The notes under the pieces: generated by a model
Databases searched by the model: none
What the model was told of the DNA's origin: nothing
Seen by the model: only the letters and a program-made list of their open reading frames with translations
Part shown: one piece after another, positions 1 to 64,000 of the stretch
How positions within the stretch are numbered: position 1 is the first letter of the stretch
Layout: every line of letters begins with the position of its first letter
Made by a program: the position numbers and the translations under genes
Origin: Aminobacter anthyllidis
GTDB lineage: Bacteria > Pseudomonadota > Alphaproteobacteria > Rhizobiales > Rhizobiaceae
Assembly (NCBI RefSeq): GCF_018555685.1
Contig: NZ_JAFLWW010000003.1
Span: forward strand, 62,001 to 126,000
Direction: 5' to 3'
DNA length: 64,000 nt

Positions 1-2160
1 GTCGATGCCGAACGCAAGGCCGGCTTCGAAGAGACCGGGGCCCACTACGAATCCAGCTATTTCCTGACATTCATTTATCTGCCGCCGGCCGAGGACGCCG
101 CCCGGGCGGAAAGCTGGCTCTACGAACGCAAAGCCGAAAGCGGCGTCGATCCGCACGAGATCGTCATCGGCTTCGTCGACCGTACCGACCGCGTGTTGCA
201 ACTTGTCGAAGGCTTCATGCCCGATTGCGCATGGCTCGACGATGTCGAAACCCTGTCTTACCTTCATGCCTGCGTTTCGACCGAACGCCATCGAGTGCGC
301 GTTCCCGAGACGCCGATGCATCTTGACGCGTTGCTCGCGGACCGATCCCTGACCGGTGGCCTCGAGCCACGTCTTGGCGACCAACATCTTCGCATTCTCA
401 CCATCATCGGCTTTCCGACCGCGACCACACCTGGAATCCTCGACGAGCTCAATCGCCTCGCATTCCCCTATCGTTGGTCGACCCGCGCCATCCTCCTCGA
501 CAAGACTGACGCCACGAAGCTCCTTACCAAGATCAGGCGGCAATGGTTCGCCAAGCGCAAGTCGATCGCAGCGATCCTCAAGGAGGTGATGACCAACGAG
601 GCTGCTGCCTTGGTCGACACAGATGCGGCCAACAAGGCTGCCGACGCCGATCTCGCCCTGCAGGAACTGGGCGCCGACTATGCCGGACAGGCTTACGTCA
701 CAGCGACGCTCACCGTCTGGGACGCCGATCCGCGTGTCGCCGACGAAAAGCTGAGGCTCGCCGAAAAGGTCATCCAGGGGCGCGACTTCACATGCACGCC
801 CGAGACCATAAATGCCGTTGACGCCTGGCTAGGTTCGCTGCCCGGGCACGTCTACGCCAATGTGCGGCAACCGCCGCTCTCCACCGTCAATCTAGCCCAC
901 ATGATCCCGCTCTCGGCTGTATGGGCAGGACCGCAAGAAGATGAGCATTTCGCAGCGCCCCCTCTGCTGTTCGGCAAGACCGATGGCTCGACTCCGTTCC
1001 GCCTTTCGCTTCATGTAGGCGACGTCGGCCACACGCTGATCGTGGGCCCCACAGGTGCTGGCAAATCGGTGCTGCTCGCGCTGATGGCACTACAGTTCCG
1101 CCGGTATCGCCGCTCGCAGGTCTTTGCCTTCGATTTCGGCGGCTCAATCCGCGCCACCACACTCGCCATGGGTGGTGACTGGCACGATCTTGGTGGCGGA
1201 CTGAGTGGCGACATTGCCGAGCCGGTTCAACTCCAGCCGCTCGCACGCATTCATCATGTACCGGAGCGTGCCTGGGCGGCGGACTGGATTGTCTCGATCC
1301 TGGTCCGTGAGAGCGTCTCCATCACGCCAGACATTAAGGAGCATCTGTGGTCGGCGCTGAGCTCTCTCGCCAGTGCTCCGGTCCATGAGCGCACGATCAC
1401 TGGCCTCAACGTCCTGCTCCAGTCAAATGACCTGAAACAGGCGCTTCGCCCCTACTGCGTCGGAGGTCCTTATGGCCGGCTCCTCGACGCCGAGTTCGAG
1501 CGGATCGGCGAGACATCGGTCCAGGCCTTCGAAACCGAGGGGCTGGTCGGCACAGCTGCCGCGCCCGCGGTGCTTTCTTATCTCTTTCACCGTATCGAGG
1601 ACCGGCTCGACGGCTCGCCTTCGCTCATCATCATCGACGAAGGATGGCTCGCGCTCGACAGTGATGGCTTCTCCGGCCAGATCCGGGAGTGGCTGAAGAC
1701 GTTGCGCAAAAAGAACGCCAGCGTCGTCTTCGCCACGCAATCGCTGGCAGACATCGACAACTCGACGATCGCGCCCGCCATCATCGAGAGCTGTCAGACC
1801 CGGCTCCTGCTGCCGAACGAACGCGCAATCGAACCGCAGATCACCGCAATCTACCGTCGCTTCGGCCTCAATGATCGTCAGATCGAGATCCTGGCGCGCG
1901 CTACACCAAAGCGCGACTACTATTGCCAGTCTCGGCGAGGCAACCGGCTCTTTGAACTCGGCCTTTCCGAAGTCGCGCTGGCGCTTTGCGCCGCATCTTC
2001 AAAATCCGACCAGACGCTGATTGGGCAGATCTTCAGTGAGCATGGCCGCGACGGCTTCCTCACAGCTTGGCTGCGCGCCCGCGGCGTCGACTGGGCGGTC
2101 GACCTCATCCCCAACCTCACCAACTTCGTCCCCGAACCTCATAAGGAGCCCGCGCCATGA
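1..2160 (+). CDS. trbE: Conjugal transfer ATPase TrbE (VirB4 family), 5' end outside window
   Basis: VirB4-type ATPase that powers assembly and substrate movement of the mating-pair formation type IV secretion system, at the inner membrane. The frame is open from base 1 with no stop, so the gene begins upstream; 719 codons are visible against roughly 800-820 for full-length TrbE. A Walker A motif GPTGAGKS lies near bases 1043-1070 and a Walker B motif SLIIIDEGW near 1620-1650, followed by FATQSLADID, as in VirB4/TrbE. The stop overlaps the trbJ start (ATGA), which implies translational coupling in one trb operon. trbB, trbC and trbD should lie just left of the window. Family assignment is firm. 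Confidence 0.93.
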   Translation, partial: VDAERKAGFEETGAHYESSYFLTFIYLPPAEDAARAESWLYERKAESGVDPHEIVIGFVDRTDRVLQLVEGFMPDCAWLDDVETLSYLHACVSTERHRVRVPETPMHLDALLADRSLTGGLEPRLGDQHLRILTIIGFPTATTPGILDELNRLAFPYRWSTRAILLDKTDATKLLTKIRRQWFAKRKSIAAILKEVMTNEAAALVDTDAANKAADADLALQELGADYAGQAYVTATLTVWDADPRVADEKLRLAEKVIQGRDFTCTPETINAVDAWLGSLPGHVYANVRQPPLSTVNLAHMIPLSAVWAGPQEDEHFAAPPLLFGKTDGSTPFRLSLHVGDVGHTLIVGPTGAGKSVLLALMALQFRRYRRSQVFAFDFGGSIRATTLAMGGDWHDLGGGLSGDIAEPVQLQPLARIHHVPERAWAADWIVSILVRESVSITPDIKEHLWSALSSLASAPVHERTITGLNVLLQSNDLKQALRPYCVGGPYGRLLDAEFERIGETSVQAFETEGLVGTAAAPAVLSYLFHRIEDRLDGSPSLIIIDEGWLALDSDGFSGQIREWLKTLRKKNASVVFATQSLADIDNSTIAPAIIESCQTRLLLPNERAIEPQITAIYRRFGLNDRQIEILARATPKRDYYCQSRRGNRLFELGLSEVALALCAASSKSDQTLIGQIFSEHGRDGFLTAWLRARGVDWAVDLIPNLTNFVPEPHKEPAP

Positions 2161-2930
2161 CCACCCAATCCTCGACCCTGCGTGCTGCCTTGCTTGCGGC
2201 AACGGTTCTTTCCATCACCGGAGCCCTTTCGCCCATGGTGACGAGCCCAGCGAAGGCCTTCTTCGGCCGGATTGTCTACGATCCGACCAACTACGTACAG
2301 AACGTGCTCACCGCCGCCCGCACGCTTGAGCAGATCAACAACCAGATCAAAAGTCTGCAGAATGAAGCGCAGATGCTCATTAACCAGGCGAGGGACCTGG
2401 CGAGCTTGCCATACTCGTCTCTCCAGCAGCTGCAGCAGTCGGTCCAAAAGACTCAAGCGCTTCTCAGCCAGGCGCAGAACATCGCCTTCGACGTGCAGCA
2501 GATCGACCAGATTTTTGAACAGAAATACGGCAGCGTGTCATTGTCTGCCTCAGATCAAGAGCTCATCGCCGACGCGCGTACCCGCTGGCAAAACACCGTG
2601 GGCGGCTTGCAGGACGCCATGCGTGTCCAGGCAGGCGTCGTCGAAAACATCGAGACCAATCGTGCCCAGATGTCGGCGCTGATCGGCCAGAGCCAGAATG
2701 CCGCCGGCGCACTTCAGGCAACACAAGCCGGCAACCAGCTCCTTGCGCTCCAGGCTCAGCAACTCGCCGACCTCACCGCTGTCATCGCCGCCAATGGCCG
2801 GGCGCAGGCGCTGACCGAGGCCGAACGCACAGCCGCTGCCGAACAGGGCCGCGAGCAGCGCCGCCGCTTCCTGACCCCGGGTTCCGGCTATCAGCCCGGC
2901 AATGCCCGCATGTTCAACAATGGCAACTGA
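2157..2930 (+). CDS. trbJ: P-type conjugative transfer protein TrbJ
   Basis: VirB5-like periplasmic or pilus-associated component of the Trb mating apparatus. The 257-residue protein has an N-terminal signal peptide with a likely cleavage after SPAKA (about residue 34). A long Gln-rich region of predicted coiled coil follows (LEQINNQIKSLQNEAQ and similar stretches, about 50-130), as is typical of TrbJ. The start codon overlaps the trbE stop. It sits in the standard order E-J-K-L-F-G-I. Nothing unusual is seen. Confidence 0.93.
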   Translation: MTTQSSTLRAALLAATVLSITGALSPMVTSPAKAFFGRIVYDPTNYVQNVLTAARTLEQINNQIKSLQNEAQMLINQARDLASLPYSSLQQLQQSVQKTQALLSQAQNIAFDVQQIDQIFEQKYGSVSLSASDQELIADARTRWQNTVGGLQDAMRVQAGVVENIETNRAQMSALIGQSQNAAGALQATQAGNQLLALQAQQLADLTAVIAANGRAQALTEAERTAAAEQGREQRRRFLTPGSGYQPGNARMFNNGN

Positions 2931-2948
2931 CGGCCAGAGGAGAACATC

Positions 2949-3236
2949 ATGGACGGCAAGATGCTGGCGCGCCTCGGCGCAGTCGTGTTCGTCGCTGTCG
3001 CCATCACGGCGACAGCGATCGAATTGACCCGGAAGGAAGCAGTGCCTGCGACGGCGCCGGTACTGGTTCTGCGGCCCGAGGCCGATCAGTTGCACGAGAG
3101 ACAACGCCGTTGCCAGCAGTTTGGACTGAAGGCGGCTGAAGACGCCGAATGCCTGCGCGTCTGGGCGGAAACCCGCGACCGATTCCTTGGTCGCACGCCC
3201 GTGCCTCCTGCTCCGCAAATTCAGGAAGGGCGGTGA
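2949..3236 (+). CDS. TrbK-alt-type putative entry exclusion protein
   Basis: Small 95-residue protein with one hydrophobic segment (about residues 7-24) and a charged tail with two cysteines (RRCQQFG and DAECLRVW). This pattern and its place between trbJ and trbL match the TrbK-alt family, annotated as a putative entry exclusion protein that would reduce mating between two carriers of the same element. It lacks the lipobox of classical RP4 TrbK. A ribosome site (AGAGGAG) precedes the ATG by about nine bases. The exclusion role is inferred from position and family name only. Confidence 0.8.
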   Translation: MDGKMLARLGAVVFVAVAITATAIELTRKEAVPATAPVLVLRPEADQLHERQRRCQQFGLKAAEDAECLRVWAETRDRFLGRTPVPPAPQIQEGR

Positions 3237-3239
3237 AGC

Positions 3240-4589
3240 ATGGGCGGCGCCGGCGTCATCGACAACTTCCTCGAAGTCTTCGCCCGCTACATCGACAGCG
3301 GATTTGGCCTGCTCGGCGGAGAAGTCGCCTTCATCGCCACCACGCTGATCGTCATTGACGTGACGCTGGCGGCTCTGTTCTGGAGCTGGGGCGCTGACGA
3401 CGACATCATCGCACGGCTGGTCAAGAAGACACTGTTTGTCGGCGTCTTCGCCTATCTCATCTCCAACTGGAACAATCTCGCAAACATCGTCTTCGACAGT
3501 TTCGCAGGTCTCGGCCTCAAGGGCTCCGGCACGGGATTTTCGACGGCGGACCTGATGCGCCCCGGCAAGGTGGCACAAACCGGCCTGGATGCCGCCCGGC
3601 CGCTGCTTGAGTCCATCTCCGACTTGATGGGATGGGTCGCCTTCTTTGAGAACTTCATCCAGATCGCCTGCCTGCTCTTCGCATGGGCGCTGGTCATCCT
3701 CGCCTTCTTCATTCTGGCAATTCAGCTCTTCGTCACGCTGATCGAGTTCAAGCTGACCACGCTGGCCGGCTTCGTGCTGATCCCCTTCGGCCTGTTCGGC
3801 AAGACCGCCTTCATGGCGGAACGTGTGCTCGGAAACGTTGTGTCATCCGGTATCAAAGTGCTGGTGCTCGCGGTGATCATCGGCATTGGCTCGACATTGT
3901 TCAGCCAGTTCACCCAAGGCTTCGGCGGCCAGACCCCGAGTATCGATGACGCCATGGCTGTCGTGCTCGCCGCCCTGTCGCTGCTTGGTCTCGGCATCTT
4001 CGGTCCCGGCATTGCGTCGGGGCTAGTCAGCGGTGGACCCCAGCTTGGCGCAGGCGCGGCGGTGGGCACGGGTCTTGCCGCAGGTGGTATGACGCTGGCC
4101 GCTGCTGGTGCTGCTGGTCTTGCAGCGAAGGGCGGCGCTGCCGCTTTGTCGACTGGCGCGGCAGCCGTCCGTGGCGGTGCATCAGCCGCTGGGGCGGCAT
4201 CTTCTGCCTATTCACTCGCATCCCTCGGTCAGTCCGGAGCGGCCAGCAGCGCATCCGGACTCGGGGGCGTCGCACATGCCGCCGGCAGCGCCGTGACATC
4301 CCCGCTTCGCAGGGCTGCAGCCAGCGTCAAGTCAAGCTTCTCCGACGGCGTCAAGGCCGGCTTCAACGCGACCGGCGGCTCCTCGACCATGGGCTCGGTC
4401 GGAGGCGCGGCTGAAACTGCGCCCGCTTCCACCATCCATGCTTCCAGCACACCACCCGGCTGGGCGCAGCGTATGCGCCGGTCTGGCCACATCGGCCATG
4501 CCGTCCAGACAACTGCGCATGCCGTTCGCTCCGGCGACAGCCATGCCTCCGCCTCTTCCGTCAACCTTCACACGAGTGACCGTTCATGA
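3240..4589 (+). CDS. trbL: P-type conjugative transfer protein TrbL
   Basis: VirB6-like polytopic inner-membrane channel component. The first 265 or so residues contain about six hydrophobic segments (for example near 30-50, 60-80, 145-185 and 230-260). After that comes a long, soluble Ala/Gly/Ser-rich tail (about residues 270-449), which is usual for TrbL. The start lies four bases after the trbK-alt stop and the end overlaps trbF by four bases, so the gene is operonic and translationally coupled. 449 residues is within the family range. Confidence 0.92.
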   Translation: MGGAGVIDNFLEVFARYIDSGFGLLGGEVAFIATTLIVIDVTLAALFWSWGADDDIIARLVKKTLFVGVFAYLISNWNNLANIVFDSFAGLGLKGSGTGFSTADLMRPGKVAQTGLDAARPLLESISDLMGWVAFFENFIQIACLLFAWALVILAFFILAIQLFVTLIEFKLTTLAGFVLIPFGLFGKTAFMAERVLGNVVSSGIKVLVLAVIIGIGSTLFSQFTQGFGGQTPSIDDAMAVVLAALSLLGLGIFGPGIASGLVSGGPQLGAGAAVGTGLAAGGMTLAAAGAAGLAAKGGAAALSTGAAAVRGGASAAGAASSAYSLASLGQSGAASSASGLGGVAHAAGSAVTSPLRRAAASVKSSFSDGVKAGFNATGGSSTMGSVGGAAETAPASTIHASSTPPGWAQRMRRSGHIGHAVQTTAHAVRSGDSHASASSVNLHTSDRS

Positions 4590-5275
4590 ACCTCTTCAGG
4601 CGACCCGCCGCGCATTACGGCAAAACACCTCAACCCGAGACCCCCTATCAAAAGGCCGCGCAGGCCTGGGACGAACGCATCGGCTCGGCCCGCGTTCAGG
4701 CGAAGAACTGGCGGTACATGGCGTTTGGATCGCTGATCCTTTCTGGCATGTTCGCCGCGGCGCTCGTCTGGCAGTCGGCTCGCGGGACTGTCGTGCCCTG
4801 GATCGTGCAAGTCGACAATCTCGGTCAGGCGCAAGCTGTCGTACCAGCAAGCACCGACTATCGGCCAACCGATCCGCAGATCGCATGGCATCTTGCCCGC
4901 TTCATCGAACAGGTCCGCTCGATCCCGGCTGACCCGATCATCGTTCGACAGAATTGGCTGCGCGCATATGAGTGGACCACGGATCGTGGCGCGGCGGCGC
5001 TCAACGACTACGCTCGCACCAATGACCCGTTCACCAACGTCGGCAAGCAACAGATCGCTGTCGAGGTCTCCTCGGTGATCCGCGCCTCGCCGGACTCGTT
5101 TCGCGTCGCCTGGACCGAGCGCCACTACGAGAGCGGGAAGCTCTCCACGACCCAGCGTTGGACAGCGATCCTGACCAACGTGATCCAGCCGCCACGCAAT
5201 GCCGAAAGGCTTCGCTCCAATCCGCTCGGGATCTATGTCAACGCCATCAACTGGTCGCAGGAGATGAGCCAATGA
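4586..5275 (+). CDS. trbF: Conjugal transfer protein TrbF (VirB8 family)
   Basis: VirB8-like bitopic inner-membrane protein that nucleates the secretion channel. It has a short cytoplasmic N-terminus, one membrane segment at about residues 46-62 (AFGSLILSGMFAAALVW), then the periplasmic VirB8 domain. The motif YRPTDPQIAWHLARFIEQVR is characteristic of TrbF. The start overlaps trbL and the stop overlaps trbG, both as ATGA. 229 residues is the normal length. Confidence 0.92.
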   Translation: MNLFRRPAAHYGKTPQPETPYQKAAQAWDERIGSARVQAKNWRYMAFGSLILSGMFAAALVWQSARGTVVPWIVQVDNLGQAQAVVPASTDYRPTDPQIAWHLARFIEQVRSIPADPIIVRQNWLRAYEWTTDRGAAALNDYARTNDPFTNVGKQQIAVEVSSVIRASPDSFRVAWTERHYESGKLSTTQRWTAILTNVIQPPRNAERLRSNPLGIYVNAINWSQEMSQ

Positions 5276-6255
5276 ACCGGCCGATGATCCGCAGAGGCGG
5301 CAACCCGTCCTTCCGCAAATCCACAATTCCAGCCCTTTTGCTTTCCGCAACCTTGCTCGCGGGCTGCGCCACCAACAAACCGCCAGAGATCAGCTACGAC
5401 GCCGACGTGCCGCCTCTCCCGGCGATGCCAATGGCTGCCGCAGATGTGCAACCGAAGCCTCTCCATATCCCGCCTGCCTGGGCCCCGGCACGTGGCGGCA
5501 CCGCCGCCTCGACGCCCACCGCGCGTGTCGAGAATGCCAATGCCGCCGCGCGCGTCCAGCCACGCCGCGAAGGCTATTACAATGCCATCCAGATCTATCC
5601 CTGGAGCGAAGGTGCCCTCTATCAGGTCTATGCCACGCCCGGGCAGATCACCAATATCGCGCTCGAGCTCGGCGAGAGCCTGACCGGCGCGGGCCCGATC
5701 GCCGCAGGTGACACCGCTCGGTGGATCATCGGAGACACCGAGAGTGGTAGCGGGATCACCCGACGTATCCATGTGTTGGTAAAGCCCACGCGCGCCGACA
5801 TCTCGACCAACCTCGTCATCACAACCGACCGGCGCACCTACATGATCGAGCTGCGTTCCGGCGAAAAGCCATACATGCCGGCGGTGGCTTGGGCCTATCC
5901 AAAGCAGCCAGCCGGACAGCGCCAGGCCATTCCGGCAACACCCCTCATTCCGGCTGCCGCAGCGCGGAACTATCGCTACGGACTTAAGGGCGACAATCCG
6001 CCTTGGCGGCCGGTCGCTGTCTATGACGACGGCCGGCGCGTCTTTGTCGAGTTTCCACGCGGGATCGTGCAGGGCGAGATGCCGCCACTGTTGATCATCG
6101 GCCCGGACGGCGAAGCCCAGATCGCCAACAGCCGCATCTACCAACATGTCCTGATCGTCGATCGCCTGTTCGGCGCAGCCGAACTTCGTCTTGGCGGCGG
6201 CGATCGGCAGCAGACCGTAAGGATAGTGCGCACTGATGGAAGGCCATCGACATGA
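5272..6255 (+). CDS. trbG: P-type conjugative transfer lipoprotein TrbG (VirB9 family)
   Basis: VirB9-like outer-membrane-complex component. I use the ATG at 5272, which overlaps the trbF stop, rather than an upstream in-frame start at 5158 inside trbF. From 5272 the protein (327 residues) begins with a basic stretch, a hydrophobic core and a lipobox LLAGC with the acylated cysteine at residue 32, so it should be an outer-membrane lipoprotein. The C-terminal half has the VirB9/CagX beta domain (YNAIQIYPWSEGALYQVY, YRYGLKGDNPPWRPVAVYDD). Confidence 0.92.
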   Translation: MNRPMIRRGGNPSFRKSTIPALLLSATLLAGCATNKPPEISYDADVPPLPAMPMAAADVQPKPLHIPPAWAPARGGTAASTPTARVENANAAARVQPRREGYYNAIQIYPWSEGALYQVYATPGQITNIALELGESLTGAGPIAAGDTARWIIGDTESGSGITRRIHVLVKPTRADISTNLVITTDRRTYMIELRSGEKPYMPAVAWAYPKQPAGQRQAIPATPLIPAAAARNYRYGLKGDNPPWRPVAVYDDGRRVFVEFPRGIVQGEMPPLLIIGPDGEAQIANSRIYQHVLIVDRLFGAAELRLGGGDRQQTVRIVRTDGRPST

Positions 6256-7400
6256 GTGAGACAGACAATGTCGCTCCGATGCGCCTTCGCGCCGAAACGC
6301 CGCGCATCACCCGCCTGTCGCCAAAAGTCATCGTCGGCGTCGGCGTCGTCGCCTTGCTCGGCATCGGCGGAGCGCTGATCTATGCGCTTCAGACGCGTGT
6401 GTCCGGCGCCGACGACCAAGAACTCTATTCGACGGCCAATCGGCAACCCGCCGATGGTCTCGCCGGCTTGCCACGCGACTATACCGGCCCGATCCTCGGG
6501 CCGCCGCTACCCGGTGATCTCGGTCGGCCTATCCTCAATGCACAAAGCAGGGGGCAACCGGTCGTGCCGCCCGTGATCATGGCACCGGCTGTCGACGAGG
6601 CGGAACAACGCCGGCGCGCTGAGGAAGAGGCCGCACGGACGAGCACCGTCTTTTTCCAGTCACGCGGAGGATCAACCGCAACGGTGGGGACGGAAGGAGA
6701 ACCGGCGAGCTCTGTGGGCCTTGATCTGAGCGGCCAGCCTGGCCAGCAGGCGGCGCAGGACAAGCAACTGGCTTTCCTCAACGCCGCCGCCGACAGACGC
6801 ACAGTGGCGCGCGACCGCGTCATGCCACCGGCATCACCTTTTGTTCTTCAGGCTGGCGCCGTCATATCTGCCGCGCTCATCACTGGCATCAGGTCCGATC
6901 TACCTGGACAGGTCACGGCGCAGGTGACGGAGAACGTTTACGACAGCCCAACCGGCCGCGCCCTGCTCGTGCCGCAAGGCACGCGGATCATCGGGCAGTA
7001 CGACAACAACGTCCAATTCGGCCAGCGCCGTGCGCTTCTAGTCTGGAACCGGCTCATTTTTCCGACTGGCCGTTCCATTGTTCTCGAACGTCAGCCGGGC
7101 GCCGATACGCAAGGCTATGCCGGCCTTGAGGATGGGGTCGACTATCATTGGTGGGATTTGGCCAAAGCCGCCGGTCTCTCCACGTTGCTTGCCGCCGGTG
7201 CTGAACTGGCCATCGACGACGAGAGCCGGCTATTGCGCGCAATTCGTGACGGAGCGCAGGACACGATCAATGATGCCGGCCAGCAGATCATCCGCAGACA
7301 GCTCAACGTCGCGCCGACGCTCACTATCCGGCCGGGCTTCCCGGTACGCGTCATCGTCACGCGCGACCTCGTGCTCGAGCCTTATGGAGCAACGCAATGA
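6252..7400 (+). CDS. trbI: Conjugal transfer protein TrbI (VirB10 family)
   Basis: VirB10-type protein that spans the inner membrane and links the inner and outer membrane parts of the channel. Residues 1-25 are cytoplasmic, a membrane helix follows at about 26-46, then a Pro-rich linker and the C-terminal VirB10 domain (GAVISAALITGIRSDLPGQV, LLVPQGTRIIGQYDN). The start overlaps trbG and the stop overlaps the DUF2274 gene (both ATGA). 382 residues is normal. Confidence 0.93.
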   Translation: MSETDNVAPMRLRAETPRITRLSPKVIVGVGVVALLGIGGALIYALQTRVSGADDQELYSTANRQPADGLAGLPRDYTGPILGPPLPGDLGRPILNAQSRGQPVVPPVIMAPAVDEAEQRRRAEEEAARTSTVFFQSRGGSTATVGTEGEPASSVGLDLSGQPGQQAAQDKQLAFLNAAADRRTVARDRVMPPASPFVLQAGAVISAALITGIRSDLPGQVTAQVTENVYDSPTGRALLVPQGTRIIGQYDNNVQFGQRRALLVWNRLIFPTGRSIVLERQPGADTQGYAGLEDGVDYHWWDLAKAAGLSTLLAAGAELAIDDESRLLRAIRDGAQDTINDAGQQIIRRQLNVAPTLTIRPGFPVRVIVTRDLVLEPYGATQ

Positions 7401-7627
7401 TCAAACTGAAGTTGAGCCCCATCGCCGACGACAGGCCCGTCAAGGTGACGCTGGAGCTTCCAGCGTCGCTGCATCGCGATCTCAAAACTTATGCTGATGT
7501 TCTCGGCCGCGAGAGCGGTCAGCCGGCAACCGAGCCAGTCCGGCTGATCGTACCGATGCTCCAGCGCTTTATCGAGACCGATCGAGGATTTGCAAAGGCT
7601 CGCCGGAACGCCCATCCAGATCCGTAG
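7397..7627 (+). CDS. DUF2274 domain protein, last gene of the trb operon
   Basis: A 76-residue protein of the DUF2274 family, which regularly follows trbI in alphaproteobacterial conjugative elements; its function is not known. The N-terminal part (KLKLSPIADDRPVKVTLELP) followed by a short helical segment resembles small ribbon-helix-helix-like proteins, so a DNA-binding or accessory transfer role is conceivable, but this is only a guess. The start overlaps the trbI stop, so it is part of the operon. Confidence 0.8.
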   Translation: MIKLKLSPIADDRPVKVTLELPASLHRDLKTYADVLGRESGQPATEPVRLIVPMLQRFIETDRGFAKARRNAHPDP

Positions 7628-7883
7628 GGCGGCGCAGTGCTGACAGCTGTCGAAGAGGGTTCGGGCAATTTCGGCCATCAAGCCCTATGCAAGCGGCAAC
7701 GTGCGGCCGGCTTCTACAACATCGGCCAGCTGACACGGGCGCAGAATTAATCAAGCAATGCATTGATGAGACCGGAAGCATCGACCTGACCGTAAGCCTG
7801 TCGGCCATCATTGCGAAAGCCAGAATTGCTCGCATGCGCCGGAAATAGGGGGATCGGTTGGGAGTTTCCTACACTCCGCCCGA
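7628..7883. other. Intergenic gap with short frame fragments after the trb operon
   Basis: 256 bases between the trb operon and the convergent ietS gene. Two short open fragments follow each other in different + frames. One, ending at the TAA near 7747, contains GFYNIGQLTRAQN, which looks faintly like the start of a MerR-type helix-turn-helix. The other (about 7743-7847) ends in IIAKARIARMRRK. They could be remains of one small regulator gene broken by a deletion, but neither is long enough to identify. No terminator with a T-run is apparent. Confidence 0.3.
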
Positions 7884-10331
7884 TCAAACAGCGGCGGCAA
7901 CCACGTTGAGGTTCGCTATGGCGGCGTGGATTTCCGCGTAGAGTTGCGCGTTCGTCTCGCCCGCATCGATCTCAACGATCAGGGCAAAGCGCGCTTGGCG
8001 GTTTTGCGGATCTTCAACAGTTTTGGTTTTCCACCAGCCGGCGACCGGGTGCACCGCGATGAGATTACGCCTCGCCAAGTCCGAGGCGGGGCAAACCAGT
8101 TCGTCGATCTGGAGAGATCCGACGTCTCGCCGATTCCGACCGTATGACCAGTTGTCATCTTCCTCAACGATTGGACCGTCAGGTTGCTCCGCGGCTTTGC
8201 TAATGCGGGCAAGGAAGGCGGCTTGGTCCTCGTTAGGGCGATTGAGCTTGAAGCGGAGATTGTGTGAGGCATATCGGAACTTCGAGCCCCTCGCCGGCTC
8301 GGAAGGGTTCGGATCGATGAAGGTACTAAGAGCGACACGAAGCGTCACTGGGGCGTTGACGAGGTTGCGGAGCTCCTCGACCGGCCACGGGAGTTGGAAC
8401 AGCTTCATCTCGTTGTGAATGTGCTGTGCAGAGGGTTTATTCGCCACTCGATAGGGTGTGATCGTGTCTTCTACGATGAGAGTTAGAGCATTCGAGGCGC
8501 TGCGCCGGGCGCGCTCGAGCTCCGGGACCCCGTAGCCGTAGCGTTTGAAGAGAGGGCTATAATCGCCTTTTGCAGGGTTGGCAGGCAGGTGGCTGCGCAT
8601 CTTCGGCGTCCACCGAGCAGAGGATACGAAGAGGGCACGGATTGTTTCGGGCCATAGATCAGGGTAGTCCGCCCAAAGCTCGGTTACGGCGCGGGCTGCG
8701 AGCGCTGTTGCGCCACTTGTCTCTCCGGTCGTCGTGAAACTGCGCATCGGGTACTGATGGTTGGTGGTGAGCAACGACAACGCGGGGTGCTTCATCGGTG
8801 GAGGGGCGCCGTGGATCAACCAATTGCCACCCTCGAAAACCACATCCGGCTTCAGGGGCCAATGGGAGGACCAACTCGCCGTTCGAGATGAGGGCGCAAG
8901 ATCGCCGAAGGGCGCCAGTGGCGTGCCCGCCTCGCCGTCCGGCAGGGCATTTTTTTCAGTGAAGGCTCCGACGCAGATCGCGTTCCACGCATGGGCAGGA
9001 GACTCCACTTCATTGTCGGGATGGTCGCAAACGGCCAGGTAGTCGCCATTGCCATAGACGTTCTGGTTCGTGTTTCCCGCGGAGATGAGCATCAAGCGTT
9101 TGATGTTGTTCTCCCCTGAAGCGCCCGAAGTCAGCTGGTCTATTTCACTCGACCAGGATGTCGGAGCACCGTCGTGAGGAGTGTCGTCCTCTGTGGTGTT
9201 CGCCATCGTGAAGGTCCGCCGGCGCTCGCCCGTCATTTCGGCCGCATTGATACCGGCGCGCGTGACAGCGCCAAGAAGATGATGGGGGTTGTGACCCGCG
9301 TCTGGGATGATCTTCGCCGATTCCAGGCGATGTCGAACCTGGATTGGGTTCATCGTCTGGAGCGCGACGGTGAGATCCCCGAAGAGCGCCAGGCCCGCAA
9401 GCTGCGTGCCATGGCCAACCTGATCCTCGACACTCCACCCGGGTTGAGCTGCATGGCGATCGGCAACGGCGAGTGCGGGAGCAATCAGGGGGTGGGCACG
9501 GCTCACACCTCGGTCGAGAAGGGTGATGTAGTTGGCATTGGGTTCGTTCTGAAACGTCGTCCTACCAACCAGTTCATCGACCCATTCCACCTGCCCCTCA
9601 ATATCCATCGCGTCGAAATAGTCGGCGGTGACAGTCGGCGCCGCTAGCGCTCTCACGCCGCCCAACCGCCGCACAGCGAGAGCCAGAGCCTCGCTCGTCG
9701 CCGCCCCAATGACCACGATGTCTTCGGGAAACGTCAGGCGATCAGCGCTGATGACGACGCCGAGCTCGGCAGCACCATCGATGAACTTGGCTGCCGTCTC
9801 CCTGCCGAGCCAGATTTCCCAGGGCCTCGGGTCATTACCAACGGGGAACTTGTGGCTCGGACTGCGCCACAGTGCCCGCAAGCCCGCCTCAACGATCGTA
9901 CCGATACTCAGAACGAGATCGGCATTATAGGGCCGACCTTCCGATCCATCCTGTTTCGTTCGGTTCTTGTCCCGGAAATCTTCAATCTTCTGGCGCAGCT
10001 TGCCGAGGCCTTTCTCGGAAGCGAAGACGGTCGCGGAGGCGGCTTGGTTGGCGGCCACGGCTGGCGCGACCTTCAAGAGGGTCAAGCCACTTGCATCGAG
10101 GCCGGACGTGATCATCACCTCGCCTGGACGCCCTGCGACCTGGAGATAAACACCGGGCCGATCGTCGGCAGTTACGTCGGGGAGATGATCGAGCGCCTGC
10201 AGGAGAGCAAGGGCATGGGCCGCGCGATCGGCGACGTTATTTGGTCTTTTTGGTGACCCGCCGCCCTTGGCCTTGAAGACCTGTGCTCTTCCGAGATTTT
10301 GCAAGATGAAATGTTCGCGATCCCTCGGCAT
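7884..10331 (-). CDS. ietS: IetS-type S8 (subtilisin-like) serine protease
   Basis: Cytosolic subtilase (815 residues, no signal peptide) of the kind paired with an AAA ATPase in the IetA/IetS system. That pair is known from Agrobacterium as a plasmid incompatibility-associated toxin-antitoxin-like module and from screens of antiviral genes. The S8 triad is visible: Asp273 in LLDRGV, His307 in VGHGTQLAG and Ser539 in TTGETSGATALAA, with an oxyanion Asn420 in LISAGN. The N-terminus MPRDREHFILQNLG and the following GGG stretch match the family, so the 95-base, out-of-frame overlap with the end of ietA is accepted as real. ietA and ietS must share a transcript. Phage-defence activity is inferred from the family. 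Confidence 0.85.
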   Translation of the reverse strand: MPRDREHFILQNLGRAQVFKAKGGGSPKRPNNVADRAAHALALLQALDHLPDVTADDRPGVYLQVAGRPGEVMITSGLDASGLTLLKVAPAVAANQAASATVFASEKGLGKLRQKIEDFRDKNRTKQDGSEGRPYNADLVLSIGTIVEAGLRALWRSPSHKFPVGNDPRPWEIWLGRETAAKFIDGAAELGVVISADRLTFPEDIVVIGAATSEALALAVRRLGGVRALAAPTVTADYFDAMDIEGQVEWVDELVGRTTFQNEPNANYITLLDRGVSRAHPLIAPALAVADRHAAQPGWSVEDQVGHGTQLAGLALFGDLTVALQTMNPIQVRHRLESAKIIPDAGHNPHHLLGAVTRAGINAAEMTGERRRTFTMANTTEDDTPHDGAPTSWSSEIDQLTSGASGENNIKRLMLISAGNTNQNVYGNGDYLAVCDHPDNEVESPAHAWNAICVGAFTEKNALPDGEAGTPLAPFGDLAPSSRTASWSSHWPLKPDVVFEGGNWLIHGAPPPMKHPALSLLTTNHQYPMRSFTTTGETSGATALAARAVTELWADYPDLWPETIRALFVSSARWTPKMRSHLPANPAKGDYSPLFKRYGYGVPELERARRSASNALTLIVEDTITPYRVANKPSAQHIHNEMKLFQLPWPVEELRNLVNAPVTLRVALSTFIDPNPSEPARGSKFRYASHNLRFKLNRPNEDQAAFLARISKAAEQPDGPIVEEDDNWSYGRNRRDVGSLQIDELVCPASDLARRNLIAVHPVAGWWKTKTVEDPQNRQARFALIVEIDAGETNAQLYAEIHAAIANLNVVAAAV

Positions 10332-11322
10332 GCCCAGGCATTCCCCCTATTCCATGCAGCGAGCGGCGTCGGTCCAGGGAAGCGATGAGGGCTGCGGTCT
10401 CGATGCGGTCCTGATATGCTAATACTGCCCGTCTCGCGGCATCTTCCGCTGCAGCAACAACGTCGGCGGTCGACAAGCCTTCAGCGTGGTGCGTCACGGC
10501 AGTCCATTCGACGCCTGTCGAATCGAAACCCGTCAGCCGTCGGCGCAGTGCAACCTCGATCGCCGGCCCCGTGGGCATCTCGTATGGCAGAACGAGGTCG
10601 AAGCGGCGCAGAACTGCCTTGTCGAGGATTTGGGGGAGGTTCGTGGTCGCAACAACAATCGACGGACCGGTATCCTCATCGAGGAACTGCAAGAAAGAGT
10701 TCAGGATGCGTCGTGCTTCGCCAATGTCGTTATCGGATCCCCGCGCTGCGGCAAGCGCATCGATCTCGTCGAAAAGGTATACGCCACGTGTTGTACGGAC
10801 AGCGTCGAAAATCATCCGCAGCTTTTGGGCGGTCTCGCCCATGAACTTTGTAATCAGACCGTGGAGAAGTACGCTAAAGAGGGGGAAGTGCAATTCGCCG
10901 GCGAGTGCTGCCGCGCTCAGTGTCTTCCCTGTCCCGGGCGGTCCTGCAAACAGAAGGCGGCGACGTGGCCGCAACCCCTTTTCCTCAAGCCGTTCACGCA
11001 TGCGCGTCTCAGTGACGATGTGCGCAAGTTCGTCCTCGAGGTGAAACGGAAGGATTACATCGATTAGCCGCGTCGAGGGGTAGCTTGCATCCAGGAAGCC
11101 TGCCAGATCCCCTCGAGGCGCTGCCAAAGGTGTTGGTTTGCCCGACGACGTTTTCGGCGGCACCCGGCTGGCCTCCGCCCATTGCCGAAGCTGTACGGCA
11201 AGTTTGATGTGGCCTTTCTGGTCCTCGGCGGCAGCAAGCTGCATGGCGAGATCGAAAAAACGCGCCTCGTCACCTTCGGCATGGCTCTTGACGAGTCCTA
11301 TAAGTTGCTGTGCCGATGCCAT
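10237..11322 (-). CDS. ietA: IetA-type AAA family ATPase
   Basis: AAA ATPase that partners the downstream subtilase. The start used is the ATG at 11322 (MASAQQLIGLV), preceded by GGAAGG nine bases upstream; an in-frame TTG at 11349 has weaker support. With this start, the helical N-terminal domain covers about residues 1-85. The AAA core has Walker A GPPGTGKT (about 127-134), Walker B YLFDEID (about 182-188), a sensor-1 segment VVATTNLP and the LRRFD region. The basic tail is encoded in the overlap with ietS. In the family the ATPase is thought to restrain or direct the protease; how this one is triggered cannot be read from the sequence. Confidence 0.85.
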   Translation of the reverse strand: MASAQQLIGLVKSHAEGDEARFFDLAMQLAAAEDQKGHIKLAVQLRQWAEASRVPPKTSSGKPTPLAAPRGDLAGFLDASYPSTRLIDVILPFHLEDELAHIVTETRMRERLEEKGLRPRRRLLFAGPPGTGKTLSAAALAGELHFPLFSVLLHGLITKFMGETAQKLRMIFDAVRTTRGVYLFDEIDALAAARGSDNDIGEARRILNSFLQFLDEDTGPSIVVATTNLPQILDKAVLRRFDLVLPYEMPTGPAIEVALRRRLTGFDSTGVEWTAVTHHAEGLSTADVVAAAEDAARRAVLAYQDRIETAALIASLDRRRSLHGIGGMPGHAEGSRTFHLAKSRKSTGLQGQGRRVTKKTK

Positions 11323-12440
11323 GTTACTGCGCCTTCCAGAAGTCCCCAAGGTAATTGCACGAAATCACCTGCGAAGAACATTATATGTCTCAACTGTTAA
11401 TGGAAGAGCGAGGACGCGGTTCCGGGCACGTTCAACCACTTTATTGCGGCCGTCGTTCCAGCATTACGCCATTCGTGTGAGGAATAGCCCGCGAAAGTGA
11501 TTCGAATCGGACGGGCAAACCTAGCATTTGAAGCGATGAGGGACGATTAGATCCGTCCCAGCACGTGAGCGATATTGCCTCATGATGTTCCCTAAGCGCT
11601 CACCATCGCAGTGGCCGGCCCTGCCCAATTGAAGCCGACCGCACCGTACTCGTGTATGCTTACATCGCGCATGTGAGCATAAGGTGACGCCCGGCCCTTG
11701 TCATAGCCACCGAATAAGAACGAACCCAGCGCCGGGTGGGGCACCGGTTAGGCTGACGACAAACAAGGCCTTTCAAAGGAATTGCTACCCGCGTTAGAAC
11801 TCCTATCTGACTGAAGGAGTGTCTGCTTTTGGTGCGGATTCCTGATCGACTTAATGGCTGACATGGGCGCATACCAGACACTCAGTAGCTGGCCGACTGC
11901 GGGTCGGTCCCTTCGCGGCGTCTTGGCGAACAACGCTGTAATGACCGCGATGGTGGACGCCCTCGCCTGCTACGAGACCGCCATCACGTCAGCAACCTTT
12001 CTCTTGCCTGTATTGAATGGGACTTCGCCTTTACCCAAGGCCAGATAGGCAGCGGCGGCCTCCGGCATTGGCGAGAGATTATCTCCGCAGCCATGCCGCT
12101 GCAAAGCCAGACTGCCTTGGGGCAAGCCGGACGGTTGATCGGCCGGGACCGGCTACTCCGACTTGATGGCCCGGCAATGAAGGACAATCCCATCGAACGT
12201 GACGATTTGCCCGTGCCTTCGCAGAGCTGCCAGCCATGGCTAAGAAAATCGTCAACGACAGCGAGGAAAGACTCGCCGCGTTCTTTCATACGCTGCGGCC
12301 GACGTGTGCGACGCAGAAAGTTCGAAAGAATTTCACGACCAGCCAACAATTCCACAACAAAAATCGTGATACGGCAGGGAAATTGGTCCTTTATTTTTTG
12401 AATCTCTAAGCTTCCGATAGGTCCTGCACGAGGCCGCGTC
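11323..12440. other. 1.1 kb accessory DNA with decayed coding fragments
   Basis: No complete gene is supported. On the minus strand a closed frame at about 11970-12150 reads QRHGCGDNLSPMPEAAAAYL and continues to VPFNTGKRKVADVMAVS before a stop. Its amino acid composition is protein-like, but it is only about 58 codons between stops and lacks a clear start, so it looks like the 3' end of a lost gene that I cannot identify. The other frames are rich in Ser/Arg/Pro as expected for non-coding G+C-rich DNA. The first part should hold the ietA promoter. The pattern fits an eroded mobile-element end. Confidence 0.4.
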
Positions 12441-13073
12441 ATGCCCACCGATAGCCAGTACATTCTCGAAAGCATCAAGCAGGGATGCACGACGCTTAGC
12501 GATGACGAGTTCGTCGTCGACAGGCTGGTAAAGTACTTCGGTAACGGGAGGATCCGGTGGCACGTCGAATTCCGTGGGCATCGCATCGAACTGACGACGG
12601 GCCAGATCAAGAAGCAGCCTACCTTCCGAAGGAAGATACTCGAACAAGCTGGTGTGCTTCCGCCCCAGCGTGCCGGGGCCAACTACCGGCGATGGGCTAT
12701 CGACCTGAGGAAGAATGCCATCGCGCTTCCCTGGCGGGACAGGCCGGTCGATGCCGGTTTCGCCATTGATAGGCTCGCCAGCCATGGGGATGGGCGCTGG
12801 ATGGTTGAATACCAAGGCAAGGCGATCAAGTTCACGACGACCAAACTTCGCAGGCAAGTCAGTTTCCGCAAACGCATGCTGGCCAAGGCCAAGGTGCTGC
12901 CGCCCCAACTGGACCCGGCTACCTATCGGAAGTGGGTGGACTGGCTCATTCAAAACGCCACCGAGGCTGCACCGCAGACGGAGGATGCCTCGATGAAAGA
13001 GAAAAGCTGGCTTGATGACCTACCAGAGCTAGCCGGTTGGCAAAATGAAGCACCGCCCCAAGCGACCAGCTAG
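12441..13073 (+). CDS. Hypothetical protein built of two tandem copies of one domain
   Basis: A 210-residue protein I cannot name. Its main feature is an internal duplication. Residues about 35-90 and about 115-170 align closely: RWHVEFRGHRIELTT against RWMVEYQGKAIKFTT, then a basic F-R-K segment, then VLPPQ and a closing YRRWAIDLRKNA against YRKWVDWLIQNA. I recall a similar unit (short beta hairpin, helix, then a W-containing helix) as an appendage of phage- and plasmid-encoded primase or helicase proteins, which would suit a mobile element, but I cannot verify this. The tail is acidic and Pro/Gln-rich. The start has only a weak ribosome site (ACGAGG). The duplication argues that this is a real gene. 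Confidence 0.62.
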   Translation: MPTDSQYILESIKQGCTTLSDDEFVVDRLVKYFGNGRIRWHVEFRGHRIELTTGQIKKQPTFRRKILEQAGVLPPQRAGANYRRWAIDLRKNAIALPWRDRPVDAGFAIDRLASHGDGRWMVEYQGKAIKFTTTKLRRQVSFRKRMLAKAKVLPPQLDPATYRKWVDWLIQNATEAAPQTEDASMKEKSWLDDLPELAGWQNEAPPQATS

Positions 13074-14070
13074 GGCGGCGGTTCCCAAAGCAGAAGCAAT
13101 CGAGCCAAAGGGGGCAGCGGACGGTGTTTGCCCGATGCAAGTACGATCCGCTCAGATCGATATGTCCTGGGACTCGCCGTTGCTTAGTTCCATTGTTCCT
13201 TCGAAACTTCGCCGGGAGATGCGCCGCAGCACAACAGTGCCGGTCAATTCACTCGTCATTTGACCGGAAATTCTAGCTCCGTTGATCCTGGCTCGAATCA
13301 AGGTTCCCTAGGCAAACTGGACGCCGCGGCGGATAAAGGAACGGATATCACGGCGAACATCCGCGTTGGAGCGGTCACAGCCTTCGGCTGCAGTGCGCCC
13401 GAAAAGGGCTATCGGCGGGCCCCTCGTGGGAACGAAAAAAGAAGAGAAGCAGAACTTTCGTGCGCAGTTTTTGCACACGAACACTAATAACCTATTGATA
13501 TTACTTATCTATCTTCCCCATCCATCATCGGTGCAACCGATACCACCGGGGCACTGAAGTAGCGCTGCATAGGCTGTTTTGTTGGCTTTGCGATCAAGTC
13601 CGGCCTGCCTGTTTGACGTCTTTGTGGCACTTTGCCCATTCTCACGGCGCCGTTTGCTACACCGCAGCATTCAAACCGGTCGTGTAGCACCGAAGGACAG
13701 TGGCAGCCAATAGCAGGAAGGCTTGCCGGTGAGCTATCGCTGCAGGCCTCAATATGGAGTGATTTCTGGTGAGCCCGCAGGGTTCCATACCCACAGTCCG
13801 AAATAACCACGGCGGCGCCATCAGACGAGTAAGCTACGGTCACCCATCGCAATGAACTGATTGTTTCTGTACCTCCGAAGGGCATAGATTCGAGTTCGTG
13901 AAGGTGGGGTAGCGCCGACGCGGTGTGCCTTAATTCCTAGGTGTCGGGTCCGCGCCCGCCAAAACTGAGATGGGCAGCGCGCAGCAAGACGGTCTCTTCG
14001 ACTCTATGCCGCCCCCTTTCGGAGTCAAATCCTGACTGGCCTGTTGCCGCCTGATTGCGCTGAATTGCAC
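13074..14070. other. 1 kb non-coding stretch at the probable island boundary
   Basis: Only short frames exist here (for example a 72-codon frame at 13045-13263 overlapping the previous gene and a 75-codon TTG-started frame at 13260-13487). Their products show no recognisable domain and biased composition, so I do not call them. Local base composition changes repeatedly, with an A+T-rich patch at about 13480-13525. No tRNA gene or integrase is visible, so no attachment site can be named. The stretch separates mobile-element genes on the left from metabolic genes on the right. Confidence 0.4.
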
Positions 14071-15690
14071 CTAGCCCGCGAGATGTTCGAAAAGCCTCGC
14101 CACCGCTTCAGCGCCCGGGTCAATGTGGCCTTCTAGCTGCTTGGCGTTGATGTAGGCAGCACGTCCGGCCTTGGCGCGGGTAAGGGTCGACGTGAAGTTC
14201 GCTCCCTTCCGCGCCGCATTGGCAGCGTTGGTCAAGCTCTCGTCAAGCGCCTCGAGAGCGGGGGAAAGGGCGTCCACCATCGTCCTGTCGCCGATCCTTG
14301 CACCGCCGATCTCCTGCATGCGGGCAAGCCCGGCTCGAAGCGCCTCGCGCATCGGCAGCCCACTAGACGCGCCGTCGCCGGCGGCGGCAAAGAAGATGGC
14401 GAGCAGCACGCCGGAAGAGCCGCCCATCGTCTGGCTCAGTTCCTGGCCGATGGCGCGCAACAGCTGCGTGTGATCAGACAGCGGCAGGCGGTCGACAGCG
14501 TTGATCAGCGCGCGGGCGGCGCCAGCCAGTGTAGATCCAGTATCGCCATCGCCTGACTTGGCGTCGAGGGCATTGAGGTCCTGCTCGGAAGCGATCAGCA
14601 CGTTGCAGCAGTTGATGAGGAAGGTACGTGTTGCCGCGTGGTTTGACGGCATGGGGGTGATCGGTGTCAGGCCGTCGGGCATAGGTGCGATCGCAATCGG
14701 TTCGACCCGCGAAACGCCCGTCCAGGCCGGGATCGTAACAGGTGCCTTGAGCAGTTCCAGCTCGACCGCATCAGCCGGGAAGACCGAGACCGAGAAGCCC
14801 TGCATGTCGAGCGACGTCATCAGCGGCGAAGGGCCGATGGCATGGGTGATCCTCTCGCCTATGGATGACTGGAGAAGTTCGTGCGCGAGCACTGACATTT
14901 CGAGGACCGAGGTGCCGCCGAGATTGTTGATGAGGGCTACATGCGGCCCTTCGCCCATCACGGCTGCCAGCCTCTCGACCATGGTGGCGACGGATGCGCG
15001 CGCGCCGGCAAAATCGATCTGCTCTACGCCGGCTTCGCCATGAATGCCGAGGCCGAGCTCGGCCTTCCCTAGGGGGATGCGGTCCTCCTTGGGCGAGCCC
15101 GGGACGCTGCAGGTGTCGAGCGACATGCCGATGGAGCGGGTTCCCGAGATGACGTGCCTTGCCGCCGCCGCCACCGTTTCAAGGTCAGCGCCGCGTTCGG
15201 CAAGCGCGCCGGCGATCTTGTGCACGAACAGCGTGCCGGCAACACCGCGCGCCTGCGGCAGGTCAGGCAATGCGATGTCGTCGCCGACGATCACCATCGA
15301 AACGTTGAGCCCGAAGGCGCGCGCCCGCTCGGCGGCGAGACCGAAGTTCAGTCGGTCGCCGGTGTAGTTCTTCACGATCAGCAGGCAGCCAGCCGGCCCT
15401 GTCACAGCCAGGATGCCGGCGAGCACCGCATCGACGCTGGGCGAGGCAAAGACGTCGCCGCAGACCGCGGCCGTCAACATGCCCTTGCCGACGAAGCCGA
15501 CATGCGCCGGCTCGTGGCCGGAGCCGCCGCCCGAGACGATCGCCACCTTCGACTTGTCCCAGTCGCTTCGCAGCACGACGCGGATATGCGGATAGCCGTC
15601 GAGGCGGGTCAGCGCGCCGCCCGACAACGCCAGCACGCCATCGATGGCCTCGGTGACGACGTCTTCGCGCCTGTTGATGAATTGCGCCAT
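14071..15690 (-). CDS. Dihydroxyacetone kinase-family protein, fused DhaK-DhaL
   Basis: ATP-dependent kinase of the single-chain dihydroxyacetone kinase type (539 residues). The N-terminal DhaK domain carries the motif SGGGSGHEP (about 53-61) and the His that binds the substrate as a hemiaminal, His217 in GLGIHGEAG. The C-terminal DhaL domain carries the Mg-ATP motif DAKSGDGDTGSTL (from residue 376). It is the last gene of a leftward ABC importer operon, ten bases after the preceding stop, so it should phosphorylate the imported or derived ketose. Family members act on dihydroxyacetone and some on erythrulose; the sequence does not tell which. Confidence 0.9.
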   Translation of the reverse strand: MAQFINRREDVVTEAIDGVLALSGGALTRLDGYPHIRVVLRSDWDKSKVAIVSGGGSGHEPAHVGFVGKGMLTAAVCGDVFASPSVDAVLAGILAVTGPAGCLLIVKNYTGDRLNFGLAAERARAFGLNVSMVIVGDDIALPDLPQARGVAGTLFVHKIAGALAERGADLETVAAAARHVISGTRSIGMSLDTCSVPGSPKEDRIPLGKAELGLGIHGEAGVEQIDFAGARASVATMVERLAAVMGEGPHVALINNLGGTSVLEMSVLAHELLQSSIGERITHAIGPSPLMTSLDMQGFSVSVFPADAVELELLKAPVTIPAWTGVSRVEPIAIAPMPDGLTPITPMPSNHAATRTFLINCCNVLIASEQDLNALDAKSGDGDTGSTLAGAARALINAVDRLPLSDHTQLLRAIGQELSQTMGGSSGVLLAIFFAAAGDGASSGLPMREALRAGLARMQEIGGARIGDRTMVDALSPALEALDESLTNAANAARKGANFTSTLTRAKAGRAAYINAKQLEGHIDPGAEAVARLFEHLAG

Positions 15691-15700
15691 GGAATTCTCC

Positions 15701-16696
15701 TCAAGCTATGCGTATGCCAGCCGCATCGAAATAGAGCGGCCGCGACGGTTGAATCCTGATGGTTTCGCCGCCTCGGAGCGGCGTGTGGGGGTCGGTGACG
15801 GTGACGAGGTCGTGCCGCTTCAGGGTCAGATGCAGGCGCGTCTGGTCGCCGAGATGCTCGACACGCCTGACCAGCGCCTCCTCGCCCTCGCCCTGCACGA
15901 TGTGCTCGGGGCGAAGGCCGATGCTTTTCGCGCCCGAAGGCGCGCCGGCGAACAGGTCGGCAGGCAGCACGTTGATGCGCGGCTGGCCGAGCCGGGTCGC
16001 GGCGTAAACGCTGACTGGGTGCTCATAGACCTCGCGCGGCGCGCCGAACTGCACCAGCCTGCCTTCATTCAGCACCCCGACATGGGTCGCCATCGTCATC
16101 GCCTCGATCTGGTCGTGGGTGACATAGAGCAGCGTCGCCCCCAATTTGGCCTGGATGCGCTTCAGTTCGATGCGCAGGTCGGCGCGCAGCTTGGCATCGA
16201 GCGAACTCAACGGCTCGTCCATCAGGAAGATCTGTGGGTTTCGTACCAGCGCCCGGCCGATAGAGACGCGCTGCATCTCTCCGCCCGACAGCGCGGTTGC
16301 CTTGTTGTCGAGCTTGTGGACGATCTGCAGGACCTCGGCGACCTCCTTCACAGTCCGGTCGATCAGCTCCAGTGGCGTCCTGAGCAGCGGCGATTTCAGC
16401 GGGAACTCGAGGTTCTGCCGCACCGTCAGGTGCGGATAGAGCGAGTATTGCTGGAACACCATCGCGACGTTTCGTTCGGCCGGCGACAGCCCTTTCATCG
16501 GCCGCCCGCCGATATAGACCTCGCCGCTGTCGGGCGTATCGAGGCCGGAGACCATGCGTAAAGTCGTCGTCTTGCCGGCGCCCGTCGGGCCGAGCAGCAC
16601 AACGAAGGAACCGTCGGGGATCGTCAGCGAGACATTGTCGAGCGCGACCGTGCCGCCAAAGGTCTTGGTCACATTTTCAAGGACAATCTCAGCCAT
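15701..16696 (-). CDS. Sugar/polyol ABC transporter ATP-binding protein (second NBD)
   Basis: MalK/UgpC-type ATPase subunit of 331 residues, starting at MAEIVLENV (ATG at 16696). The frame extends further upstream but only inside the preceding gene. Walker A GPTGAGKT is at residues 36-43 and the signature is LSGGEMQRVSIGRAL. A C-terminal regulatory (TOBE/OB) domain follows. Its start overlaps the end of the other ATPase gene by eight bases. Two different ATPase genes in one operon, together with DUF2160 and two permeases, is the layout of the rhizobial glycerol importer (GlpS/GlpT), so a heterodimeric ATPase is likely. Confidence 0.9.
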   Translation of the reverse strand: MAEIVLENVTKTFGGTVALDNVSLTIPDGSFVVLLGPTGAGKTTTLRMVSGLDTPDSGEVYIGGRPMKGLSPAERNVAMVFQQYSLYPHLTVRQNLEFPLKSPLLRTPLELIDRTVKEVAEVLQIVHKLDNKATALSGGEMQRVSIGRALVRNPQIFLMDEPLSSLDAKLRADLRIELKRIQAKLGATLLYVTHDQIEAMTMATHVGVLNEGRLVQFGAPREVYEHPVSVYAATRLGQPRINVLPADLFAGAPSGAKSIGLRPEHIVQGEGEEALVRRVEHLGDQTRLHLTLKRHDLVTVTDPHTPLRGGETIRIQPSRPLYFDAAGIRIA

Positions 16697-17786
16697 GTCC
16701 CAGCACTCCGTCATTGGCGTCCGACCGCAGGACCTTGCCGGTTTCGGCGTCGAACACCGACAGCGTCCGCGGATCGAACTCGAGACCGACAAGTTCGTCC
16801 TCGCGAACAAACTGGTCGGATGGAATACGCGCCTTGAGGTCGCCATGGCTCGACCTCAGCGTCACGATCTGGGTGGTGCCGAGATACTCGACCGCGCTGA
16901 CCCGACCCCGATATGCCGACTCGGTGACAAACCGGACATGTTCGGGCCGCACGCCGAGCGTCAGCTTGCCGGCCCGGCCCTCGCGCGCGGCCGGCACCTC
17001 GATCCTCGCCTCGCCGAGATCTACCGACTTGCCGCCGATGCCGATCATGCCCTCGAACTCCAGGAAGTTCATGGGCGGCGAGCCGATGAACTGGGCGACG
17101 AACTTGGTCGCCGGCCAATCGTAGATCTGCTGCGGCTTGCCGAACTGCTCGACAACGCCATGGTTCATGACGACGATCTTGTCGCCCATCTGCATGGCCT
17201 CGAGCTGGTCATGCGTCACGTAGACGGTGGTCGCGCCCATGCGGTCGTGCAGCGCCCGCAGCTCCTCTGCCATGTGCTCACGGAACTCGGCATCGAGTGC
17301 GCCAAGCGGCTCGTCCATGAAGAAGGCTTTTGGCCGCCGCACAATCGCCCGGCCCAGTGCGACGCGCTGGCGATCGCCGCCCGACAACCCGCCGACGGGC
17401 CGGTCGAGGATGTTCTCGATCTTGAGGATACGGGCAACCTCGGCGACGCGCGTCTTGACGTCGTCGCGTTTCATGCCCTGGCTCACCAGCGGATAGGAGA
17501 TGTTCTTGCGCACGTTCATGTGCGGATAGAGCGCGAACATCTGGAACACGAAGGCGATGTCGCGCTTGCTGGCCGGCTTCATGCCGACCTCCTCGCCATC
17601 GATGAAGATCTCACCCGAGGTCGGCAGTTCGAGGCCGGCCATCATCCTGAGCGTCGTCGTCTTGCCGCAGCCGGACGGCCCGAGCAGCATGAAGAACTCG
17701 CCATCCTCGATGGTGAAGGTCGAGGAGCGGACGGCGGTGAAGGCGCCGAACTCCTTGCGCACATTCTGGATTCGGATCTGCGCCAC
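16689..17786 (-). CDS. Sugar/polyol ABC transporter ATP-binding protein (first NBD)
   Basis: 365-residue MalK/UgpC-type ATPase. Walker A GPSGCGKT is at 36-43, the Q-loop region is FVFQMFALYPHM, the signature is a variant LSGGDRQRVALGRA, and Walker B is AFFMDEPLGALDA. The C-terminal half has a TOBE-like regulatory domain (LGVRPEHVRF). It lies four bases after the DUF2160 gene and overlaps the next ATPase gene, so the two are made together. By gene order it corresponds to the first of the paired ATPases of glycerol-type importers. Confidence 0.9.
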   Translation of the reverse strand: MAQIRIQNVRKEFGAFTAVRSSTFTIEDGEFFMLLGPSGCGKTTTLRMMAGLELPTSGEIFIDGEEVGMKPASKRDIAFVFQMFALYPHMNVRKNISYPLVSQGMKRDDVKTRVAEVARILKIENILDRPVGGLSGGDRQRVALGRAIVRRPKAFFMDEPLGALDAEFREHMAEELRALHDRMGATTVYVTHDQLEAMQMGDKIVVMNHGVVEQFGKPQQIYDWPATKFVAQFIGSPPMNFLEFEGMIGIGGKSVDLGEARIEVPAAREGRAGKLTLGVRPEHVRFVTESAYRGRVSAVEYLGTTQIVTLRSSHGDLKARIPSDQFVREDELVGLEFDPRTLSVFDAETGKVLRSDANDGVLGHG

Positions 17787-17790
17787 GGGC

Positions 17791-17975
17791 CTACTCCGGA
17801 AAATGGCTGACGATGATGAACATCACCGTGCCCAGCAGGGTTACGAGGAAGGACCAGGAATAGAGGACCAGGGCGAAGGGCTGCATGAGCATGAAGACAC
17901 CGGCAGCGATCAGCACCGAGGCCAGCATCTCCCAGGCGCCGCGCCGGAAATGAAGCAATCCGTCGAAGAAGCTGG

Positions 17976-17979
<4 letters not shown>
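17791..17979 (-). CDS. DUF2160 small membrane protein of the ABC importer
   Basis: 62-residue protein with two hydrophobic helices (about residues 17-35 and 39-57) and the family-typical ending TVMFIIVSHFPE. DUF2160 proteins occur inside glycerol/polyol ABC operons of rhizobia (GlpU in Rhizobium leguminosarum). Their exact role is unknown; an accessory membrane subunit is likely. The start overlaps the stop of the permease gene by four bases (ATGA), so it is translated with the transporter. Confidence 0.82.
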
Positions 17980-18910
<931 letters not shown>

Positions 18911-18914
<4 letters not shown>

Positions 18915-19858
18915 CGCTGCTTCACCTTGTTCAGGGCTTTGACGTAGATCGAGGCCAGGCCGAAGACGGTCACGAAGAGGATGACGGCGTAGGCCGAGGC
19001 ATAGCCGGTGCGCCACTTCTCGAAGGCTTCGCGCTTCAGGTTGATCGAGGTGAGCTCGGTGATCGAGCCCGGACCGCCGCCGGTAAGCTGGACGACGAGG
19101 TCGAACATCTTGAAGTTCTCGATGCCGCGGAAGAGTACGGCGAGCATCAAAAACGGCAGTACCAGCGGGATGGTGATGGTCCAGAACTGCCGCCACTTGC
19201 TGGCGCGGTCGCATTCGGCGGCTTCATAGATGCTATCGGGAATGGAGCGCAGGCCGGCCAGGCAGATCAGCATGACGAAGGGCGTCCACATCCAGGTATC
19301 AACGATGACGATCGCCCAGGGCGCCAGTGACACATCGCCGATCATGGAGAAGCTCGACGGATCGGCGCCCGTCAGGAAGCCGACGGCATAGTTGAACAGG
19401 CCGATCTGCGGCTGGTAGAGGAAGGTCCAGAAATTGCCGACCACGGCCGGGCTCAACATCATCGGCAACACGATGATCGTCGTCCAGAGATCGTTGCCGC
19501 GGAACTTCTTGTTGATCAGGTAGGCGAGCGAGAAGCCGATCAGCACCTGCAGCACCAGCGTCCAGATCAGGAAGTGGGCCGTCGCCTGCATCGTCAGCCA
19601 GATGTCCTTGTCGGACAGGATGCTGATGTAGTTCTTCAGCCCGACGAACTCGACCTCGGCATTGGGGCGATTGACGCGGAAATTGGTGAAGCTCAGCCGG
19701 ATCGTCCAGATCAGTGGAAAGATGTTGACCGCTAGCAAAAGCACGATCGATGGGGCGACGAAGAGCCAGGCGAGCGAGCGATCCGACAGTCCCCTGAACC
19801 GTTTGGCAATGGCGTGCGGCGTCGCTTCGGCGACCCGTTCCACCGGTGAATGCAGCAT
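18911..19858 (-). CDS. Carbohydrate ABC transporter permease (MalF type)
   Basis: 315-residue permease. The ATG at 19858 (MLHSPVERV) has GGGGA six bases upstream and is chosen over a TTG at 19879. The first membrane segment (WLFVAPSIVLLLAVNIFPLIW) is the standard start of MalF-like sugar permeases without a large periplasmic loop. The EAA loop region is YEAAECDRASKWRQFWTITIP. It lies 107 bases downstream of the binding-protein gene; that gap contains a strong hairpin likely to lower permease relative to binding-protein expression. Confidence 0.9.
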
Positions 19859-19890
19859 TGATATTCCCCTGATTATCAACTGTGCGGCGA

Positions 19891-19915
19891 CGGAGCCGGG
19901 TTAGTCCCGGCTCCG
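19891..19915 (-). promoter_or_regulatory. Hairpin between binding-protein and permease genes
   Basis: Perfect 10-base inverted repeat CGGAGCCGGG / CCCGGCTCCG around a five-base loop (TTAGT). It sits in the leader between the binding-protein gene and the first permease. There is no T-run after it, so it is more likely an mRNA-stabilising or attenuating element than a full terminator. Such hairpins are common after binding-protein genes, where they raise the binding-protein:permease ratio. Confidence 0.7.
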
Positions 19916-19965
19916 TACCGTAGCATGGCCCCGCTGGGAGGATGCGGGACAGGGCTTTGCAGCGA

Positions 19966-21300
19966 TCAGTACTTGCCTTCGTCGTCGAAGACCTGCGTCC
20001 AGTCCTTGGCGAGGCCGTCGAGCGCATCCTGGGCAGAACCCTGACCAGCGACCACATAGTCGTGGAAGCGCTTCTGTGCCGCCTGCAGCAGCGAGGCATA
20101 GGACGGCTCGGCCCAGAAGTCCTTCACGATGGCCATGGAGTCGAGGAAGGTCTGCGCATAAGGCTGGCTGGTCGCAAAGCCCGGGTCTTCGACCACCTTG
20201 CGCAGCGCCGAATAGCCGCCCATCTGCCACCATTTCTGCTGGATTTCGGGCTGGGCGAACCACTTGATGTAGGCGAGCGCGTCGTCCTTCTTCTCAGACG
20301 CCGAGACCACCGAGATGCCCTGCCCGCCAAGCTGGGCGAAGGCTTTGCCGTCAGGACCAGCCGGATTGGGGAAGTAGCCCGACTTGTCGCCGCCGACATT
20401 GGCATCGGCATTGATGCCCGGCCAGGTGAAGGCGAAGTTCATGTGCAGGGCGACCTGGCCCGACTTGTAGGCGTCGATGTCTTCCGACATGTAGGCGTCG
20501 GAGTGGCCGGGCGGCGTGCAGCAATCATAGAGCTGCTTGTAGAACTCGAGCCCCTGCACCGCATTGGCGGAGTTCACGAAGCCTTCCAGCTCATAGGGCT
20601 TGTCGGGGTTCTCGTACTGGAAGCCGAAGCTGTAGAGAACATCCATGACGCCCATGGTGATGCCTTCCGAACCGCGTTCGGTGTAGATGGCGGCACCGTA
20701 GACAGTCTTGCCGTCGATCTCGCGCTTCTGGAAAAATTCGGCGATGTCCTTGAGCTCGGCGAAGGTCTTCGGCACGGCGAGATCGCGGCCGTATTTCTGC
20801 TTGAACTCGGCCTGCAGCTCGGGGCGGGCGAACCAGTCCTTGCGGTAGCTCCAGCCGACGACATCGCCGAAGGCCGGTAGCGCCCAGTAGTTCGGCGAGT
20901 TCTTCGGCCATTCGGCGTAGCCCACGACGGTCGCCGGAATGAAGTCGTCCATCTTGATTCCTTCCTTGTCGAAGAAATCGTTGAGCTTCACATATTGGCC
21001 GTTCTCGGCCGCGCCGCCGATCCACTGGCTGTCGCCGATCATCAGATCGCACAGCTTGCCGCCTGAGTTCAGCTCGTTGAGCATGCGGTCGGCGAAATTC
21101 GGCCACGGCACGAACTCGAACTTCATCTTGACGCCGCTCTTGGCCTCGAAATCCTTGCTGAGCTCGACGAGCGCGTTTGCCGGATCCCAGGCGGCCCAGC
21201 ATAGCGTCAGGTCCTTTGCGCTGGCCTGGCTCGTACCTGCCACGCCGGCAGCCAAAACGGCGCCGAATGCGGCCAATGATCTAACATGGCGAAATGTCAT
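19966..21300 (-). CDS. Carbohydrate ABC transporter substrate-binding protein
   Basis: 444-residue periplasmic binding protein of the family-1 extracellular solute-binding type. Signal peptide with cleavage after ASA (residue 28), mature protein starting KDLTLCWAAWDPANALVELS. It contains the usual VPWPNFADRMLNELNSG early segment. It is the first gene of the leftward importer operon and is divergent from the LacI gene, with about 275 bases between them holding the operators. It is shorter than glycerol-binding GlpV proteins and looks different from them, so the substrate may be another small polyol or ketose. Confidence 0.88.
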   Translation of the reverse strand: MTFRHVRSLAAFGAVLAAGVAGTSQASAKDLTLCWAAWDPANALVELSKDFEAKSGVKMKFEFVPWPNFADRMLNELNSGGKLCDLMIGDSQWIGGAAENGQYVKLNDFFDKEGIKMDDFIPATVVGYAEWPKNSPNYWALPAFGDVVGWSYRKDWFARPELQAEFKQKYGRDLAVPKTFAELKDIAEFFQKREIDGKTVYGAAIYTERGSEGITMGVMDVLYSFGFQYENPDKPYELEGFVNSANAVQGLEFYKQLYDCCTPPGHSDAYMSEDIDAYKSGQVALHMNFAFTWPGINADANVGGDKSGYFPNPAGPDGKAFAQLGGQGISVVSASEKKDDALAYIKWFAQPEIQQKWWQMGGYSALRKVVEDPGFATSQPYAQTFLDSMAIVKDFWAEPSYASLLQAAQKRFHDYVVAGQGSAQDALDGLAKDWTQVFDDEGKY

Positions 21301-21458
21301 GGCTGGGACCTCCCTCCCATCCTTCCGACCTCCATCGGAAGGTGAAAACGCCCTTTGCGGGCACCTGACGCGGAACGATCTTCCCGGCGGGCCAGTTTCC
21401 TCCGCGCCGCCTGCGTGGCTCGCTCAAATCCTCCGGGCGACCACGATTAGAGTCATAA

Positions 21459-21476
21459 TTGAGGTGCGCACCTCAA
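21459..21476. promoter_or_regulatory. LacI-type operator 1 (perfect palindrome)
   Basis: Perfect 18-base palindrome TTGAGGTGCGCACCTCAA between the divergent importer operon and the LacI gene, with the central CG step typical of LacI-family operators. It lies 159 bases upstream of the importer start and 99 bases upstream of the regulator start. Binding by the adjacent LacI protein is inferred. Confidence 0.8.
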
Positions 21477-21488
21477 CGCAAGCGGTTT

Positions 21489-21506
21489 TTGAGGTGCGCA
21501 CATCAA
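21489..21506. promoter_or_regulatory. LacI-type operator 2 (near-perfect palindrome)
   Basis: TTGAGGTGCGCACATCAA, the same 18-base site with one changed base, starting exactly 30 bases after operator 1. Three helical turns of spacing put both sites on the same DNA face, so cooperative binding or control of both divergent promoters is likely. Confidence 0.78.
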
Positions 21507-21574
21507 TTCTTGCTTTTCGCCTGTTTTTGTTTGAGAAATCGCGTGACGATCACGTAGCTGTGCAAGAGAGCGGA

Positions 21575-22627
21575 ATGCGGCCAACCACACGAGACCTGGC
21601 AGAAGCCGCGGGCGTAAGCCTGGCGACGGTCGACCGCGTCCTCAACGAGCGCCCGAATGTCAGCAACAAGGCGGCGAAAAGCGTCGCCGAGGCCATCGAA
21701 CGCATCGGCTTCGTACGCAATCCGGCTGCCGTGGTACTGGCGCGGAACAAGACCTATCGCTTCCGCTTTGTCCTGCCGACCTCAGGGGACCAATACCTCG
21801 CGGAGCTCATCGCCCGTGTCGCCGAGGCGAAGGAGGCGCTACGCGCCGATTCCACCGAGGTCGAGGCAGCACAGATCCCGATGAGCGACCCCCACCATGT
21901 CGCCAAATACCTCGCCGGCATCGATCACGACATGATGGACGGGGTGGCCGTGATGGCCCCGGAGTCGCCACAGGTGCGCGACGCGCTGGTCCGGCTCGTC
22001 GAGCGAGGCGTCAAGGTCGTGCAGTTCCTGTCGGGCCAGGAGCATCTGGAGAGCGCGGACTACGTTGGCGTCGACAATTTTGCCGCAGGTGCTACCGCCG
22101 GAAAGATCGCTGGCCGCTTCGTCGGCGCGCGGCGCGGCAAGATCATGGTTGTCGCAGAAACCATGATGGCGCTCGACAGCATCCAGCGCCGCCTCGGCTT
22201 CGACAGCATCATCAACGCCCAGTTTCCCCACCTTGAGAGCTTGCCGTCACTGGAAACCTATGGCGACGAAAAGCGCGCGGACCTCATCATCCAGCGTACC
22301 TTGCAGCACAACCCGGACACTGTCGCTGTCTATGTCCTGAGTTCGGAAGCAAGGATGCCGCTCACGGCCATCTGGAACACGCAAGGCTCACTGCCCCTGA
22401 CCGTCGTAGCCCACGAGCGAACCCCCTTTAGCGAACAGGCGCTGATGGATGAGCGCATCGACGCCGTGATCGCACAGGACCCCGGCCACGCCGTCCGCAG
22501 CGCGGTCCGCATCATGCGTGCCCGCTCCGACCACCGCGAGCTTGTGGCCTCACAGGAGCGTATCCGTATCGAGGTGCTGCTCAAAGAGAACCTGCAGTTC
22601 GATTGCTCCGGCGGTTCGCGGACCTGA
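21575..22627 (+). CDS. LacI family transcriptional regulator of the importer
   Basis: 350-residue regulator starting at MRPTTRDLAEAAGVSLATVD (ATG 21575 after AAGAGAGCGGA); the much longer open frame from 20939 is antisense to the binding-protein gene and is rejected. Residues 1-60 form the LacI helix-turn-helix and hinge; the rest is a periplasmic-binding-protein-like effector domain (YVGVDNFAAGATAGKIAGRF). It is divergent from the ABC importer and should repress it until its sugar effector binds. The stop codon lies in the loop of a small hairpin (22613-22633, GGTTCG/CGAACC). Confidence 0.92.
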   Translation: MRPTTRDLAEAAGVSLATVDRVLNERPNVSNKAAKSVAEAIERIGFVRNPAAVVLARNKTYRFRFVLPTSGDQYLAELIARVAEAKEALRADSTEVEAAQIPMSDPHHVAKYLAGIDHDMMDGVAVMAPESPQVRDALVRLVERGVKVVQFLSGQEHLESADYVGVDNFAAGATAGKIAGRFVGARRGKIMVVAETMMALDSIQRRLGFDSIINAQFPHLESLPSLETYGDEKRADLIIQRTLQHNPDTVAVYVLSSEARMPLTAIWNTQGSLPLTVVAHERTPFSEQALMDERIDAVIAQDPGHAVRSAVRIMRARSDHRELVASQERIRIEVLLKENLQFDCSGGSRT

Positions 22628-22673
22628 CGAACCCAGGCACCCGCCGGCCGCGCACAAAACCGATCAGCCTGAC

Positions 22674-22949
22674 CTACCGGAAATCGGCGGCGGTCAGGGT
22701 GTAGTAGGTGCGGCGACCGTGGGAATAAGCTTCGCGTGCGACATCGTAGATTGATTTGCGCTCTGCATCGAAGGCCGTCAGGCATTCTGACTCTGATAGC
22801 TGTGTCCTGCCTGCCCTGGCCCCTGCCTTCGCCAATGCGGCGGCTTCGATGAAGAAACGCACTTCGAACATGCCGTCATGACCGATGAAGCGGACAGCTT
22901 TTTTGGATTCGTCGAAGCTGCGGCTCGGATTGAGAAAAGCGAGTGTCAT
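22674..22949 (-). CDS. DUF1488 domain protein
   Basis: 91-residue protein of the DUF1488 family, common in rhizobia; function unknown. Family features: start MTLAFLNPSRSFDESKKAVRF, then FEVRFFIEAAAL, and the end DVAREAYSHGRRTYYTLTAADFR seen here as YTLTAADFR. Its start overlaps the stop of the upstream small gene (ATGA), so the two are translationally coupled. The gene converges with lacI. Confidence 0.85.
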   Translation of the reverse strand: MTLAFLNPSRSFDESKKAVRFIGHDGMFEVRFFIEAAALAKAGARAGRTQLSESECLTAFDAERKSIYDVAREAYSHGRRTYYTLTAADFR

Positions 22950-23257
22950 GTGTTGCCTGCCGTGCTGCCGTTAGGTCCAAGCGCGCCCAACCTGATCCGC
23001 TCCTTATGGCGACCGACGTTGCGACGATTGAGGGACATCATACTACTCGCTGCACCCGACCGGGTCATGCCCGTCATTGCCTGGCCGTCGACATGCACCG
23101 GAACGGTGAAGACATGATAGACGGTCCAGGAGCGATCCGCCTCGACACGCCGCCCGACCTCATTTTCGATGGAGCAAAGCGCCCCGCCTTCATTGTCCCA
23201 GATGGCGATCGCGGCAGCATCACGTCTGCGTTGGCTTTCATTGATGCGGTCATTCAT
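22946..23257 (-). CDS. Small hypothetical protein coupled to DUF1488
   Basis: Soluble 103-residue protein starting MNDRINESQRRRDAAAIAIW (ATG 23257, AAGGA upstream; another ATG at 23269 would add four residues). It contains AIWDNEGGA and RSWTVYHVFTV. I recall similar small proteins next to DUF1488 genes in Mesorhizobium and Sinorhizobium, but no function is known. The four-base overlap with the DUF1488 gene and the protein-like composition support a real coding sequence. Confidence 0.65.
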   Translation of the reverse strand: MNDRINESQRRRDAAAIAIWDNEGGALCSIENEVGRRVEADRSWTVYHVFTVPVHVDGQAMTGMTRSGAASSMMSLNRRNVGRHKERIRLGALGPNGSTAGNT

Positions 23258-24101
23258 GGTCGTGATCATCCTTCATGGTGTGCGCGGCGATGAAAGCAGA
23301 AATCCGCAGCCAGGTTAGTCGGGGATGCCTGCGGTCGGCTCCTCCATGCGGCTTGCCGGTTGCGGTGCGTTGAGGACTGCGAACGAAAACGCGAATGAGA
23401 CGTGGCCGACGGAGTGCGTGGTGCGACGGGCCATCATTGCCTTCTCCGCCGCATTGCGCTCGCCTGCATCATTCCGATCCCACCCGAAATGACACTGATG
23501 CCGCCAGTACATCCATGGCCAGCGTCAGGCTTCATTTCAGGGCTCGAACCAAACGACAGGAGCGCCGGATCGGCGTCCTCAATTCACTATCGAAAATCCG
23601 GTGGTGATGGCGGGTCGAAGGCCTCTGACACCGCGAAAAGCCAAGTCGGCCAAATCATCGAAATACAAATATACGCCCACCGGCGGTCGCTAGCAAGGTG
23701 AAATATATAAACCACAAATTTCAAACAAGTATTATTTCCTTACCTCACAAAGAATATAAATTGTTCAATTTCCAAAAATACGCATGCATTGCGTCAAAGA
23801 TTCTCGGAAAAATACTATTGAATTTACAAAAACATTATATAATAATCTCCATATGCAAATTTAGTCAATTTCAATCAAGATACAAATATCAACAAGTCCA
23901 TTAGTTTCCCCACGGTACTTTCGACCTAACTATTTCGCGCAACCATAAGCGATCGGCCGGGTTTTCGCATTTCCTCACCGCGGGCGAAGCTGATCTCGCC
24001 TTGGGCGATGATTGGCTCACCTTCCTGGGTTTCAACTTCGCGGCTTCCTCCGCCGGGTCACCGCTCGCCCGAGCTATCCGCTGTTCATTGGATGGATGAC
24101 T
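23258..24101. other. Long intergenic stretch with an A+T-rich island
   Basis: About 840 bases without a supported gene. From about 23699 to 23905 the base composition changes sharply: by my count only about 25% G+C over 23701-23880, in an otherwise G+C-rich window. A 68-codon GTG-started frame spans it (23698-23904) but its composition (Lys/Ile/Asn/Phe/Tyr) is what random A+T-rich DNA gives. A minus-strand frame at 23315-23512 is also unconvincing. Such islands can be targets of H-NS-like or MucR/Ros-type proteins or relics of transferred DNA. Confidence 0.5.
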
Positions 24102-25097
24102 TCAGCGGCGGCCACGCTTTGGCGCCCTGGCCGCTGTATTTTCATCATGCAACTTACGCCAGCGTGAAAAGCGCTCGGGATCGATGCCGCCACGCGCAAG
24201 GGCGCTGAGCACGGCGCAAGAAGGCTCGTGGGAGTGCGTGCAATCGCTGAACTTGCACTGTGTCGCCAGTTCGATGATTTCGGCGAACACCACATCCAGT
24301 CCGTCAGCCACGTCGCCCAGATGCACCGTACGGATCCCGGGAGAATCAAGTACCCAGCCGCCGCCTTCGACCGGATGGAGCGAGCGCGCCGTCGTCGTAT
24401 GCCGCCCAGTTGAATCATGGGCTCGAATAGCACCGGTGAGCTGGGCTGTACCTCCGCCCGAGGCGGCTAGCGTGTTGACGAGTGTCGACTTGCCGACACC
24501 CGACGACCCCGTGAGCGCCACCGTCCTGCCCAGGCCAAACCAGGTCTGCAGCTTTGCTAACGCGTCGGGCCTTCGCGGATCGACGACCACCACCGGCAGA
24601 TCGCGCGCCAGATCGGCTGCTTGCGCGAGAAAGGGGGCGGCGTCATTGGCCGTGTCGGCCTTGGTCAGAACAAGGACCGGCGCGATTTCGGCCTGGCCTG
24701 CCATGGCCAGATAGCGCTCGAGCCGTGGCACGTTGAAATCACCATTGCAGGAGGTGACGATGAACAGTGTGTCGATATTTGCGCCGGACAGCTGTGTGCT
24801 GCCGTCCCCCATACGACGTGTGAGAAGCGAAGTGCGATCAAGCCGCCGCCGCACGAGGAAATCGCCTGGCTCGGCGAGCACGAAGTCGCCCACCGCATAA
24901 TCACCGGTGACACTGTTGGCCGGCAGGGTGAGATTTACCGCACCCATGATGGATTGCCCGCTCATTCGCGCGCGATGGACATGGGCGATGCGGACGGGCA
25001 CAAGGCTGGCCTCCTCTACGCCCACCTGATCCCCAAAGAAGGAAGACCAGCCCAACCCGATGAGTTCGGCGTGGTGTATCGGTTCTATCAATGCCAT
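24102..25097 (-). CDS. rsgA: Ribosome small-subunit-dependent GTPase A (RsgA)
   Basis: Circularly permuted GTPase that checks late 30S subunit assembly and releases RbfA. Start at MALIEPIHHAEL (ATG 25097) with AAGGA very close upstream; a longer frame to 25160 lacks support. Order of motifs: OB fold, G4 (TKAD, about 145-148), G1 GSSGVGKS (about 197-204), G3 DSPG, then the C-terminal zinc knuckle CKFSDCTHSHEPSC, giving the Cys-Cys-His-Cys ligands. 331 residues is normal. It stands alone, with no operon partners. Confidence 0.93.
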   Translation of the reverse strand: MALIEPIHHAELIGLGWSSFFGDQVGVEEASLVPVRIAHVHRARMSGQSIMGAVNLTLPANSVTGDYAVGDFVLAEPGDFLVRRRLDRTSLLTRRMGDGSTQLSGANIDTLFIVTSCNGDFNVPRLERYLAMAGQAEIAPVLVLTKADTANDAAPFLAQAADLARDLPVVVVDPRRPDALAKLQTWFGLGRTVALTGSSGVGKSTLVNTLAASGGGTAQLTGAIRAHDSTGRHTTTARSLHPVEGGGWVLDSPGIRTVHLGDVADGLDVVFAEIIELATQCKFSDCTHSHEPSCAVLSALARGGIDPERFSRWRKLHDENTAARAPKRGRR

Positions 25098-25410
25098 TTT
25101 CCTTGTCCAAGCCGCGCGTCTACCTAGCGAGGCAGCATAGTGAGACGCCGCTGTCTCCAAACCGCGACCCTAGCACAGCGCAAGGAGCCCGCGCCTGGGG
25201 AAATGGGTATCGTTGCGCAGCGGGCTGCACAACTTAACCGGCTGTCGCATGCCAGTTTGATTTTCCGGCACGCAATCAAGTCTGCGGTGAAATCGAAATT
25301 CGCGACTTTGGCCGGGGCACCGCTTTCGGTGGCAGCTGCCATCGGCTTGTCGAGCTGGCGCATATTTTTCTGAACGAGGTTTGCCAAAGGCAGAGAATCC
25401 GAGCGGAGCA

Positions 25411-25446
25411 TTATTGTCTTTTACTCATCAAAAGATTGAAATAATA
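25411..25446. promoter_or_regulatory. Nested inverted repeat upstream of the amidohydrolase/BMP importer operon
   Basis: Two nested arms in an A+T-rich patch: outer ATTATT (25411-25416) and AATAAT (25441-25446), inner TCTTTT (25418-25423) and AAAAGA (25431-25436) around ACTCATC. It lies 49-84 bases before the amidohydrolase start, a good place for an operator of the LysR or other regulator. The function is inferred. Confidence 0.4.
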
Positions 25447-25494
25447 AATTTGTCTAAACTAATCGCTCGTGCTCTCTTTCCCGTCATAACAAGA

Positions 25495-26802
25495 ATGCGG
25501 GAACAAGCTGTGCGCGATACTCCAACTGCATCGATCGCAGACCTTATCTCTGGCCAGTCCTTTGCACTCACCGGGGGAGCTGTCATTCAGACAGACGGCT
25601 CGCAAGCGCTTAGCGACATCATCGTGGGGGCGGATGGGCGCTTTGTCGCAATCGCGCCGTTGCTGGACACAAAGGCCTGCAGCGCGTGCGTCGACATTAC
25701 CGGCATGCTGGTTTCGCCCGGCTTCCTCGATGCACACCAGCACCTCGACAAGACCGGAGTGCTGCCCTTCACCCCCAATCCCTCCGGTACGCTCCAGGGC
25801 GCCCGCGAGGCCTTCGCCAAATATGCCCGGACCGCCGGTCCCAACGACATCCGCAAGCGGGCGATGCGCACCATCAGGCGGTGCCTTTCCCGCGGCACGA
25901 CGGCCATTCGCAGCCATGTCAACGTCGACAAGGATGCGGGTTTTCATGGCATCGAGACACTGGCAGGCGTCCGCGACCGGGCACAAGACGACATCATTCT
26001 CCAGCTCGTCGCCTTCATGACACCGCATCCCGGCCAGGACTTCGATTGGCTGGCTGAGAACATCGACCGCGCGGTGGCGCTCGCCGATGCAGTGGGTGGC
26101 ACGCCTGCTGTCTCCGAAGACCCGCCTCGTTACCTGGACATGTTGTTTTCTGCCGCCGTGAAGGCCGGAAAACCGGTCGATCTGCATCTCGACGAACACC
26201 TCAAGGCCGATGTGCATCTGCTCGATGCCGCGCTCGAACGGGTTGAGCGCTTCGGCATGCAGGGCCGCACCGTGTTCAGCCACGTCTCCGTGCTGAGCGC
26301 CCTGCCCCGCAAGGAATTCCAGCGTATCGCCGAACGTCTTCGGGCGCTTGATGTCGGCGTCGTCACATTGCCGGCGGCGAACCTCTACCTGCAGGGCCGC
26401 GACGCCGAGATGTTGCCGCCGCGCGGCCTGACGCGCGTCGCCGAACTCTACCGCGCCGGCGTCACCATCGCCACGGCGTCGGACAATATCCAGGACCCGT
26501 TCGTGCCCACCGGCTCGGGCGACATGCTGGAAATCGCGCGCTGGACGCTGCTCGCCGGCCATCTTCGCGGCGACGAGCTCACAGCCGCGCACCGCATGAT
26601 CACCACGGCGCCGGCCCGCCTGATGGGCCTCGGCAAGGATTACGGCCTCAGGGCCGGCGCTCGCGCTGACTTCGTCGTCACCAACTGCGTCGATACCGAC
26701 ACGCTGGTTGCTGGCGGACCGGACCGGACCTTCGTCTTCTCGAGGGGCCGCCTCGTCTCACAAAGCGCGACCGAAACATTTGGCTTGAAGGAGGACGCAT
26801 AA
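25495..26802 (+). CDS. Cytosine-deaminase-like metal-dependent amidohydrolase
   Basis: 435-residue amidohydrolase-superfamily enzyme starting at MREQAVRDTP; an upstream frame to 25381 reads through the likely promoter. Metal and catalytic motifs of the cytosine deaminase/AtzC-like group are present: HxH in DAHQHLDKTG, HLDEH for the third His and general acid, FSHVSVLS and the Asp in TASDNIQDPF. It should hydrolyse an amide or amidine bond or deaminate a heterocycle in the cytosol. It is the first gene of the BMP importer operon (50-base gap to the binding protein), so its substrate is probably what the importer brings in. No strong Shine-Dalgarno sequence precedes the start. Confidence 0.85.
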   Translation: MREQAVRDTPTASIADLISGQSFALTGGAVIQTDGSQALSDIIVGADGRFVAIAPLLDTKACSACVDITGMLVSPGFLDAHQHLDKTGVLPFTPNPSGTLQGAREAFAKYARTAGPNDIRKRAMRTIRRCLSRGTTAIRSHVNVDKDAGFHGIETLAGVRDRAQDDIILQLVAFMTPHPGQDFDWLAENIDRAVALADAVGGTPAVSEDPPRYLDMLFSAAVKAGKPVDLHLDEHLKADVHLLDAALERVERFGMQGRTVFSHVSVLSALPRKEFQRIAERLRALDVGVVTLPAANLYLQGRDAEMLPPRGLTRVAELYRAGVTIATASDNIQDPFVPTGSGDMLEIARWTLLAGHLRGDELTAAHRMITTAPARLMGLGKDYGLRAGARADFVVTNCVDTDTLVAGGPDRTFVFSRGRLVSQSATETFGLKEDA

Positions 26803-26852
26803 GTCGAGCAGCGGCTCCGGGGGATTGGACTTCAATCTAATGGGAGAATGGG

Positions 26853-27845
26853 ATGAAGAGCACTGCAATTTCACGTCGTTCGCTGCCTGTCTCCACTCTC
26901 GGGGCGGTACTTGCCGTCATTGTCTGGCAAGGCCATGCCCACGCCGAAGATTTCAAGATGGGCCTTCTGGTACCCGGCAGTGTCGCGGAAGAAGGTTGGA
27001 ACCGGATCGCTTATGACGCGCTGAAGCGGGTCGAAAAGGAACTCGGCGCCCAGATCAGCTATGTCGAGCTGCCCGACAATCCGGCAGCCTTCGAAAAGGC
27101 ATTCCGCGACTATGCGAGCCACGGCTACCAGGTCGTCCTGGGCCACGGTTTCCAGTTCCAGGACGCTGCGCTGACGACGGCGGAGGATTTTCCCGAGACC
27201 GTCTTTCTCGTCTCGTCGAGCTATGTCCATGAAGGCAATGTCATCGGCCTCAACACCGATGCCAGCCAGCCCTTCTATCTCATGGGCATGATCGCCGCGA
27301 AGATGGGCAAGGGTGCGGGCCTTATCGGCGGTATGGAAATTCCGCCCATCGCGCATGCCTTCGAGGGCTTCCGGAAAGGTGCCGAGAGTGTGAACCCGGA
27401 TTTCCCCGTGTCCACGGTTTTCATCAACAGCTTCACCGATGCGAGCGCCGCCAAGGAAGCAGCCGTGAGCATGATGTCCCAGGGCGCCGATTTCGTCGTT
27501 CCCAATGCGAACGCCGCAGGACTCGGCGTCATCCAGGCCGCGCAGGAAGCAGGCACGCAGTCCGGCACCTTCAGCGTCTACAGCGACTACACGGAGGTCG
27601 CCCCCAAGAACATCCTCGGCACGTTCATCGCCGACTACGGTCAAGGCATCGTGCGCATCGTCTCGGGCATTCGAGACGGCACCGTGCCGCAAAGCAATGT
27701 CGATTTCGGCCTGAAGGATAAGGACGTCATGAAGTTCACCTTCAACGACGAAGCCGCCAGATCGATACCGCAGGACCTGCGCAAGCACCTGGAGGGGGTG
27801 AGTGCGAAGATCGTTGCGGGCGAGATCCAGACACGCGCGAAATAA
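26853..27845 (+). CDS. BMP family ABC transporter substrate-binding protein, copy 1
   Basis: 330-residue periplasmic binding protein of the BMP/Med (nucleoside-type) family: EDFKMGLLVPGSVAEEGWNR, then GHGFQFQDAA and FVVPNANAAG. A signal peptide ends near HAHA-ED; it has the twin Arg SRRSLP, so Tat export is possible. The family binds purine nucleosides and related heterocycles. A close paralogue follows immediately, which suggests a tandem duplication. Ribosome site GGGAGAATGGG. Confidence 0.92.
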   Translation: MKSTAISRRSLPVSTLGAVLAVIVWQGHAHAEDFKMGLLVPGSVAEEGWNRIAYDALKRVEKELGAQISYVELPDNPAAFEKAFRDYASHGYQVVLGHGFQFQDAALTTAEDFPETVFLVSSSYVHEGNVIGLNTDASQPFYLMGMIAAKMGKGAGLIGGMEIPPIAHAFEGFRKGAESVNPDFPVSTVFINSFTDASAAKEAAVSMMSQGADFVVPNANAAGLGVIQAAQEAGTQSGTFSVYSDYTEVAPKNILGTFIADYGQGIVRIVSGIRDGTVPQSNVDFGLKDKDVMKFTFNDEAARSIPQDLRKHLEGVSAKIVAGEIQTRAK

Positions 27846-27884
27846 GCGCGGCCCCTGGGAACTTATCAAATGGGAGGAAGAGCA

Positions 27885-28865
27885 ATGAGACTTTCACGCA
27901 GGACGTTCGTGGAAGGAGTGGCGGCGCTGTCCATCGCCGTGTCCATTCCGGCGACGGGATATGCCGAAGACTTCAAGATGGGCCTTCTCGTGCCCGGCAG
28001 CGTTTCGGAAGAGGGATGGAACCGCATCGGCTTCAATGCGCTGAAGGGCGTCGAAGGGCAGCTCGGCGCCAAGATCAGCTATGTCGAGCTGCAGCAGAAC
28101 CCGGCGTCCTTCGAAAAGGCGTTTCGCGACTATGCCAGCCAGGGCTACAAGGTCATCCTTGGCCACGGCTTCGAATTCCAGGACGCCGCACTCGAAGTGG
28201 CACTCGATTATCCGGACACCTATTTCCTGATCTCCTCGAGCGCCATCCACGAAGGCAATGTCATCGGCCTCAACACCGATACCAGCCAGCCCTTCTACCT
28301 GATGGGCGTGATAGCAGCGAAGATGGGCCGCAAGGCCGGCCTTGTCGGTGGCATGGAAATCCCGCCGATCCAGCAGGCCTTCGCCGGCTTCAAGAACGGC
28401 GCAAAGAGCGTCAATCCGGACTTCCCGATCAGCGAGGCCTATATCGGCAATTTCACCGATACGACAGCCGCCAAGGAAGCAGCCCTCAGCATGATTTCGC
28501 AGGGTGCCGATTTCGTGGTGCCAAATGCCTCGGGCGCCACCGTCGGCGGCTACCAGGCAATCTCGGAATCCGGGCCGAACGTGCGCTCGTTCTCGATCTT
28601 CAGCGATTTCACCCAGGTCGCGCCGAACAACATTCTCGGCCTCTACGTGGCCGACTATGCGCAGGGCGTGGTGGAGGTCGTGCGCTCGATCAAGGACGGC
28701 AGCCCGCCTAAGGAAAACGTGATCTTCGGCCTCAAGGATCCGAAGGTCATGTCCTTCACCTTCCGCGATGACGGCCCGGTCTCGGTGCCGGAAGACATCC
28801 GCTCCGAGGTCAAGGCGATCAGCGACAAGATCGCTGCCGGCGAGATCAAGACCGGTTCCGAGTAG
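27885..28865 (+). CDS. BMP family ABC transporter substrate-binding protein, copy 2
   Basis: 326-residue paralogue of the preceding protein, with long identical stretches (EDFKMGLLVPGSV, SYVEL, FEKAFRDYAS, EGNVIGLNTD, SQPFYLMG). Start at MRLSRRTFVEG (ATG 27885 with GGGAGG upstream); this N-terminus has a Tat-type motif SRRTFV. The conserved core with a changed ligand-facing region (for example ANAAGLGVIQAAQ against ASGATVGGYQAIS) suggests two ligand ranges for one membrane channel. A strong hairpin follows the stop. Confidence 0.92.
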   Translation: MRLSRRTFVEGVAALSIAVSIPATGYAEDFKMGLLVPGSVSEEGWNRIGFNALKGVEGQLGAKISYVELQQNPASFEKAFRDYASQGYKVILGHGFEFQDAALEVALDYPDTYFLISSSAIHEGNVIGLNTDTSQPFYLMGVIAAKMGRKAGLVGGMEIPPIQQAFAGFKNGAKSVNPDFPISEAYIGNFTDTTAAKEAALSMISQGADFVVPNASGATVGGYQAISESGPNVRSFSIFSDFTQVAPNNILGLYVADYAQGVVEVVRSIKDGSPPKENVIFGLKDPKVMSFTFRDDGPVSVPEDIRSEVKAISDKIAAGEIKTGSE

Positions 28866-28872
28866 CCGGCAT

Positions 28873-28903
28873 GCGCTGCGGCCGGCCCATCCGGCCGCAG
28901 CGC
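28873..28903 (+). promoter_or_regulatory. Strong hairpin between binding-protein and permease genes
   Basis: Perfect 13-base inverted repeat GCGCTGCGGCCGG / CCGGCCGCAGCGC with a five-base loop (CCCAT), seven bases after the second binding-protein stop. There is no T-run, so it probably protects the binding-protein mRNA and dampens read-through into the permease genes. Confidence 0.72.
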
Positions 28904-28937
28904 CTGTTGCACGCCACACCAACATCCGGAGCGATCC

Positions 28938-30032
28938 ATGGAACAGGTAAACCAGGGAGTGCGTGAGAACGTGTATCCTCAAGCAGCCCAAGCCCTCTAC
29001 CGGACGCTCTCGCAAGCTGCGATCAGCGCCGTGACCCCGATCGCGGCGGTCCTCGTTGCGCTCGCCTTCGGCGCGACCCTCCTGTGGCTGAACGGCTTCG
29101 ACGGGACCGACGTGGTCACGGTGATGATCTTCGGCTCCTTCCAAGACACGCGCTCGGTAGCCGAAATCCTCCTGAAGGCGACGCCGCTCATTCTCATTGG
29201 CGCCGGCCTCTGTGTCGCCTTCCGGTGCAGCATCTGGAACATCGGCGCCGAGGGGCAGCTCTATGTCGGCGCAATCGCCGCCACCTTCGTCGGCACCAGC
29301 ATCGACGGCCTTTCCGTCTGGGTGCATGCGCCGCTGGTCATGCTGGCGGGCGCCCTGGCGGGCGCTGCCTGGGCAGGCATTGCCGGCTATCTCAAGGTTC
29401 GCTTCCAGGCAAGCGAGATCGTGACGACGATCATGCTCAACTACATCGCCATCATCCTGACGAGCTATCTCGTCACCGGGCCGATGAAGGACGCGAGCGC
29501 CGCCTATCCGCAATCGGCCCGCCTCGTGCGGGAAGCCTGGACGCCGCGCATCGTCTCGGACATGCGGCTCCATATCGGCATCCTCGTGGCCGTGGTGCTG
29601 GCGGTGGCACTCTATATCTTCCTGCAACGGAGCAGCCGCGGCTTTGCGCTGCGCGTCGTCGGCCTCAATCCGCATGCGGCGCGTTATGCCGGCATGGATG
29701 TAAGACGCAACGTGATGATCGCCATCTGCATCAGCGGTGCTCTGGCAGGGCTTGCCGGTGCCTTCGAAGTGGCGGGCGTCACGCACCGGCTCTACCAGAA
29801 CATCTCGCCGGGCTACGGCTTCGAGGGCATCGCCGTCGCACTGCTTGCCAACAACAATCCGCTTGCGGCGATCATCTCGGGCGGGCTTTTCGCGACACTC
29901 CGGTCCGGGTCGGAAGTGCTCCAAATCACCTCGCAGGTGCCGCAGGTCCTCGTGCTCGTCATACAGGGCATGGTGATCCTGTCGGTCGTCGCCTTCGCGA
30001 AGTTCCGCGACAAATTCAGGTTCGTGGCTTGA
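28938..30032 (+). CDS. BMP-type ABC transporter permease (YufP-like)
   Basis: 364-residue inner-membrane permease of the branched-chain-amino-acid/nucleoside superfamily. About eight to ten hydrophobic segments; the family motif around FRCSIWNIGAEGQLYVGA and the later EIVTTIMLNYIA and SPGYGFEGIAVALLA stretches identify the YufP/nucleoside permease type. Ribosome site CCGGAG before the ATG. It pairs with the permease encoded next. Confidence 0.9.
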   Translation: MEQVNQGVRENVYPQAAQALYRTLSQAAISAVTPIAAVLVALAFGATLLWLNGFDGTDVVTVMIFGSFQDTRSVAEILLKATPLILIGAGLCVAFRCSIWNIGAEGQLYVGAIAATFVGTSIDGLSVWVHAPLVMLAGALAGAAWAGIAGYLKVRFQASEIVTTIMLNYIAIILTSYLVTGPMKDASAAYPQSARLVREAWTPRIVSDMRLHIGILVAVVLAVALYIFLQRSSRGFALRVVGLNPHAARYAGMDVRRNVMIAICISGALAGLAGAFEVAGVTHRLYQNISPGYGFEGIAVALLANNNPLAAIISGGLFATLRSGSEVLQITSQVPQVLVLVIQGMVILSVVAFAKFRDKFRFVA

Positions 30033-30112
30033 AAGAATGGAAACTCCCGCAAAGCACATGTCAGCTTTCGGGAAAACAAAGACTTAGGCGACATTCCTGA
30101 AGGGTCTATTCA

Positions 30113-31045
30113 ATGGACGACATGATGTTTCTCACCTTCCTCGCGACGCTCGTGGGCGCCGCCTGGAGGCTTGCCACGCCGCTGATCTTCGCCTCGATCG
30201 GCGAGGTCTTCTCTGAGCGCGCCGGCGTTCTCAACATCGGGCTGGAAGGCACCATGCTCGTCGGCGCCTTCTGCGGTTTCGCCACGGCATTCGCGACCGG
30301 CAGCATCCTGCTCGGGCTTCTTGCCGGGGTCGGCGGCGGCATGCTTTTCGGGCTCGTCTTCGCCTTCTTCACGATCACCATCAAGGCGGACCAGATCGTG
30401 GTGGGCGCGGCGCTGAACTTGCTCGGCATGGGCCTCACGGCCTTCCTGTTCCGCACCTACTATGTCTCGACCGGCAAGGGCATCGAGATCGCACAGCCGA
30501 TCCATATCCCGTGGCTAAGCGACCTGCCCTTCCTCGGCGAAGCCTTCTTCAAGCAGAACCTCATCGTCTACTCGACGATCCTGGTCGCCATTCTCGCCAC
30601 GCTCGTCCTCTACCGCACGTCCTTTGGACTAACATTGCGTGCGGTCGGCGAGCATCCCAAGGCCGTGGATGTCGCCGGCCGCAACGTCGCAGGCTATCGC
30701 TACGCCGCCGTGCTGGTCGGCACGGGGCTTGCGGGGCTCGGCGGGGCGTTCCTGACGCTCGGCCATTCCAACCAGTTCGTTGAAGGTATCACGTCGGGCC
30801 GCGGCTTCATCGCGCTCGCTGTGGTGGTCTTCGCCCGCTGGTCGCCGATGGGGGCCTTCTTTGTCTCGCTGCTCTTCGGCCTCTTCTATGCCTTGCAGCT
30901 GATGCTCCAGGCCCAAGCGTCCATCGTCGTGCCCTACCAGCTCCTGCAGGCCCTACCCTACATCATGACCATCATCACGCTGGTCGTGGTCCGCGGCAAG
31001 GGTGCAGCACCGAGCAAGCTCGGCCAGCCTTACGAGATGAGGTAA
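30113..31045 (+). CDS. BMP-type ABC transporter permease (YufQ-like)
   Basis: 310-residue second permease. Family landmarks are FSERAGVLNIGLEGTMLVGA near residue 30-50 and ITSGRGFIALAVVVFARWSP near 225-245. It is separated from the first permease by 80 bases that contain an imperfect hairpin (about 30042-30072, TCCCG..CGGGA arms), and lies five bases before the ATPase gene. Confidence 0.9.
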   Translation: MDDMMFLTFLATLVGAAWRLATPLIFASIGEVFSERAGVLNIGLEGTMLVGAFCGFATAFATGSILLGLLAGVGGGMLFGLVFAFFTITIKADQIVVGAALNLLGMGLTAFLFRTYYVSTGKGIEIAQPIHIPWLSDLPFLGEAFFKQNLIVYSTILVAILATLVLYRTSFGLTLRAVGEHPKAVDVAGRNVAGYRYAAVLVGTGLAGLGGAFLTLGHSNQFVEGITSGRGFIALAVVVFARWSPMGAFFVSLLFGLFYALQLMLQAQASIVVPYQLLQALPYIMTIITLVVVRGKGAAPSKLGQPYEMR

Positions 31046-31050
31046 TCGAC

Positions 31051-32592
31051 ATGTCCGCAAAACCTTTCCTGCGCATCGACAACATCCGCAAGCGCTTCGG
31101 CCCCATCGTCGCCAGCGACGGCGTGTCTTTGGAAATCGAAGAGGGCGAGATCCACGCACTGCTCGGTGAGAACGGCGCCGGCAAGAGCGTGCTGATGAGC
31201 ATGATCTGCGGCATGGTGCGGCCCGACGAGGGCGAGATCATCTACCGGGGCCAGTCCGTCCGCTTCAACAGTCCGCGCGAGGCGATCCGCCAGCGCATCG
31301 GCATGGTGCATCAGCACTTCATGCTCGTGCCCAACCTCACCGTCGCGGAGAACTACATCCTCGGCCAGGGATCGGCGCTCAAGGTCATCAATGACATGGA
31401 CAAGGTCGATGCGAAGATCCGCGAATTGAGCGACCGCTATGCGCTCGACGTGCGCCCCGACGCAATCATCGAGGACCTGTCGGTCGGCGAACAGCAGCGC
31501 GTGGAAATCCTGAAGGTCCTGTTCCACGGCATCGACCTGCTCATCCTCGACGAACCGACCGCGGTGCTGACGCCGCAGGAAACCGACCGGCTGCTGGCGC
31601 TGATGGGCGACCTCGTCAAGGATGGCAAGACCGTCGTCTTCATCTCGCACAAGTTGGACGAAGTGATGCGCGTCAGCAACCGCATCAGCGTCATGCGTGA
31701 CGGGCGCGTGGTGCACACCGTCAATGTCGGCGAGACGGATGCGCGCGGCCTTGCCCGCATGATGGTGGGGCGCGATGTCGGCATGGAGCTTCCCCGAAGC
31801 CCTTCCGCTCCAGGCCCGCTCGTGCTGTCGGTGGACAACCTCACCTGCCGTGGCGAGACCGGGCTTCCGGCCGTGCGTGGCGTAAGCCTCGATGTGCGGG
31901 CCGGCGAGATCGTCGGCATTGCCGGCGTTTCCGGCAACGGCCAGACCGAACTCTCGCTGGCGCTCTCCGGCCTGCTGCCGGTCGATACCGGCCGTGTCGT
32001 GCTGAACGGCAAGGATATTACCGGGCTGGGGCCTGCCCGCATCAATGCCAGCGGCTTTTCCCACATCCCGGAAGACCGGCACAAGCACGGCATCGTCATG
32101 TCGCTCTCGCTCGGCGAGAACACTATCCTACAGCGCTACGACCAACCGCCCTTTGCCGCCCGCGGCATGCTGAACCGGCGCGCGATCGGCGAACATACCC
32201 GCGACCTCATCAAGCGTTTCCGCATCAAATCCCGCGACGAGAACCAGCGCATCGGCGACCTTTCCGGCGGCAACCAGCAGAAGCTGGTGGTCGCGCGCGA
32301 ACTCGCGCGCAATCCGGATTTCATCCTCGTCAACCAGCTTGCCCGGGGCATCGATATCGGCGCCATGGAATTCGTCATGGAAGAGATGCTGAAGCAGCGC
32401 GACAGCGGCAAGGCGATCCTGCTGATTTCTACGGAGCTGGAAGAACTCTTCGCCATCTGCGACCGCATCCTCGTCATGTGCCACGGCGAAATCCTCGGCG
32501 AACTGCCGCCGGAACGCACCCGTCTCGACGAGTTGGGGCTGCTCATGGCGGGCAAGAGGGCGGATGTAGTACAACCACCCCTTGCCAGCTAG
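31051..32592 (+). CDS. BMP-type ABC transporter ATP-binding protein (YufO-like, two NBDs)
   Basis: 513-residue ATPase with two fused nucleotide-binding domains, as in sugar/nucleoside importers. NBD1 has Walker A GENGAGKS (39-46), signature LSVGEQQRVEILK and Walker B LLILDEPT. NBD2 has the usual degenerate Walker A GVSGNGQTE and signature LSGGNQQKLVVAREL. Only the second-domain Walker B is unusual: FILVNQLARGID, where most relatives have a D(E/Q)P-type stretch. It completes the importer made of two binding proteins and two permeases. Confidence 0.9.
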   Translation: MSAKPFLRIDNIRKRFGPIVASDGVSLEIEEGEIHALLGENGAGKSVLMSMICGMVRPDEGEIIYRGQSVRFNSPREAIRQRIGMVHQHFMLVPNLTVAENYILGQGSALKVINDMDKVDAKIRELSDRYALDVRPDAIIEDLSVGEQQRVEILKVLFHGIDLLILDEPTAVLTPQETDRLLALMGDLVKDGKTVVFISHKLDEVMRVSNRISVMRDGRVVHTVNVGETDARGLARMMVGRDVGMELPRSPSAPGPLVLSVDNLTCRGETGLPAVRGVSLDVRAGEIVGIAGVSGNGQTELSLALSGLLPVDTGRVVLNGKDITGLGPARINASGFSHIPEDRHKHGIVMSLSLGENTILQRYDQPPFAARGMLNRRAIGEHTRDLIKRFRIKSRDENQRIGDLSGGNQQKLVVARELARNPDFILVNQLARGIDIGAMEFVMEEMLKQRDSGKAILLISTELEELFAICDRILVMCHGEILGELPPERTRLDELGLLMAGKRADVVQPPLAS

Positions 32593-32655
32593 ACAAGAGG
32601 GCCCACGACGGACCATCTACATAGCCGGCTGGTCCCGAAACGTGGATTGCTCGAT

Positions 32656-33579
32656 ATGAACATAACGCTGCGGCAACTCAAGGCTTTCATAGCGGTGGCC
32701 GAATTCGGACAGTTCAATCTTGCCGCCCGAAGCCTCCACCTCACCCAGTCGGCCGTCAGCATAGTCATTCGAGATCTAGAAACGGAGATCGGCGTACGCC
32801 TGTTTGACCGCCACACCCGCATGGTTTCGCTCACCCTCGTGGGCCAGGAGTTCCTGCCGCAGGCCCGCAAGATACTGAAAGACCTGGACCTTGCGGTTGG
32901 CGACATGCGCGACAACGCCTCGTTGAAGCGCGGCCAGGTGACGATCGCTGCCGCAATCGTGCTTGCTGCCACCATTGTGCCGCCTATCATCGCAGCGTTC
33001 GTGAGCATGCATCCCGAAATCCTGGTCAGCATCCGCGACATGCCGGAAGAGGCAATCAGCCCGGCGCTCAAGCGCAACGAGGTCGATATCGCCATCGGCA
33101 CGCTCTCGGAAGACGACCCCGAAATCACCGCTACGCCTCTCATGCGCGACAAGCTCATGCTGGTCTGCCGGGAAGACCATCGTTTCGCCAGGCAAAAATC
33201 CGTGCGCTGGGCCGAGCTGAAGGATGAGACTCTCATTACGCTCGCGGCCGCGAATCCGCTTCGGAGCATTGTCGAGCACAACCTCATCCGTGTTGTGCCC
33301 AATTTTCAGCCAAAATACGAAGTGCGCTTCTCGACCACCGCCATCAGCATGATCTCCGCCGGCATGGGCGTGGCCGTCTTGCCGGAGAATTCCAGCCAAC
33401 TGGCGTCAGCGGTGCGCGTAACCACCGTGGATCTCGTCGACCCGACCGTAATGCGCAATGTCTCCCTGTTGCAACGGCGCCATCACAGCCTGTCACCGGC
33501 AGCAGAACATTTGAAAGCGGCCTTCGTGGTGGCGATGCAAACTGAAAATGCCGGCGCAAGCACGGTCGGTAGCACTTAG
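32656..33579 (+). CDS. LysR family transcriptional regulator 1
   Basis: 307-residue LysR protein starting at MNITLRQLKAFIAVAE (ATG 32656). The N-terminal winged helix-turn-helix (LTQSAVSIVIRDLETEIG) is followed by the effector-binding domain. It closes the BMP importer block, 63 bases after the ATPase gene and on the same strand, so it may be co-transcribed. It is closely related in sequence to the LysR gene at 46048-46944 on the other side of the catabolic block (shared GQF.LAA, RLFDRHTR, SLSPAA). No strong ribosome site. Confidence 0.88.
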   Translation: MNITLRQLKAFIAVAEFGQFNLAARSLHLTQSAVSIVIRDLETEIGVRLFDRHTRMVSLTLVGQEFLPQARKILKDLDLAVGDMRDNASLKRGQVTIAAAIVLAATIVPPIIAAFVSMHPEILVSIRDMPEEAISPALKRNEVDIAIGTLSEDDPEITATPLMRDKLMLVCREDHRFARQKSVRWAELKDETLITLAAANPLRSIVEHNLIRVVPNFQPKYEVRFSTTAISMISAGMGVAVLPENSSQLASAVRVTTVDLVDPTVMRNVSLLQRRHHSLSPAAEHLKAAFVVAMQTENAGASTVGST

Positions 33580-33639
33580 GTGCGCGCTCCAACCACCGTC
33601 ATACGGCTTCTCAATGAGCTTGCGGCTGGCCTGGACCTG

Positions 33640-34128
33640 TCAGCACGCATTGAACATGACGAGTTCACGGCTTCTTAGCGCGCTGACAGTCTCTTCGGCG
33701 ATACCTTCGGGCGGCTGATTTACGGGAAACCATCGCGCCTCATCCAATTGACCGGAGGCTGTCACGCCCAGCTCTCCGGAAATTATTGAAACAGCATAGG
33801 TGATCGAAAGTACGTGGTGGCCAGCAACGTCATCTAACTGGTCATTGATGAACACAGCCGAGACGGGCCATGCGAGGATTCCCAGATCGTCATGAAGGCA
33901 TCGCACAATCGACATGGCACAATTTTCTCCACGCCGTATCTGGCGACCCGGCATCTGCCATAGGCAATCAGCGGAATTCTTGGACCGGACCAGCAGGATG
34001 CTGCCACGCTCATTCCTGATGAGCGCGCGAGCGGTTAGTTCGACGCGATTTGACAAAGACGCCTCCACCCCTTGCGGACAGGCACCGTGGATGCTGCCGT
34101 TTGCTCCTGGAATGGAAACGCTCTTCAT
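33640..34128 (-). CDS. Nudix-fold protein with a degenerate Nudix box
   Basis: 162-residue protein starting at MKSVSIPGANG (GAAAGG seven bases upstream); the longer frame upstream is non-coding. The Nudix fold is recognisable (TARALIRNERGSILLVRSK, LWQMPGRQIRRGEN). Against the consensus G-x5-E-x7-R-E-U-x-E-E-x-G-U the box keeps Glu68, Arg76 and Gly83. However, the first catalytic Glu is Cys77 and the Glu pair is Asp80-Asp81. Hydrolase activity is therefore doubtful; it might be a sensor or a specialised enzyme. It is the last gene of the leftward catabolic block, 172 bases after xdhC. Confidence 0.72.
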   Translation of the reverse strand: MKSVSIPGANGSIHGACPQGVEASLSNRVELTARALIRNERGSILLVRSKNSADCLWQMPGRQIRRGENCAMSIVRCLHDDLGILAWPVSAVFINDQLDDVAGHHVLSITYAVSIISGELGVTASGQLDEARWFPVNQPPEGIAEETVSALRSRELVMFNAC

Positions 34129-34300
34129 CGGTTCGCCTTTCACACGACTGGCTGGCACTCCAGGCCGAGCAGAACAGGGAGCCGGCGACGCCAGGGAGCG
34201 TTGTGGAACCCCCTGAATACGCCGCCGGCCTACGCCGGGCTTTGGGAACACGCAGGGCAAGCTGGGAGGCTTGAGGCCCGCGAAAAGCCCGGACGTATCG

Positions 34301-35347
34301 TTAGTCGACCACCGCGCTTGTGATGTGTTCGCTTGCGTGCATGGGGTCGAAGCTCTTGTTGATGTCTTTGGGCGCAAGCGTGCGGGTGATCATCGGGTCG
34401 GTCTGGACCTTGCACTTCATGTCGAGCAATCTTGCCCGCGCAAGGTCAGCGACCACCGAAAGGGCAAGCGAGTTTGCGTCTGTCGCCTTGTCGAAGATGC
34501 CGATTGGTGCCTTGATCCGGGCCAGCGTGGTCTCGCCGTGACCGCGTTTGCGCAAGGCCTCACAACGTTTCGCGTGGGTACGACGGCTTCCCAGAGCGCC
34601 AATGTAGAAGGCGGATGAGGCGAGCGCGGCGTCGAGCAGCGGCAATTCGCGGTCGATGTCATGGAACAGGAGCACGACCGCGGTGTCAGCGTCCAGTTGG
34701 TCCTGCGACAGGGTTTGGCCCCGCTCGACCTTGACGACGTCGTAGCCGGATACTTCCGCCACACGCGCCACCGCGCCAGCCTCCAGGGGCGTGCCGGCGA
34801 GAAGCATGCGCTGCCTTGGGCGGTAGGCGCGCACAAATTCCTCCCCTTCCCAGCCACTCACGCCCTCGCCCGGTTCGAACAAAAGAGCCTGCCTGCCAGG
34901 ATGGTACCGGAGGCGCGCGGGTGCGCGGCGGTGCAGCGCGGCAAGCACATGACGGAGCGCGGTGGCATCCCTCAGGACGTGGATAGCCAGCGTGATGCCG
35001 CCGCCACAGGGCAGCACGATGTCGAAGAAAGGCGAGCCTTCGCCGAGGCGCAGCTTGCGGTCGATGCCTTTCTGGAGGGCGACTACGGCATCAGCGGCGA
35101 CGGCCGCTTCGGTGCAGCCGCCGGAGACGAAACCGCAGTAGAGGCCGTCGTCGCGCACCGCCATCTGCGCGCCGATGGCGCGGGCAGCACCGCCGCGGAT
35201 GTCAACGAGCGTGACGAGGGCGACGGCGTGGCCCCGCTCGATCGCATCAGCGGCGAAGGCCAGGATGTCGATCGCATCGTCCGATAGGAAGGCGGCGCTG
35301 GGTTCTGGCGCGAGTGTTTTCGGCGACGTGGCAATGCGGGTGGCCAT
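34301..35347 (-). CDS. xdhC: XdhC/CoxI family molybdenum-cofactor insertion protein
   Basis: 348-residue XdhC-type chaperone, starting at MATRIATSPK (ATG 35347 with GGAGGGGA upstream). Domain order: N-terminal XdhC_CoxI domain with the motif FVSGGCTEAAV, then a Rossmann-like C-terminal domain (FYIGALGSRRTHAKR). In the family it binds the molybdenum cofactor, helps its sulfuration and delivers it to a xanthine-dehydrogenase-type enzyme. Its client should be the three-subunit hydroxylase encoded at 40752-44397, seven genes upstream in the same direction. It starts one base after the UbiX-like gene's stop. Confidence 0.9.
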   Translation of the reverse strand: MATRIATSPKTLAPEPSAAFLSDDAIDILAFAADAIERGHAVALVTLVDIRGGAARAIGAQMAVRDDGLYCGFVSGGCTEAAVAADAVVALQKGIDRKLRLGEGSPFFDIVLPCGGGITLAIHVLRDATALRHVLAALHRRAPARLRYHPGRQALLFEPGEGVSGWEGEEFVRAYRPRQRMLLAGTPLEAGAVARVAEVSGYDVVKVERGQTLSQDQLDADTAVVLLFHDIDRELPLLDAALASSAFYIGALGSRRTHAKRCEALRKRGHGETTLARIKAPIGIFDKATDANSLALSVVADLARARLLDMKCKVQTDPMITRTLAPKDINKSFDPMHASEHITSAVVD

Positions 35348-35348
35348 A

Positions 35349-35933
35349 TCATTCCCCTCCCTGCGTTCCCTGCCAGCGGCGCACCATGCCAGGGTCGAGA
35401 TCGAAGAGGTCGAGCACCCGGCCGACGGTGTGGTCGACCATTTCCTCAAGGCTTTGCGGCTTGGCGTAAAAGGCCGGAACGGGCGGATAGATGATGCCGC
35501 CCATTTCGGTGACCTGCGCCATGTTCCTGATGTGGCCGAGATGGAGCGGCGTCTCGCGAAGCATCAAAACGAGGCGGCGGCGTTCCTTCAGCACGACGTC
35601 GGCGGCGCGGGAAAGCAGATTGTCGGTCGTTCCAGTCGCAATTTCCGCCATGGTCTTCACCGAACAGGGAGCGACGATCATGCCGAGCGTCTTGTAGGAG
35701 CCGGAAGAGCAGACGGCACCGATATCCTTGTTGGAATGGGTGACCGTCGCCAGCGCCTCAAGATCCTGCTTGGTGAAATCGGCCTCGGCAGTGAGCGTGA
35801 TGCAGGCGGCGCGCGACATGATCAGATCCGTCTCGATTTCGAGGTCGCGCAGCACCTCGAGGATGCGCTTGCCGTAGATGACCCCGGAAGCCCCCGAAAT
35901 GCCGACGATCATCCGTCTTGGCCGCGTCGTCAT
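35349..35933 (-). CDS. UbiX family flavin prenyltransferase
   Basis: 194-residue UbiX/Pad1-type enzyme. It joins dimethylallyl phosphate to FMN to make prenylated FMN, the cofactor of UbiD decarboxylases. Motifs: VGISGASGVIYGKRIL at the N-terminus (FMN site), the SSGSYKTLGMIVAPCS segment, and LRETPLHLGHIRNM. It lies three bases after the UbiD-family gene, so it is most likely dedicated to that decarboxylase and not to ubiquinone synthesis. Confidence 0.92.
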   Translation of the reverse strand: MTTRPRRMIVGISGASGVIYGKRILEVLRDLEIETDLIMSRAACITLTAEADFTKQDLEALATVTHSNKDIGAVCSSGSYKTLGMIVAPCSVKTMAEIATGTTDNLLSRAADVVLKERRRLVLMLRETPLHLGHIRNMAQVTEMGGIIYPPVPAFYAKPQSLEEMVDHTVGRVLDLFDLDPGMVRRWQGTQGGE

Positions 35934-35936
35934 GAC

Positions 35937-37310
35937 CTATCCCACCGATTTGAGGAGTGCGGCGGCGCGGGCCGAGGCCTCGTCGCTGATGCGGGCACGA
36001 ACGCCATGGAAGTTCGGGCCGCGTGTCGCGTCGAGGCCCATGCGCGAGGTCGTGCCAATGCCGCTCGCCGAAGGGTCGAGCGCATTGCCCGGCAGGCCCT
36101 CGATGATGACGACATCCTTGTGCGGCTGGAAATGGGTGGCGAGCGCCCAGAGGACTTCACTGTCCTTGGTGATATCAACGTCAGCGTCCACCACCACGAC
36201 ATTCTTCAGGTACTGGTCCCAGCCAAGCAGGCCCAGCATGACCTGCCGCGCCTCGCCCTCGCGCGACTGGTTCATCGCGATATAGGCGTGGAAATGAGTG
36301 CCGGACGACGGGTAGTGCACGGCGGTAATGGAAGGAAAACGCGCCTTCAGCTTTTCCACCACCTCTGCCTCGCGCGGTACGCGGCCGAGATTGAGATGCT
36401 CGGCCGAATTGCCTCCGGCGACGGAAACGAGGATCGGATCACGCCGGCGCATGATGGTTTCGACGGAGAAGAGGTTGTTGGTCGAGCGGTCGGATGAATA
36501 GCCGGTGAACTCGCCGAACGGCCCCTCCTCCACATGGGCCTCGGGGTCCAGCACGCCTTCCAGCACGATCTCGGCATGGGCGGGAACGCGAATGCCATAT
36601 TTCGGCGAGCGCACAACCTGCAGCGGCTCACCCATAAGGCCGCCGGCGACATCGCGCTCGTCCTCGCCGAAGGCAAGACGGGCGGAGGCGGCGATCATGA
36701 ACAGCGGATGGCCGCCGATCACCATGGCGACCGGCATCGGCTCGCCCTTCTCCTTTGCCATGTTCATCAGGCGCCAGAGATGGCCGCGCGAATGCAGCGA
36801 GGTCGCGAGCGAATTCTTCGAATGGATCATTGCGCGGTGATAGCTGAGATTGCCGGCGCCGGTTTCAGGGTGCTCGCCGATGATGATGCCTGATGTGATG
36901 TATTTGGCGCGGTCGGTGTCGAAGTGCTTCAGCATCGGCAAATTGTGGAGATCGACGTCATCGCCGGAGATGATCTCTTCCGTGATCGGACCGCTATCCA
37001 TGACCTCCGGCGCGAACGGCCGGTTGGAGCGGGCCTGGTAGGCCTCATGCAGCTTGTCGGCGGTCGAGCCGAGCAGACGGGCGATGCGGTCACGCGAGGC
37101 AAAGATGTTGCAGACGACCTCACTTTCGATGCCGTTGACATGCTTGAGATGCAGCATCGGATGCTGGCCCTTGTCTGCAAGATTCCAGATCAGCGCGGTT
37201 GCGTCCTGATCGTCCGAGACCGGCCCGTCGATGGTGATGACGTCCTCGGGATGCTGGTCCCGATAGTCGGCGAGGAAACGGCGGACGTCTTGCTTGTGAT
37301 GCTGGGTCAT
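35937..37310 (-). CDS. UbiD family prFMN-dependent (de)carboxylase
   Basis: 457-residue UbiD-family enzyme that removes a carboxyl group from an aromatic, heteroaromatic or alpha,beta-unsaturated acid. The catalytic Arg-Glu-Glu set is present: Arg159 in NLSYHRAMIH and Glu262/Glu267 in EEGPFGEFTGYSSDR. The metal/prFMN region HSRGHLWR is also seen. It is encoded with its own UbiX. No small third subunit (as in VdcC of vanillate decarboxylase) is found. Neighbours suggest a hydroxylated N-heterocyclic acid as substrate, which is inference. Confidence 0.92.
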   Translation of the reverse strand: MTQHHKQDVRRFLADYRDQHPEDVITIDGPVSDDQDATALIWNLADKGQHPMLHLKHVNGIESEVVCNIFASRDRIARLLGSTADKLHEAYQARSNRPFAPEVMDSGPITEEIISGDDVDLHNLPMLKHFDTDRAKYITSGIIIGEHPETGAGNLSYHRAMIHSKNSLATSLHSRGHLWRLMNMAKEKGEPMPVAMVIGGHPLFMIAASARLAFGEDERDVAGGLMGEPLQVVRSPKYGIRVPAHAEIVLEGVLDPEAHVEEGPFGEFTGYSSDRSTNNLFSVETIMRRRDPILVSVAGGNSAEHLNLGRVPREAEVVEKLKARFPSITAVHYPSSGTHFHAYIAMNQSREGEARQVMLGLLGWDQYLKNVVVVDADVDITKDSEVLWALATHFQPHKDVVIIEGLPGNALDPSASGIGTTSRMGLDATRGPNFHGVRARISDEASARAAALLKSVG

Positions 37311-37338
37311 GTCTCGGCCTCGATGCTGCGGGTGGAGA

Positions 37339-37360
37339 GCGGCGCCCCGGAGGGCGCCGC
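37339..37360 (-). promoter_or_regulatory. Hairpin between amidohydrolase and UbiD genes
   Basis: Perfect eight-base inverted repeat GCGGCGCC / GGCGCCGC around CCGGAG, in the 59-base gap. No T-run follows on the minus strand, so a stabilising or attenuating mRNA hairpin is more likely than a terminator. Confidence 0.55.
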
Positions 37361-37369
37361 CCTAATCAA

Positions 37370-38314
37370 TCACGCGAACTCCAGATGCTTGCCGGTGGCG
37401 CGGTCGATGCCAGCGTAGGAATCCTTGAGGCGTGCCTGGGCGTCCTTCACGTCGCGCGGCGGCGGCGACGGGTCGATGCCGACGAGCTTGGCGATGTTGT
37501 TGCCGAGATAGCCTTCCAGATCGTCCTCGGAGAGGTTGATGCCGTGCGGCGGGTCCTTGCAGAGCACTTCCAGTTCGCGTAGCCACATGCCCGGATCGTT
37601 CGGCGGGCTGTCCGTGCCGAAGACGATCTTGTTCTTCGGCAGCTGCTGGGCGAACTCCACGATGCGCGACTGGAAGCACCAGCCGGATTCGCAGTAGACG
37701 TTCGGCGTATCCATCGCCATCCAGAAGGATTCGAACGAGTAGTTGCCGCCCGTCTGGATGCCGAAATGGCCGATGATGAAGTTGACCATCGGGAACTCGC
37801 GGATGATCGGGTAGAACATCGTCGGGATCGTGTATGGGCCGTCGCCGGTGTGGATGAGCACGACCACGCCGAGTTCGGCGCACTTCTTCATTGCCGGACG
37901 CAGCCAGTCGAGCGCACGGTCGGGACGATAGCCGTGCATGTTGGCGTGCAGCTTCAGCATCTTGAAGCCGTATTCCTTGACGTGGAATTCCAGCTCCGCC
38001 GCGCCGTTTTCAGGGCCCCAGCGCGGGTTGTAGTTGAAGTTGCCGATGAAGCGGTCCGGGTATGTCTGGCACAGCTCGGCGCAATAGGCCATGTAGTCGC
38101 GAATGCCGTCGCGGCCCTTGCGGTTGCCGTCGCGGTAGCCGGTATTACCCGGCGGCGGCTGGATGAAGCCCATGTCGATCCGGCGCGGCTTGCCGTTGAT
38201 CATGTAGGGGCCGTCCATCAGCTTCAGCATGCGCTCGCCGGTGAAAGGCGTTCCGGTATGGCGCCATGCCTCGTCGACGAGGTTGGTCGGGTGAAGATGG
38301 GTATCGATGATCAT
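37370..38314 (-). CDS. Amidohydrolase-2 family protein with intact metal site
   Basis: 314-residue (beta/alpha)8-barrel protein of amidohydrolase family 2, the group of ACMSD- and resorcylate-type decarboxylases and LigI/LigJ-type hydrolases. Metal ligands are all present: His6-x-His8 in MIIDTHLHP, His in VLIHTGDGPY, His in NFIIGHFG and Asp in FGTDSPPND. It could be a decarboxylase or a ring-opening hydrolase. GGAG lies seven bases before the ATG. It follows a paralogue (38333-39256) by 18 bases; the two proteins are similar over their whole length. Confidence 0.87.
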   Translation of the reverse strand: MIIDTHLHPTNLVDEAWRHTGTPFTGERMLKLMDGPYMINGKPRRIDMGFIQPPPGNTGYRDGNRKGRDGIRDYMAYCAELCQTYPDRFIGNFNYNPRWGPENGAAELEFHVKEYGFKMLKLHANMHGYRPDRALDWLRPAMKKCAELGVVVLIHTGDGPYTIPTMFYPIIREFPMVNFIIGHFGIQTGGNYSFESFWMAMDTPNVYCESGWCFQSRIVEFAQQLPKNKIVFGTDSPPNDPGMWLRELEVLCKDPPHGINLSEDDLEGYLGNNIAKLVGIDPSPPPRDVKDAQARLKDSYAGIDRATGKHLEFA

Positions 38315-38332
38315 GATTCACTCCGTTCAATT

Positions 38333-39256
38333 TTACGCGGCGAGCGCGACGCCGTGCTGGCGCAGATACGCTTCGGCTTCCTCGACGCTCGCCGGCGCCT
38401 TGGTTGGCTCGAGGCCGATCATGCGGGCGGTGTTGTTGCCGAGGTAATCCTCCAGCGTATCCTCATCGAGGTTGAGGCCCTGGGGCGGCTCGTGGCAGAG
38501 GACTTCCAGGAGATTGATCCACATGCCCGGCTCGTTTGGCGGCGTATCTGAGCCGAACAGGATCTTGTGCTTGGGCAGGACCTTGGCGAATTCGACGATG
38601 CGCGACTGCAGGCACCAGCCGGATTCGACGTAGACACTCGGTGTATCCAAGGCCATCTGCATCGGCTCGAACACGTAGACGCCGCCGGTCTGCACGCCGA
38701 AATGCGCGAGGATGAAGTTCACTTCCGGGAACTCGCGGATGATCGGGTAGAACTCGGTCGGGATCGAGTACGGACCGTCGCCGGTATGCACCTTCACCAT
38801 CAGGCCGAGCTCGGCGCATTTCTTCATGGCCGGACGCAGCCAGTCGAGCGCGCGGTCGGGACGGTAGGCGTGCATGTTCGCCTGCAGCTGCACCATCTTG
38901 AAATCGAACTCCTTGGCGTAGCGTTCGATCTCTTCGGCGCCGTTCTGCGTGCCGTAGCGCGGGTTGTAGACGAAGCATCCGAGGAAGCGGTCGGGGTGCT
39001 CGGTCACCATCTTTTCCGTATAGGCCATGTACTGGCGGATGGCGGCCTTGCCTTCCAGGTCCATGACTTCGTGGGTGTAGATGGTGTTGCCCTGCGGCGG
39101 CTGGATGAAGGCCTTGTCGATGCGGCGCGGCTTGCCGTTCACATAGTACGGGCCGTCCATCATCTTCAAAAGCTTGTCGCCGGTGAACGGTGGTCCGTCG
39201 TGGCGCCAAGCCAGGTCCACCAGATCGGTGGGGTAGCAGCTTAGATCAATGATCAT
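38333..39256 (-). CDS. Amidohydrolase-2 paralogue lacking the HxH metal ligands
   Basis: 307-residue paralogue of the next gene, starting at MIIDLSCYPTD (ATG 39256 with AGGAG nine bases upstream). Overall similarity is high (DWLRPAMKKCAELG, FYPIIREFP, ESGWC.QSRIVEFA). The N-terminal HxH ligands, however, are Ser6 and Tyr8, whereas the later ligands remain (VKVHTGDG, FILAHFG, FGSDTPPNE). It may use a single metal, be a regulatory or structural partner of the intact paralogue in a mixed oligomer, or catalyse another reaction. It is the first gene after a 400-base gap, so possibly first in its transcript. Confidence 0.85.
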   Translation of the reverse strand: MIIDLSCYPTDLVDLAWRHDGPPFTGDKLLKMMDGPYYVNGKPRRIDKAFIQPPQGNTIYTHEVMDLEGKAAIRQYMAYTEKMVTEHPDRFLGCFVYNPRYGTQNGAEEIERYAKEFDFKMVQLQANMHAYRPDRALDWLRPAMKKCAELGLMVKVHTGDGPYSIPTEFYPIIREFPEVNFILAHFGVQTGGVYVFEPMQMALDTPSVYVESGWCLQSRIVEFAKVLPKHKILFGSDTPPNEPGMWINLLEVLCHEPPQGLNLDEDTLEDYLGNNTARMIGLEPTKAPASVEEAEAYLRQHGVALAA

Positions 39257-39657
39257 CCTTGTTCTCCTGTCGTAGAGGGTCCGGTCGATGCGGGGCCGCG
39301 CGACGAACGCCATCCCGGCGAAAAGCCGGCATGGCTGCGCGATCTCAGGAAATGCCGATGACAGGGAAGGATAGTCGGTGCGGATGCCGCAGCGCGGCTG
39401 CAACCGACAGGTGTTCCTTTCGCAGTGAGCATCGACATCGCGGCCTCATCGTCCAACAGACGGTGAGCAATTGTCGGCGCTTCTACTCGCCTTTGAAGAA
39501 ACCATGAGGCCGACTCTTTGTCAACGGGCAAATCCATCTAAGCTATTCTTTTTAAAGTGTTTTTACCGAGAATAGCAGCCAATCGCCCGCGCTGGATATG
39601 GCGCGAACGTCTTAGGCAGAGGACTTGAACAGGCGTACTAGGACGAGAGAAGCACCG
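39257..39657 (-). promoter_or_regulatory. 400-base gap with inverted repeat, likely promoter of the amidohydrolase-UbiD genes
   Basis: No gene is seen. The right half is A+T-rich (about 39535-39570) and holds an inverted repeat GCTATTCT (39542-39549) / AGAATAGC (39569-39576) with a 19-base spacer. This is a plausible regulator site upstream of the leftward amidohydrolase-amidohydrolase-ubiD-ubiX-xdhC set. A short CCGG stem-loop near 39312-39330 is also present. The function is inferred. Confidence 0.45.
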
Positions 39658-40755
39658 CTAAGCGGCCAGGCATGCGCGCAAGTTCCTGTCTATGCCGTCA
39701 CGGTCGAGATTGCGGCCGATGAAGACGAACTTCGACTTCCGCGTGTCCTCGCCCCAGCTGTGGTCCGGGCGGAAATCGACCAGCTTGTGCACCGCCTGGA
39801 GCACGAAGAAGCGCTCGTCATTGGCCACCGAAACAATGCCCTTGGTGCGGAAGATGTCGTCGCCGCGCTCGCCTAGATAATCCTTCAGGAAGGTGGCGAG
39901 CTTCTCGCCGTCGAAGGAGTGCGGGTAGACGAAGGAGTGGGACTTCACCGTCGCGTCGTGGCTGTGCGGGCGCAGGACCGATGCGTGGCCGTGATCATGA
40001 TCCGGATGGTCGCAGGCCGCATCGTGGCATTCGTCGTGGCCATGCGCGTCGTGGTCATCGTCCATGTCGATGTCGAGTATTTCCGCCCGCTCGCGCACGT
40101 AGGACGGACGGAAGCCATTGACGCCGAGGATGTTGGAAAGATCGACCACACCGTAACTGCAACGCAGAATGGGTGCTGTCTGGTTGAGCTTGCGCAGCGA
40201 CGCCTCCAGCGAGCCGAGCGCCTCTTCGCCGGCAAGGTCAATCTTGTTGACGATGATGCGGTCGGCCGCGACGATCTGGTTGACCGCCTGGTTGTCGCTG
40301 CCGTCAAGCACCGGATCGTAGAGGTGCTGATCGATATGCATGGCATCCACCAGGGTCACGATGGCATCCAGTTCGACCTCGTCGGCAACGCTGCGGTCGA
40401 CGAAGAAGGCTGTGGCGACGGGGGTTGGGTCCGCCAACCCCGAAGTCTCGACGATGATGTGGTCGAACTTGTCCTTGTGGCTCAACAGCTTCTTCATCAC
40501 GTCGATGAGGTCGTTGCGCACGTCGACGAAGCAGCAGATGCAGCCGTTCTGCATCTGGAAGATTTCTTCGTCGGAGGCGAGCACCAGGTCGCTGTCGACG
40601 TCGACTTCGCCAAACTCGTTCTCGATCACCGCGATGCGGTGGCCGTGGCGTTCGGTGAGGATGTAGTTGAGCAGCGTCGTCTTTCCCGATCCCAGGAACC
40701 CGGTAAGGATCGTTATCGGGAGCTTCTGGCTCGCAGGTTCGATATGCGTGTTCAT
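39658..40755 (-). CDS. COG0523 (CobW/G3E) family GTPase, putative metallochaperone
   Basis: 365-residue G3E GTPase. Walker A GFLGSGKT (19-26), the family metal motif CxCC as CICC (72-75), the base-recognition NKID, and a His/Asp-rich stretch (about 225-255, with DDDHDAHGHDECH) that could bind several zinc ions. The C-terminal CobW_C domain follows. COG0523 proteins hand metal ions to client enzymes. Here the nearest clients are the two amidohydrolases and the molybdenum hydroxylase. Its start overlaps the hydroxylase large-subunit stop by four bases, so they are coupled. Confidence 0.9.
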   Translation of the reverse strand: MNTHIEPASQKLPITILTGFLGSGKTTLLNYILTERHGHRIAVIENEFGEVDVDSDLVLASDEEIFQMQNGCICCFVDVRNDLIDVMKKLLSHKDKFDHIIVETSGLADPTPVATAFFVDRSVADEVELDAIVTLVDAMHIDQHLYDPVLDGSDNQAVNQIVAADRIIVNKIDLAGEEALGSLEASLRKLNQTAPILRCSYGVVDLSNILGVNGFRPSYVRERAEILDIDMDDDHDAHGHDECHDAACDHPDHDHGHASVLRPHSHDATVKSHSFVYPHSFDGEKLATFLKDYLGERGDDIFRTKGIVSVANDERFFVLQAVHKLVDFRPDHSWGEDTRKSKFVFIGRNLDRDGIDRNLRACLAA

Positions 40756-43058
40756 GCGCCCTTCTCCCTCAAGGCCTTCAGGATGTCTTCCGGAGTGATC
40801 GGATAGTGGTGGAACCGAACGCCAATGGCGTCGTGGATGGCATTGGCGATGGCTGGGCCGATGGCAATGATCGGGTCTTCGCCAACACCCTTGGCGCCCC
40901 AGGGACCGCCCGGATCGGGTGCTGCTTCGAGGATGATCGTCTCGATGTCCGGCATGTCCATGGAGAGCGGCATCTTGTAATCGACGAGGCCGGCGTTGAG
41001 CGACCGCCCGGTCTTCTTGTCGATGATGTAGTCTTCGGTCAGCGTGTGGCCGATGCCTTGCTGGATGCCGCCCTCGATCTGGCCCTGCGCCGCGATCGGG
41101 TGGATGACCCGGCCGACATCGTGCACCGGTATGACGCGCTTGACCTCGACGATGCCGGTTTCCGTATCGACATGCACCTCAGCGAAATGCGCGGCGAAGG
41201 AATAGGACTTCGTCGGCTCGTAGGTGCCGTTCGCGACGATGTTGGCGGCGGGAATGCCGCGGGACGGCCCCATGGCTTCCGCGACCGTCATGAAGCGGCC
41301 CGGCTCGGCCTTGACGAAGATATTGCCTTCGGAAAGGTCGATCTCCCCAGGCTTGACCTGCAGCTTCATCGCAGCCCGTTCGAGAACGGACGCCCGTACC
41401 TTGGTGGCGGCCATCTTGGCGGCCGTGCCGACAAGATAGGTCGTGTGGCTGGCAAAGGCGCCGATGTCCCAAGGCACCACGTCCGTATCGCCATGGATCG
41501 TGCCGACATCCTCGAAGCGCACGCCGAGTTCTTCGGCAACGATCTGCGCCAGCGCGGTATGCGCGCCGGTGCCGAGGCCGGCGGCACCCGTGAGCAGCGT
41601 CACCGTGCCATCCTCGTTGACCTTCACCGTGGCGTTGCCCTGTTCCTTGATGCCGGGATAGGCGGAAGAACCGTGCATTTCGCAGCCGATGCCCCAGCCG
41701 GTACGGATGTGGGGGCGCTTGGGGTCCGGCGTACGGTCGCGATTGCGCAGTGACTTCCAATCGAGCACATCCATGCCGTGCTGGAGGCAGATTTCCAGGC
41801 CGTGGCCGAGAATGGGATGGCCCGATGGGGCGATATCGCCGGCGCGTACTACGTTCTTCAGCTTCAGCTCCGCCGGGTCCATGCCAATCCGCTCGGCCGC
41901 CTCGTCCATCTGGATGTCGAGCGCATAATAGCTCTGCACCACCCCATAGCCGCGGAAAGCGCCGTTGATCGGCGTGTTGGTGTAGACGCAGCGCCCTTCC
42001 AGTCGCACGTTCTCGCAGCGATAGAGCGAGGTGGCAGCCGTCGTGCCGACGATGGTGACGCCCGGACCATGCGAGCCATAGGCGCCAGAATCGTAGACCA
42101 GCTTCATGTCACGCGCGACGAGCGTGCCGTCGTTTTTGAAACCCTGCTTCAGCCAGATCTTGCACGGGTGGCGCGAGCGGCCGGCGACGAAGGTCTCGTG
42201 GCGGGTGAACTCCATCTTCACCGGCCGGCGCGTTTCTTTCGCAAGCAGCGCGCAGAGGAATTCGTGCTGGAACAGATCCTGCTTGGCCCCAAAGCCCCCG
42301 CCCATATGGTCGACGAGCACGCGGACCTTGGTCAGCGGCAGGCCGAGCACTTCGGCAAGGATGCCGCGCACCATGAAAGAGGTCTGGGTAGAGGTCCAAA
42401 AGGTCAGCTTGTTGGAGCCGTCCCAGTCCGCGATACAGACATTCGGCTCCATATAGGCCGGATGCGGCCGCCCCCCGGAGAAGGTGCCTTCGAGCACGAA
42501 ATCCGCCTGGGCAAATGCAGCGTCCACGTCGCCACGATTGACGCGCACCGGATCGAGCACCAGGTTGCCGCCCGGCCCGACCTCATGGATCAGCGGCGCA
42601 CCCGGCTGGGCGGCATCTTCCGGCTCAAAAACGGCCGGCAGGGGCTCGTATTCGACCTCGATCAGGTCAAGCGCCTCATCGGCGATCTCCTCGCTGATGG
42701 CGGCGACGGCGGCGACGCCCTCGCCCCAGAACCGTACCCTGTCGTCGAGGATATACTGGTCCTTGGTGCAGGAGGCCGAGCGCGGATGCGGCGAACCGTA
42801 GTGCAGCACGCGCGGCACGTTCTCATGCGTCAGCACCGCCTTGACGCCAGGATAGGCGAGCGCCTTGCTGACATCGATGCTCTTGATGCGGGCATGCGCG
42901 ATTGCCGCGCGCTTGATCTTGCCGTGCAGCATGCCGGGCAGCTTGACGTCGCCGGTATATTCGGCCTCGCCCGTCACCTTTTCCAGCACGTCGTCGCGGC
43001 GAACGCTCTTGCCGACGATCTTGAAATCGCGCTGTTCAATAGGGGTCGTCACGTTCAT
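40752..43058 (-). CDS. Xanthine-dehydrogenase-family molybdenum hydroxylase, large subunit
   Basis: 768-residue molybdopterin-binding catalytic subunit. Family landmarks: DDVLEKVTGEAEYTGDVKLP at the start, HMGGGFGAKQD, the segment INGAFRGYGVVQ beside the molybdenum, and the catalytic base Glu727 in GAKGVGE. It adds a hydroxyl group from water to a carbon next to a ring nitrogen or to an aldehyde. The AFRGYG form is seen in purine and N-heterocycle hydroxylases rather than in true CO dehydrogenases. It is translationally coupled to the Fe-S subunit (four-base overlap). The substrate is unknown. Confidence 0.92.
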   Translation of the reverse strand: MNVTTPIEQRDFKIVGKSVRRDDVLEKVTGEAEYTGDVKLPGMLHGKIKRAAIAHARIKSIDVSKALAYPGVKAVLTHENVPRVLHYGSPHPRSASCTKDQYILDDRVRFWGEGVAAVAAISEEIADEALDLIEVEYEPLPAVFEPEDAAQPGAPLIHEVGPGGNLVLDPVRVNRGDVDAAFAQADFVLEGTFSGGRPHPAYMEPNVCIADWDGSNKLTFWTSTQTSFMVRGILAEVLGLPLTKVRVLVDHMGGGFGAKQDLFQHEFLCALLAKETRRPVKMEFTRHETFVAGRSRHPCKIWLKQGFKNDGTLVARDMKLVYDSGAYGSHGPGVTIVGTTAATSLYRCENVRLEGRCVYTNTPINGAFRGYGVVQSYYALDIQMDEAAERIGMDPAELKLKNVVRAGDIAPSGHPILGHGLEICLQHGMDVLDWKSLRNRDRTPDPKRPHIRTGWGIGCEMHGSSAYPGIKEQGNATVKVNEDGTVTLLTGAAGLGTGAHTALAQIVAEELGVRFEDVGTIHGDTDVVPWDIGAFASHTTYLVGTAAKMAATKVRASVLERAAMKLQVKPGEIDLSEGNIFVKAEPGRFMTVAEAMGPSRGIPAANIVANGTYEPTKSYSFAAHFAEVHVDTETGIVEVKRVIPVHDVGRVIHPIAAQGQIEGGIQQGIGHTLTEDYIIDKKTGRSLNAGLVDYKMPLSMDMPDIETIILEAAPDPGGPWGAKGVGEDPIIAIGPAIANAIHDAIGVRFHHYPITPEDILKALREKGA

Positions 43059-43537
43059 GATCTTGCAGCCTCCATCTCGATCGCGGCGGCTTTGATCGCG
43101 TCGAAAATCTTGGTGTAGCCGGTGCAGCGGCAGATATTGCCGCTAAGGCCGAAGCGGATGTCCTCGTCGCTCGGGCGCGGATTGTCGTCGAGCAGCTTCT
43201 TGGCCATCATCAGGATGCCCGGCGTGCAGAAGCCGCATTGCGAGGCGCCGTGGCGCATGAAGGCATCCTGCAACGGATGCAGCGTATCGACGCCAGGCTG
43301 TAGCCCCTCGATCGTCTCGACCGTGCGGCCTTCGGCCTCCACCGCAAGCATCAGACAGGCATTGACCGGCTCGCCATCGACGATGACCGTGCAGGCACCG
43401 CAATCGCCGACATCGCAGCCCTTCTTGGTGCCGGTGAGGCCGACATCGTCGCGCAGCGCATCGAGCAGCGAGCGGCAGCTGTCCACCGTCATGTCGCGCG
43501 GCTCGCCATTGATGGTGAGTTCGACGATGCGTTTCAT
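43055..43537 (-). CDS. Molybdenum hydroxylase [2Fe-2S] subunit
   Basis: 160-residue electron-transfer subunit starting at MKRIVELTINGEP (ATG 43537). Eight cysteines form the plant-type cluster (GCDVGDCGACTV, then a later Cys in NACLM) and the alpha-helical cluster (QCGFCTPG and GNICRCTGY). It passes electrons from the molybdenum centre to FAD. The start overlaps the FAD-subunit stop by four bases. The longer open frame to 43639 is inside the neighbouring gene. Confidence 0.93.
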   Translation of the reverse strand: MKRIVELTINGEPRDMTVDSCRSLLDALRDDVGLTGTKKGCDVGDCGACTVIVDGEPVNACLMLAVEAEGRTVETIEGLQPGVDTLHPLQDAFMRHGASQCGFCTPGILMMAKKLLDDNPRPSDEDIRFGLSGNICRCTGYTKIFDAIKAAAIEMEAARS

Positions 43538-44397
43538 GCGAAAGCCTCCAATGCCTGTTTGATGGCGCGGCCCGTGAGCACGCCGACCATGTCGCGGCGG
43601 TATTCGGCACTGGCGCGCACGTTGCTGATCGGCGTGCACTCTTCCATCGCCTTGTCGGCGGCGTTTTTGACAATTGCCGCGTCGAGCGAAGTGCCGCGCA
43701 GCATGGCTTCGGCTTCTGGCGCGCGCAGCACGGTTGCTCCGACCGCGCCGAGCGCGATGCGGATGTCGTTGCAGAGGCCATCTTCCATGGTGAGGCTGAC
43801 AGCGACGCCGACGGTGGAGAGTTCCATCGCCTTGCGGCGGCCGTGCTTGAGATAGGCCTTGCCGGCGTTGTCACCGGCGGGCGGCACGGTGATGCCGGTG
43901 ACGATCTCGCCCTTGGCCAGCACCGTCTTGCCGGGGCCGGTGAAGAATTCGGCAAGCGGCACGACACGCATGTTGGTGCGGCTGTAGATGTGGATGAACG
44001 CGCCATCGGCAATCAGCGGTGGGATCGTATCGGCCGACGGCGAGGCACGACAGACATTGCCCACCACTGTCGCACGGTTGCGCACCTGGATGGAGCCGAG
44101 CGAGGCGAAGGCCGCGCGCAGGTTCGGGTAGCGCTGGCGCACCAGCGGCAGGTTTTCCAGTCGTCCAACGGTCACTAGCGCGCCGAACGTCAGGCCGCGT
44201 GTTTCGTCATAGGTGATGTCGGACAGGCCCCGGATCTGCTTGATGTCGACGACGTTGCGCACCCGGCGCAGCCGTTCTCGGATTTCGACCAGAAGGTCCG
44301 TACCACCGTTGAACAGAAAGGTGTCGTCACCGAGATCGACGAGAAGGCGGGAGGCCTGCTCCAGCGTGTCCGCCCGATGGTATTCAAAGCGCCTCAT
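43534..44397 (-). CDS. Molybdenum hydroxylase FAD-binding subunit
   Basis: 287-residue medium subunit, starting at MRRFEYHRADTLEQAS (ATG 44397 with AGAGGA upstream). The FAD-binding motifs are FLFNGGTDLLVEIRERL near residue 30 and the TVVGNVCRASPSAD segment near 110. It is the first of the three hydroxylase genes in transcript order (FAD, Fe-S, Mo). A 94-base gap with a hairpin separates it from the upstream permease gene. Confidence 0.92.
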   Translation of the reverse strand: MRRFEYHRADTLEQASRLLVDLGDDTFLFNGGTDLLVEIRERLRRVRNVVDIKQIRGLSDITYDETRGLTFGALVTVGRLENLPLVRQRYPNLRAAFASLGSIQVRNRATVVGNVCRASPSADTIPPLIADGAFIHIYSRTNMRVVPLAEFFTGPGKTVLAKGEIVTGITVPPAGDNAGKAYLKHGRRKAMELSTVGVAVSLTMEDGLCNDIRIALGAVGATVLRAPEAEAMLRGTSLDAAIVKNAADKAMEECTPISNVRASAEYRRDMVGVLTGRAIKQALEAFA

Positions 44398-44451
44398 GGC
44401 ATTCCTCTTGGATTCTGGCCGCTTGGCCTCTTGGGCTGCGCGGCTCGGGGC

Positions 44452-44475
44452 TCCGGCGGCGCGAAGGCCGCCGGA
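44452..44475 (-). promoter_or_regulatory. Hairpin between permease and hydroxylase genes
   Basis: Perfect nine-base stem TCCGGCGGC / GCCGCCGGA with a six-base loop. It follows the permease stop by 17 bases on the minus strand. No T-run is seen, so partial attenuation or message stabilisation is more likely than full termination. Confidence 0.55.
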
Positions 44476-44491
44476 CTCATGTTTGTGCTGT

Positions 44492-45886
44492 TCAGGCGAG
44501 GTCAGCAGCCGGCGTATGGTTCTGCAGCTCGCTGTCCTCACGCTCTTTCGCGGGCACGCCGTTGAAGAGGATGTTGAGGAGTGCTGCCGCAAACGTGCCG
44601 ACGAGCACGCCACTGTGCAGGAACTTTTCGACTGCGGCCGGAAGCTGGGCGAAGATGTTGTCGGCGACGACCGGCACCATGGCGAGGCCGACGCTGACCG
44701 CAACGATGTAGAGATTGCGACGGTTGGCGACGAAATCCACCTTCGCCAGGATCTTCACACCCGTCGCCGAGACCATGCCGAACATGACGATGGCGGCACC
44801 GCCGACGACGTAGCTCGGGATCGACGCGCTGATGAAGGCCACCTTCGGCAGCGAACCGAGCAGGATCAGGATGACGCCGCCCGCCGCGACCACGAAGCGA
44901 CTCAAGACGCCGGTGATCTGGAGCAGGCCGACATTCTGCGCATAGGTGGTGTAGGTGAAGGTGTTGAGCAGGCCGCCAATGATGTTGCCCACGCCGTCGG
45001 TCCTCAGGCCGCGGGTAAGTTCGGCCTGGCTGATCTTGCGCCCGGCCATGTCGCCGACCGCCAGGAATTGCCCGGTCGATTCGATCATCATGACGGTCAT
45101 CACCGCACAGAGAGACAGGATCGACCAGAACTCGAAGACCGGCCAGCCGAAGGCGAGCGGGTGGATGATGCGCACCCAGCCGGCGTCCGCAACGCCATGG
45201 AAATCAACCTTGCCGGATGCGATCGCGATGGCAAAGCCGACGCCGATGCCTATCAGTACCGCAAGGTTGGACAAGAAGCCCTTGAGAACCCGTGTGAGCA
45301 GCAGGATCGACAGCAGCACGATGGCCGCGACGGCAAGCGCGAAGGGTGCGCCAAAAGCGGGATTCGGGATCATGCCTTCCGGCCCCCGGATCATCGGCTG
45401 GCCGCCGGCGGCCCAGTTCACGCCGACGCGCATCAACGAAAGGCCGATGACCAGCATGACCGTGCCGGTGACAACAGGCGGGAAGAACCGCACCCAGCGC
45501 CCGAAAAAGGGCGCGGCGATGACAGTGAAGACACCAGAGCCGATGACCGCGCCAATGACGCCAGGCATGCCTAGGTCCGGATTGGTGCCCGTCGCGATGA
45601 TCGAGGGAACGGCGGTGAACGAGATGCCCATCATGATCGGCAGCCGGATGCCGACGTGGCGGCCGAAGCCAAGCGCCTGGATGATGGTGACGATGCCGCA
45701 ACAAAACAGATCCGCGCTGACCAGCATCGCGATCTGATCCTTGGGCAAATGCAGCGCGCTCCCGACGATGAGCGGCACGGCGACAGCGCCGGCATACATG
45801 ACGAGAACGTGCTGCAGGCCTAGAGCGAAAAGGCTCGGGATCGGATACTTCTTCTCGACGGGATCCGTCGTATCAAGATTGGACAT
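44492..45886 (-). CDS. NCS2 family nucleobase (uracil/xanthine-type) permease
   Basis: 464-residue membrane protein with about 12-14 hydrophobic segments, of the nucleobase:cation symporter-2 family. Family signature regions: LQHVLVMYAGAVAVPLIVG near the N-terminus, the ESTGQFLAVGD segment and TYAQNVGLLQITGV (the QNxG motif). Members import xanthine, uric acid, uracil or related heterocycles with protons. As the promoter-proximal gene of the molybdenum hydroxylase set it should bring in the pathway substrate. It is divergent from LysR 2, with 161 bases between. Confidence 0.9.
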   Translation of the reverse strand: MSNLDTTDPVEKKYPIPSLFALGLQHVLVMYAGAVAVPLIVGSALHLPKDQIAMLVSADLFCCGIVTIIQALGFGRHVGIRLPIMMGISFTAVPSIIATGTNPDLGMPGVIGAVIGSGVFTVIAAPFFGRWVRFFPPVVTGTVMLVIGLSLMRVGVNWAAGGQPMIRGPEGMIPNPAFGAPFALAVAAIVLLSILLLTRVLKGFLSNLAVLIGIGVGFAIAIASGKVDFHGVADAGWVRIIHPLAFGWPVFEFWSILSLCAVMTVMMIESTGQFLAVGDMAGRKISQAELTRGLRTDGVGNIIGGLLNTFTYTTYAQNVGLLQITGVLSRFVVAAGGVILILLGSLPKVAFISASIPSYVVGGAAIVMFGMVSATGVKILAKVDFVANRRNLYIVAVSVGLAMVPVVADNIFAQLPAAVEKFLHSGVLVGTFAAALLNILFNGVPAKEREDSELQNHTPAADLA

Positions 45887-46016
45887 TCGCTATCCTCCCA
45901 GCGAATAGTGTTCCGGCGCGGTGGGGGCATCTTGGCCTCATGTTTTGTCACCGCACGCCGTACAAGAGGGATCATGCGGCTGGCCAACTCAGCAAACAAT
46001 CGGCACAATCATATTT

Positions 46017-46035
46017 ATTCATCTAGTAACTGAAT
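46017..46035. promoter_or_regulatory. Probable LysR box between the permease and LysR 2
   Basis: Inverted repeat ATTCA-N9-TGAAT, a T-N11-A-type site as LysR proteins use, 13 bases before the LysR 2 start and 131 bases before the permease start. Autoregulation plus activation of the divergent permease-hydroxylase genes is the usual LysR arrangement; binding is inferred. Confidence 0.55.
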
Positions 46036-46047
46036 GAATGGATCGGC

Positions 46048-46944
46048 ATGGACATCACGCTGAAACAGCTTCGCGCCTTCGTCACCGTGGCCAATCTCGG
46101 GCAGTTCACGCTGGCCGCCGACAAGCTCGGCTCGTCGCAATCGGCCGTCAGCACGCTGGTGCGGCAGCTCGAGCAAAATCTCAATCTTCGTCTCTTCGAC
46201 CGGCACACCCGCCTGCTGCGCCTTACCCAGGCGGGCATGGACATCCTGCCGGTCGCAGCCCGCGCCGTTGCCGATATCGAGGGCATGGTGGAGGGCTCGC
46301 GGGAACTGAATGCGCTGCGGCGCGGCAAAGTCACGATAGCCGCCGGCACGGTTCAGGCTGCCCTGATGCTGCCGCAGCTCGTCAACGCCTTCACCAAGCT
46401 CTACCGCGAGATCACGGTCGAGCTGCACGATGTCGCGGAGAAAACCGTGCTGGAGCAGGTCGCCAACGGTTTGGTGGACCTTGGACTAGGCACGGTGCCG
46501 GAAGACGATTCGGAACTCGTCGGTACGCGGCTCTCCACCGATGAGTTCTTGGTGGTGCTCCATGCCGATGACCCGCTGGTGAAACGTCCCGAACTGCGCT
46601 GGACCGACCTTGCCGACTGCAAGTTGATCGGCCCGCAGCGCGGCAACCCGATCCGCGACCGGCTGGAAAACGAACTGGCGCGCAACGGCATCGTTCTGCC
46701 GCTCGACAAGTCGATGCAAGAAGTGGCGCTGCCGCTGACCATCATCGGCATGGTTGAAGGCGGCCTCGGCGTCGCGATCATGACCTCGGCCGTCACGCGC
46801 CTTGCAACCTCCATGGGCCTCGTCGTTCGTACCCCGACCGAGCCGCACATCAAGCGCGAGGTCAGCCTGATCCAGAAACGGACCCGTTCCCTTTCGCCTG
46901 CCGCACGGTGCTTCCGCGATTTTCTGCTGAAGTCGGTTCATTGA
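46048..46944 (+). CDS. LysR family transcriptional regulator 2
   Basis: 298-residue LysR protein (MDITLKQLRAFVTVANLGQF). Helix-turn-helix at about residues 18-37 (SSQSAVSTLVRQLEQNLN), then the effector-binding domain. It is divergent from the nucleobase permease and should control that operon. It resembles LysR 1 (32656-33579) over the whole length, so the two regulators probably arose by duplication and may answer to related ligands. Confidence 0.9.
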   Translation: MDITLKQLRAFVTVANLGQFTLAADKLGSSQSAVSTLVRQLEQNLNLRLFDRHTRLLRLTQAGMDILPVAARAVADIEGMVEGSRELNALRRGKVTIAAGTVQAALMLPQLVNAFTKLYREITVELHDVAEKTVLEQVANGLVDLGLGTVPEDDSELVGTRLSTDEFLVVLHADDPLVKRPELRWTDLADCKLIGPQRGNPIRDRLENELARNGIVLPLDKSMQEVALPLTIIGMVEGGLGVAIMTSAVTRLATSMGLVVRTPTEPHIKREVSLIQKRTRSLSPAARCFRDFLLKSVH

Positions 46945-47069
46945 CCCGCGACTAGCGCCATCTGACGTTGCGTCCACGGCCGTCTCTTATAGCCGGGCTG
47001 GATTGTGCCCAAGCGTCTATCGGTGGCTAGCCTCATAGCCAAGATCGGGATCCACTTTTCGGCAAACCT

Positions 47070-48200
47070 CTAGTCGTTTGCAGGAAGCCCTAGACGCCCC
47101 CATTGCTCGCGCGGAATCGTAGCTCCGACGCGGAAGGATAACGACAGGATTGTCGTCGCGTCGGTGTCGACCTCGCATCGGAAGCTCAGAGCGTGCCACG
47201 CTGTTCGCGTGCGGAAAGCAGCCTCCGGGACGTCGAGGACATTGCCCCGCTTTAGCGAAACAAGTGGCACCAGGTCGGGGGAATAAGAAGCGGCCAGCAA
47301 TTGCTTCTGCAACGCGCTGGCGCAGAGTTTGGCAGCCCGCTTGTCACGAGGCACGCCAGCCATCGAGGTCGTGGCCAACGCATCGCCGGTAGCACCTTGC
47401 GATTGGAGCCTTCGAACACCCGGCAATCCCGAATAGGGTTGCGATTTGGCAACGTCCACATTCTTGGAGTTTGGACTCCTGGTACTCCCGTTTTCGGGCT
47501 TCGAGATCTTTGCAAGGCTGGGCTTCGGCGTATTCGCGGGTCTGGGCTGTGGCGCCTTGGCCAAGGCGGGAAGCGCTATCTCACCGTCGCTGCCGGCTCC
47601 ACCCAACGGCGTTTGTGCCAGGGCTGTTTGCTTGTCGGCACCGTCCACCAGGCCCTCTTGTTTGTCTTTTTCCTGCTTGCCTATGTCCTGGTTCGCGGCT
47701 GCTTCGTTCTCCATATCCTGGGCGGACTGGGTATCATTTGCCGCGGCTGCCTGCTTTTCGGCGTCGTTGGCTGCATCCGGCCGCTCCTTGGAAGGCGGCT
47801 TCGAATCGTCATCCTTCGCCGGCGAAGGCGAGGTGTCTTGAACACTTCCCCCCTCAAAAGATTTGCCAGAGCCGGCATCCTTGTCGCCGAACCGGAAAAC
47901 AGGCTTCAGGACCTCGATTTGCGCCGGCTTGGGCGGCTGCCTTTCCGACGCAGGCAGTTGCTTCGGTTCGAGAGGCTTTTCGGAATCGGGATCCTTTGCG
48001 GGCGGCGGAGGCGCAGGTTTTGACTTTGGCTGCTCCGGCGGAGGCGCGAGTGTGACGTTTACCGCCTGCTCCTGCAACTCTTGAGGAAGCCTCGGCTGGC
48101 TGTAGGCCACCAAGACCGCGACGAAGAACCCGTGCAGGATCAGCGATGTGGGCAAGGCCCACGGCAAATCCCGACGTCGGTTTCTTATCTCATCCGCCAT
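47070..48200 (-). CDS. DUF930 domain protein with TonB-like N-terminus
   Basis: 376-residue protein starting at MADEIRNRRRDLPWALP (ATG 48200). Residues 12-35 form one membrane anchor. Then comes a long Pro/Lys/Glu/Gln-rich linker (about 50-270) similar to those of TonB/TolA proteins. The C-terminal DUF930 domain (LCASALQKQLLAASYSPDLV, FRCEVDTDATTILSL, IPREQWGRLGLP) is confined mostly to rhizobia and relatives and is of unknown function; it is expected in the periplasm. It has no evident operon partners. Confidence 0.85.
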   Translation of the reverse strand: MADEIRNRRRDLPWALPTSLILHGFFVAVLVAYSQPRLPQELQEQAVNVTLAPPPEQPKSKPAPPPPAKDPDSEKPLEPKQLPASERQPPKPAQIEVLKPVFRFGDKDAGSGKSFEGGSVQDTSPSPAKDDDSKPPSKERPDAANDAEKQAAAANDTQSAQDMENEAAANQDIGKQEKDKQEGLVDGADKQTALAQTPLGGAGSDGEIALPALAKAPQPRPANTPKPSLAKISKPENGSTRSPNSKNVDVAKSQPYSGLPGVRRLQSQGATGDALATTSMAGVPRDKRAAKLCASALQKQLLAASYSPDLVPLVSLKRGNVLDVPEAAFRTRTAWHALSFRCEVDTDATTILSLSFRVGATIPREQWGRLGLPAND

Positions 48201-48469
48201 GCTGACCGATGTGCAGTGAAATATTGGCGGCATCAAGCATGATCGTCGGTATTGCGCAAAATGGCCGCCGGAGGCCCGAACAGTGGAATTGGATCTCGGA
48301 TTGCCAGGGCCAGCGCAGCGTGTTCGGGTCCGCCTACTTCCTCGCGTGCATCTCTCCTTTCTGCGTCGACAGCTGGAGGGCGAATCCCCAGCGGCCACCT
48401 TCGGCCGCAGCAATCAGTCGGCAGACATTCCGCCGGTCAATCGTTAGTCCGGATGGTCGCACCCAACAG

Positions 48470-49132
48470 TCAGTCGCTTCGGCTTGAAAAGCCGGTCTCA
48501 CAGAAGCTGATGATGTCATCGATCAGAGCGCTGTCGCTGACGTGATCCTGGATATCCTCGAGACCGGGGATGCGACGGGCATTCGGGTCGAGGTCCGCGA
48601 GGATGTGCAGGATGGCGCCGCGGATGTATTCGTAGCGTAGCGCGATCTGCACCTCGCTGAGGTGCGGTGTCACCTGCCTCAGCATTTGTCGGGACAGGCG
48701 ATGGAGTTCGTCGAACTGCTCGGCGAAGATTTCATTGGTCAGGCTTCGAGGCAATGCCTTGGTTTGCAGCATCAGCCGGATCGCCGCGCGCCCCCCGCGC
48801 TCGTCGAGGCTGAGCTCGACAAGCGGTCCCACGATCGCGCGCAGCACCGTGCGCAGGGTTGGCTGCGGGTCTTTCTCACATGCCTTCATCGCCCACAGGC
48901 GCGCCGCGTTCAGCGGGCCGAGGCATTGTTCGAGCGTCAGGCGCAGCAATTCGTCCTTGGAGCGGAAGTGATAGTTGACTGCAGCAATGTTTGCCCCAGC
49001 CACCTTGGTGACTTCCCGCAGCGTGGCCGCGTCGAACCCGCGGTCGGCGAACACGAAGGTAGCCGCGCGCAGCAATGCGCTGCGCGTGTCGCGATCGTCG
49101 TGCCGGCCGGTTTTTTCTTCTGCTGCCTCCAT
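48470..49132 (-). CDS. TetR family transcriptional regulator
   Basis: 220-residue regulator starting at MEAAEEKTGRHDDRD (ATG 49132, GAGGGG just upstream). The N-terminal TetR helix-turn-helix is clear (FADRGFDAATLREVTKVAG and NIAAVNYHFRSKDEL). The C-terminal ligand domain has no recognised class. It lies 138 bases downstream of, and in the same direction as, the DapA-family gene, so the pair may be one operon controlled from the palindrome at 50256-50273. Confidence 0.9.
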   Translation of the reverse strand: MEAAEEKTGRHDDRDTRSALLRAATFVFADRGFDAATLREVTKVAGANIAAVNYHFRSKDELLRLTLEQCLGPLNAARLWAMKACEKDPQPTLRTVLRAIVGPLVELSLDERGGRAAIRLMLQTKALPRSLTNEIFAEQFDELHRLSRQMLRQVTPHLSEVQIALRYEYIRGAILHILADLDPNARRIPGLEDIQDHVSDSALIDDIISFCETGFSSRSD

Positions 49133-49270
49133 CCACCCCTCATAGCCGAAAGCTGGTTCGCGCGCTTCTCCCACCGGCGTCAAATCTGAGGATATGTAGC
49201 AGCGGAGCGCCGACAAACCGCGACGCCGGGTGGCAGTCTCGTTCTCGGAGTGTGGGGCCGTGGCCACCAA

Positions 49271-50191
49271 TCAGCGCGTCAGGCGGTAGCCGTAGGTCCT
49301 GTCGAGTTCAAGTTCGCGGACGATACGGATGCCGTCTTCAAGCAACTTGGGATCAGCTGCCCGGAGTGGTTTGCGCAGCGGTCCTGCCGGCAGGCCGACC
49401 GCCGCCATGAGCGACTTCATCGAAACGGGATTAACGGCCGCATAGGCGAAATGCAGCATCGGCAAGTTGCGCAGCCAGGCCGAGCGGCAGGCGAATGCGT
49501 CTTCGCCTGACACCCATGGCTTGGAGATGACTGCCATCTCGCGCGGGATGATGTTGCCCGTCATGTTCGCGGTACCATCGCCGCCCAGCGCCATGGTCGG
49601 GATCACCAGGCCGAGATTCGGCGAGCAGCAGCACATGACGGAGATGTCGAGTTCGGCGCGGCAGACCTGCGCCACCTGGCCGACGCGGGTGGTCGATTCC
49701 TTGAGCACGACCATGTTCGGATGGGCTGCGATGCGTTGAATGTCGGTCCAGTGCAGGTCCGTCTTCACGCGCGGGGGATTGTTGTAGAAGCCGATTGGGA
49801 AGTCGACCGCATCGCAGACTTCCAGAACATATTCGACGATCGATTCATCGTCGGCGCAGATATAGGAAGGCGCCGCGATGATGGCGCCGTCGCCGCCTTC
49901 GTTCTTGGCGTAGCGCACCAAGTCGATTGTGCCTTGGGTGTTGGAGCCCGTGCAGCCGAAATAGAGCAGCATGTCGCCGCGCGGCATCTTTGCCGTTTCG
50001 GTGATGATCGTGCGCCGCTCTTCCGGCGTCAGCATCGAGACCTCCCCAGTCGACCCCATGATCAGGATCGCCTTCGTATGGTTTTGCCGGTGAAAATCGA
50101 GCAGGCTGCGAAACCCGGCCATATCTACAGAGCCGTCGGAGTTCATCGGCGTAATCAGCGCCACGAACGAACCATTTGGTCTGGTATGCAC
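49271..50191 (-). CDS. DapA (dihydrodipicolinate synthase) family lyase
   Basis: 306-residue class-I aldolase-type enzyme. Schiff-base Lys164 in VVLKESTT, the pyruvate-carboxylate loop GSTGE (46-50) and Tyr136 in GFYNNPP are conserved. The canonical TPYY segment is APSY here, so the substrate pocket differs from lysine-pathway DapA. Stand-alone DapA paralogues with a TetR regulator act on keto-acid sugars, sialic acid, hydroxyproline products and similar compounds; the substrate is not readable here. It is not expected to be the housekeeping DapA. Confidence 0.87.
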   Translation of the reverse strand: MHTRPNGSFVALITPMNSDGSVDMAGFRSLLDFHRQNHTKAILIMGSTGEVSMLTPEERRTIITETAKMPRGDMLLYFGCTGSNTQGTIDLVRYAKNEGGDGAIIAAPSYICADDESIVEYVLEVCDAVDFPIGFYNNPPRVKTDLHWTDIQRIAAHPNMVVLKESTTRVGQVAQVCRAELDISVMCCCSPNLGLVIPTMALGGDGTANMTGNIIPREMAVISKPWVSGEDAFACRSAWLRNLPMLHFAYAAVNPVSMKSLMAAVGLPAGPLRKPLRAADPKLLEDGIRIVRELELDRTYGYRLTR

Positions 50192-50241
50192 GACACCCTC
50201 CAGCGTTCAAGACACCCAGCCAAGCCATGGGCGAATACGTA

Positions 50242-50273
50242 TTTGAATTGTACGTTTCAAACATATGTTTGAA
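50242..50273. promoter_or_regulatory. Operator cluster upstream of the DapA-family gene
   Basis: A perfect 18-base palindrome TTCAAACATATGTTTGAA (50256-50273) lies 65 bases before the DapA-family start. A third half-site TTTGAA at 50242-50247 makes an alternating series (starts 50242, 50256, 50268). This is the kind of site a TetR dimer pair would occupy; the TetR gene downstream is the candidate. Confidence 0.65.
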
Positions 50274-50397
50274 TCTTGAGGACGCATTGTCAATGGCGCG
50301 TGCACCTCGCGCGTTCGCGCATCACCAGCCGTTTAGGTTCTGATGCAAAGCTGCATGTATACTGTGCCAGCAGCCAGTTGCTCAGAACTCAGACACT

Positions 50398-50859
50398 TTA
50401 CTCTGCCTGCCCGTCGCGCGCCTCATCCGCGCCATCAGCTGCGCTTGCCGTGCCAAGCCGTTCGGGTCGCGTGGTGACATAAATGGCTGCGGCCACGACG
50501 AATGCGGCAACCACGACAGCCAGCAATGGCTCAGGCCTGGCTCCGGCAAAAAACAGGCCATAGCCTGATGCCATGCCCAGGCAGGCTACGATCTTCGCCT
50601 TGCGCGGCACGGCCCCGTATTGCCGCCAGTCGCGCAAGGTCGGGCCGAAGCGTGGGTGATTGAGCATCCAGGCCTCGATGCGTGGCGACGAACGGCCGAA
50701 ACACCACGCCGCCAGAATGAGGAAAATCGTCGTCGGCATGACCGGCAAAAAAGCGCCGATGATGCCGAAGGCGAGCATCAGCACGCCGAGCGCGACCAGC
50801 CCGGCGCGCTTGGCGCTGAATGCCGCCTTGCCGGCGGCTTTGCGCAACGACGGCTTCAT
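50398..50859 (-). CDS. YbaN family (DUF454) inner-membrane protein
   Basis: 153-residue membrane protein of the YbaN/DUF454 family with about four hydrophobic helices. The family core is GIIGAFLPVMPTTIFLILAAWCF followed by RSSPRIEAWMLNHPRFGP, cited here by FLPVMPTTIF and LLNHPRFGP-type ends. In proteobacteria these genes often sit beside heme or iron genes, which agrees with the heme-oxygenase remnant immediately upstream. Function unknown. Confidence 0.88.
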   Translation of the reverse strand: MKPSLRKAAGKAAFSAKRAGLVALGVLMLAFGIIGAFLPVMPTTIFLILAAWCFGRSSPRIEAWMLNHPRFGPTLRDWRQYGAVPRKAKIVACLGMASGYGLFFAGARPEPLLAVVVAAFVVAAAIYVTTRPERLGTASAADGADEARDGQAE

Positions 50860-50889
50860 TCAGTCAAACAAAGCCCTGACCGTCTGCCA

Positions 50890-51465
50890 TCATGCGAAAA
50901 CCTCCTTGACCAGTCCGTGCACGCGGCGAAACGCAGCCTCGGCCCCCGCAATCGCGCGATCCTCCTCGGAAACGCTCATCTCCAGGGCGTCGAGTGCGGC
51001 AGTGAACGTGCGCCAGTGCAAACCGCGCCCTTCCGGCGCTGGCGCAAGATGCCTTGCGCCGAAGGTTTCGGAAAGCCCAAGCTTGGCTACCTCCTTCAAA
51101 AGGAAGGCCGCGCCAAGGTTCGAGCCTTCCGCAACGTAGTGCCAACCGAGAGCAGTCGGAGTGTCGGCTCCGCTTTCCAAAGCAGGCGCCGACGCGAAAG
51201 TGGGCGGTTCCAGCCCAAGATCGGCGACGTCTTGCGTGATCAGGCCCAGACGCCGGCGCCCCTCGAGATCGGGCAACAATCCGTCCAGAACCGGGTTCGC
51301 ATACAGTGCGTCGATGTCGCGATGGAAGCTGTACTGCACCGTCAGGAAAAGCCCGTATCGCTGCCGGTCTTCGAACGGCCGCCCCGCTATGATCGATTGG
51401 TCCGCGCCTTCAGACGCTTGGCCCAGCTCGCCTCAACAGGTTTTTCAAATATCGATGGTCGTCAT
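50890..51465 (-). pseudogene. Heme oxygenase gene with broken 5' part
   Basis: The downstream part (FEDRQRYGLFLTVQYSFHRDIDALY, encoded near 51310-51385) is that of a biliverdin-producing bacterial heme oxygenase that opens heme and releases iron. Its reading frame has no good start: it runs upstream to a stop near 51433. In a neighbouring frame just upstream one reads AKRLKARTNRS, the expected N-terminal helix, and in a third frame an ATG at 51465 gives MTTIDI before a stop. The junction falls where TNRS and DQSII share the same bases, so the stretch with the axial heme His appears deleted and the frame shifted. A shorter GTG-started product (51339) would lack that His. Confidence 0.65.
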
Positions 51466-51731
51466 GGTCTTCCGCGACACCCTCGACGTCCCTGGCATCG
51501 GTGACATGCCTGCCCTCGACGGAGCGGCGGCGTATGCAGTCGATCGCAAGGTTGCGGATGATGCGGCAGAGATAGCCGACAGGCTCGTCCAATGTGCGCC
51601 CGGCGGTGGCCGCGTCGAGACGCAGGAACGCCTCCTGCACTTCGTCTTCGCCGCGCGCGATCGCCAACGATCGCTGTCGCGTAGTCGACGAGCTCGACAC
51701 GGTGAGCAAGGTAGAGATCCGAATAGCCCAC
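51410..51731 (-). pseudogene. Frameshifted and truncated ECF sigma factor
   Basis: The 5' part, from a GTG at 51731, reads GYSDLYLAHRVELVDYATAI and continues to GDRAR. The rest of region 2 (EDEVQEAFLRLDAATAGRTL, DEPVGYLCRIIRNLAIDCIR) continues in another frame after a shift near 51650. Soon after RRSVEGRHV the similarity ends and the frame runs into the heme-oxygenase remnant, so region 4 is missing. It resembles FecI-type iron-starvation sigma factors. No FecR or TonB-dependent receptor gene is nearby, so the heme-uptake locus seems to have been mostly lost. Confidence 0.65.
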
Positions 51732-51892
51732 TCAAATGACCCTGCCGGCCATCGCCAGAAAGCGGATGCCGGTTTGGAATTTCCAGATTTGCGAGATGTC
51801 TTCGGGCTACTCAGCCATGACCCATATTGGAATTGACGACGACGCTCAAGCCCGCGGCTCGTGCGTCGACGGGTCCTGGTGCCGCCAGATTC

Positions 51893-53035
51893 TCAGCGCC
51901 GGGCGATGATACGGCTGTCGACGTCCTTGATGTCGCGCAGGCCGCAGAAGGCCATGGTGATGTCGAGCTCCTTGCGGATGATGTCGAGGCACGCGGTCAC
52001 GCCCGCCTCCCCACCGGCGCCGAGGCCGTAGAGGAACGAGCGGCCGATGAATACGCCCTTGGCGCCAAGCGCCACGGCTTTGAGCACGTCCTGGCCGGAA
52101 CGGATGCCGCCGTCCATCAGCACCTCGATGCGGTCGCCGACCGCGTCGACAATGCCGGGCAGCGCCGAGATCGAGGAAATCGCGCCGTCGAGCTGACGGC
52201 CGCCATGGTTGGAGACGATCAGCGCATCGGCGCCGCTTGCAACGGCCTTCTCGGCATCCTCGGCATCGAGGATGCCCTTGAGGATCAGCTTGCCGCCCCA
52301 CTGGTCCTTGATCCACTTGACGTCGTCCCAGCTGAGTGCCGGGTCGAACTGTTCGGCCGTCCATGACGACAGCGAGCGCAGGTCCGTGACGCCCTTGGCG
52401 TGGCCGGCGATGTTGCGGAAGGTGCGCCGGTTGGTGCGCAGCATGTTGAGGCACCAGCGCGGCTTGGTCGCCAGGTTGATGATGTTGGAGACCGTCATGC
52501 GCGGCGGCGTCGACAGGCCGTTGACGATGTCCTTGTGGCGCTGGCCGAGAATCTGCAGGTCGAGCGTCAGCACCAGGGCCGAGCATTTGGCAGCCTTGGC
52601 ACGACGGATGAGATTGGAGACGAACTCGCGGTCGCGCATCACATAGAGCTGAAACCAGAACGGCTTTGACGTGTTTTCGGCGATGTCCTCGATCGAGCAG
52701 ATGCTCATAGTCGACAGCGTGAATGGTATCCCGGCCTTCTCGGCAGCCCGCGCACCGTGTATCTCGCCGTCGGCATGCTGCATGCCGGTGAGCCCGGTCG
52801 GAGCGATCGCTACCGGCATCGACACGTTCTCGCCGGCCATCGTCGTTTCAAGGGTGCGGTTGCGCAGGTCGACGGCGACGCGCTGGCGCAGCTTGATCGG
52901 CACGAAGTCGCTCTCGTTCTCGCGATAGGTGCTCTCGGTCCAGGAGCCGGAATCACAATAGTCGTAGAACATGCGCGGCACCCGGCGCTTGGCAATGGCT
53001 CGAAGATCGGCGATCGAGGTAATCGGACGCGCCAT
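51893..53035 (-). CDS. lldD: FMN-dependent alpha-hydroxy-acid (L-lactate) dehydrogenase
   Basis: 380-residue enzyme of the LldD/glycolate oxidase family. It oxidises L-lactate or another L-2-hydroxy acid with FMN, passing electrons to the respiratory chain. Motifs: MFYDYCDSGS at the N-terminus, MPVAIAPTGLTGM, FWFQLYV, and the active-site segment SNHGGRQLDG with its catalytic His, followed by GIRSGQDVLKAVALGA. It lies 119 bases downstream of the VOC gene on the same strand. Substrate assignment to lactate is probable but not proven; mandelate or glycolate-type acids are possible. Confidence 0.88.
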   Translation of the reverse strand: MARPITSIADLRAIAKRRVPRMFYDYCDSGSWTESTYRENESDFVPIKLRQRVAVDLRNRTLETTMAGENVSMPVAIAPTGLTGMQHADGEIHGARAAEKAGIPFTLSTMSICSIEDIAENTSKPFWFQLYVMRDREFVSNLIRRAKAAKCSALVLTLDLQILGQRHKDIVNGLSTPPRMTVSNIINLATKPRWCLNMLRTNRRTFRNIAGHAKGVTDLRSLSSWTAEQFDPALSWDDVKWIKDQWGGKLILKGILDAEDAEKAVASGADALIVSNHGGRQLDGAISSISALPGIVDAVGDRIEVLMDGGIRSGQDVLKAVALGAKGVFIGRSFLYGLGAGGEAGVTACLDIIRKELDITMAFCGLRDIKDVDSRIIARR

Positions 53036-53154
53036 TCCACTATGCTCCAGGATGCTGATGAGTTGCGACAGGACGGCGGCATGTAAGCCGCCTTCGCGAC
53101 CGATGCCAAGGGCCGACCGGCAAGATGTCTATCCGGAAATCGCAGACTTTCGTT

Positions 53155-53508
53155 CTATGTCGCGTGTTCGAGGATGTTGATGATGTTGCCGAACGGATCG
53201 CGGACAAAAAACCGCCTGACGCCCCAAGGCTCATCGGCAAGATCGTAGACGATCTCATGGCGCGCGGCCTTCACCCTGTCATATAGCTCATCGACATTGT
53301 CGACCTCGATCGACAGCACCGGTACCGGCGTACCCGCCCCACCCTCGCTGGCAACGCCAAGCTGCGGCGTCATTGAGCCGTCGGTGCCGAAGGTCAGGAT
53401 CCAGCCATGATCCATCAGAATGTCGAGCCCGAGCAGGTCGCCGTAAAATGCTTGTGCTGCCCTGGGGTCGGCTGCGTGGAGATTGGCCACGATGCGACGA
53501 ACGGCCAT
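53155..53508 (-). CDS. VOC (glyoxalase/dioxygenase fold) protein
   Basis: 117-residue single-domain vicinal-oxygen-chelate protein, starting at MAVRRIVANLHAAD with GAGGAG six bases upstream; the longer open frame is rejected. Typical VOC landmarks are AQAFYGDLLGLDILMDHGW and FFVRDPFGNIINILEH, with the C-terminal metal-ligand Glu-x-x-His region. The substrate is unknown. An intrinsic terminator separates it from the upstream coxM-like gene, so it is probably transcribed separately. Confidence 0.82.
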   Translation of the reverse strand: MAVRRIVANLHAADPRAAQAFYGDLLGLDILMDHGWILTFGTDGSMTPQLGVASEGGAGTPVPVLSIEVDNVDELYDRVKAARHEIVYDLADEPWGVRRFFVRDPFGNIINILEHAT

Positions 53509-53534
53509 GTAGGCTCCTCTTGTGTTTCCCACAT

Positions 53535-53558
53535 GAAAAGGGGCCCGAAAGGCCCCTT
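53535..53558 (-). terminator. Intrinsic terminator after the coxSLM-like operon
   Basis: On the minus strand a perfect eight-base stem AAGGGGCC / GGCCCCTT with loop TTTCG is followed directly by T residues, beginning 24 bases after the coxM-like stop. This is the best rho-independent terminator in the window. Confidence 0.75.
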
Positions 53559-53581
53559 CCCCTCTTGGGATCGTGGCCCTT

Positions 53582-54379
53582 TCAAGCGTTGGCGGCTGCC
53601 ACAGCGCGCTTGGCCATGACGACCACGAGATTGGCACGGTATTCGGGCGTGGCATGGATGTCGCCCATCAGGTTCTTCGACGGCACCGAAACACCGTCAA
53701 GCGCCGCCGGCTCGAACTTCTTGGTCAGTGCAGCCTCTATCTCCTTGGACCGGAACACGCCGTCGTCGCCGGCCCCGGTGACCGCCGCGCGCACGCCGTC
53801 CTTGCCCTTGGTCACGAACACGCCGGTCATGGCATAACGCGACGCCGGGTTCGGAAATTTGGCGTAGCCTGACTTGGCGGGCGCGGTGAAGGTGACGGCG
53901 GTGACGATCTCGTCGTCCTTGAGCGTGGTTTCGAACAAGCCCTTGAAGAACTTGTCAGCCGCGATCTGGCGCTTGTTGGTGACGATGGTCGCGCCCAGCG
54001 CCAGCAGCGCCGAGGGGTAGTCGGCCGCCGGGTCGTTGTTGGCGACCGAACCGCCGATGGTGCCGCGATGCCTGACCGCGGGATCACCGATGTGACCGGC
54101 GAGATGCGACAGCGCCGGGCAGACTTTCTTGAGTTTCTCGTCGTTGGCGACGTCGAAATGCGTCGTCGCCGCACCGATGGTGACATTCTTGCCCGAGACC
54201 TTGATGCCCTTGAGGTCGGCAATGTGGCTCAGGTCGACAAGATCAGACGGTGCAGCAAGCCGGGTCTTCATGGCGGGAATGAGCGTCATGCCGCCCGACA
54301 AGAACTTGGCGTCGCCGGCCTTGATCTTCTTGGCTGCGTCCGCGACCGAGGTAGCGCGGTGATAGTTGACGGAATACAT
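53582..54379 (-). CDS. CoxM-like FAD-binding subunit of a molybdenum hydroxylase
   Basis: 265-residue medium subunit. FAD motifs are AKFLSGGMTLIPAMKTRL (about 24-41) and the TIGGSVANNDPAADYPSALL segment (about 107-126). It is the third gene of the coxS-coxL-coxM-like set in transcript order, followed by a terminator. It belongs with the form-II large subunit next to it. Confidence 0.9.
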   Translation of the reverse strand: MYSVNYHRATSVADAAKKIKAGDAKFLSGGMTLIPAMKTRLAAPSDLVDLSHIADLKGIKVSGKNVTIGAATTHFDVANDEKLKKVCPALSHLAGHIGDPAVRHRGTIGGSVANNDPAADYPSALLALGATIVTNKRQIAADKFFKGLFETTLKDDEIVTAVTFTAPAKSGYAKFPNPASRYAMTGVFVTKGKDGVRAAVTGAGDDGVFRSKEIEAALTKKFEPAALDGVSVPSKNLMGDIHATPEYRANLVVVMAKRAVAAANA

Positions 54380-54410
54380 TTATCTTTCTCCCTTCGGGGA
54401 AAGAAGCGAG

Positions 54411-54486
54411 AGGGAATAGCGAATAGCGAGCAGTGCGCCTTCGCTTTCGTTTCTTCCCTATTCGCTACTCCCTATTCCCTATTCGC
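54411..54486. repeat. GAATAGC-type inverted repeat between coxL-like and coxM-like genes
   Basis: Left arm AGGGAATAGCGAATAGCGAG (54411-54430) faces a complementary right arm built of TATTCGC/TACTCCC units (about 54457-54486). Each arm is a tandem of a 7-base unit, so the transcript could fold into a long hairpin in several registers. The same family of units recurs at 56868-56976. Confidence 0.75.
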
Positions 54487-54491
54487 TTTTC

Positions 54492-56843
<2,352 letters not shown>

Positions 56844-56867
56844 CTGAGTTCCTCCCGAACTTCAAAG

Positions 56868-56976
56868 AGCGAATAGCGAATAGTGAGTAGTGAGTAGTGG
56901 ATAGCGGAGAGTGGGAAAGCAGATCAGCGATGGGACACGTCCCTACTTGCTACTCGCTATTCCCTATTCGCCCCTA
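56868..56976. repeat. GAATAGC/GAGTAGT repeat between coxS-like and coxL-like genes
   Basis: Left arm starts GAGCGAATAGCGAATAGTGA (56868) and continues with GTAGTGA units to about 56905. The complementary right arm, TACTCGCTATTCCCTATTCG and neighbours, covers about 56945-56976. It abuts the coxS-like stop. Same unit and same two-arm design as 54411-54486, hence one repeat family placed twice in one operon. Confidence 0.75.
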
Positions 56977-56978
56977 CC

Positions 56979-57479
56979 TCATGCCGCCTTCTTCGCCTTG
57001 CTCTTGGACGCCTTCGACATCGTTTTCGAAGCAGCGAGGATCGCCTTGACGATGTTGTGGTAACCTGTGCAGCGGCAGATGTTGCCTTCGAGTTCCGCGC
57101 GCACGGCTATTTCGTCGAGCCCTTCGGGATGCCTGCGGATCATATCGGTCGCGGTCATGATCATGCCCGGCGTGCAGAAGCCGCACTGCAGGCCATGGTG
57201 TTCCTTGAAGGCCGCCTGCACGGGGTGCAGGTCGGCGCCATTGGCGAGGCCTTCGATGGTGGTAATGGTCGAACCCGAGGCTTGGACCGCGAGCATCGTG
57301 CAGGACTTCATCGCCTTGCCATCGACATGGACGACGCAGGCGCCGCATTGCGACGTGTCGCAACCGACATGCGTTCCGGTCAGGCCCAGATTCTCGCGCA
57401 GGAAATGAACTAGAAGCGTGCGGTCCTCCACCGCGCCGCTGACCTTTCGGCCATTCACGACCAAAGATACCTCCGACAT
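56979..57479 (-). CDS. CoxS-like [2Fe-2S] subunit of the form-II hydroxylase
   Basis: 166-residue subunit starting at [15 protein letters not shown] (ATG 57479 with GGGAGG upstream). Both cluster motifs are present: [12 protein letters not shown] with a later Cys in KSCTM, and QCGFCTPG with GNICRCTGY. The Lys/Ala-rich tail ([12 protein letters not shown]) is somewhat longer than usual. It is the first gene of the leftward operon and divergent from the fumarylacetoacetate-hydrolase-family gene, with 272 bases between. Confidence 0.92.
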
Positions 57480-57751
57480 GAAACCTCCCATGTTGCCGCG
57501 ACCGGCTAGGCAGACCCGCGCCAGTCAGGTGAAACAAATCCTATCTGTGCAAATGCAGGCTGCAAGCGCCTTTTTGGATCCAGACACGCAATGCGTGCAG
57601 GCCAGTGCAGAAAAGACGCCAGATCGGAACCGCTTCGACTCTCGTCATCTTGCCGCGAGCGAGCAACAGCCGCCACCGGATCGTTGATTGCAAGTGGAAT
57701 GCGCGCGCAGATCGTGCCAAAAACCGTCATCACGTTTGCGGGAGGTACTGC

Positions 57752-58441
57752 TTGGTCAACTTCGTCATCGCTCCGCCCGAGCCAGCTTCGGTCGCCGTTT
57801 CCGGATCGTCCGAACGGTTTCCGGTACGGCGCATCTTCTGTGTCGGACGCAACTACGCGGCGCATGCCCGCGAGATGGGCAAGGATCCTGATCGCGAGCC
57901 GCCGTTCTTCTTCGGCAAGCCTGCTGATTCGGTCGTCGACAGCGGCGTGACGATCCCCTACCCGCCGCTGACCAGCGACCTGCATCACGAGATCGAGCTT
58001 GTGGTCGCCATCGCAAAGGGCGGATCGAACATCGCCGCAGCCGACGCACTCGACCACGTCTGGGGCTATGGCGTCGGCATCGACCTGACCCGCCGCGACC
58101 TGCAGGACGCCGCCAAGAAGCTCGGCCGCCCCTGGGACTGGGGCAAGGGCTTCGACCGCTCGGCGCCATGCGGGCCGCTGGTGCCGGTGTCCGACATCGG
58201 CCACCCCGACAAAGGCCGCGTCTGGCTCGCCGTCAATGGCGAAACCAGGCAGCAAGGCGACCTCTCCGAACTGATCTGGTCGATCCCCGAAGTGATCGCC
58301 ATCTGCAGCCAATCGATGGAACTGAAGGCCGGCGACCTGATCTACACCGGCACGCCGGCGGGCGTCGGCGCCGTGAAGCCCGGAGACCGCATCACTGGCG
58401 GTGTCGACGGCGTGGGCGAGATCGAGGTTTCGATCGCCTAG
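57752..58441 (+). CDS. Fumarylacetoacetate/fumarylpyruvate hydrolase family protein
   Basis: 229-residue FAH-family enzyme. The start is the TTG at 57752: a strong GGAGG lies six bases before it, and the product then begins LVNFVIAPPEP, the normal family length, whereas the open frame from 57605 has no such site. Core motifs: PVRRIFCVGRNYAAHAREMG, the metal-binding EIELV (Glu-x-Glu) and TPAGVGAVKPGD. Members cleave acylpyruvates such as fumarylpyruvate at the end of gentisate and related pathways. It stands alone and converges with the MaoC gene. Confidence 0.88.
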   Translation: MVNFVIAPPEPASVAVSGSSERFPVRRIFCVGRNYAAHAREMGKDPDREPPFFFGKPADSVVDSGVTIPYPPLTSDLHHEIELVVAIAKGGSNIAAADALDHVWGYGVGIDLTRRDLQDAAKKLGRPWDWGKGFDRSAPCGPLVPVSDIGHPDKGRVWLAVNGETRQQGDLSELIWSIPEVIAICSQSMELKAGDLIYTGTPAGVGAVKPGDRITGGVDGVGEIEVSIA

Positions 58442-58463
58442 CTGACCGGAAAATGGCGGCGGC

Positions 58464-58949
58464 TCAGGCCGTCACCTTCTTCCGCTTCTCGTAGAGCATT
58501 ACCAGCGTTTCAGCGACCAGCGCCGGCTTGTCCTCGCCTTCGATCTCGATGGTGTTTTCCGCCTTGAGCAGATATTGCCCCGGCCCCTTGTCGTCCATCG
58601 ACATCAGCACGGTACGCATGCGCACCCGTGAACCGACCTTCACCGGCGAGACGAAACGCACCTTGTCGAGCCCATAGTTGAAGGCAGCAAGCGTATTGTC
58701 GGGCACCACGCCGATTTCCTGGACCAGCGCGCCGATCAGCGACAAGGTCAGGAAGCCATGCGCAACCGTGGTGCGAAAGGGGCTGCGCCGCTTCGCCCGT
58801 TCGGGGTCGACATGGATCCACTGACGGTCGCCGGTGCAATCGGCAAAGGCGTCGATACGGCTCTGATCGATAAGCACCCAATCCGAAACGCCGAGTTCCT
58901 GCCCGATGTTTTCGCGCAATTCCTCATAGGTCTCGATTGGTTTCCGCAC
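58464..58949 (-). CDS. MaoC family dehydratase
   Basis: 161-residue hot-dog-fold protein of the MaoC/NodN-like group, probably an enoyl-CoA hydratase-type enzyme. The active-site segment is FADCTGDRQWIHVDPERA, with the Asp and His expected for hydratase 2, followed by TVAHGFLTLSLIGALV. The precise substrate is unknown. It converges with the fumarylacetoacetate-hydrolase-family gene. Confidence 0.87.
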   Translation of the reverse strand: MRKPIETYEELRENIGQELGVSDWVLIDQSRIDAFADCTGDRQWIHVDPERAKRRSPFRTTVAHGFLTLSLIGALVQEIGVVPDNTLAAFNYGLDKVRFVSPVKVGSRVRMRTVLMSMDDKGPGQYLLKAENTIEIEGEDKPALVAETLVMLYEKRKKVTA

Positions 58950-59037
58950 GCTTCCCTCTCCTGACGTCAGGTGCCAAGTGCTGCGTTGGGGACCATAAAC
59001 GAGGCGCGCTTGTCAACCTCCAAGCGCAGCGCAGAAG

Positions 59038-60546
59038 CTACTCCGCCGCTTCGCGCTCAGGGAGATCGTCCGTTCTCTCTGGGTCGCCAAGCGCGGTTTC
59101 GCAACCAAGCTCGGGGAATGCCACCGAGCGCTTGCCGTGGAAATCGGTGCGCACGACAACCAGCCCCTGTTCTTCGAAATAGGTGAGCAGCCGCCGCGCC
59201 CGGCGCGCCGAATGACTGCCATAGGCATGCGCTATGGCAGCATCGGAGGGGCAAGGCGCCCCCTTCACCGCCGCTTGGGCAACGATCAGGAACACCGCCT
59301 GCAGATCCTCCGGAAGCGCCACGGACATGCCGAGCGCCTGCTGCCAGGTGTCGCTCGATGCGGTTTCGTCGTCGATGCCCGACCGCGCAACCGCGTAGCG
59401 GCGACGGAACATCGACAGCGCCGGCGGCTCGCCCTGCATGCGCTTGATGCGGCAGCGGACCAGAAAATCCTGGTAGAGCACGGCATCGGTGCGGAACGCC
59501 GCGTCGGGATCTTCGACCATCTCGCGCACGATGGTGTCGATCAGCGCTTCGCGCTCGGCTTCGTCGAAAAGCGGGAAGATCGGCTCGGCGACCGGCGCCG
59601 AAGCCTCGGCGCGCACCTGGGAAAGCTGGGCGATGATGTCGGCCGTCGGCGTCGGCGCGGGCGGCGCCGTGCGCCGGACCGTCTGGCGCGTTTCCAGCGG
59701 CGCCGGCGCGAAAATCAGCTCGCGCGTATCGTCATTGGCATCAGGCAACGGCATCAGCTTGGGGCTGACCGAGCGCGCCGACGTCTCCACCGGGCCGATG
59801 GCGACCGGCAACGGTCGGCGCGACATCGCCGGTCCCAATGCAATGAAATTGCCACGCGCCAGATCGCGGAACATTTCCGCCTGGCGCCGCTCCATGCCGA
59901 GCAGGTCAGCGGCGCGCGCCATGTCGATGTCGAGGAAGGTGCGGCCCATCAGGAAGTTGGACGCCTCGGCGGCGACGTTCTTGGCGAGCTTGGCCAGGCG
60001 CTGGGTGGCGATGACGCCGGCCAGGCCGCGCTTGCGGCCTCGGCACATCAAATTGGTCATCGCGCCGAGCGAGATTTTCCGCGCCTCGTCGGAGACCTCG
60101 CCGGCGATGGCCGGCGCAAACAATTGCGCCTCGTCGACCACGACCAGAACCGGGTACCAGAAATCGCGCTCGGCATCGAACATGCCGTTCAGGAAGGCCG
60201 CGGCGCCGCGCATCTGCTGCTCGACGTCAAGGCCCTCGAGATTGAGCACGACCGAAACGCGATGCTGGCGGATACGGCCGGCGATGCGGGTCAGCTCGGC
60301 CTCGGTACGCTGGGCATCGACGACGACGTGCCCGAATTTGTCGGCGAGCGTGACGAAGTCGCCCTCGGGATCGATGACGCATTGCTGCACCCAGGGCGCG
60401 CTCTGTTCGAGCAGACGGCGCAGCAGATGCGACTTTCCCGAGCCCGAATTGCCTTGAACCAGCAAACGGGTCCCCAAAAGTTCTTCGAGATCAAGCTGAG
60501 CCTTCGTCCCGCCGGACGCCGCTCCCATCTCGATGCCTACCTTCAT
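59038..60546 (-). CDS. HerA-like (DUF87) ATP-binding protein
   Basis: 502-residue P-loop ATPase of the HerA/FtsK type. Walker A GNSGSGKS (32-39), Walker B VLVVVDEAQ (about 133-141), then RKRGLAGVIATQRLAKL. The C-terminal 200 residues are variable with a Pro-rich linker (about 285-305) and end in a small winged-helix-like part (ARRARRLLTYFEEQGLVVVR). Such proteins are widespread in rhizobia as single genes; unlike archaeal HerA there is no NurA nuclease beside it. Its role is unknown. Confidence 0.82.
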   Translation of the reverse strand: MKVGIEMGAASGGTKAQLDLEELLGTRLLVQGNSGSGKSHLLRRLLEQSAPWVQQCVIDPEGDFVTLADKFGHVVVDAQRTEAELTRIAGRIRQHRVSVVLNLEGLDVEQQMRGAAAFLNGMFDAERDFWYPVLVVVDEAQLFAPAIAGEVSDEARKISLGAMTNLMCRGRKRGLAGVIATQRLAKLAKNVAAEASNFLMGRTFLDIDMARAADLLGMERRQAEMFRDLARGNFIALGPAMSRRPLPVAIGPVETSARSVSPKLMPLPDANDDTRELIFAPAPLETRQTVRRTAPPAPTPTADIIAQLSQVRAEASAPVAEPIFPLFDEAEREALIDTIVREMVEDPDAAFRTDAVLYQDFLVRCRIKRMQGEPPALSMFRRRYAVARSGIDDETASSDTWQQALGMSVALPEDLQAVFLIVAQAAVKGAPCPSDAAIAHAYGSHSARRARRLLTYFEEQGLVVVRTDFHGKRSVAFPELGCETALGDPERTDDLPEREAAE

Positions 60547-60780
60547 CCTCTACCCCAGTTGAACCCTGCTGCGCCGGCCCGCGAATCCAAGTCGATTCGC
60601 GGAATGCACAATACCCGGATTCAAAGTGTTAAAGCGTCTTTGTGCGCCCAGATGGACGCGCAACGCTCCAGTGGTGATCGGCCTTCATTAGCATCCGAAG
60701 ACCGGCAATGCGCGGCCCGTCTCGCGAAACCCACAAGAGAGCTGACATCTGCCGCAACAGCAGGATTTGGTCGAGATTGG

Positions 60781-61212
60781 CTACTTCTTCTTGTCGTAGC
60801 TGTCGCGGATCTCCTGCATCGATTCACGAATGCGCTCGCGCAGGACCTCAATCGACTCCGCGCCCGATTTACGCACGATTTCAGCCGCTTCCCCGGCATT
60901 CCTCAGCGCTGCCTCAAACGATCGCTTGGCGAAATCGGCCTGCTTGCCGAGCAGTTCCTGCGGATTGCCGGGCGCTCGGATGCCTTGTGCAGCCTCGGTG
61001 ATTTCGTGCAGCGCGCTCTGGATCATTTCGCGCTGCTTAGCCACAAGCGAAGAGGCCCCCGCGGCGCTCGCCTTGACCGATTTCTCCAGCGCTTCGAGGT
61101 TCTTGCGATGATGGCTGACGATGTCGTCGACATCGACCGCGGGCATCTTCAGATCGCGGCCGAACTTCGAAAACATGTCCAGAAAGGATTCCGGTTCCGG
61201 CTTCTTCGCCAT
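60781..61212 (-). CDS. Phasin family protein
   Basis: 143-residue helical protein starting at MAKKPEPESFLDMFSKFG (ATG 61212, GGGAG upstream). It fits the phasin family of polyhydroxyalkanoate granule-coat proteins: amphipathic helices with alternating Ala and charged residues (HHRKNLEALEKSVKASAAG) and a basic end DSYDKKK. No PHA synthase gene is nearby. It may coat granules or serve as a general stress protein. Confidence 0.82.
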   Translation of the reverse strand: MAKKPEPESFLDMFSKFGRDLKMPAVDVDDIVSHHRKNLEALEKSVKASAAGASSLVAKQREMIQSALHEITEAAQGIRAPGNPQELLGKQADFAKRSFEAALRNAGEAAEIVRKSGAESIEVLRERIRESMQEIRDSYDKKK

Positions 61213-61282
61213 GACTTGCTCCCGTTTGGCTCCGAGGCGCTCCCGGAGGTCCAAGACCAGAATAGAGCAGCAACTGTCCCGG

Positions 61283-62608
61283 TCAATTCGCGAGCAACAG
61301 CAACTCAGCGGAATAAAGCGCAAGGCCTGCAAGGCCGCCGATCAGCATGCCGTTGAAACGGATATATTGCAGGTCGCGGCCGATGTTGATCTCAATCAGC
61401 CGGGTCAGCTGGCCGAGGTCCCAGCGCCTGACTTGCTCGGATATGAAGCCAGATACACCGCTCTTCTGGCTTTCGACGAAAGAGGTAAGCGCCACGACGA
61501 AACCTGCATTCATGTCGGCACGGATTTGGGGATCGCGCGCGAGGTTCTGGCCGACTTCGACGAAGAGACTGGTCAGGTGCTTCCGCGTCATTGATTGAGG
61601 CGATGCGACGTCTTGTTCGATGAAGCCGCGCATGCTTTTCCAGACATCCTGCGCCAACCCGCGCAGTTCCGGGCGGGCAAGGAAGTTGCGCTTCAACTGC
61701 TCGGCGCGCTTGGCGTAGTCAGGCGAATGACGAAGCTGGTCGATGAAGCCGTGGACGAACTGGTCGAACTCGCCGCGCAGCGGATGGTCGGGATCGCCCC
61801 TCACTTCATCAAGCAAGGTCGCTGCCGACGCAACGATCCGCTTGAGCAGATAGGCATCGGCACGAAACAGGTTGAACACCGATGGCAATTCTTCCCTGAT
61901 CTTCTCGCGAAGCACCGCCAGCGCCTGCTCGTCGCTCAGGAAATTGCCGATGATCTTGGTGAACTCGTCGAGCAGGCGCTGGTGCCGACGGTCTTCGGTG
62001 AAGGCCGACAACAGCTCCGCCGCCAGCGGTGCGACCTCGACCTTGCCGATACGATCCAGCATGCGGCGCGTCGCAAACTCGCGCAGGCCCGAGCCTTCGA
62101 TCGCCTGCAGCATCTGCGGCACCAGCCGGCCGACAAACAGCGACAGCCCCTCCGCCCTGCTGCGGTCCGAAAGCCAGTCGGCGACGAGTGCTGCGAAATC
62201 CACCTCCTTGAGCTTCTGCCGCACCGGCTCGGGCGCCAGGAAGTTGGCTTCGATGAAACGGCCGAGATTGTCGGCGATCCTGCTCTGATTGGACGGAATG
62301 ATTGCCGTGTGCGGGATCGGCAGGCCAAGCGGCCGCTTGAACAGGGCAACCACGGCATACCAGTCAGCCAAGCCGCCGATCGTCGCGGCCTCGGCGAAGG
62401 CGGCGACGAAGCCCAGCCATGGCCAGTTGCCCTGCAGCGACTTGGCGACGGCAAAGATCGCGACACAAACGACCAGCGCGCCGGTGGCCACGAACTTGGT
62501 CCGGCGCAGCGCGGCCAGTTTGGCGGCCTCGTCGGAACTCAACGCGCGCAAGGCCGTGGGCATGGCGTCGCCGTCTGCCGCAGCCATTCCGGGTCCATTC
62601 TTGCTCAT
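61283..62608 (-). CDS. DUF445 family membrane protein
   Basis: 441-residue protein of the DUF445 family starting at MSKNGPGMAAAD (ATG 62608). Two N-terminal hydrophobic segments (GALVVCVAIFAVAKSL and the GGLADWYAVVALF region) are followed by a long amphipathic helical part and a C-terminal membrane segment (GMLIGGLAGLALYSAELLLL). The motif GGLADWYAVVALFKRPLG is diagnostic. Function unknown. Confidence 0.88.
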   Translation of the reverse strand: MSKNGPGMAAADGDAMPTALRALSSDEAAKLAALRRTKFVATGALVVCVAIFAVAKSLQGNWPWLGFVAAFAEAATIGGLADWYAVVALFKRPLGLPIPHTAIIPSNQSRIADNLGRFIEANFLAPEPVRQKLKEVDFAALVADWLSDRSRAEGLSLFVGRLVPQMLQAIEGSGLREFATRRMLDRIGKVEVAPLAAELLSAFTEDRRHQRLLDEFTKIIGNFLSDEQALAVLREKIREELPSVFNLFRADAYLLKRIVASAATLLDEVRGDPDHPLRGEFDQFVHGFIDQLRHSPDYAKRAEQLKRNFLARPELRGLAQDVWKSMRGFIEQDVASPQSMTRKHLTSLFVEVGQNLARDPQIRADMNAGFVVALTSFVESQKSGVSGFISEQVRRWDLGQLTRLIEINIGRDLQYIRFNGMLIGGLAGLALYSAELLLLAN

Positions 62609-62819
62609 TTTCCACCCTCGCCTGCGGCTGCCTGGTCGACGCGACAAACATGCCTCATGCCGGTCAGATATCGAGACGGCGCAGCCGATTACAACCCTTC
62701 AGGCAAATCAGGCCTGCTCGTCTTGAAAAGCTTATGCCAGGAGCGAGCAGACCCAGACGACCGAGATCGCGGATCTGTGACGCATCCATGGGCGCTACCG
62801 CGCACCATCAAGACATGCA

Positions 62820-63386
62820 TCAGGCCGCAATGGCCTTACCGGTAGCGCGCCTGCCCAGATCGGTGGGCGCTCGCCGATCGGCATCGAGGTCTGTCTCGCC
62901 GTTGAGTTCGATGATGCCGTTGGTTTCGCCCTGCTGGAAGCTGAGCTTGGCATTGAAACGTCGGGCCAGGGCCTTCATGGCGCTGTTGTTGGAATGGGTT
63001 GTCACCTGCAGCCGGAGGTAACCGAGCCCCCTCGCCTGCGCCACGAGCCGCTGGAACAGACGCCCGCCGATACCCCGGTGCTGGATCTCGCGCTCGACGC
63101 TGAAAGCGATTTCGGCTGTCGGCTCGCTCGCTTCGGCGCGTTCGTGCAGTTCGGCGGCGGCAAGCACCTTGTCGCCCTCGACGTAGCCGATGACGGTTGC
63201 ACCTTCGTGGAAGCTGCGTTCGGCATAGGCTTGGAGAAAGCCGTCATGCGTGAGGCCGTTGAAGCGGTCGCGCCGGCTCTGATCGTCAAGTCGCAGGAGA
63301 TGTTCGGCAAAGCGAGGCAGATCGGACGGCCTCAACTGACGGATCACGCCCGTCAATGGCCTTTGTGTACGTATGATCTGTTCCAT
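62820..63386 (-). CDS. GNAT family N-acetyltransferase
   Basis: 188-residue acetyltransferase starting at MEQIIRTQRPLTG (ATG 63386, AGAGGA upstream); the longer frame to 63527 is rejected. The acetyl-CoA-binding motif A is seen as VEREIQHRGIGGRLFQRLV (the Q-x-x-G-x-G/A type), with a following helix. The acceptor is unknown. It is divergent from rirA, sharing the 233-base region that holds a dyad. Confidence 0.85.
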   Translation of the reverse strand: MEQIIRTQRPLTGVIRQLRPSDLPRFAEHLLRLDDQSRRDRFNGLTHDGFLQAYAERSFHEGATVIGYVEGDKVLAAAELHERAEASEPTAEIAFSVEREIQHRGIGGRLFQRLVAQARGLGYLRLQVTTHSNNSAMKALARRFNAKLSFQQGETNGIIELNGETDLDADRRAPTDLGRRATGKAIAA

Positions 63387-63508
63387 GTCGCAGTCCTCTT
63401 GGGTTCCTCCCCAGAGTCTCCGACTCCCGACGCAGCACATATTGTGCAACGCAGCATCAAAATCAACCGTTTGACCTTTACGTAAACGCAAGGCTGCTAT
63501 GCGCCAAA

Positions 63509-63529
63509 ATATGACTGATGATGTCATAT
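63509..63529. promoter_or_regulatory. Inverted repeat in the GNAT-rirA divergent promoter region
   Basis: ATATGAC / GTCATAT, perfect seven-base arms with a seven-base spacer, 91-111 bases before the rirA start. It could be an operator for rirA autoregulation or for another iron regulator; the site does not match a box I can name with certainty. Confidence 0.5.
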
Positions 63530-63619
63530 ATTTTTCGAAACCCTGTCTGGAATTGTTCTAAGGTATGGGCCATATTAAGAAGCACTCGCGGACTCACAAC
63601 GCAGAGCAAGGAAATCGCA

Positions 63620-64000
63620 ATGCGCCTCACACGCCAGACCAACTACGCCATGCGCATCCTGATGTATTGCGCGGCCAATGACGGACGGCTGAGCCGCGTC
63701 CCTGAAATTGCCGCCGCCTACACGGTGTCGGAACTGTTCCTGTTCAAGATCCTGCAGCCGCTGGTCGAAGCCAAGCTGGTCGAGACGGTGCGTGGACGCA
63801 ATGGCGGCGTACGCCTTGCCAAGCCGGCTGACCAGATTTCGCTGTTCGACGTGGTGCGCGTCACCGAAGAGAGCTTCGCCATGGCCGAATGCTTTGAAAA
63901 CGACGCAGCTGAATGCCCGCTGGTCGATAGCTGCGGCCTGAACTCTGCGCTGCGTGAAGCGCTGAACGCGTTCTTTGAAGTGCTCGGACGTTACTCGATC
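63620..64000 (+). CDS. rirA: Iron-responsive transcriptional regulator RirA (Rrf2 family), 3' end outside window
   Basis: Rhizobial iron regulator that represses iron-uptake genes under iron sufficiency, using an Fe-S cluster. 127 codons are visible before the window ends, out of about 150-160. The start MRLTRQTNYAMRILMYCAAN is characteristic, with AAGGA before the ATG. The helix-turn-helix region and the GRNGGVRLAKPADQISL wing are intact. The three cluster cysteines are Cys91, Cys99 and Cys105 (ECF..ECPLVDSC). Nearby iron relics are the heme-oxygenase and sigma fragments at 50.9-51.7 kb. Confidence 0.95.
   Translation, partial: MRLTRQTNYAMRILMYCAANDGRLSRVPEIAAAYTVSELFLFKILQPLVEAKLVETVRGRNGGVRLAKPADQISLFDVVRVTEESFAMAECFENDAAECPLVDSCGLNSALREALNAFFEVLGRYSI

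Follow-up and report, generated by a model that had tools for sequence, protein, structure and literature searches.

A conserved proteobacterial locus with UbiD, paired amidohydrolases and a molybdenum hydroxylase: a candidate pteridine catabolic unit

Described relatives and gene content of the locus

Pterins are ring compounds related to folate and to insect pigments, and become available from these pigments and from the breakdown of folate and biopterin. Bacterial degradation of pterin and lumazine, involving a tetrahydroxypteridine cycloisomerase (EC 5.5.1.3), is classical biochemistry in Alcaligenes. A 2007 survey names EC 5.5.1.3 as an orphan activity (PMC1940265); we found no sequence for it with which the amidohydrolases described below could be compared, and literature searches found no assigned genes for pterin consumption by soil bacteria. 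The steps predicted for the locus studied here are like those of the classical route, i.e., deamination, ring hydroxylation, contraction to xanthine-8-carboxylate and decarboxylation; the activities of its proteins are putative.

Several proteins of the locus have relatives of described function. HmfF, a furan-dicarboxylate decarboxylase (PDB structures: 6h6v and 6h6x), and AnInD (7p9q) belong to the UbiD family and have the catalytic Arg-Glu-Glu in common with the locus UbiD. The substrate of the hmf furoate pathway differs, however, and that pathway is not known to include a deaminase or an amidohydrolase pair, while the locus has both; an FDCA/furoate pathway was rejected, as UbiD alone resembles HmfF. 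XdhABC is, like the locus hydroxylase, a three-subunit Mo/FeS/FAD enzyme with a conserved active-site Arg, but the locus enzyme scores below the xanthine dehydrogenase (XDH) cut-offs, has Gln for the Glu of GGFGGKE, and coexists in the genome with a separate XDH that scores above cut-off. The amidohydrolase AH1 shares predicted fold and Pfam family with LigW, LigJ, ACMSD and LigY, and differs from them in its low identity (13-19% in the 50 structure matches listed) and in the conserved metal-less paralogue, AH2, beside it. Finally, 2PAJ, reportedly an isoxanthopterin / pterin-6-carboxylate deaminase (Hall et al. 2010), is the best PDB match of the deaminase of beta- and gammaproteobacterial loci and shares motifs with it; yet these core-linked enzymes (clade A) share about 50% identity with the orthologue of 2PAJ, and the deaminase of the window is from an unrelated subfamily.

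The window is a stretch of 64,000 nucleotides from Aminobacter anthyllidis. The initial annotation had described, at 33640..46944, a locus of ten leftward genes beside a divergent LysR gene. Profile searches found every gene that it named, LysR included, to be open, of the family given and in its place; the leftward genes number eleven, and the locus is part of a larger unit that runs left to 25381 and adds a deaminase (CYTD), two BMP-type binding proteins, two permeases, an ATPase and a second LysR (Table 1). The deaminase lies outside the span first annotated and was overlooked there.

The tight spacing noted earlier was confirmed: the CobW, Mo, FeS and FAD genes are joined by three 4-bp overlaps, and the other leftward genes are separated by 1, 3, 18, 59 and 94 bp, with one gap of 401 bp between AH2 and CobW; Nudix, given its listed TTG start, overlaps XdhC by 77 bp. 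The first-listed ORFs of AH2, XdhC, FAD and FeS begin too early (likely starts 39256, 35347, 44397 and 43537, respectively), and the true start of CYTD is probably at about 25495-25510, inside the listed ORF. The nearest NCBIfam models of the ABC permeases and ATPase (28938..32592) are those of a putative B6 transporter, under cut-off; the transporter block is also found near the core in L059, L060, L062, L063, L064, L084 and L088.

Table 1. Features of the unit in the window, with proposed roles and the matches that support the assignments
Feature	Position	Strand	Support
CYTD, cytosine-deaminase/AtzC-like amidohydrolase, proposed entry deaminase	25381..26802	+	Pfam Amidohydro_3/1
BMP/PnrA-type substrate-binding proteins, two	26853-27845, 27870-28865	+	Pfam Bmp
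ABC permeases, two	28938-30032, 30113-31045	+	profile matches
ABC ATPase (end of block, 32592)	31051-32592	+	profile matches
LysR regulator A	32647..33579	+	family profile match
Nudix-fold protein, degenerate Nudix box	33640..34377	-	Pfam NUDIX
XdhC-type Mo-cofactor maturation protein	34301..35347	-	Pfam XdhC_C, XdhC_CoxI
UbiX flavin prenyltransferase	35349..35933	-	NF004685 above cut-off
UbiD-family decarboxylase, proposed xanthine-8-carboxylate decarboxylase	35937..37310	-	TIGR00148 above cut-off
AH1, Amidohydro_2 enzyme, proposed catalytic subunit of ring contraction	37370..38314	-	Pfam Amidohydro_2
AH2, AH1 paralogue without HxH, proposed non-catalytic partner subunit	38333..39256	-	64% identity to AH1
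COG0523/CobW GTPase, proposed metallochaperone, with a CICC motif and a loop rich in His/Asp	39658..40755	-	profiles, motifs
Mo-binding large subunit, XDH-like hydroxylase	40752..43058	-	NF043082 663 bits, cut-off 780
[2Fe-2S] small subunit	43055..43537	-	Fer2 and Fer2_2 domains
FAD-binding medium subunit	43534..44397	-	profile matches
NCS2 nucleobase:cation symporter, xanthine-permease subfamily	44492..45886	-	TIGR03173 506 bits, cut-off 414
LysR regulator B, divergent	46048..46944	+	family profile match

Conservation of the core and the linked deaminases

Alpha-, Beta- and Gammaproteobacteria all have loci with the core AH2-AH1-UbiD-UbiX-CobW. Genomes were scanned with two peptide patterns, and of 239 relatives the best 80 were kept; with five plasmid loci this gives 85 loci, which are not independent and among which one species is represented by several strains. 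By tblastn, AH1 is present in 85 of them, AH2 in 84, UbiD in 84 (at 40-41% identity only in three), CobW in 79, UbiX, the partner of UbiD, in 76, and the NCS2 permease in 67. These counts replace those of ORF clustering, in which keeping one longest ORF at each place brought in antisense shadow ORFs. AH1 is 83-99% identical across the 80 loci kept, and of the 83 loci with AH2, AH1 and UbiD, 80 have the three side by side on the same strand, which is more than chance. A chance cluster is also ruled out by the co-occurrence of AH1 with a deaminase in the genome sets of both families examined below. One locus, L083, is titled Enemella, presumably an actinobacterium, and has the gene order of Ponticoccus and Mameliella at similar identities; it may be contamination.

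Across genomes, then, the core parts travel together, a point on which the initial annotation had made its reading depend. Two of the members that it listed fare differently: XdhC, present in the window, was detected in 20/85 loci only, and Nudix, found in 3/85 (in one at 33% identity), is not core and probably does not belong to the unit.

CYTD was seen in all nine genomes of the window's family that bear AH1, and in one of the 238 that do not. For the family of Caballeronia pedi (G489) the sample was 200 genomes, including very small reduced ones with neither gene; clade A was found in 37 of them and AH1 in 38, with both in 37, and none of the 162 non-carriers has clade A at E<=1e-150, a cut chosen after paralogues were seen scoring near 1e-133. 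The two genes lie on one contig, 5.4-17.1 kb apart, in 35 of these 37 genomes, and on different contigs in 2. At E<=1e-100 a family member is seen in 46/200 genomes, comprising all 38 AH1 carriers and 8 of the 162 others; the eight hold only the distant paralogue, and G624 has AH1 and the paralogue without clade A. Fisher values for such counts come from related genomes and are not probabilities under independence.

Among 50 carriers, hand-chosen from the 80 for spread (the window genome, G000, was outside both deaminase searches), 30 have the 2PAJ type (E<=1e-100) and 19 have CYTD (E<=1e-90); no genome has both, and only G488 has neither at these cuts. The stretch itself lacks a deaminase in 31/85 loci because flanks end at 10 kb for the 80 genome loci, and the whole-genome search finds one in 49/50 carriers. 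This suggests that the substrate carries an amino group, and it is the deaminase travelling with the core that points to the substrate class.

The two deaminases are of different kinds. The PDB matches of CYTD are AtzC-type enzymes and cytosine deaminases, 2PAJ being absent among the 13 matches at E<=1e-10; CYTD barely aligns with the clade-A deaminase, and no relationship to 2PAJ was found at the window locus. Comparison of clade A and its paralogue with PDB covered the L138 and L146 copies, respectively. The best match of L138 is 2PAJ (E 1.4e-135), and the 2PAJ motifs HHHLFQ and APTT, presumably with a role in the active site, are each found in 34/35 in-locus beta/gamma deaminases, whereas APC[ST], the motif of the next two PDB matches, is found in 0/35. 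2PAJ is, however, nearly identical to the second, solitary paralogue (L146; 954 bits over 472 residues). Clade A and this paralogue share only about 50% identity, so that the substrate of clade A is extrapolated. In three genomes (L145, L146 and L147) where a 2PAJ-type gene stands apart from the core, tblastn found no core genes near it at >90 bits.

Active sites of the decarboxylase, amidohydrolases and hydroxylase

Catalysis in UbiD depends on one Arg and two Glu. The corresponding R159, E262 and E267 are kept in 84/84 aligned sequences, that of the window included, as are the positions aligned with H296 and R304 of HmfF (84/84), which presumably have a functional role. Prenylated FMN (prFMN) binding and heteroaryl-acid decarboxylation are predicted. 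The nearest solved structures are 6h6x/6h6v, followed by E. coli-type UbiD and by AnInD; the substrates of HmfF and AnInD are five-membered heteroaryl acids, which, by analogy, would resemble C8 of purine. A Pfam search found a single UbiD in the genome.

AH1 has the DTHLHP motif in 85/85 loci, and its metal ligands H6, H8, H155, H183 and D235, the HxH and further His/Asp of amidohydrolases, are invariant in 86/86 sequences. The modelled fold resembles those of decarboxylases, hydratases and C-C hydrolases, so that AH1 could itself be a decarboxylase. In AH2, SCY replaces HLH in all 84 true copies and in the window, and Gln stands for H123 in 84/84; we propose that AH2 partners AH1 as a conserved, metal-less subunit. 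The claim of intact catalytic motifs thus does not extend to AH2 (DLSCYP, compared with DTHLHP of AH1), nor to Nudix, which has no match to the canonical box GX5EX7REUXEEXGU, and that of two active amidohydrolases is not supported.

The Mo large subunit carries GGFGAKQ and AFRG motifs, and is below cut-off also with TIGR02965 (333 vs 849.5). XDH binds purines by an active-site Glu and Arg; when 11 window-type sequences are aligned with the XDH of the genome, the Arg is kept and Gln replaces Glu in 11/11. In L141 and L142 one locus holds both a 2PAJ-type deaminase and a Mo large subunit of the window type, at 67% and 70% identity. Curated XDH occurs in 51/51 carriers, in the window genome on another contig; xanthine degradation proper was rejected as the function of the locus, since this XDH sits elsewhere and the locus hydroxylase differs. 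XDH is weak evidence for the pathway, because it is also found in 100/162 non-carriers, and as a test of a xanthine product its presence fails to discriminate.

A possible route from pterins to xanthine, and the alternatives

The gene context, of which content, conservation, deaminase linkage, motif status and the separate XDH are seen directly, and the 2PAJ relatives lead us to infer a pteridine substrate, and every single reaction below is likewise assigned by inference. We give somewhat less than an even chance to the locus being a pteridine catabolic unit that converts pterins to xanthine. An oxidised pterin, e.g., pterin or isoxanthopterin, would enter the cell through the NCS2 and BMP-type transporters and lose its 2-amino group to the deaminase of the unit (CYTD here, the 2PAJ type in beta/gammaproteobacteria), giving a lumazine, which the XDH-like Mo hydroxylase would oxidise at C6 and/or C7 to 2,4,6,7-tetrahydroxypteridine. 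AH1, its metal loading aided by the CobW GTPase and with metal-less AH2 as partner, would open the pyrazine-ring amide, which would re-close to xanthine-8-carboxylate (tetrahydroxypteridine cycloisomerase, EC 5.5.1.3). UbiD, with prFMN made by UbiX, would then decarboxylate C8 of the imidazole ring, and xanthine would pass to the cell's separate XDH. Against this stands the window's own deaminase, which is cytosine-deaminase-like and not 2PAJ-like. More tentatively, AH1/AH2 may be the orphan EC 5.5.1.3 as a two-subunit enzyme, catalytic plus metal-less, and UbiD a prFMN xanthine-8-carboxylate decarboxylase, which together would form a pterin-to-xanthine route that many soil bacteria carry and in which either of two deaminases, and either of two Mo hydroxylases, would serve.

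Entry by pterin-6-carboxylate, a product of folate breakdown, is unlikely. Deamination of the imported compound would give lumazine-6-carboxylate, to be decarboxylated by UbiD, with later oxidation and opening of the ring left to the Mo hydroxylase and AH1/AH2; this would supply at once the aromatic acid that UbiD needs, and amidohydrolases of the 2PAJ family, according to one report, deaminate pterin-6-carboxylate as well as isoxanthopterin (PMC5270733). Contraction to xanthine-8-carboxylate, however, would need a second decarboxylase in a genome with one UbiD, an objection that would be lifted if AH1 were that decarboxylase, as its modelled fold allows.

A pyrimidine pathway, in which CYTD deaminates a carboxylated cytosine or similar compound, the uracil acid loses its carboxylate to UbiD, and oxidative pyrimidine breakdown falls to the Mo hydroxylase and AH1/AH2, would suit the structure matches of CYTD, and the permease also matches uracil-permease models, if under cut-off. 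We consider it improbable, as beta/gamma loci have in place of CYTD a deaminase with 2PAJ motifs, and the permease scores 506 bits as a xanthine and 125 bits as a uracil permease. Still more improbable is a modified purine, such as an 8-substituted guanine or deazaguanine, that deamination, oxidation and a UbiD decarboxylation would turn into xanthine or a related compound: the xanthine-type permease, BMP-type transporter and XDH-like hydroxylase would fit, and 8-oxoguanine deaminase is among the next PDB/NCBIfam matches of the L138 enzyme, but the in-locus deaminases have APTT of 2PAJ and not APCS, and there is no evident step for AH1/AH2. The initial reading, import of a pyridine-, pyrimidine- or purine-type acid followed by hydroxylation, decarboxylation and ring opening by two active amidohydrolases, agrees with the gene content and with the solved relatives of the Mo subunit, which include nicotinate dehydrogenase and quinoline 2-oxidoreductase, and is very improbable, as it omits the deaminase found in 49/50 carriers and AH2 lacks the metal motif.

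The outline of that reading, a conserved N-heterocycle catabolic locus in which a Mo hydroxylase, a UbiD decarboxylase and amidohydrolase chemistry take part, holds up, and its substrate class is probably wrong. Import of an acid is unsupported, the carboxylate being more likely formed within the pathway, and so are the pyrimidine and pyridine options. Its authors matched the set to no named pathway, and we, too, found no such gene set in print: open-literature searches gave no description of such genes, and searches by Sinorhizobium meliloti locus tags returned one passing mention only. The chemistry given for the intermediate steps of the pterin-to-xanthine route is predicted.

The locus provides candidate genes for an activity listed as orphan in the 2007 survey (PMC1940265). 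If the route from pterins to xanthine is true, prFMN enzymes would gain a purine acid as substrate, structural studies could turn to a widely conserved amidohydrolase pair with one active and one metal-less member, and a gene set that the model symbiont S. meliloti carries on its pSymB megaplasmid would receive a function.

Gene content and layout of the unit

Profile searches of the window's open reading frames bear out every family name that the initial annotation had given to the leftward genes, which number eleven rather than ten. Their spacing is operon-like: the CobW, Mo, FeS and FAD genes overlap successively by 4 bp, XdhC, UbiX and UbiD are separated by 1-3 bp, and the paired Amidohydro_2 paralogues AH1 and AH2 by 18 bp, with a gap of 401 bp between AH2 and CobW. 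The unit also reaches further left than had been recognized, so that CYTD, a cytosine-deaminase/AtzC-like amidohydrolase, and a transporter were overlooked. The first description was thus mostly right, in gene families and operon-like spacing; gene count, left limit and two claims on motifs (discussed below) did not hold.

AH1 is 99% identical in the records of Aminobacter ciceronei and A. carboxidus. In other genera CYTD and part or whole of the transporter lie near the core (AH2-AH1-UbiD-UbiX-CobW) in varied arrangements (loci L058-L060, L062, L084 and L086-L089); at L061 CYTD is near the core, and the transporter is missing from the neighbourhood.

Features of the window (forward-strand positions) and of related loci
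Feature	Position	Remarks
ORF with hit to anti-phage model (S8 peptidase IteS)	7884-10331	weak match, 25 bits
CYTD	25381-26802 (+)	proposed entry deaminase
Left extension of unit	from 25381	CYTD, two BMP-type binding proteins, two permeases, ATPase, second LysR
Leftward gene set	33640-46944	eleven genes and a divergent LysR
Nudix-fold protein	33640-34377	
DapA-family protein	49271-50191	adjoins TetR regulator
L-lactate-dehydrogenase-like FMN enzyme	51893-53035	adjoins second Mo-hydroxylase set
Second Mo-hydroxylase set	53582-56843	FAD and large subunits; closer to CO/glyceraldehyde dehydrogenases
ORF with hit to anti-phage model (helicase HerA)	59038-60546	weak match, 34 bits
Cluster of S. meliloti 1021 pSymB	NC_003078.1 142635-153908	L143, stretch 128000-160000
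Mo enzyme of another kind	L132:4095-6368	
Arylmalonate decarboxylase / Asp-Glu racemase family gene	L134:16874-17608	
Solitary deaminase paralogue, Paraburkholderia	L146:8040-9488	remote from core

Conservation of the core

A scan of one genome per species (84,980 species) found 239 relatives of AH1; the best 80 of these and five plasmid loci make up the set of 85 loci. AH1 is present in all 85, AH2 in 84, UbiD in 84, CobW in 79, UbiX in 76, NCS2 in 67 and XdhC in 20, and where AH2, AH1 and UbiD all occur they are neighbours on the same strand in 80 of 83 loci. The remaining three, from Rhodoplanes (L094, L097, L118), have a UbiD of 40-41% identity elsewhere in the stretch; AH1/AH2 and a window-type Mo hydroxylase are retained there. 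Going by record titles, the hosts are Alpha-, Beta- and Gammaproteobacteria. One locus (L083) is titled Enemella evansiae, an actinobacterium, and closely resembles the Ponticoccus/Mameliella version; contamination of the assembly or recent transfer is possible. A gene of the pSymB cluster presumably bears the tag SMb20132. In its section on PhaR and global gene expression, a 2025 paper (PMC12542648) tabulates SMb20132 as 'Probable dehydrogenase, EC 1.17.1.4'. A distant DapA relative (23% identity) near the core at S. meliloti L060 is probably unrelated. The arylmalonate decarboxylase / Asp-Glu racemase family gene of L134 recurs near the core in 13 other loci, mostly of Burkholderiales and also in Marinobacterium (L133); in Acidiphilium (L084) such a gene is close to CYTD.

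The catalytic motifs, initially described as intact, are missing from two proteins. Every true AH2 copy (84 of 84) has Ser and Tyr in place of both His of the AH1 HxH metal motif; the ligands H155, H183 and D235 are common to AH1 and AH2, and H123 is lost in AH2. The 85th AH2 match is an AH1 sequence assigned to L142, the sole locus where no AH2 was found, AH1 there starting 8 bases from the contig end. From this fixed loss, AH2 is judged to be a conserved paralogue that lacks the metal motif and most likely serves as partner subunit. In the Nudix-fold protein the Nudix box pattern is absent; as the protein is found in just 3 of 85 loci (with clear likeness only in the pair from Aminobacter, 74% and 82%; weak in L090, 33%), it probably does not belong to the unit. 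Its box is degenerate, and it may function as a sensor instead of a hydrolase.

The window's three-subunit kind of Mo hydroxylase (>55% identity) occurs in 40 of the 85 loci, and a second, apparently two-subunit kind, 23-27% identical to it, in 28; neither was seen within the examined stretch of 17 loci. In betaproteobacteria the hydroxylase slot is filled by the other Mo enzyme, that of L132, with similar ones in 27 other loci. By eye, the L132 large subunit starts with a Tat-like twin-arginine stretch, which suggests periplasmic oxidation. The window's large subunit scores below the xanthine dehydrogenase cut-offs of curated profile models, and a xanthine dehydrogenase above the cut-off is encoded on another contig of the same genome. 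Window-type large subunits retain the Arg of AFRG and have Gln in place of the Glu of GGFGGKE (11 of 11 sequences), a change that might suit a non-xanthine substrate.

Two deaminases linked to the core

In 35 of the 85 loci, most of them titled as Burkholderiales, a relative of the L138 deaminase lies near the core. The L138 enzyme matches the PDB structure 2PAJ best (E 1.4e-135), followed by 3hpa, named only amidohydrolase (1e-84), and the 8-oxoguanine deaminase 7ww2 (3e-83). The motifs HHHLFQ and APTT of 2PAJ are each found in 34 of the 35 in-locus deaminases, whereas 3hpa and 7ww2 have APCS in place of APTT. We take 2PAJ to be one of the isoxanthopterin/pterin-6-carboxylate deaminases of 2010 (Hall). 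According to PMC5270733, amidohydrolases reported in that year deaminate isoxanthopterin and pterin-6-carboxylate.

Among 200 genomes of the Caballeronia pedi family, AH1 and the core-linked 2PAJ-type deaminase (clade A) occur together in 37, AH1 alone in 1, the deaminase alone in 0 and neither in 162. In the window's family (247 genomes) CYTD accompanies AH1 in 9, with AH1 alone in 0, CYTD alone in 1 (44% identical) and neither in 237; where both lie on a single contig (8 genomes), 9.1-11.9 kb separate the two genes. In 50 carriers chosen for spread, the 2PAJ type (E<=1e-100) was found in 30, CYTD (E<=1e-90) in 19, both in 0 and neither in 1 (G488). Both Rhodoplanes genomes searched (G460, G463) have a 2PAJ-type deaminase. 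Sequence comparison places CYTD and clade A in different amidohydrolase subfamilies. Given the linkage to AH1 and the mutual exclusion of the two types, the pathway seems to depend on a deaminase, the slot being taken by either of two enzymes of different subfamilies. At L141 and L142 a window-type hydroxylase shares the locus with a 2PAJ-type deaminase, which ties the window's own version to the 2PAJ-type class.

Over 472 residues, 2PAJ itself is an almost exact match to the solitary paralogue of L146, to which clade A is about 50% identical and the core-linked group of L125, L141 and L142 54-58%. At the loose cut of E<=1e-100, some family member is present in 46 of the 200 genomes, namely 38 of 38 AH1 carriers and 8 of 162 others, the latter having the paralogue only. 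With 2PAJ closest to the paralogue, isoxanthopterin activity of clade A would be an extrapolation from a relative; for CYTD we infer it from the exchange with the 2PAJ type alone.

A proposed pteridine route

Bacteria turn tetrahydroxypteridine into xanthine-8-carboxylate by a cycloisomerase, EC 5.5.1.3, known from older literature. PMC1940265 places EC 5.5.1.3 among 228 orphan activities, ranked 'difficult'. We propose that the four activities of a route ending in xanthine match the genes one to one: CYTD or a 2PAJ-type enzyme would deaminate, the Mo hydroxylase would hydroxylate the ring, AH1/AH2 would contract it and UbiD would decarboxylate the product. Ring contraction by opening and re-closing an amide is in keeping with metal amidohydrolase chemistry. 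The predicted structure of AH1 (mean pLDDT 79.7) matches in a structure search the ACMSD/LigJ/LigW branch, and as this branch includes decarboxylases, ring contraction is assigned to AH1 by elimination.

A Pfam search finds one UbiD gene in the window's genome. The nearest solved structures of this UbiD are 6h6x/6h6v, which we take to be HmfF, then E. coli-type UbiD and then AnInD. The substrates of HmfF and AnInD are furan and indole acids, which are similar in kind to purine C8.

In openly licensed PMC literature we found no description of this gene set, which subscription papers could hold, and no joint mention of UbiD, xanthine dehydrogenase and an amidohydrolase. For xanthine-8-carboxylate or tetrahydroxypteridine that literature gave only metabolomics with tentative mass matches, for pterin or lumazine degradation with UbiD or an amidohydrolase only unrelated work, and for pteridine degradation reviews.

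Every part of the unit belongs to a known family; what looks new is the way they are combined, the pairing of the amidohydrolases and the purine UbiD proposed here. The initial interpretation, import and breakdown of a purine-, pyrimidine- or pyridine-type acid, stands in outline, and its substrate class gives way, from the deaminase context, to pteridine, which we hold with moderate confidence.
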